Shown: piece by piece, positions 1-20,561 of the stretch
Numbering within the stretch: the first letter of the stretch is position 1
How the letters are laid out: the number at the start of each line of letters is the position of its first letter
Virus record (IMG/VR): IMGVR_UViG_3300042991_000129
Coordinates: 1 to 20,561 of that record
Direction: 5' to 3' (one strand)
DNA: 20,561 nucleotides
Source: a virus
The notes under the pieces: model-generated
Seen by the model: the letters and a program-made list of their open reading frames with translations, nothing else
Told to the model about the DNA's origin: nothing
Database searches by the model: none
Made by a program: the position numbers and the translations under genes

Positions 1-639
1 ATCACGCTTCGGACTAAACGCCTTCGGCTCCTTTCTGGCCCAGTTAAGGATGGTTGCATAATGAGATTTATACTTATCCCCTTTAGAAGCAATATATAAA
101 CTTAAATTATCTACCACTTTATCTATAATATGTTTTTTATATTTGTCAATTAAGCTATTATATTCTTCTTCTGTTAGTTTAACATTTTTCAATTCGCCAT
201 ATATGTTCTTCTTAACATTCTTAACATTCTTATCATTCTTTACATTATTGTTTGTGTTCACTAGTTGTTCATTAGTTGTTCGGTAGTTGTTCACTAGTTG
301 TTCATTTGGTTGTTCATTTTGCTGATACTGATTCCAGTTTTTGATTGTTATAAGCCGTTGATGACGCTTAGTTAGTTGTTCAATTTGTTGTCCACTTTCT
401 AGTGTTTTTAGTAAACGTTGCACTTTGCTTTCGTGAACTCCTGTAGTATAAGCCAAAATTTTACGGCCTGTTATGAATTGTCCGCTTGCTAATGTCATTC
501 TTTGGCCATTGAAAAGTACATCCTGCTTGTCATGGGTTGCCAATGTTAAAAGTAATACCCATAGTGAAATCCAGTCAGGGTCTTTTGAGTATGGATTACT
601 CCAAATCTTTCTATGTAACTTTATCCAACCATTATCCAT
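1..639 (-). CDS. Phage replication initiator / replisome organizer, 3' truncated by window edge
   Basis: The frame opens at ATG 637-639 and runs without a stop to base 1, giving 213 codons; the C-terminus lies outside the window. The N-terminus (MDNGWIKLHRKIW, then about 60 residues) resembles the winged-helix region of DnaD-like or lambda O-like phage replication proteins. A low-complexity N/E/Q-rich linker (about residues 105-145) follows. A C-terminal part containing SHYATILNWARK is typical of phage replisome-organizer proteins that load host helicase. The linker DNA carries 11-bp iterons and AT-rich 9-mers (separate entries), as in lambdoid phages where the origin lies inside the initiator gene. 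The gene is last in the leftward series and has its own promoter (645-673), whose -10 box ends only 5 bp before ATG. Family assignment is by motif resemblance; the DnaD versus O-like distinction is uncertain. Confidence 0.75.
   Translation of the reverse strand, partial: MDNGWIKLHRKIWSNPYSKDPDWISLWVLLLTLATHDKQDVLFNGQRMTLASGQFITGRKILAYTTGVHESKVQRLLKTLESGQQIEQLTKRHQRLITIKNWNQYQQNEQPNEQLVNNYRTTNEQLVNTNNNVKNDKNVKNVKKNIYGELKNVKLTEEEYNSLIDKYKKHIIDKVVDNLSLYIASKGDKYKSHYATILNWARKEPKAFSPKRD
211..246. repeat. Four AT-rich 9-bp repeats, candidate DNA unwinding element
   Basis: Four contiguous 9-mers lie at 211-219, 220-228, 229-237 and 238-246: CTTAACATT twice, CTTATCATT and CTTTACATT. They encode a KNV/KND repeat on the minus strand, so here protein repetition could also explain the pattern. 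They sit 8 bp from the 11-bp iterons and are about 78% A+T. That is the arrangement of initiator iterons plus AT-rich melting region seen in many origins. The melting role is inferred. Confidence 0.5.
255..321. repeat. 11-bp tandem iterons, candidate replication origin
   Basis: Five contiguous 11-bp units start at 255, 266, 277, 288 and 299 with consensus TGTTCANTAGT. Units 1 and 4 are identical; unit 3 has GG and unit 5 ends TTTGG. A sixth degenerate unit starts at 311 after one extra base, and a related TAGTTGTTCA lies at 373-382. The period is not divisible by three, so the repeat passes through all codon phases and is conserved as DNA rather than as protein. An 11-bp period places each unit on nearly the same helical face. 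The setting inside the initiator gene, beside an AT-rich block, is that of a lambda-type origin. Confidence 0.7.
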
Positions 640-644
640 AGTAT

Positions 645-673
645 ATTATAACATATTTTACTTAAGACTGCAA
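645..673 (-). promoter_or_regulatory. Sigma70-type promoter of the replication gene
   Basis: On the minus strand TTGCAG (668-673), a 17-bp spacer and TATAAT (645-650). The -35 box lies inside the last codons of the upstream gene (662-1012). Only ATACT separates the -10 box from the ATG at 639, so the predicted start falls on or next to the A of ATG and the mRNA would be leaderless or nearly so. Confidence 0.65.
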
Positions 674-1012
674 TAGCCTAACTATTTCTTTTTTAACTTC
701 TTCCATGAATCTATAGGCGGAAGGCTCACCTAGTTCTCCATAAAAAACATAATTTCCGTTTATTATATCACCGAGAATTGTCATGTCATTCACTTTATAA
801 TTCTCGTCTACTACAGGAGGTGTCATTCTAAAACCTGCTTTTATAAAATCATCTGCACGCAATGAGACCATAATATCAGTCAGTTTAGTGTGTATACCGC
901 CTTGAGTAGTGTCTAGTACGTGCTCTACTTCGTTATAGCGTGTAACTAGCTTTAAAGCGAGTTCCTTTGCATGGTCTATATTTGGCTCTCTATCTTCTCT
1001 TTTATTATCCAT
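662..1012 (-). CDS. Uncharacterised early phage protein, 116 aa
   Basis: A complete frame from ATG at 1012, preceded by an A/T-rich leader (ATTAAAATAATTTAAT) without Shine-Dalgarno, as for its neighbours. The product is mixed alpha/beta, charged at the N-terminus (MDNKREDREPNIDHAKELAL), with no membrane segment or metal motif. A VKKEIVRLL helix ends the protein. I do not recognise a family. It lies immediately upstream of the replication gene, whose promoter overlaps its 3' end, so a replication-associated role is possible by position only. Coding is supported by length, strand and tight packing. Confidence 0.7.
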   Translation of the reverse strand: MDNKREDREPNIDHAKELALKLVTRYNEVEHVLDTTQGGIHTKLTDIMVSLRADDFIKAGFRMTPPVVDENYKVNDMTILGDIINGNYVFYGELGEPSAYRFMEEVKKEIVRLLQS

Positions 1013-1020
1013 ATTAAATT

Positions 1021-1188
1021 ATTTTAATTAGACTCCTCGGAAATGTACATTTACTTTCGCCATGATTATTTTGTTAATGATTTGTGCCAGCTTTTGTCAG
1101 GTCAAACGCTGTTTTGTTACTGGCGAGCCGCCTTGTTTATGTTGCCATAAATTTCTGCGACTTTTAGATTTTAATTAGACACCTCGGA
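1021..1188. repeat. 21-bp direct repeat pair (20/21 identical) flanking a decayed-looking spacer
   Basis: Copies at 1021-1041 and 1168-1188 differ only at position 14 (T versus A). Copy 2 is the 3' end and stop codon of the 111-aa gene (residues RGV, stop). Copy 1 is the end of an 11-codon reading frame on the minus strand (1028-1063, ATG to TAA), also ending RGV. Between them, 1042-1167 holds no complete gene. One minus-strand frame reads EIYGNINKAARQ before a stop, resembling a helix-turn-helix fragment, which suggests gene loss or recombination between the copies. Confidence 0.55.
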
Positions 1189-1510
1189 CAGAACTTGAAT
1201 AGCTCTCCGTTTTCTTATAATATTTTTTAATTTTTCTTGCCAAATTACATATTGCTTCTTCAAAAGAATCTCCTCCGCAATCAAGCCTTGGGTCATGTGT
1301 TGCTATAAATCTATGTTCGTGTTCTTCTGGTTCGCCAGTTTCTAGCCAATAATTGAGGAGAGTATTTCTAGATTCGTCTTTCATTATTCTTTTAGTTTTA
1401 GGACAAACTTTCACAACTTCTATATCCATGTATAGCAAAGCCCAATCATAATTATCCGCCAACCAACACCAATCTTCGTAAAATTTACTTTTTTGTGGGA
1501 ACATTGACAT
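1175..1510 (-). CDS. Uncharacterised early phage protein, 111 aa
   Basis: A complete minus-strand frame from ATG at 1510 (MSMFPQKSKFYEDWCWLA); a second ATG two codons in could also be used. The leader AAATAATAAACT lacks a Shine-Dalgarno. The product is rich in aromatic residues in its first half (WCW, YDW) and ends in a basic segment, ARKIKKYYKKTE. A central HEHRFIATHDP is noticeable, but no known metal motif is complete. I do not recognise the family. Its 3' end is duplicated at 1021-1041. It belongs to the leftward run of small genes. Confidence 0.68.
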   Translation of the reverse strand: MSMFPQKSKFYEDWCWLADNYDWALLYMDIEVVKVCPKTKRIMKDESRNTLLNYWLETGEPEEHEHRFIATHDPRLDCGGDSFEEAICNLARKIKKYYKKTESYSSSVRGV

Positions 1511-1547
1511 AGTTTATTATTTAAATGATATAGTACAAGGAACGACT

Positions 1548-1724
1548 TTAAGAGATAAGCCTTACTTTTCCGCATTTTCTACACTCTCTTATAAGTCCTA
1601 CTGGGGCTGTAAATTTTTCTACGATTAATTTTCCAGTAGTTTTGTATTCATGCTTGCATAACGCTTGTTTCCAAGCTAATTTAATTATTTTCCAAATTTT
1701 ACCTTCTTCGGTTTTATCCTTCAT
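1548..1724 (-). CDS. Small zinc-ribbon-like protein, 58 aa
   Basis: ATG at 1724 to TAA at 1548-1550, beginning MKDKTEEGKIWKI. The product is basic with a C23-x-H25 pair and a C48-x2-C51-G knuckle near the C-terminus (ECRKCGKVR). This Cys/His pattern is common in small phage zinc-binding proteins. The start overlaps the last 11 bp of the upstream 96-aa gene, pointing to translational coupling. The leader AACACCAAGAAAA has no Shine-Dalgarno. Function is unknown; nucleic-acid binding is plausible from the charge and zinc motif. Confidence 0.65.
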   Translation of the reverse strand: MKDKTEEGKIWKIIKLAWKQALCKHEYKTTGKLIVEKFTAPVGLIRECRKCGKVRLIS

Positions 1725-2004
1725 TTTTCTTGGTGTTATTTTTTTTAGAGTTAATGAGCTTTAAGAATTCTTCTCGGCATTCGTTATATCCAAATGTGTG
1801 TCCACATATCGCACAGTAGGGGACGGCTTCTCTATGTATTGAGCAAATAGATATTTCCTGTTTTGGCATTCCTTCCAGCTCGGTAAGGAGGGCTTGGCGA
1901 CCAGCCTTATAGGCTTTATCTATCCAGCAATTAGTTTCCTGTAGAGTAACAAATCCTTTTGGAAATTCTCTATTAAATTTCTTTTTTAATTCTTCTAGTG
2001 TCAT
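1714..2004 (-). CDS. Small protein with Cys/His metal-binding cluster, 96 aa
   Basis: ATG at 2004, leader AACTTAAAATAAATT. The first half is helical and charged (MTLEELKKKFNREFPKGF). The second half has C54, H57, C64, C67, H69 and C76 (CSIHREAVPYCAICGH), enough to bind a zinc ion. A lysine/asparagine-rich tail ends the protein and overlaps the start of the 58-aa zinc protein by 11 bp. Two adjacent coupled zinc proteins suggest related function, but none can be named. The family is not recognised. Confidence 0.68.
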   Translation of the reverse strand: MTLEELKKKFNREFPKGFVTLQETNCWIDKAYKAGRQALLTELEGMPKQEISICSIHREAVPYCAICGHTFGYNECREEFLKLINSKKNNTKKNEG

Positions 2005-2017
2005 AATTTATTTTAAG

Positions 2018-2089
2018 TTATGATTCGTGAATTAATGGTACAAGTAAATCCCAATCAGACGGGTCAAGTTTATGGTCATCATCTGACAT
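2018..2089 (-). CDS. Possible acidic microprotein, 23 aa
   Basis: ATG at 2089 (MSDDDHKLDPSDWDLL) to TAA at 2018-2020, preceded by ACAAAATCAAATA, the A-rich leader type used by the neighbours. It is acidic and fills the space before the 96-aa gene, ending 13 bp upstream of that ATG. Support is limited to spacing, leader and reasonable composition; a chance frame of this size cannot be excluded. Confidence 0.38.
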   Translation of the reverse strand: MSDDDHKLDPSDWDLLVPLIHES

Positions 2090-2132
2090 TATTTGATTTT
2101 GTTATTAAACAACTAAAAGCTTTACACATAAT

Positions 2133-2225
2133 TTAATTTGTTAATGAGAATAATACACTAGCATACAACCAAAGTAAGCTTATAACTCCTGCTGCTATGA
2201 TAATTGTTTTGTATTCCTTGAACAT
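2133..2225 (-). CDS. Single-pass membrane microprotein, 30 aa
   Basis: ATG at 2225 to TAA at 2133-2135. A short basic start (MFKEYK) is followed by one hydrophobic segment (about residues 7-27: TIIIAAGVISLLWLYASVLF) and a short polar tail. It lies 8 bp downstream of the 57-aa gene's stop with the leader CAAATAAT, so it is probably co-translated. Microproteins of this form in phages include small holin-like, lysis-regulatory and superinfection-exclusion peptides; the sequence does not allow a choice. Confidence 0.6.
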   Translation of the reverse strand: MFKEYKTIIIAAGVISLLWLYASVLFSLTN

Positions 2226-2233
2226 ATTATTTG

Positions 2234-2407
2234 TTATATTATTTGTTCACCTGCTATCCAAACACTTTCTCTATACTGTAGTTTCTTATAATCACCTACT
2301 ATATACGCATCTTCTGCCACCATTTCCGCTTCGGCTCTGCTCTCTGCCTCAGTTATTGCAATAAAGAATCGTTTAACCTTTTTTACTGGAATCAAAAATC
2401 TCTTCAT
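2234..2407 (-). CDS. Small uncharacterised phage protein, 57 aa
   Basis: ATG at 2407 to TAA at 2234-2236. It begins MKRFLIPVKKVKRFFIAITE, followed by an alanine/glutamate-rich helix (AESRAEAEMVAEDA) and a YKKLQYRES strand. The beta-alpha-beta rhythm with 'AITEAESRAEAEMVAE' resembles small phage proteins that mimic sensory or surface-detection folds, but I cannot name a family. Only one base separates the upstream gene's TAA from this ATG, indicating coupling with the secreted 130-aa protein. Confidence 0.65.
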   Translation of the reverse strand: MKRFLIPVKKVKRFFIAITEAESRAEAEMVAEDAYIVGDYKKLQYRESVWIAGEQII

Positions 2408-2408
2408 G

Positions 2409-2801
2409 TTATTTAATTAAATAATATTCTGTGTGTTCTTTCGTAACTTTACTCTTCAAATATAAACATTGCGCAGTCCGGCATAAATTATCCTCAACAA
2501 TCCAATACTTTCCACTTTCTTCTACTACTACATACGCATGGTCATTAGTACCAACAATAACAGGAAATTTCTTGATTTTCTTAACCTTGTTATACTCAAT
2601 ATCCAAATAGTTTAATGACTTCTGTATAAAGAATCCATGTCCATATCCATATCTTTCCCCAAGCTTAATCCCAATTTCTGCATAACTTGTAATATGTCCC
2701 AAAAAGAACTCTGCTCTACTTATTGCATAAGGTAGACAATAATAAGCACTAACCTGTAAACTCAAAACAAAAAATAAAACTATTGCGATTAACTTTTTCA
2801 T
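2409..2801 (-). CDS. Secreted papain-like cysteine peptidase or amidase candidate, 130 aa
   Basis: ATG at 2801, leader ATTATAAACATT. Residues 1-19 form a clear signal peptide (KK, then IAIVLFFVLSLQ, then VSA as the likely cleavage site). The mature protein starts YYCLPYAIS. C22, H88 (in NDHAYVVV) and D104/N105 (in YWIVEDN) fall in the order and context of a papain-fold Cys-His-Asp/Asn site as in NlpC/P60, CHAP or transglutaminase-like enzymes. The length (about 111 mature residues) fits a single small catalytic domain. C107 and C112 could form a disulphide outside the cytoplasm. Possible roles are wall cleavage or action on a periplasmic or surface target. The catalytic assignment is inferred from motif order alone. 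Confidence 0.62.
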   Translation of the reverse strand: MKKLIAIVLFFVLSLQVSAYYCLPYAISRAEFFLGHITSYAEIGIKLGERYGYGHGFFIQKSLNYLDIEYNKVKKIKKFPVIVGTNDHAYVVVEESGKYWIVEDNLCRTAQCLYLKSKVTKEHTEYYLIK

Positions 2802-2923
2802 AATGTTTATAATTAGATAATACAGATAACGTTTTGTTGCCTAACACAGCATTTTGTCGTCATTTCAAGCGTCTGAGGATATACACCAAGTAAACCTTTC
2901 AACGCATCTTTTTATATATATCT
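2802..2923. other. Non-coding gap between two leftward genes
   Basis: 122 bp without a convincing gene. On the minus strand a 16-codon frame (MTTKCCVRQQNVICII) ends just before the secreted protein's ATG; it is Cys-rich and too short to support. GCGTTGAAAGG and ACGCTTGAAATG are imperfectly related. I found no -35/-10 pair with 16-18 bp spacing. Confidence 0.3.
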
Positions 2924-3070
2924 TTAACCTAACATTAGATATACAATAATAAATACTATCATAACACACCAGAACGCAATCGCACTTTCTATATCATATT
3001 CATTTTTATCATAGTGCCATTGGTATATATCTTTACATCCTATATGTTTTTCCTTCCCCCTATAAGGCAT
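2924..3070 (-). CDS. Small C-terminal-anchored membrane protein, 48 aa
   Basis: ATG at 3070 to TAA at 2924-2926. A polar N-terminal half (MPYRGKEKHIGCKDIYQW) is followed by a hydrophobic C-terminal half (about residues 29-47: IAFWCVMIVFIIVYLML), giving a one-pass tail-anchored layout. The ATG lies 1 bp after the stop of the 53-aa gene, implying coupling. One of four predicted membrane microproteins in the leftward run. No family recognised. Confidence 0.62.
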   Translation of the reverse strand: MPYRGKEKHIGCKDIYQWHYDKNEYDIESAIAFWCVMIVFIIVYLMLG

Positions 3071-3071
3071 A

Positions 3072-3233
3072 TCAGTTATGTAAGTATTTATTAACACTCT
3101 CAAATTCTATCGGCCTTCTAGCTATTCTATCGTAGTCCTTAATCAATTGTGCCAACAGTACATCTACTTCTTCTTTAAATTGCTTCAATGACTTTTCGTC
3201 TTTAGGTATTTTTATTTCTTTTAGTTTAGTCAT
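3072..3233 (-). CDS. Small charged helical protein, 53 aa
   Basis: ATG at 3233 to TGA at 3072-3074, starting MTKLKEIKIPKDEKSLKQF. It is amphipathic, Lys/Glu-rich and probably helical (FKEEVDVLLAQLIKDYDRIA). Its start overlaps the stop of the 69-aa zinc ribbon gene by 8 bp (ATGACTAA) and is preceded by AACACC, the same hexamer as at three other starts in this arm. Family unknown; coding is well supported by the overlap and leader. Confidence 0.68.
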   Translation of the reverse strand: MTKLKEIKIPKDEKSLKQFKEEVDVLLAQLIKDYDRIARRPIEFESVNKYLHN

Positions 3234-3435
3234 GGTGTTCTTTTGTTATATTATAATTCTCATCAATGTCATAAGAGTAGTAATCATCACAATCATAAAC
3301 TGCATTACAATGCTCGCACCAAAGTATTGCTTTCTCAATATCATACTCGTATGTTACTGACTCCTGTAATGGATGACTACAATGCGGACACGGATATTTC
3401 GTCTCCCTGTAATGTGAAATGTAAGATGGTTGCAT
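3226..3435 (-). CDS. Zinc ribbon protein, 69 aa
   Basis: ATG at 3435, preceded by AACTAAAAAACACC. Two CxxC knuckles, C16-C19 (CPHCSHPLQES) and C40-C43 (LWCEHC), separated by 20 residues, make a classic zinc ribbon. The C-terminal third is acidic and tyrosine-rich (YDCDDYYSYDIDEN). It has its own sigma70-type promoter 33 bp upstream. It overlaps the 53-aa gene by 8 bp. Nucleic-acid or protein binding is typical of such small phage ribbons; the specific role is unknown. Confidence 0.78.
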   Translation of the reverse strand: MQPSYISHYRETKYPCPHCSHPLQESVTYEYDIEKAILWCEHCNAVYDCDDYYSYDIDENYNITKEHHD

Positions 3436-3467
3436 GGTGTTTTTTAGTTAAATTATTTTCTGTGCGT

Positions 3468-3496
3468 ATTATATATCAAAGTCATTTTCATTGCAA
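3468..3496 (-). promoter_or_regulatory. Sigma70-type promoter ahead of the zinc-ribbon gene
   Basis: Minus strand: TTGCAA (3491-3496), 17-bp spacer, TATAAT (3468-3473). The predicted start near 3461 leaves a leader of about 25 nt to the ATG at 3435. The -35 box abuts the stop of the transglycosylase-like gene. It would start an internal transcript inside the leftward run. Confidence 0.65.
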
Positions 3497-3497
3497 G

Positions 3498-3761
3498 CTA
3501 TTCCTCTTGACAAACAAAGTTATTGATTGTCCTACGCCAGTTGCCATAGAATTTTGTGCCTTGCGTCCATAGTTTATAGCATTGTTCTATTTGCCATCTA
3601 GCGTCAGTAAAGAATCGTTCATCTTCTATTATATCTTTATGCCACGGATATGAGATACCGCAGAAACCGTAGCCAATTTGGTCATTATGCTTTCTGTTAA
3701 TAGACCATAAAGAGTTCTCACTGTCAAGTAGTGCAAGGAACTTAATATTATGATTTGACAC
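3498..3761 (-). CDS. Lytic transglycosylase / lysozyme-like domain, 5' end not canonical
   Basis: Written here from GTG 3759-3761 (87 aa), but the same frame is open back to 3866 without an ATG. The product reads FLALLDSENSLWS, GYGFCGIS, then RFFTDARWQIEQCYKLW and GTKFYGNW. This order (Glu-containing ENxLW, a G-x-C-x-I loop, a W-x-Q-x-x-x-C helix, T-x-FYG) resembles phage SLT-type lytic transglycosylases; E in SEN would be catalytic. Upstream residues VHIADEVSNHNIKF fit the first helix of the fold, so translation probably begins before the GTG. The upstream gene (3836-4198), which supplies a signal peptide, lies one base out of frame and overlaps this open frame at 3836-3866. A -1 shift would give one 233-aa secreted enzyme. 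The alternatives are a rare start codon or an assembly error. Confidence 0.6.
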   Translation of the reverse strand: MSNHNIKFLALLDSENSLWSINRKHNDQIGYGFCGISYPWHKDIIEDERFFTDARWQIEQCYKLWTQGTKFYGNWRRTINNFVCQEE

Positions 3762-3835
3762 TTCGTCTGCTATATGAACATACTGTTGCTGGTCTTCGTC
3801 TACATTTAATTTTTTACAAACAGTTTTAGAACTTG

Positions 3836-4198
3836 TTATAGGTTCGGTTGAAAAACACTGCTGTAATTAATTACAACAGAGTCGCAGTTGCGAGCGGCTT
3901 TAATTCTCCAAGTTGTGAATTGTTTAGTTGATGGTATTTCTTCCATCTTGTATGTCTTGTCCATCTTTAGTTGTGCTAGTGCTTTTTCAGTTTTACATTT
4001 TGCTACTACTGCTTCTCTTACCATTGTTTTAGAGTTGTCTACTCTTAATGAATCAGTTTCATATACAAGCTCATAGTCTGAAATGCTAGAAGCGGCCCAA
4101 GCTTGCGGAAACATCTGTCTGCTAAAGAACATCACTAGCGCAAACGCACTGACAATTAGAACGAATGTGAACATTGCATTTGTAATTTTGTTTAACAT
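3836..4198 (-). CDS. Signal-anchor protein upstream of the transglycosylase-like frame, 120 aa
   Basis: ATG at 4198, preceded by CCCAAAACACC. The N-terminus has a hydrophobic segment (about residues 9-26) followed by QAWAAS, a plausible signal peptidase site near residue 35; it could also act as a signal anchor. The rest is a small domain with two cysteines (AKCKTEK and ARNCDS) and a beta-rich end, VVINYSSVF. It ends at TAA 3836-3838, inside the open frame of the transglycosylase-like gene, -1 relative to it. The frames overlap at 3836-3866, which contains a T5 run on the minus strand (GTTTTTC) where Phe-tRNA could slip. Alone it is an exported protein of unknown role; joined, it would be the export module of a lysis enzyme. 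Confidence 0.65.
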   Translation of the reverse strand: MLNKITNAMFTFVLIVSAFALVMFFSRQMFPQAWAASSISDYELVYETDSLRVDNSKTMVREAVVAKCKTEKALAQLKMDKTYKMEEIPSTKQFTTWRIKAARNCDSVVINYSSVFQPNL

Positions 4199-4257
4199 GG
4201 TGTTTTGGGTTATTTATTTTTATATATTTGAAACTCCTTGTCTGATTGACAAAAGAG

Positions 4258-4512
4258 CTATTTTATTGGATTGTATATATTCCATGATTTCTTTACACCA
4301 TTTCTTGCTTGTCTGATTTCTTTAATATCCATTACGAATTGCGGGTAAATTCTATTCTTAGAATATATATAAGTAGCCTTTGTATATTTATCTAGTGTTT
4401 CCTTGTTTATTTGTTTTTTCTTATAGGCTTCCCGTAAGTAGTCATCATATACAAAGCCTGTAGTAGGTGAATAGCGAACTGGCTTAGCTAAATAGGCTTC
4501 TGAGTTTCCCAT
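4258..4512 (-). CDS. Uncharacterised small basic protein, 84 aa
   Basis: ATG at 4512 with leader TTTTTTAAACCTCATTCAAT. It starts MGNSEAYLAKPVRYSPTTGF, is rich in Lys and Tyr (YKKKQINKETLDKYTKATY), and has no cysteine or membrane segment. I do not recognise a family. Just after its stop, minus-strand TTGTC-AATCA-GACAA (4238-4252) can form a small intercistronic hairpin. Strand, spacing and length support coding. Confidence 0.65.
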   Translation of the reverse strand: MGNSEAYLAKPVRYSPTTGFVYDDYLREAYKKKQINKETLDKYTKATYIYSKNRIYPQFVMDIKEIRQARNGVKKSWNIYNPIK

Positions 4513-4545
4513 ATTGAATGAGGTTTAAAAAATAGGAATGATTTA

Positions 4546-4564
4546 TAGACGCGAGGGACGTCTA
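4546..4564. repeat. 6-bp inverted repeat at a gene end
   Basis: TAGACG (4546-4551), a 7-base loop and CGTCTA (4559-4564). It overlaps the stop codon of the 41-aa gene and lies before the 84-aa gene. It is GC-richer than its surroundings and may be an RNA processing or attenuation hairpin. No T-run follows on the transcribed strand, so it is not a standard terminator. Confidence 0.4.
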
Positions 4565-4687
4565 ACGTATTACGCAATAACTTTCACTTGTTGTCAATAA
4601 GTAGATTAGATTAAAGAATAATAGTGCAGTTGTCACTCCGAACAGAGCATATACTATCACGTCTAGGTCTTCTAAAGTAGCTTTCAT
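4562..4687 (-). CDS. Single-pass membrane microprotein, 41 aa
   Basis: ATG at 4687 to TAG at 4562-4564, leader ACACAAATAAAT. A short acidic start (MKATLEDLDV) precedes one membrane span (about residues 11-31: IVYALFGVTTALLFFNLIYL) and a polar tail with one Cys. One of the predicted membrane microproteins in this arm. It uses TAG where most neighbours use TAA. Family unknown. Confidence 0.6.
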   Translation of the reverse strand: MKATLEDLDVIVYALFGVTTALLFFNLIYLLTTSESYCVIR

Positions 4688-4705
4688 ATTTATTTGTGTT
4701 AAATG

Positions 4706-4861
4706 TTAATCTTTTATTCTAATATATTCATTGCGTTTTGTCAATGGTATATCGTCTTCGTCACGCATTGAGTCTACATAATATGTTCCGTCAATGCCTT
4801 CTATCCAAACGTCTACAATTTCACCCGTTCTTTTATGTTTAACTTTGAAAGATGTAGTCAT
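4706..4861 (-). CDS. Small beta-rich protein, 51 aa
   Basis: ATG at 4861 to TAA at 4706-4708. MTTSFKVKHKRTGEIVDVW is followed by IEGIDGTYYVDS and an acidic DEDDIPL. The pattern resembles small phage proteins with an SH3-like barrel, in which a 'tGei..V' strand pair is common, but this is only a visual likeness. It begins 7 bp after the stop of the 27-aa membrane peptide. It is soluble, with no Cys. Family not established. Confidence 0.65.
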   Translation of the reverse strand: MTTSFKVKHKRTGEIVDVWIEGIDGTYYVDSMRDEDDIPLTKRNEYIRIKD

Positions 4862-4868
4862 ATTGTTT

Positions 4869-4952
4869 TTAATTAGTTAATAGATTAGAACATATCCCTG
4901 CTAATATGTCAATAAGGAACAGTAACAGTATAAAATAGATTATAGTTTTCAT
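4869..4952 (-). CDS. Membrane microprotein, 27 aa
   Basis: ATG at 4952 to TAA at 4869-4871. MKTIIYFILLLFLIDILAG is almost entirely one hydrophobic segment, then a Cys and a short polar tail. The G-I-C context could be a signal peptide with a lipobox-like LAGIC, so a very short lipopeptide is also possible. The ATG lies 4 bp after the stop of the 117-aa gene and 7 bp separate it from the next gene, giving a coupled trio. Confidence 0.55.
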   Translation of the reverse strand: MKTIIYFILLLFLIDILAGICSNLLTN

Positions 4953-4956
4953 TTTA

Positions 4957-5310
4957 TTAAAGTATTATAAAATATTCCTCAGGATTATGCCCCGCTTTTT
5001 CGCATTTATAACAAGATAAATAATGAACATCATTTATAACTCTTTCGCTCCAATCAGCGTCAGATTTAAACCCTTCATTACCACAATTCGGACATTTGTA
5101 AAACTTCTCTAATTCTCCATTCTCAGGATTTATCATTGCAACATTACAATCCTCATCTGTCAAAAATATACAATCAGAGTGAGGATTATATTCCCATTTT
5201 ACGCCATCATTTAATCCGCAATCGTTAGGATTGTTTGCGTAGGCTTTTAACAGGTCTGCAAGCTGGTCTATTTCACGATAGCCAAGCTTTGACAAGTCTT
5301 GTGTGTTCAT
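4957..5310 (-). CDS. Phage protein with zinc ribbon, first gene of the leftward transcript, 117 aa
   Basis: ATG at 5310, preceded by ATCAAAAACACC. The N-terminal half (GYREIDQLADLLKAY, then a VFLTDED-like IFLTDEDCNVAMIN) resembles a widespread unnamed family of small phage proteins. The C-terminal half carries a zinc ribbon with C73-C76 (CPNCGNEGF) and C100-C103 (CYKC). It is the promoter-proximal gene of the leftward arm, behind the promoter at 5376-5404, so it should be expressed early. Its function is not known. An inverted repeat (5341-5363) lies in its leader. Confidence 0.78.
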   Translation of the reverse strand: MNTQDLSKLGYREIDQLADLLKAYANNPNDCGLNDGVKWEYNPHSDCIFLTDEDCNVAMINPENGELEKFYKCPNCGNEGFKSDADWSERVINDVHYLSCYKCEKAGHNPEEYFIIL

Positions 5311-5340
5311 GGTGTTTTTGATTAGTGATATTTTAGCTAT

Positions 5341-5363
5341 AAATAGAATGTAAAGTTCTATTT
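5341..5363. promoter_or_regulatory. 8-bp inverted repeat in the leftward leader, possible operator
   Basis: AAATAGAA (5341-5348), 7-base spacer TGTAAAG, TTCTATTT (5356-5363). It lies just downstream of the predicted start of the leftward promoter, where a bound repressor or an RNA hairpin would act. It is too AT-rich for a stable terminator. Confidence 0.45.
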
Positions 5364-5375
5364 GTAACTGTTAAA

Positions 5376-5404
5376 AGTATATCATAAAAACAACATAATT
5401 GCAA
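5376..5404 (-). promoter_or_regulatory. Main leftward sigma70-type promoter
   Basis: Minus strand: TTGCAA (5399-5404), 17-bp spacer, TATACT (5376-5381). The predicted start near 5369 gives a leader of about 60 nt before the ATG at 5310. This is the only good leftward promoter ahead of the whole run. Several inverted and direct repeats surround it. Confidence 0.65.
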
Positions 5405-5413
5405 GCGTTTGGC

Positions 5414-5458
5414 AAGACTTATTTTCAAATAGTAATTTGAAAACTGTAAGACTTATTT
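5414..5458. promoter_or_regulatory. 22-bp operator-like inverted repeat flanked by an 11-bp direct repeat
   Basis: TTTTCAAAT (5422-5430), AGTA, ATTTGAAAA (5435-5443) is a perfect 9-bp inverted repeat. Its flanks carry the direct repeat AAGACTTATTT at 5414-5424 and 5448-5458. The block begins 10 bp upstream of the leftward -35 box. AAGACTT recurs at 5510-5516 and, inverted, at 5761-5767. This looks like a regulator-binding array; no regulator gene is in the window. Confidence 0.5.
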
Positions 5459-5481
5459 ATTCAATCCTGCATTACCCTTTT

Positions 5482-5507
5482 AACTGTTGTCGCTTTCTCC
5501 AACAGTT
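5482..5507. repeat. 8-bp inverted repeat in the divergent control region
   Basis: AACTGTTG (5482-5489), a 10-base spacer, CAACAGTT (5500-5507). It could be a protein site or a weak transcript hairpin. Neither strand has a clean T-run after it, so I do not call it a terminator. Confidence 0.4.
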
Positions 5508-6057
5508 TAAAGACTTTTCTTTGTATTAGTTTCTTTTCTGTATTTATTAATATATATAGGCCAAATATTAATTAATATATATAATATATATAATATTTTT
5601 AATATATATTTTCACCAGTAATTTACTAGGAATTAATTATACAGAAAGAAAAATAAATAAAAAGAAAAACAGAATAATAGAAAAAAGCATATACCTGAAA
5701 GAAGACATTTTTTACTCAGTAAGAAAATACATATTCTTTCTTGCTGTAGAAATATTCTACAAGTCTTTACCCCTAGGGGGGTGTACACCAGCTTTTTCTT
5801 CCCCCCCTTCCTGCACATATCACATGGGTGTATTCGTTCATCTCACAAAATTCTCTATATTTCTATTTCAGTGGTAAACTTAGATATAAGGTATAGTGGG
5901 TATGATGTTATGTATAGAGACATAATGTAGCGTATTCTAAGATACCTAATTTAAGAGATTGTAATAAAGATGAGTGTTATATCATCTTGAAGTATATAGG
6001 AGGATATTTCACGATAAAAACAGTATAGATTTTGATATTGGCTTACATATAATAAGC
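5508..6057. other. Divergent control region: AT-rich core, purine tract, palindromes
   Basis: No convincing gene. 5545-5615 is almost pure A/T with repeated ATATATAA steps. 5640-5690 is a purine-dominated stretch with spaced A-tracts, likely curved DNA. 5745-5761 is a 7-bp inverted repeat (TGTAGAA, ATA, TTCTACA). 5770-5789 holds two adjoining perfect 10-bp palindromes, followed by C7 at 5801-5807. 5967-5988 is a 7-bp inverted repeat (AAGATGA, 8 bases, TCATCTT). GCTTA/TAAGC at 6041-6057 abuts the rightward -35 box. Together with the repeats nearer 5400 this is the main switch region of the genome. Confidence 0.5.
5770..5807. other. Adjacent GC palindromes, candidate packaging or cohesive-end site
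   Basis: CCCCTAGGGG (5770-5779) directly abuts GGTGTACACC (5780-5789). The six G residues at 5776-5781 can also pair with C7 at 5801-5807. The island stands out in an AT-rich region and lies about 310 bp upstream of the small terminase gene, where cos sites commonly lie in cos-terS-terL-portal genomes. It could instead be an operator pair. The assignment is positional inference. Confidence 0.3.
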
Positions 6058-6086
6058 TTGACTTATAAAATGATAAGGTGTATAAT
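6058..6086 (+). promoter_or_regulatory. Rightward sigma70-type promoter of the packaging/head genes
   Basis: TTGACT (6058-6063), 17-bp spacer, TATAAT (6081-6086). The predicted start near 6093 leaves a leader of about 23 nt before the ATG at 6116. No Shine-Dalgarno is present. Confidence 0.75.
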
Positions 6087-6115
6087 GTTATTGTGATATA
6101 AATAAGTTTTATTAT

Positions 6116-6892
6116 ATGGAAGAGAGTGCAATAAGGGACAAGGAGGAGAAGGGGAGGAAGCGTTTTTATACCAGAGCAATGACTGTGAGTGAGAAGATGA
6201 AGTTGGGTAGAATGAGGAATAAGGCAGAGGTGTTGGGGTTACCTATAGAGGAGTTGGAGAGGTACAGTATTTTTGCACCTGAGTTGGAAGCCAGAGCGTT
6301 TGTGGACAAGCTGGTAGAGAATAATGGTGAAGTGGTGAAGACTATGAGGCAGTTATATCCTACATTGAAGCAGCAAGGAGCAGTGTATGTGATGAAGAAG
6401 GGGTTGGAGTTATGTGAAGCATTGAGAGTTAAAGAGTTGATAAAGGAGGCACTTGACAAAAAGAGTATAAGTGTTGAAAGTATAGTTAGTAAGATATTGG
6501 AGATTAGTAAGAGTGCTAAGCGGGACAGTGATAAGTTGAGAGCATTGGAGTTGCTTGGAAAATTTAAGAATATGTTTAATGATGGTATGGGTGGTAATAA
6601 AGTAGAATACAATTTAAATATTAGTGAAGATGCAGCAAGAAGATTACTTGAGCGTAGAACGAGATACGACATTGGACAAGCAGGACGTTTCAATGGAGGA
6701 AGCACGTGCGATGTTATCAATGGCGAGGAAGTCGTTGATGGATTATGCGATAGTGATGCAGAAAGATTACAGACCGAATTGGCATCACGAGATAATGGCG
6801 AAGAGGTTGGAGGACGTGGCATTGGGGAAGACGAAGAGGTTGATGTTGTTCATGCCTCCGAGGCACGGGAAGACGGAAATAGCGACAGTTAA
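6116..6892 (+). CDS. terS: Terminase small subunit, with long C-terminal overlap on terL
   Basis: ATG at 6116, leader AAATAAGTTTTATTAT. The TerS binds the packaging start site and hands DNA to the large subunit. Residues about 58-100 look like the HTH DNA-binding part. Residues 120-155 (SIVSKILEISKSAKRDSDK, then LRALELLGKFKNMF) match the assembly segment typical of phage TerS proteins, and LNISEDAARRLLERR (about 167-181) looks like the usual TerL-contacting end. A normal protein would stop there. Instead the frame stays open for about 77 more residues, which are acidic, Gly/Asp/Glu-rich and out of frame with the start of terL. The extension may be a true overprinted tail or an accident. Lys codons are mainly AAG, unlike most later genes. 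Confidence 0.82.
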   Translation: MEESAIRDKEEKGRKRFYTRAMTVSEKMKLGRMRNKAEVLGLPIEELERYSIFAPELEARAFVDKLVENNGEVVKTMRQLYPTLKQQGAVYVMKKGLELCEALRVKELIKEALDKKSISVESIVSKILEISKSAKRDSDKLRALELLGKFKNMFNDGMGGNKVEYNLNISEDAARRLLERRTRYDIGQAGRFNGGSTCDVINGEEVVDGLCDSDAERLQTELASRDNGEEVGGRGIGEDEEVDVVHASEAREDGNSDS

Positions 6893-8180
6893 GTTTCCGG
6901 CATGGTATTTAGGTAGGAATATTGACAAAGAAGTGATTTGTTGTTCTTATAGTGCTGACTTAGCTGAGGAGTTTGGTAGAAAGGCTAGAGCGTGTGTAGC
7001 GGATGAGTTACATGGTGCGATATTTCCTGACTGTAGTTTACAGACTGGTAGTAAGAGTGCTACGAACTGGAAGGTTAGTAGTAGAGGTGGGTTTACGGCT
7101 ACTGGAGTTGGTGGTGCAATTACAGGTAAGGGGGCTAATGTATTGATTATTGATGACCCGATTAAGAACAGAGAGGAGGCTGAGTCGGAGACGTATAGAA
7201 AGAGGGTATGGGACTGGTATACATCAACGGCTTTTACCAGGTTGGAGAAAGATGGTGCGATTATTTTAATTATGACACGTTGGCATGATGATGATTTAGC
7301 TGGTAGATTATTGGCATTAGAGGGTGAGAGAGGATATGCGTATGATAAGAAGGTGGGTAAGTGGGTTAAGGGTCGTGCCACTAGAAAGGACATGAAGGAT
7401 GGGAAGTGGGATGTAATTAGATTTCCTGCTATAGCGACAGAGCACGAACAGTTTAGAAAGCAGGGTGAGGCTTTATGGCCTGATAAGTATGATATAAATG
7501 CTTTAGAGGATATTAAAAGAGCAGTGGGTATGAGGGACTGGGGTGCACTTTTTCAGCAAGACCCGGTAACGGAAGAAGGTGCAGATTTTAAAAGTGAATG
7601 GTTTAAGTATTGGCAAGAAATACCTAAAGGTGTTAGATATATTACTACAGTGGATTTAGCAATTAGTCAGAAAGAAAGTGCAGACGACTCGGTAGTAATG
7701 ACGGTCGCTTTTGACGCACATGATAATCTGTATATAGTAGATTATAAAAACTGGAAAGCAAATCCTAGTGAAGTTATAGATGAAATCTACAACCACTACA
7801 ACAAATATCATGGCTATATAGGAATTGAAAGCGTAGGTTATCAGCAATCACTATTCCACTACTTGAGATTAGCTGGACATTCCAGAGGTCAGTATTTACC
7901 AGTAGAAGAAATAAGAACAAGGTCAGATAAAGAAAGTAAAATCAGAGGACTGATACCATTCTATACGAATGGAAAAATCTATCATGATAAAAATAACTGT
8001 CAAGAATTAGAAGACCAGTTAAAGCGCTTTCCTAGTGGTAAACATGATGACATTATTGATGCACTTGCTATGAGCTTAGGCATGCTGCGCAGACCGCAAA
8101 TATATTCAGATATGAAAAAAGACCTAACACAAGAAATTGGTATTAAGTATGGATTAGATGGTAAACCATATATTTCCTAA
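6630..8180 (+). CDS. terL: Terminase large subunit (ATPase and nuclease)
   Basis: The packaging motor. Start taken as ATG 6630; GTG 6624 and ATG 6693 (MEEARAML) are alternatives, and homology seems to begin near 6693. Numbered from 6624: Walker A PPRHGKTE at about 78-85, Walker B VLIIDDP at about 173-179, coupling motif TRWHDDDL at about 218-225. The RNase H-like nuclease acids are D344 (TTVDLA), E402 (IGIESVG) and D479 (KHDDIIDAL). All are intact. It overlaps terS by about 200-260 bp, past the P-loop. Codon choice changes sharply near 7570: Lys is mostly AAG before and AAA after, at about the junction of the ATPase and nuclease domains. Identification is firm; the start is not. Confidence 0.93.
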   Translation: MQQEDYLSVERDTTLDKQDVSMEEARAMLSMARKSLMDYAIVMQKDYRPNWHHEIMAKRLEDVALGKTKRLMLFMPPRHGKTEIATVKFPAWYLGRNIDKEVICCSYSADLAEEFGRKARACVADELHGAIFPDCSLQTGSKSATNWKVSSRGGFTATGVGGAITGKGANVLIIDDPIKNREEAESETYRKRVWDWYTSTAFTRLEKDGAIILIMTRWHDDDLAGRLLALEGERGYAYDKKVGKWVKGRATRKDMKDGKWDVIRFPAIATEHEQFRKQGEALWPDKYDINALEDIKRAVGMRDWGALFQQDPVTEEGADFKSEWFKYWQEIPKGVRYITTVDLAISQKESADDSVVMTVAFDAHDNLYIVDYKNWKANPSEVIDEIYNHYNKYHGYIGIESVGYQQSLFHYLRLAGHSRGQYLPVEEIRTRSDKESKIRGLIPFYTNGKIYHDKNNCQELEDQLKRFPSGKHDDIIDALAMSLGMLRRPQIYSDMKKDLTQEIGIKYGLDGKPYIS

Positions 8181-8183
8181 TAT

Positions 8184-8212
8184 TTGACATATTATTAAAT
8201 ATATGTTATATT
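8184..8212 (+). promoter_or_regulatory. Rightward sigma70-type promoter into the non-coding island
   Basis: TTGACA (8184-8189), 17-bp spacer, TATATT (8207-8212), 4 bp after the terL stop. The predicted start is near 8219. No gene follows for more than 500 bp, so it should make a non-coding RNA or a long leader. Confidence 0.6.
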
Positions 8213-8218
8213 TTAAGT

Positions 8219-8375
8219 GCCTAGATATTATATATATTATATAATTACTCTACCCCCGAAGAGCTTCCCCCCTATAGTCCCCCCTTCATTTTTTCATAAA
8301 TAAGATATAAGAAACTATAGGCATTTGCTTGCTTCCTTTACTGTAGCCATTTAATTGTAAATGAACGGTTTTTTT
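8219..8375 (+). ncRNA. Candidate rightward small RNA, about 157 nt
   Basis: Bounded by the promoter at 8184-8212 and the T7-tailed hairpin at 8348-8375. A perfect 8-bp inverted repeat, CCTATAGT (8271-8278) and ACTATAGG (8314-8321), can form a helix. The RNA is C-rich: C5 at 8253, C6 at 8267 and C6 at 8279. No ORF of note. Existence is inferred from promoter, structure and lack of coding; the class is not recognised. It could instead be the antisense partner of the leftward RNA. Confidence 0.35.
8348..8375 (+). terminator. Weak hairpin plus T7 run
   Basis: CATTTA (8348-8353), loop ATTG, TAAATG (8358-8363), then AACGG and seven T residues (8369-8375). The AT-rich stem makes it a weak intrinsic terminator, placed to end the transcript from 8219. 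Confidence 0.4.
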
Positions 8376-8379
8376 AAGT

Positions 8380-8610
8380 ATACTTTCTCTACCCCCTTCT
8401 ATCGGCACCTTGCTTCCCGCTAAAGTTGTCTCTTTTTATCGGTTGACAACCCCTATATTTTAGCATGGGGTTTTCCTGGTCTTTACTGGTGCAATTGACT
8501 AGACCCCGTTTACTTTTCCGTTCGGAATGATGCCTTAGCGTAGCCCATATTAGCGTGGAGCGTCAGGCATTCCTCTGACAGAGTATCGCTCGTAAAGTAA
8601 CTCACTTTAC
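8380..8610 (-). ncRNA. Candidate leftward structured RNA, GC-enriched island
   Basis: The minus-strand promoter at 8617-8645 predicts a start at G8610, the first base of a perfect hairpin (GTAAAGT, GAGTT, ACTTTAC; 8592-8610). Next come GCTC (8588-8591) with GAGC (8558-8561), stacked on CTGAC/GTCAG (8575-8579 with 8562-8566). GGAATGCC in that loop can alternatively pair with GGCATCATTCC. Then AGACC/GGTCT (8478-8482 with 8501-8505), CCCC/GGGG (8450-8453 with 8467-8470) and GACAAC/GTTGTC (8425-8430 with 8445-8450). G+C is clearly higher than in flanking DNA and no ORF above about 15 codons was seen. The 3' end is not visible, so 8380 is only a boundary of convenience. I see no tmRNA, RNase P, tRNA or intron signature. 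Confidence 0.5.
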
Positions 8611-8616
8611 ACAATT

Positions 8617-8645
8617 ATTATACACTATTTTAACAAAAATATCAA
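8617..8645 (-). promoter_or_regulatory. Leftward sigma70-type promoter of the candidate structured RNA
   Basis: Minus strand: TTGATA (8640-8645), 17-bp spacer, TATAAT (8617-8622). Six bases after the -10 box comes G8610, which opens a 7-bp hairpin. The promoter points away from the adjacent coding gene and into the non-coding island. Confidence 0.65.
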
Positions 8646-8715
8646 GTATAAGCTCTTGAAGTAAATATAAAAATATGTTAAAATATACATTTATATATTA
8701 AATTATAAAATACTC

Positions 8716-8744
8716 TTGACTTTTGTAAAAAAAGAGAGTATAAT
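8716..8744 (+). promoter_or_regulatory. Rightward sigma70-type promoter of the portal/capsid unit
   Basis: TTGACT (8716-8721), 17-bp spacer, TATAAT (8739-8744). The -35 hexamer equals that of the terS promoter. The start near 8751 leaves about 24 nt before the GTG at 8775. Confidence 0.75.
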
Positions 8745-8774
8745 GTATGTGTAAAATAAACAATCTTCAAAGTA

Positions 8775-9038
8775 GTGTATAAAGAGATTCTAGAGCAGGC
8801 TATAGCCAATAGGCGACCTTATGACCATATTGGCTGGAGAGGGATTTGTACAAAATGTGGAATAGATTATAACATATTTGGTGAAGAAGTCAAGAAGAAG
8901 TATGGAGATACTTATAAGGATATGAAGAGTGTTGAGGTGAGGTGTAAGAGGACTGAGTGTAATGGGTTGGTGAAGGTACTTTACAAGATGAAAGAGGAGC
9001 GTGCTATACATTTGACTTCAATTGCACGCAGGAAATAG
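8775..9038 (+). CDS. Small zinc-finger-like protein before the portal gene, 87 aa
   Basis: The frame opens at GTG 8775; the next upstream in-frame codon of note is a stop at 8757-8759, and no ATG is available before residue 50. C25-x2-C28 (CTKCGIDYNIF) and C57-x4-C62 (CKRTEC) form a probable zinc site. The rest is basic with a helical N-terminus (YKEILEQAIANRRP). It directly follows its own promoter. Codons are mostly G-ending (AAG, GAG, AGG), like terS. The family is not recognised. The setting between terminase and portal is where HNH or zinc accessory packaging proteins sometimes lie, but no HNH motif is present. Confidence 0.65.
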   Translation: MYKEILEQAIANRRPYDHIGWRGICTKCGIDYNIFGEEVKKKYGDTYKDMKSVEVRCKRTECNGLVKVLYKMKEERAIHLTSIARRK

Positions 9039-9040
9039 CT

Positions 9041-9152
9041 TTATGTGGGCTTACGAAGTGCGGATTGATGTAAAAGTCACTGCAAATGTGGGGCAGGTAG
9101 GTCACAAAACTCTCCGAAAGGGGCAGGATGTAAAATTTCTAGCCCCACATAA
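9041..9152 (+). promoter_or_regulatory. Structured leader before the portal with two mutually exclusive helices
   Basis: GCCCCACATAA (9142-9152) can pair with ATGTGGGGC (9086-9094, perfect 9 bp) or with TTATGTGGG (9041-9049, 9 bp). The inner loop has CTCC-GAAA-GGGG (9112-9123), a GNRA-type hairpin. GATGTAAAA and GGGGCAGG each occur twice. Codons here (CTC, CGA, GCC, CGG) are rare elsewhere in the window. The portal frame is open through it from ATG 9043, so an N-terminal extension is the alternative. Confidence 0.4.
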
Positions 9153-9171
9153 GGTTATTTATAAAAATACT

Positions 9172-11016
9172 ATGGCAAAGATAAATGCTAATGTAAAGAG
9201 TAGAGCTATGCAGTGGCTACAGGACGTAAATAGTGAGTTTGATTCATTGACTAGCAGGCTGAGGCCTAAGTGGTATGATTGGTGGAGGCTGTATAGGGTA
9301 TTTGAGAATGAGCAGAGGTTACCTGGGCAGAGTAATATCTTTATACCTAAGGTTTTTGAAGTAATTGAGAAGAAAGTGCCGTCAATTGTTAAGCATAATC
9401 CTAAGTTTATTGTATCTGCTAGAGTAAATGAGGCTGCTGATGTAGTTGCTATTGCTCGTGAGACATTAGATTACTGGTGGTATTTGAATAAAATGCGTGC
9501 GGTTAGTGAAAAATTTGTAAAAGATGGATTTATTTTTGGTATTGCGTCATGGAAAGTTGATTGGAAGCAAGAATTTAAGAAGAAAATTGTTACAGAGAAT
9601 GGTTTAGATGAGGAGACTGGTGAAACTATTAGTAAAGAGGTAGAAGAATTGGAGGTTGTTAGTGAGCATCCTACTGCAAAAGTGGTTTCTATATTTGATT
9701 TTAAGATTGACCCTAGAGTTGAGACGTTTCAAGAGGGTGTTGGTATATTACATTTTATAAATGATGTACGTTGGGCGCAGTTATGGGACATGAAAGATGA
9801 TTATGATTTATCCGAATTGAAAGATGTTGATGTTGAATCATTAGATGCTGATATATCTACTACTCCTGAGAAGGAGGAGCAAGAGGATGACAGAGGAATT
9901 GAGTCTGGTGCTACAGAAATTGATAAGAATAGAATGACTATTTGTGATTTCTGGGGTTTATTCTCGCCTAGTGGGAAGCCAGAGGATGAGCAAGAATATC
10001 ATATTGTGGCTGTAGTTAGAGATGGCATGCCAGAATATGTTATTAAATGTGAAGTGAATGATTTAGGATTCAGACCATTTGTAAAATTTGCAGATAGAGT
10101 TGTAAATGGTGAGTTTTATGCTATTGGCGAGGTAGAGCCATTAGAAGGATTACAAATTGAATATAACAATATCCGAAATGCGAGAATGGACTTTAATAAT
10201 TCGGTTAATTATCCAGAGTGGATTTATAATCGCAACGCTAATATTAACCCTGCTCAACTTGTACATAAGCCGAACAACATTATACCAGTAGACTTACCTT
10301 TAGGGTCAGATGTTACATCTGTTTTAAGGCCATTAGATAAGCCTATTGCACCTGTCAGTGGTATAAATGAAGAGGCACAGATAAATAAAGATTTCCAAAC
10401 TGTTTCACAGACGATTGATTATACTGATAGAGGTGGTTCAAAAGGATTTACAAATACAGCTACTGGAATCCAGTCAAGAGATGCACAAATGAACGCACAG
10501 GTTTCTAATGTAGTAGACCATTTAGAGGATGCGATTTCTGAATTGGGAATGATGTGGCTTGCATTAGCTGATAAATTTGGTGAAGATAAAATAATGATAA
10601 GAAGAAAAAGAGCGGAAGAAGATTTTATGCAAGATGAAATACCATTAAGTGAAGTTGAAGATAAATTTACCGTAGTAGATAAATCTGTATTTACAGATGC
10701 TTTATTTAAATACGGTGTACAGGTAGAAGCTGGTTCTACTACTTATGGTTCAGCACAGGGTAAAGGACAGGATGCTGTAAACTTGGCTAATACTGCTGTT
10801 CAATTTGCTTCTATGGGTGTGCCAATTGACATGACTAGAATTTTCAAAGAATTGATAAAGGAGAACTATCATAAATCAAATCCAGAGGAATATATATTAC
10901 AGCAACAACCTCAGATGCCAGGACAGCCAGGTGGAAATCCAATGCCATCTAATCCTGCACAACCAGGTGGTAAAGCACTGTTACAGCCATCACAACCTAA
11001 TCAACAATTAGTATGA
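9172..11016 (+). CDS. Portal protein
   Basis: Forms the dodecameric ring at the capsid vertex through which DNA passes. Start taken as ATG 9172 (MAKINANVKSRAMQWL), preceded by TTTATAAAAATACT; this gives 614 aa. The frame is open further upstream to 9022. WYDWWRLYRVFENEQRLPGQ, then SNIFIPKVFEVIEKKVPSIV, is characteristic of P22-like or related large portals. Later come a GFRPFVKF region, EGLQIEYNNIRNARMDFNN and a Gln/Pro/Gly-rich tail. It lies directly after the terminase block and before the scaffold and coat genes, and overlaps the next gene by 4 bp (ATGA). Codon choice drifts from AAG/GAG at the 5' end to AAA/GAA at the 3' end. The role is clear from context and motifs; the start is moderately sure. 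Confidence 0.85.
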   Translation: MAKINANVKSRAMQWLQDVNSEFDSLTSRLRPKWYDWWRLYRVFENEQRLPGQSNIFIPKVFEVIEKKVPSIVKHNPKFIVSARVNEAADVVAIARETLDYWWYLNKMRAVSEKFVKDGFIFGIASWKVDWKQEFKKKIVTENGLDEETGETISKEVEELEVVSEHPTAKVVSIFDFKIDPRVETFQEGVGILHFINDVRWAQLWDMKDDYDLSELKDVDVESLDADISTTPEKEEQEDDRGIESGATEIDKNRMTICDFWGLFSPSGKPEDEQEYHIVAVVRDGMPEYVIKCEVNDLGFRPFVKFADRVVNGEFYAIGEVEPLEGLQIEYNNIRNARMDFNNSVNYPEWIYNRNANINPAQLVHKPNNIIPVDLPLGSDVTSVLRPLDKPIAPVSGINEEAQINKDFQTVSQTIDYTDRGGSKGFTNTATGIQSRDAQMNAQVSNVVDHLEDAISELGMMWLALADKFGEDKIMIRRKRAEEDFMQDEIPLSEVEDKFTVVDKSVFTDALFKYGVQVEAGSTTYGSAQGKGQDAVNLANTAVQFASMGVPIDMTRIFKELIKENYHKSNPEEYILQQQPQMPGQPGGNPMPSNPAQPGGKALLQPSQPNQQLV

Positions 11017-11315
11017 TTGGAATAGATAGATTAAAAGTATATTCAGAGAAAAGAACTAGAGAAAAGTATCTTGATAAAGAGTTACAGATTGAAGCTGATG
11101 AATTTATGCGTGAATTTGAAGCTGTTAAAGGTATGTTATCTACTCCAGGATGGAAGGTTGTAAGAAAGTATTTGACAAATTGTATTGATGTAAATAGAAA
11201 GCGACTTGATTTTATAGATTTAAAAAGTGAAGAAGCTTTAAGGATACAGGCAGAGATTACTGCATTTAAGACTGTACTATTTTTTATTGAAAGCAAGAAG
11301 GACTTTGACATCTAG
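11013..11315 (+). CDS. Small helical protein between portal and scaffold, 100 aa
   Basis: ATG at 11013 overlaps the portal stop (ATGA), so it is translationally coupled. Almost all helical and charged: KVYSEKRTREKYLDKELQIE, a central WKVVRKYLTNCIDVNRKRLD, and a helix ending in FFIESKKDF. I recognise no family. Genes in this slot in related gene orders are often small head-assembly or portal-accessory proteins, which is only inference here. A strong stem-loop follows its stop. Confidence 0.7.
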   Translation: MIGIDRLKVYSEKRTREKYLDKELQIEADEFMREFEAVKGMLSTPGWKVVRKYLTNCIDVNRKRLDFIDLKSEEALRIQAEITAFKTVLFFIESKKDFDI

Positions 11316-11322
11316 TAGTAGT

Positions 11323-11371
11323 TTTACCCGAGGTTATAGGTTTCCTGCTCTCACCTATAGCCTCAGGTAAA
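11323..11371 (+). terminator. 19-bp stem-loop after the portal pair
   Basis: Arms 11323-11341 and 11353-11371, loop 11342-11352. All positions pair except one C-A mismatch and one G-U. No T-run follows, so it is more likely an RNA processing, stability or attenuation hairpin than a full terminator. It separates the portal genes from the scaffold gene. Confidence 0.55.
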
Positions 11372-11392
11372 TCTATTACTTAACTTATTACT

Positions 11393-12091
11393 ATGAAGGA
11401 TAAGGCAAAGACAGCGGAGTCTACAGACCAACCAAAACAGGAATCCGAGGTGGAACAACCTGTTGAGGAGTCACAAGACCAACCAGAGTCTACGTCCGAA
11501 GAGGGCAAAGACACGCCTGAGCAATCAGGAGAAGAGATAATTGAAGAGGTAGAAATGCCTGATGGCACTAAGCTCGCAATTGATGAGTTGAAAAAGGGGT
11601 ATATGCGTATGGCAGATTACACTCGTAAAACTCAAGAGATTAGTAAGCTTAAAGAGCAAGTGTACGTTCCACAAAAACAAGACGATGGATATTCCGATGA
11701 TGAGAAAGCTGCGTTAGCAACACTTGATAAATTAGGAGTTGCTAGAAAAGGTGAGCTTGAACAGACTGTTAGAAGAATTATGGCGCAACAAGCCATGATG
11801 ACTGACAGACAAAGAGTTCAGCAAGATGCTGGTTTAGATGATGACAGCATGGACATAGCGCAATTCATATCATTTAAAAAAGGAATACCACTAAGCGAAG
11901 CTGCTAGAAATCTAATGGATAGTGGAAAGAAAGTTATCAAAAGAAAGGTGTTAAGTCCTAGTAGTGATGTCACTACGTCAGCAAGTAGTAAGAAGAGTAA
12001 CGAGATTACACCCGAATACATCAGAAGTCTTGACCCAAATTCAAAAGAATTTGAAAAAGTCGTAGAAATGATGGAAAAAGGGGAATTATAA
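11393..12091 (+). CDS. Capsid scaffolding protein
   Basis: ATG at 11393, leader TAACTTATTACT. A highly acidic, Glu/Gln/Ser-rich disordered N-terminus (about residues 1-55) is followed by a GTKLAIDELKKGYMRMADYT segment. Then come a helical coiled-coil region and a Lys-rich end with TPEYIRSLDPNSKEFEKVVE. Such acidic-to-helical proteins of about 230 residues just before the coat gene are scaffolds that guide procapsid assembly. 'KKGYMRMADYTRKTQEI' is a motif I know from phage capsid-assembly/scaffold proteins. No protease motif is visible. Confidence 0.78.
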   Translation: MKDKAKTAESTDQPKQESEVEQPVEESQDQPESTSEEGKDTPEQSGEEIIEEVEMPDGTKLAIDELKKGYMRMADYTRKTQEISKLKEQVYVPQKQDDGYSDDEKAALATLDKLGVARKGELEQTVRRIMAQQAMMTDRQRVQQDAGLDDDSMDIAQFISFKKGIPLSEAARNLMDSGKKVIKRKVLSPSSDVTTSASSKKSNEITPEYIRSLDPNSKEFEKVVEMMEKGEL

Positions 12092-12098
12092 CATAACA

Positions 12099-12497
12099 AT
12101 GAAAACGAATATGTTGAAAATTTATTCAAAAGAAGGAGCGTTAGACGTGTCTGATGCTGCTACTACATCACAATTCCTTATTGCAGCACCTTCTGCTGGC
12201 GTTATTAACGTAAAGGAATGTATTGGTGTACTTACAGAAGCAACTGGAACTATGACTGTTGATGGAGTTATTGCTCTTTATATTGCTGGAAATGAAGTTG
12301 GTACTTTTACTCCTGGTGATGATGCTGCAATAGGATTCTCAGAAGCTTTTACAGTCGATGGAACTTATGCAACATCTGCAAATCCTTATGTAGAATTTGC
12401 TGCTGGTGAAGCAATTGAAGTTAAGACAAAAACTCAAGCTACAGACGTTACAACTGGAGATGGAGTCGTTTATCTTGCAATTGACTTCGGACTATAA
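12099..12497 (+). CDS. Small Ala/Gly/Thr-rich protein before the coat gene, possible capsid decoration protein
   Basis: ATG at 12099 (MKTNMLKIYSKEGALDVSDA), with an alternative ATG five codons in; 7 bp after the scaffold stop. Beta-rich, low in charge, with repeated Gly/Thr turns (TEATGTMTVDGVIALYIAGN), no cysteine beyond one, and no disorder. The composition and the place between scaffold and coat genes suit a head decoration or head-fibre protein. No specific family is recognised. Confidence 0.68.
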   Translation: MKTNMLKIYSKEGALDVSDAATTSQFLIAAPSAGVINVKECIGVLTEATGTMTVDGVIALYIAGNEVGTFTPGDDAAIGFSEAFTVDGTYATSANPYVEFAAGEAIEVKTKTQATDVTTGDGVVYLAIDFGL

Positions 12498-12514
12498 TTT
12501 TAATTTAAAGAGCA

Positions 12515-12531
12515 GGTTATATTAAATAACC
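12515..12531 (+). promoter_or_regulatory. Hairpin in the coat-gene leader
   Basis: GGTTAT (12515-12520), loop ATTAA, ATAACC (12526-12531), 12 bp before the ATG. It presents an A-rich single strand (AAAAAGAAAGAT) to the ribosome. Such hairpins can protect or expose a highly translated gene. Confidence 0.4.
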
Positions 12532-12543
12532 AAAAAGAAAGAT

Positions 12544-13365
12544 ATGAGTAACAATATAAATACTACAGTAGCAGATGTTTTTATTCCTGAGGTATGGAGT
12601 AAAGAAATCATCAAGGCTACTAATCCAAAAATGGTTTTAGCTAACCTAGTTTGGAGATTTGATAAAGAGGCAAAAATGGGTGATACTATACATGTACCAT
12701 CTCTAAGTAATTTATCTGCAAATGATAAAATTGCTAATACAGATGTAAGTTTACAAGCACCTACAGAAACAAATACAGACATTTCAATCAATGCACACAA
12801 AGAAACATCTTTCATTGTTGAGGATGTTGCACAATTGAAAGCAAATAGAGACCTAAGAGGTCTTTATACAGAAAGAGCTTCTACAGCTATTGCTAAGGCA
12901 GTTGATTCTGCTATAGCTGCTCTAGCTTCTGCACTTTCACAGACATTTGGAACTTACAATACAGCTATTACAACTGATGTTGTACTAGATTCTATTGAAC
13001 AACTAGACTTGAACGATGTACCTATGGAGAATAGATATTTTGTTTTCCGTCCGGATGTTAAAAGAGATTTGCTTGATTTAGCTGCATATACTTCTAGCGA
13101 TTACGTTGGAGGTCGTCCAGTAGAGACTGGTTCTATTGGCATGCTTTATGGAGTAAATACTTACATGTCTACAAATCTAGTTAAATCTGGAAACAATACA
13201 AATAACATGTTATTCCACAAAGATGCTTTAGCTTTGGCTATGGCACAAGCTCCAAGAGTACAGACTGAATATCAATTGGAGAAATTGGGAACACTTGTAG
13301 TAGTTGATACTGTTTATGGAGTTAAAGAAATGAGAGATTCTTTCGGAGTCTTAGTAAAGAGCTAA
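12544..13365 (+). CDS. Major capsid protein, HK97 fold (P22 coat-like type)
   Basis: Builds the icosahedral shell. ATG at 12544, with a purine-rich leader AAAAAGAAAGAT. MSNNINTTVADVFIPEVWSK is followed by a region with W and K residues and DTIHVPSL, then LSANDKIANTDVSL, matching the N-terminal arm and E-loop pattern of P22-type/HK97-fold coats in many metagenomic phages. Later: EDVAQLKANRDLRGLYTERA (spine helix region), YFVFRPDVKRDLLDL and GSIGMLYGVNTYMSTNL. At 273 aa it is at the short end of the family, with no fused maturation domain. A strong hairpin with T6 follows, matching the need to make much of this protein. Confidence 0.88.
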   Translation: MSNNINTTVADVFIPEVWSKEIIKATNPKMVLANLVWRFDKEAKMGDTIHVPSLSNLSANDKIANTDVSLQAPTETNTDISINAHKETSFIVEDVAQLKANRDLRGLYTERASTAIAKAVDSAIAALASALSQTFGTYNTAITTDVVLDSIEQLDLNDVPMENRYFVFRPDVKRDLLDLAAYTSSDYVGGRPVETGSIGMLYGVNTYMSTNLVKSGNNTNNMLFHKDALALAMAQAPRVQTEYQLEKLGTLVVVDTVYGVKEMRDSFGVLVKS

Positions 13366-13374
13366 TTGAAAATT

Positions 13375-13419
13375 GGAGGGGAGACATTTGAATATATCTC
13401 CCCTCTACAGATATTTTTT
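13375..13419 (+). terminator. Stem-loop and T6 after the coat gene
   Basis: GAGGGGAGA (13376-13384), a 12-base loop, TCTCCCCTC (13397-13405); G13375-T13406 can extend it. Nine bases later is T6 (13414-13419). A partial terminator or 3' stabilising hairpin that would give the upstream coat gene more mRNA than the downstream genes. Confidence 0.6.
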
Positions 13420-13433
13420 AACTAAAAAGATTA

Positions 13434-13708
13434 TGGCTACTGGAAGTATGTCCTATAATCCTATGCAAATAGACGGAGATGGTACTGCTGTTGGAAACGT
13501 AGATGACAATATATCATTCTTGAATTTAAATGGATTCACTGCTGGAAGTGGTAAAATGATTGATACTGATAAAACTGCATTAACAGGAAAAGCTGGATTA
13601 CTAGTTTATTTTGATGGAGTTTTATATGGATATATTCCTATCGTTACTGGTGCTAGTAGTTTTTCAGGTGAGGGGATTGACGCAGTGTCCTGCGCCCCTC
13701 ACTTATAA
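13434..13708 (+). CDS. Small Gly/Asp-rich head-associated protein, 91 aa
   Basis: Start chosen at ATG 13434 (MATGSMSYNPMQIDGDGTA), leader AACTAAAAAGATT; the frame is open back to a TTG at 13373, but that would be translated from the coat terminator hairpin. The product is beta-rich and Gly/Asp/Ser-heavy (DDNISFLNLNGFTAGSGKM, YFDGVLYGYIPIV). Its last codons form a strong stem-loop (13668-13702). Unrecognised family; a structural role is inferred from the cluster. Confidence 0.65.
13668..13702 (+). terminator. Two-part stem-loop inside the 3' end of the 91-aa gene
   Basis: GTGAGGGG (13668-13675) pairs with CCCCTCAC (13695-13702). After a 5-base bulge, CGCAG (13681-13685) pairs with CTGCG (13690-13694) around TGTC. 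It is coding and structured at once, ending just before the stop. No T-run follows directly. Confidence 0.5.
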
Positions 13709-13732
13709 AGATTATTATTTAACAACAATCTT

Positions 13733-14086
13733 ATGGAGAGCTTAAAAGACAAGATGAAGGAGCCTATGTGGATTATGAATCCACATGGAGTCAAGTCTTG
13801 TGTTCCAAGGGAGTTGGCTGAGAAATTTGTCAGCACAGAAGTAGGATGGAAATACTGCGACCCCGAGTATGTTCCAGAGGATAAAGAATATCCTTTATGT
13901 AATGAACTTAATGAACAGGGATTAAAAAGAAGACGTGCAATTCAGGACTCAAAGGATGTAATGAAAACGAGTCTATCTGAGCCAGAACTCAGACAGAAAG
14001 CAAAATCTCTAGGAATTAAATCCTCACAAGTAAAATCAGTTTCACGGCTAATAAAAGAAGTGGCTGATATAGAAGAAAATCAATAA
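13733..14086 (+). CDS. Uncharacterised protein with SAP/HeH-like C-terminal helices, 117 aa
   Basis: ATG at 13733 (MESLKDKMKEPMWIMNPHGV), leader AACAACAATCTT. The N-terminal half has WIMNPHGVKSCVPRELAEKF, typical of small phage proteins in head-gene clusters. The C-terminal 35 residues (SEPELRQKAKSLGIKSSQVK) form two helices around an LGI turn, as in SAP or HeH motifs. Function unknown; head completion is a positional guess. Confidence 0.65.
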   Translation: MESLKDKMKEPMWIMNPHGVKSCVPRELAEKFVSTEVGWKYCDPEYVPEDKEYPLCNELNEQGLKRRRAIQDSKDVMKTSLSEPELRQKAKSLGIKSSQVKSVSRLIKEVADIEENQ

Positions 14087-14105
14087 TATTTAACATTTTA
14101 TTTTT

Positions 14106-14327
14106 ATGGACTTAAAAGAATTGAAGGTTATGGCCTATGACACAATGGCACAAATTGAATTTCTACAAAGTAAATTCAAACAAATCAATGAAGAGATTGC
14201 AAAACAATCACAAGAACAACAGAAAAAAATTCCAGTAGAGAAAAAAGTAGAAATAGGTGACCCACAGCCTTGGGTAGAAAAGGATGAGCCAAAAGTAGAG
14301 GAGATTAAAGAAGAAGAAAAGCAATAA
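14106..14327 (+). CDS. Small coiled-coil, Lys/Glu-rich protein, 73 aa
   Basis: ATG at 14106, leader TTTAACATTTTATTTTT. Residues 1-40 form an amphipathic helix (LKELKVMAYDTMAQIEFLQ) and the remainder is a disordered, charged tail. The N-terminal pattern is common in unnamed phage proteins from this gene position. No function can be assigned. Confidence 0.65.
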   Translation: MDLKELKVMAYDTMAQIEFLQSKFKQINEEIAKQSQEQQKKIPVEKKVEIGDPQPWVEKDEPKVEEIKEEEKQ

Positions 14328-14341
14328 TTTAATTAAATAAT

Positions 14342-14722
14342 ATGCAAAATCAAGAATGGAAGACAAATAGCGTTAGAAGTGCCGCTATTCTTACTAACAA
14401 CTATGTAGCTGGTACAGTATTATCAGATGTACAATTAAGCAATCAGCTTGTTGTAATGGTAAATTTTACTATTGGAAGCTTGGATGACTTGAGAGTAAAG
14501 ATTGAGTTCTCTTCTGATGGTACAAATTATTATCAAGAATCTTTTTCTAATGTAAGCGGAGGAGTTTCAACTGATACACTAGGCGAACACAAGATGGTAG
14601 CTACTGGTTTTTATGCAATTCCAGTCGCAATAAAAGCTAGATACATAAAGATTAGTGCAAAGGGAACAGGTACAGTTACAGATTCTTCTTGTACTATAGA
14701 CGCTGTGATAGGAGTTTCTTAA
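14342..14722 (+). CDS. Beta-sandwich-like structural protein, 126 aa
   Basis: ATG at 14342, leader AATTTAATTAAATAAT. Strand-rich, with VVMVNFTIGSLDDLRVKIEF, SSDGTNYYQESF and ARYIKISAKGTGTV. The 'KIEFSSDGTNYYQE ... ARYIKISAKGTG' layout is that of small jelly-roll proteins found near phage tail-fibre and head genes. Likely a virion surface component. No catalytic motif. Confidence 0.66.
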   Translation: MQNQEWKTNSVRSAAILTNNYVAGTVLSDVQLSNQLVVMVNFTIGSLDDLRVKIEFSSDGTNYYQESFSNVSGGVSTDTLGEHKMVATGFYAIPVAIKARYIKISAKGTGTVTDSSCTIDAVIGVS

Positions 14723-14733
14723 CAATTTAAAAT

Positions 14734-15591
14734 ATGGGATTCAATATTAAAAGGCAAGTTGATGCTATTGTGCTAACTAATGCTGAAATAAAAGAAGAAA
14801 AAGAAAAGCTCCTTCGTGATGTAGAAAGACTAGAAGCCACAATTTTTAAACGTAAACAAGAAGCTGATGTTCTTCCAAATCTTGAAGAAAAAATAGATAG
14901 CTTGACAAAACAATCAAATGATATTCAAGTAGCTTTACTAGAAGCAGAAAGTAGGTTAAAACAGGTTGAATTAAAAAGAAAGGAGGTTGAAGCTGTTATT
15001 GTTAGTGATGAAGATGCTAAGAAGGCATTAGAATTGGAAATTGAGTTTTTGAGACAACAGCTTATTAATATTCAATTTGAATTAAAGAGTGTTGAGAGTT
15101 CAAAGACCGCAGAAGAAGGTAGATTGAAAATTACTGGAGAGGATTCTAGTAAGGCTGCTTTAGCATTATCTATACTTAATGCTGAGGTAGAACAAAAGAA
15201 AACTGAATTAGATAGATTAAAAAAAAATATAGCTCAGAGAGACGCTGAATTATCTGATAAAAATGCTGATGTACTTATTACAGCTGCTGGCATTGCGTCA
15301 GCTGAGAAAGAGAAAATTGAATTAGTAAATAAAATTGCTGCACTTAGATATGATTTATCAAGGACTGAGCAAGAAGTTGCACAAAGAGAAGCTAGGGTTG
15401 CGGCACTTGAGCAAGAATTGATAAATAAGAAAAAACAATTAGAAGATGAATTTGTAAAGAAATTTGCAGATAAAGAAGGAGATTTAAATTTCAGAGAATC
15501 TGCTCTTGACGAGAAAGCTGAAAGATTAAGGGGGTTAAAGTTAGAGCTAGAAAAACATTTCGGGAAAAAACTTCCTAACATAATATTCTAA
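14734..15591 (+). CDS. Long coiled-coil protein, 285 aa
   Basis: ATG at 14734, leader AACAATTTAAAAT. Nearly the whole length is heptad-rich Lys/Glu/Leu sequence (about residues 15-275), with two interrupting regions around 125-135 and 170-190. No signal, zinc or enzymatic motif. It ends HFGKKLPNIIF, and its stop overlaps the next ATG (TAATG), coupling it to the 1441-aa fibre. This suits a rod, spacer or fibre-attachment/assembly factor for the fibre encoded downstream. It is too short for a usual tape measure and lacks hydrophobic segments. Confidence 0.7.
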   Translation: MGFNIKRQVDAIVLTNAEIKEEKEKLLRDVERLEATIFKRKQEADVLPNLEEKIDSLTKQSNDIQVALLEAESRLKQVELKRKEVEAVIVSDEDAKKALELEIEFLRQQLINIQFELKSVESSKTAEEGRLKITGEDSSKAALALSILNAEVEQKKTELDRLKKNIAQRDAELSDKNADVLITAAGIASAEKEKIELVNKIAALRYDLSRTEQEVAQREARVAALEQELINKKKQLEDEFVKKFADKEGDLNFRESALDEKAERLRGLKLELEKHFGKKLPNIIF

Positions 15592-18500
15592 TGGCTGGAT
15601 TTGGAATCCGAGAAGAGCAGGGTGGTGTGAAAATTTTAGATGATGGAGTTACCTTAGTGGAGAAGGCGAGGTCAATAGACTTTACTGGAGACATGGTTGA
15701 AGGTACAGCCATTGAAGCTGATGTTACTGAGACTATAGATTCAAGTATTCCTCCTATATCTGGCTATTTACTTTTAGCTGGTAGAATAGGTGGACAGACT
15801 GCTCAAGGAGGTACGCAGGCTGGAGATGATTTGACGTTTTTTGGTAATTCGTCTGATGGTGGATACGTGCATTTAAAGAGTGCTGTATTAGTTGGGTTTG
15901 GAGAGGGAACGGATAATCCTGCTACGATGGTATCGGCTAATACTAAAGATACAAGTCCTCCTCCGGAGTTATTTACTAATGAAGGGTTTGAGGATTGGAC
16001 ATATATTGAGTTTCCTGATGGTTGGGAATATGCGGGGAATCCTGATTCTCCTGGATATGCGGCTTCTAAGACAACAGATTCGCATAGTGGGACGTATGCT
16101 TTATATACAAATGGTGGAGGGGATATAGATGGGTTTAGTGGATTATTTCAGTCATATACTGATTTAGAGCAGTCAGATACGTATACAATGAAGTTTTGGG
16201 GTAAAGGGAGTGGGAAAACTGCTACTATAGGATATGCACAGGCTATAGAAGATATTAGTGTTTGGTGGGCATTTACTGGGCCTAATGCTGGAACATGGGT
16301 TGACCTTAATCCTAGTTATTTGACAGATGGTGGTCTTGAGGTATGGGTAGGAGATGAAACTCCTAAGTATTTTGAGAATATAGGCGACGCTGGATATTTA
16401 GTTACTAAGTCTTTGGATTCTGATGTGGGGACTTATGCTATGCAGTTAAATGGGGATTTGATTGGCCCTAATTTTAGTGGAGCGGTTCAGTTTATAGATG
16501 GATTGACTTATGCAGATTCATATACATTTACTTGTAGAGCTAAGAACTTAGGTGATTTTTATTTGGTATACGTGAGTGATGATGATGATACTGGCGATAC
16601 TTATTATTGGAATTTTACATTACAGCAGTGGGATAGCTTGACTCCTGATTTAGTTTCTGATGGTGATATGGAGTTATGGACTGACCCTAATACTCTTACA
16701 CAATGGACTGATTTTCCTACTGGTGGTGGAAGTCCTACATTAGACCAAGAAACTGTAAATGTTTACAGTGGATTATTTGCTGCTAAAATGACACCTGATG
16801 CTGGAACTGCGTTAGGAATACTACAGACACAAGCAGGGATAGGCACGGCTGGAGATAATTTATGGTTTATAGGACATTTTGCAACTGCTTCTAGTGGAAC
16901 AGTTACAGTGGCATTTTTAAATGGTGCAGGTGATGAGATTTGGAATTTTACTACGCAGAGTTGGGATGCTTATGCTGGCCCACCTCCAAGTTCTGACCAG
17001 AGATATGAATTTACAGGAGTTGGTACAGAGTACATAAAACGCGATTTAAGTTTTACTATACCTACTGATGAGGGAATTACAGTACAGATAGTTGGAGATT
17101 CTAGTGTAGTTACTTATGTAGATAGCGTGCATTTAAGATTCGGAGATGCTAGACCTTCTGGGCCAGATTATTTCTATGGATTTACTACTACGGCTAGTTA
17201 TGCAACTTATACATCTCCAGCTGTACAGATGATAATACACGCTACTGAGAATTTAGGAGTAATTCTAGTTGCAAATGCAGAGATATTGATTGATAATGTT
17301 ACGCTTAGAAAGGACGGTACTGGAGATAATATTTTAAAGAATTATAGTTTTGAGAACTGGTTTACGGCTGCTAATACTGACCCTAATGTATTGGCTAACT
17401 GGAATGAATTATATTATGGAGTTGATACGTATTATTTAGAGCAGACTACTAAGATGGACGACCCTGATTATGTATATTCAGGGTATTCTTCTGCTAAACT
17501 TGCTGCATGGGGAGGAACTTATTATATTTACCAGAATGCAGATTGTTCTGCTTTAGATGAGGGACATGAATTAGGATTTCAGGCGTATGTATTGTCGCCT
17601 AACATGGATGCCAGTATATTTATATACTTTTTAAATCATGGTGGAGACCAAGTTTATAATTTCAATACACAGAGCTGGGATGCTTATGTAGGTGGTGAGC
17701 CTACGGGTGATAATATTATTGAGAGGACTGCGACATCTACCTGGGCTGATGCTAGTATTGAGGTAAAAGTACCTGCTGATAAACATATTGTATGTTACGT
17801 AGGAGTAGATGGTGGAGCTAATGTATATATGGATAGCATTAGATTAGTTGAGAATATTGGTGGAGGTGCTCCAAGCAGTGATTATTTTCATACGTTTAAT
17901 TTAACTGGTGACTGGGCTGAATATACTTCACCTAGTCCACAAGTTATTGTTCCAGAGGATGAAGAAATTACTGCATTGATAGGTTCAGTTGATACTGGGG
18001 CTACAATGGATGATTATAGTTTACTTAAAGATGGGACAAGTCCAGATATTGCTACTAATGGAGGATTTGAAACATGGACATTTTATGGGTACGCAATAAA
18101 TGACTGGGAAATAGGTAATTACTACGATGACGGTGGTGATGTATTTAGAGAAGAAACAATCGTTCATGGAGGTACATACTCACTTAAAATTGACAATGAC
18201 GGTACTGGTAGGAATTATGTTGGACAAGTAGTAGGGTCATTAACCGCAGGAACTGATTATGATATTTCCATATACGCAACTACAGATTTAGGAAGTGAAT
18301 CAGAATTAGGAGTAATGGTTTTAAATGATATAGAGCAAGACGCTACTCAGATATGGAATTTCACACTTGGACAATGGGACGCGTTTAGTGGAGGATTAAG
18401 TGGACAAGGAAATGACTATAGAGATACTACAAGTTTAACATCTAGTTGGAGCGAATGGAGTGATATTATAACCGCACATGCTAGTGAGAAAATGTTTCCT

Positions 18501-19916
18501 TTATTTTATTCTGTAACTACCGATTTAGATGTTTATTTAGATGATGCTTCATTTAAGATTGAGGCTACAGGTGGAACGCCTACGATAATTTGGGATTTCA
18601 CTAATGAGAATGATTTTAATGATTTAGATGAGAATGATGTCATATTCAGAGTTAGAACTGATGATGAGACAAATAGTAAAACATTTTTTGAGGTTAAAGG
18701 TGATGGGAGCATAGATACAGAGTTTGATTCATTCGTGTTTAATAGCGATATTGAAGCCGACAATTTATCTGGTACTAATACAGGTGACCAGAATGACCAT
18801 GGACTTTTAACTGGCTTAAGCGATGATGACCACACGCAATATGTTAAAAATTTAGGTAGAGCTTCTAGTCAATATGTTTACGGTAATTCGGGGGGTAGTG
18901 GTGCTTTATATTTACGAGGAGCTTATACCGGATTAGGAGAAGTAAGTATAGGTAATGGACTTATTACAGTAAACGAATCCACTAATGCAATATACTTTGG
19001 TGGAAATATATTATTCCCTGATAGAGATGGTAATATTTATCCTTTTGATAATAACGCAGGAAATGGACACGACATGTATTTAAGAGGTGGAAACGCTACT
19101 TCTGGCATGGCTATGTCGTGGCAAGGTGGAGATTTAATACTTGGTCCTGGAGCAGGTGTTGATGGTGGTGCTTCTGGAGACGTAATAGTCTCTAATTTAA
19201 CATCAGGCGGAATTGTTATGGCAGTTGGCGGAACTGGCTCTCTATATGTTACGCAGCAGATTTCAGAGCTTTGGATTGTAGCTGCTCATGAGCTAGAAAC
19301 ATTTACAAATAATTCAGGCAATCATGAATTTGGAGAAACAGAGAACGACTTTACTCTTTCATGGACATATAATAGAAACGGAGATGACCCTACTGCTCAA
19401 TCTATAGATAATGGAATAGGCGGATTATCAGAAACTTTAAGAAGTTATAATGTTACTGGTGCAGGATTAACGACGACTACTACTTATACAATCTCGGCTA
19501 TAGGAGATGACACAAATCCATCAGATTTATCTACTACGGTAAATTTCTACTGGAAAAGATACTATGGAGTATCTACTGGAGATGTATTTAGTGGAGCTGA
19601 TGTCATGAGCGTTCTAGCGCCACAAGGTGCTGAGTATGGTACCGCTAGAGCAGATAGTGAGAGTTTTACTTCTGGAGTTAATCCTACGTATTACTATTTT
19701 GCTTATCCAGCTGCGTGGGGAGCTGTTGCTGGTTGGACATTTAATGGATTCACGCAGGACGTTGGCGATTTGGAATACTCTAATGGAGCTGATGCTTTTG
19801 GTGCTAGTCCAACGAATGTAAGTTTAACTAATGCAAGCGGAGGTACAGCAGATTATTATATCGTAAGGTCAGTTTATCAGTATCAAAACACTACTGATAC
19901 AGTGGCTATTTCTTAA
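15591..19916 (+). CDS. Large modular tail fibre / receptor-binding protein with about five carbohydrate-binding-like modules, 1441 aa
   Basis: ATG at 15591 overlaps the upstream stop. The N-terminus (about 1-105) has the repetitive AGRIGGQTAQGGTQAGDDLT motif of phage fibre shafts. About five modules follow, each opening with a Gly-x-x-E/Asn-W motif: NEGFEDW (about 129), DGGLEVW (about 246), DGDMELW (about 357), NYSFENW (about 584) and NGGFETW (about 822). Each is a jelly-roll-like CBM pattern with HSGTYAL/YSG/HGGTYSL sub-motifs. Between modules, WNFTTQSWDAY-type segments recur (about 226, 339, 450, 689, 921). A GLLTGLSDDDHTQYV fibre knot motif (about 1072) is followed by MYLRGGNATSGMA, and the end is a beta-rich tip. 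The protein probably binds surface glycans. No proteolytic or glycosidase site is visible. It starts GGG/GAG-rich in codon choice and later favours GGA/GAA. Confidence 0.82.
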   Translation: MAGFGIREEQGGVKILDDGVTLVEKARSIDFTGDMVEGTAIEADVTETIDSSIPPISGYLLLAGRIGGQTAQGGTQAGDDLTFFGNSSDGGYVHLKSAVLVGFGEGTDNPATMVSANTKDTSPPPELFTNEGFEDWTYIEFPDGWEYAGNPDSPGYAASKTTDSHSGTYALYTNGGGDIDGFSGLFQSYTDLEQSDTYTMKFWGKGSGKTATIGYAQAIEDISVWWAFTGPNAGTWVDLNPSYLTDGGLEVWVGDETPKYFENIGDAGYLVTKSLDSDVGTYAMQLNGDLIGPNFSGAVQFIDGLTYADSYTFTCRAKNLGDFYLVYVSDDDDTGDTYYWNFTLQQWDSLTPDLVSDGDMELWTDPNTLTQWTDFPTGGGSPTLDQETVNVYSGLFAAKMTPDAGTALGILQTQAGIGTAGDNLWFIGHFATASSGTVTVAFLNGAGDEIWNFTTQSWDAYAGPPPSSDQRYEFTGVGTEYIKRDLSFTIPTDEGITVQIVGDSSVVTYVDSVHLRFGDARPSGPDYFYGFTTTASYATYTSPAVQMIIHATENLGVILVANAEILIDNVTLRKDGTGDNILKNYSFENWFTAANTDPNVLANWNELYYGVDTYYLEQTTKMDDPDYVYSGYSSAKLAAWGGTYYIYQNADCSALDEGHELGFQAYVLSPNMDASIFIYFLNHGGDQVYNFNTQSWDAYVGGEPTGDNIIERTATSTWADASIEVKVPADKHIVCYVGVDGGANVYMDSIRLVENIGGGAPSSDYFHTFNLTGDWAEYTSPSPQVIVPEDEEITALIGSVDTGATMDDYSLLKDGTSPDIATNGGFETWTFYGYAINDWEIGNYYDDGGDVFREETIVHGGTYSLKIDNDGTGRNYVGQVVGSLTAGTDYDISIYATTDLGSESELGVMVLNDIEQDATQIWNFTLGQWDAFSGGLSGQGNDYRDTTSLTSSWSEWSDIITAHASEKMFPLFYSVTTDLDVYLDDASFKIEATGGTPTIIWDFTNENDFNDLDENDVIFRVRTDDETNSKTFFEVKGDGSIDTEFDSFVFNSDIEADNLSGTNTGDQNDHGLLTGLSDDDHTQYVKNLGRASSQYVYGNSGGSGALYLRGAYTGLGEVSIGNGLITVNESTNAIYFGGNILFPDRDGNIYPFDNNAGNGHDMYLRGGNATSGMAMSWQGGDLILGPGAGVDGGASGDVIVSNLTSGGIVMAVGGTGSLYVTQQISELWIVAAHELETFTNNSGNHEFGETENDFTLSWTYNRNGDDPTAQSIDNGIGGLSETLRSYNVTGAGLTTTTTYTISAIGDDTNPSDLSTTVNFYWKRYYGVSTGDVFSGADVMSVLAPQGAEYGTARADSESFTSGVNPTYYYFAYPAAWGAVAGWTFNGFTQDVGDLEYSNGADAFGASPTNVSLTNASGGTADYYIVRSVYQYQNTTDTVAIS

Positions 19917-19926
19917 ATTATAAACT

Positions 19927-20561
19927 ATGCCAAATATAGGTTCACCATTAATAGGAGGAGCGTACGAAACTCATTCAGCAGAACTAGGAAAGGGGGGTTT
20001 AAGAACTGTCGCTGACTGGACTGCTCGTAATGCTATAATTGAAGATAGACTTGAGGAAGGTATGCAAGTTTATACTGTAAATGATGGAATAACATGGCAG
20101 TTAAAAGCTAGTTATTCTGTTCCTACAGTTGATGGTGACTGGGAAGACGTATCAGATATGCAGGTAGGAGATGGAATTACTATCACAGGCGCAGGAACTT
20201 TGCTTGACCCATTCGTTGCTACGTCTGGAGTTACTGAACATCAATTACTTAACAATCTTAATTGGGCTAGTGCTGGACATACAATAGATGACGACCTAGA
20301 GGTAAACGATAATAGCGTAGTATTAACAGAGATTTCTACACCTTCTAATCCAGATGCAGATAATCTTAAGATTTACGCTAAGGATAATGGAGGAGTTACT
20401 AAACTTTATACTTTAGATAGCGATGGTACCGAAACAGAGGTTGGTTCAGGTGCAGGGGCTACAGAATTGCCAGATTTAAGCGATGTAGACGCTGCACTAG
20501 ACTATACTGACCATAACGTTTTTCAGGCAGATGGAACTAAATATACAGGTGCTACTTATTC
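19927..20561 (+). CDS. Second fibre-like protein, cut off by the window end
   Basis: ATG at 19927 (MPNIGSPLIGGAYETHSAEL), leader TTATAAACT, 10 bp after the large fibre's stop. The frame is open for 211 codons to the window end. Early motifs (GLRTVADWTARNAI, ITWQLKASYSVPT) and later GITITGAGTLLDPFVA and SDVDAALDYTDHNVFQADGT are typical of phage tail-fibre or tail-spike N-termini. Probably the next fibre subunit or a fibre partner. Incomplete. Confidence 0.75.
   Translation, partial: MPNIGSPLIGGAYETHSAELGKGGLRTVADWTARNAIIEDRLEEGMQVYTVNDGITWQLKASYSVPTVDGDWEDVSDMQVGDGITITGAGTLLDPFVATSGVTEHQLLNNLNWASAGHTIDDDLEVNDNSVVLTEISTPSNPDADNLKIYAKDNGGVTKLYTLDSDGTETEVGSGAGATELPDLSDVDAALDYTDHNVFQADGTKYTGATY

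Follow-up and report, generated by a model that had tools for sequence, protein, structure and literature searches.

A conserved and very probably folded RNA element without Rfam match between the terminase and head genes of an uncultured phage

The window analyzed here is the whole of IMG/VR virus record IMGVR_UViG_3300042991_000129 (20,561 bases). Leftward genes occupy positions 1–5800, and a rightward late block opens with a terS-like gene (6116), followed by terL, a gene for an 87-aa cysteine-motif protein, and genes for portal/head-tail connector-like, scaffold-like, and major head proteins. A 1441-aa protein with CBM_4_9 carbohydrate-binding matches (15591–19916) adjoins the late genes and is probably a tail or fibre protein. 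The island under study separates terL from the 87-aa gene (Table 1) and occupies a gap (8181–8774) that was initially annotated as being without a credible ORF; indeed, terL stops at 8180 and no ORF of at least 50 aa is found inside. The gap is a composite of a structured core, a low-structure block with a G-rich motif, and rightward promoters directed toward the late genes. Its description as a GC-enriched island holds for the core only (8402–8612, GC 0.464), as the whole gap has a GC content of 0.322, below both the window (0.359) and terL (0.408).

Searches of IMG/VR with terL and the portal gene recovered one close relative, L002 (8,510 bp), with identical gene order, the island of which is 83% identical at the nucleotide level over nearly the whole gap and has the same neighbours. 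Exact 16–21-mer probes and a gapped pattern run against IMG/VR viral contigs returned the L002 contig as the sole true homologue, the gapped pattern gave just two chance coding matches in genome contigs, and blastn against phages and plasmids returned no island homologue. A covariance model of the core (R1) found nothing besides its two founders in approximately 240 loci and no match in 194 genomes from a single bacterial phylum, the latter run without a positive control.

Table 1 Features in and around the gap between terL and the 87-aa gene (positions in the window)
Feature	Position	Strand	Basis
Terminase large subunit (phrog_38)	6624–8180	+	Family match
Sigma-70-like promoter TTGACA-17-TATATT, start ~8219	8184–8212	+	Sequence match; in L002 TTGACA identical, -10 TATAAT, spacer 16
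Conserved block of low structure, four C/G runs (8253–8257, 8267–8272, 8279–8284, 8392–8396)	8225–8401		Alignment with L002
18-mer GGGGGGACTATAGGGGGG	8267–8284	-	Recurrent in other phages; identical in L002
40-codon ORF, start GTG (window) or ATG (L002), doubtful gene	8286–8408	-	Codon comparison with L002
Structured RNA core, nine helices including pseudoknot 8488–8492 with 8405–8409	8402–8612	-	Covariation, window and L002
5' hairpin, 9 pairs, G-U ends	8591–8611	-	G8605-C8597 to A-U in L002
Leftward promoter TTGATA-17-TATAAT	8617–8645	-	Sequence match; L002 has the same -10 and spacing
Promoter-like site TTGAAG-17-TAAAAT with TG, toward late genes	8656–8684	+	Sequence match; kept in L002
Late promoter TTGACT-17-TATAAT	8716–8744	+	Sequence match; kept in L002
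87-aa protein, conserved CxxC...C(x4)C, zinc-ribbon-like	8775–9038	+	Next gene in all relatives

In the nine-helix structure of the core, 99% of the cells are paired across the window and L002, compared to 37–50% when the partners are slid. Seven pairs are changed on both sides in L002, and these fall in five of the nine helices: helix 1 (the pair given in Table 1), helix 6 (G8499-C8479 and C8497-G8481, both to A-U), helix 7, which is the pseudoknot (C8489-G8408 to U-A), helix 8 (G8464-C8419 to A-U), and helix 9 (U8446-A8429 to C-G and C8445-G8430 to U-A). An eighth double change (A8570-U8530 to C-G) is likely and falls on an alignment gap. When alignment columns were permuted within substitution class (n = 500), a procedure independent of the named structure, the consensus fold of the core had a z-score of -4.3, with an energy as low in one of the 500 shuffles, and its six predicted compensatory pairs were matched in none. 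Random placement of the 31 substitutions reached seven compensatory pairs in 0 of 20,000 trials, a test that leans on the named structure, itself derived in part from the two sequences compared. Compensatory changes beyond chance, a generic mark of structured RNA, are therefore present, although the covariation comes from two sequences only (window and L002) and the counts are small. Folding of single sequences was not decisive alone (z -1.2 for the window and -2.7 for L002).

The perfect 7-bp hairpin noticed earlier from position 8610 (8610–8604 with 8598–8592) is part of this fold, and further, partly exclusive helices were also recovered, two GGGG runs being alternative partners of CCCC at 8467–8470; the bulged long hairpin carries a conserved A-rich loop, AACCGAUAAAAA. 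None of the 4227 Rfam families (including ROOL, GOLLD, OLE, pRNA, and riboswitches) matched the island at the gathering threshold and nothing beyond chance appeared at E ≤ 10, which fits an unrecognised class. Affiliation with an Rfam family, tRNA or tmRNA was discarded after negative results from Rfam and the ARAGORN model, and ARAGORN found no tRNA in the window. The initial annotation proposed that a structured RNA of unrecognised class starts at about 8610 and runs leftward, and both the compensatory changes and the Rfam search support this; its suggestion of one large leftward RNA over the whole gap is not supported, as structural covariation covers only some 211 nt and ends near 8402. 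Very probably the core is a conserved folded RNA of a class new to Rfam, and it is most likely read leftward. This strand is favoured because of its wobble pairs: it has 95 Watson-Crick pairs, five G-U pairs, and one mismatch, compared to 95, one, and five, respectively, on the opposite strand.

Both initially annotated promoters are present at 8184–8212 (+) and 8645–8617 (-). That the island is enclosed by this convergent pair is only partly accurate, since two further rightward promoters (8656–8684 and 8716–8744), both kept in L002, had been omitted. Promoter-like sites are abundant in this AT-rich stretch (12 found vs. 5.1 ± 2.1 expected), and the weight of the leftward promoter rests for this reason on its conservation and not on the match itself: L002 retains its -10 (TATAAT), its 17-bp spacing, and its distance from the first helix, with a weaker -35 (TTGCTT). 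The late promoter at 8716–8744 has a TTGACT..TATAAT counterpart ahead of the 87-aa gene in another relative, L097, with related elements upstream of terS in both the window and L002. A sequence scan found no intrinsic terminator for the leftward RNA, which counts against a stand-alone transcript. As the promoter at 8184 is also kept in L002, the island may encode an antisense RNA pair. The structured stretch could also be the 5' leader of a rightward late transcript started from that promoter, and the energy and covariation of the opposite-strand fold are likewise significant against shuffles; with five non-pairs on that strand vs. one on the leftward strand, two more late promoters downstream of the structure, and relatives without such a leader, we consider this highly improbable.

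Within the pseudoknot lies the start of the 40-codon leftward ORF, a location that counts against a stand-alone RNA, and the frame ends just before the G-rich motif. The window and L002 share its start position, frame, and TGA stop, and the sole indel between them (40–41 codons) is one in-frame codon. These features would suit a structured 5' leader controlling translation of this ORF (window 8408–8286), in which the GUG/AUG start base-pairs with the main hairpin loop and unfolding would switch translation on. The pairing reads GCACC-GGUGC in the window and GCAUC-GAUGC in L002, so that the loop carries a change matching that from GUG to AUG. Against such a leader, the frame lacks a coding signature: substitutions are even over the codon positions (7, 9, and 10), pN (0.23) exceeds pS (0.17), and 17 of the 18 changed codons are nonsynonymous, so purifying selection was not detected in this comparison of 40 codons and two sequences. 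Shuffles contain an open frame of this length in 2.7% of cases, and the ORF has no Pfam match. Altogether, we regard the leader as rather unlikely.

The block at 8225–8401 behaves differently from the core, having no compensatory pair on the leftward strand (z -0.7) and a weak excess on the other (z -2.2). Its flanking runs share CTCTACCCCC, and both read CTTTACCCCC in L002. More fully, TATAnTTnCTCTACCCCC is found in two copies (8240–8257 and 8379–8396) located 139 bp apart, as if changed together in L002 (CTTTACCCCC). The 18-mer GGGGGGACTATAGGGGGG occurs in at least 120 IMG/VR stretches (viral contigs), where approximately 2 matches would be expected for a random equal-frequency 18-mer in a collection assumed to be ~60 Gb, G runs not being random. 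Its contexts range in GC from 0.30 to 0.73, and many singleton occurrences are probably due to chance. The loci (L115–L234, L094–L096, L235–L237, and L103) belong to phages and a Methylorubrum extorquens megaplasmid. Among 386 genomes of one phylum six matches were found vs. zero for the reversed pattern, with no terminase detected in the ~3 kb flank of the six, and the genomes of another phylum had zero vs. zero. No paper with the motif string in this context was found in the literature.

A terminase gene lies within 1 kb of the motif in 63 of 127 loci, whereas the figure is 30% for positions picked at random within these loci. Counted by lineage, it is near the motif in only 5 of 35 clusters (tblastx and blastn linkage) or, among the multi-member lineages (blastn clusters), within ~350 bp in 5 of 12; a phrog_2 terL within this distance is among the conserved placements. 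The motif as a terminase marker everywhere was accordingly cut back after this clustering; judged by gene neighbourhood, it is terminase-associated in some lineages. It follows terL by 86 bp in the window and L002, by ~200 bp in SS120-1, and by 26–200 bp in T7-like relatives as a group, and where it stands directly before the terS start (≤ 300 bp) its orientation is the same in 32/32 loci, nearly all of one lineage. The T7 right end (gene 19, phiOR promoter, terminal repeat) is similar in having a non-coding stretch with G/C runs straight after a phrog_38 terminase, whereas here head genes follow instead of early genes, the motif is oppositely oriented, and, unlike in T7, no phage RNA polymerase was found in the 20.6-kb fragment. 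A role of the motif as a general promoter for phage RNA polymerases was rejected, given long motif records (63.6 kb and 108 kb) without PF00940, and is possible in T7-like members.

These associations raise the alternative that the island serves mainly in DNA packaging or as a genome terminus (pac, cos or a T7-type concatemer junction). In that case the terminase target would be the G-run motif together with the C-run repeats that flank it, and the RNA would be incidental or helping. The recurrence of the motif, its proximity to and orientation with terminase genes, and the joint change of the paired repeats in L002 would agree with this, as would CCCCCGTAGGGGGG ~27 bp inside the terminus of P-SSP7, for which the genome ends have been mapped (PMC3350473). 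Conversely, a terminase near the motif is absent from 5 of the 12 multi-member lineages and from most singletons, and the 18-mer was not found in eight other cyanophage/marine T7-like phages, including close relatives of SS120-1, although several of these have paired C runs at the same place. At the position of the motif P-SCSP2 has the T7-promoter-like GACACTATAGGAGA, which makes a phiOR-like phage promoter an alternative in the T7-like lineage, and L097 and L003 (60–80% TerL identity) lack both island and motif, though these are fragments and could carry the motif elsewhere. A packaging role may gain slightly from the terminase-associated motif and lose because close relatives lack the island, and we judge the terminus reading unlikely. 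Very unlikely, in our view, is its combination with the core, a new pseudoknotted phage RNA class encoded with and transcribed into a G-tract element by the terminase and acting in packaging, either as a packaging RNA beside an ordinary terminase or through transcription-coupled marking of the packaging site. The G-rich block may best be treated as a separate conserved element whose packaging or terminus role is worth testing, no more; if GGGGGGACTATAGGGGGG marks packaging or ends, it would offer a sequence signal that could be tested in many uncultured phages.

The slot between terL and the 87-aa gene is variable. It measures only 44 bp in L003 and ~120 bp in L097 (with the late promoter), neither having an island, while L098 and L099 have 1.5–1.7 kb with other leftward ORFs, none of a confident family, and L111 and L112 have a rightward gene, GroES-like by eye, ahead of the 87-aa gene. 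Relatives with 60–80% identical terminases have either no island or different leftward genes there, which points to a replaceable cargo slot. As in morons, the island has its own promoter (by sequence), runs opposite to its neighbours, is present or absent among close relatives, and differs in base composition. Somewhat favoured as an explanation is that this cargo slot, which separates terL from the head genes, contains a moron-like structured RNA that belongs to a new class and is transcribed independently. The host sigma-70 RNA polymerase would start at ~8610 and proceed leftward against the late operon, and the first ~211 nt would form a compact core of a 5' hairpin, a two-part stem-loop, and the bulged long hairpin, the loop of the two-part stem-loop pairing with the core 3' end as a pseudoknot. 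The RNA would then continue into the G-rich block or be processed before it, and we infer that it acts on its own, binding a protein or RNA partner of the phage or host.

The phi29-type pRNA is a small structured phage RNA, to which this core might be likened, encoded as it is beside a packaging gene; it differs in that Rfam gave no match, the phage has an ordinary TerL, and close relatives manage without the island. ROOL and GOLLD are large ornate RNAs of phages and prophages, GOLLD often exceeding 800 nt (PMC12286853). These phage non-coding RNAs of unknown function turned out to be elaborate RNA assemblies, and the core resembles them in being phage-encoded, non-coding, and elaborately folded with a pseudoknot, whereas it is only ~211 nt long, has no Rfam match and no tRNA in the window, and has two members. 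A compact RNA with covariation support, located in an exchangeable slot next to terL, would be a small, tractable addition to the phage non-coding RNAs.

Other contents of this region were also observed. An ORF-free leftward stretch in the same slot of L099 (2290–2760, -) has a TTGACA promoter-like site and folds slightly better than shuffles (z -1.8), and is possibly another RNA cargo, as judged from a single sequence. The podovirus MW202803.1 (L257) has a window-like order of terS, terL, a small protein, and portal, in which the small protein, annotated as DNA-directed RNA polymerase, occupies the place of the 87-aa gene. The TerL of the window has no intein, while those of L097 (1292–3634, +) and L099 (2–1756) carry one ahead of the TRWHDDD motif (Pfam Intein_splicing 2e-19 in L097). 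Inside it lies a recombination-endonuclease-VII ORF (L097 2173–2637, +, and L099 286–747; Pfam E-values 6e-21 and 6e-22) in a different reading frame on the same strand as the intein, and a homing endonuclease overlapping its own intein out of frame would be unusual.
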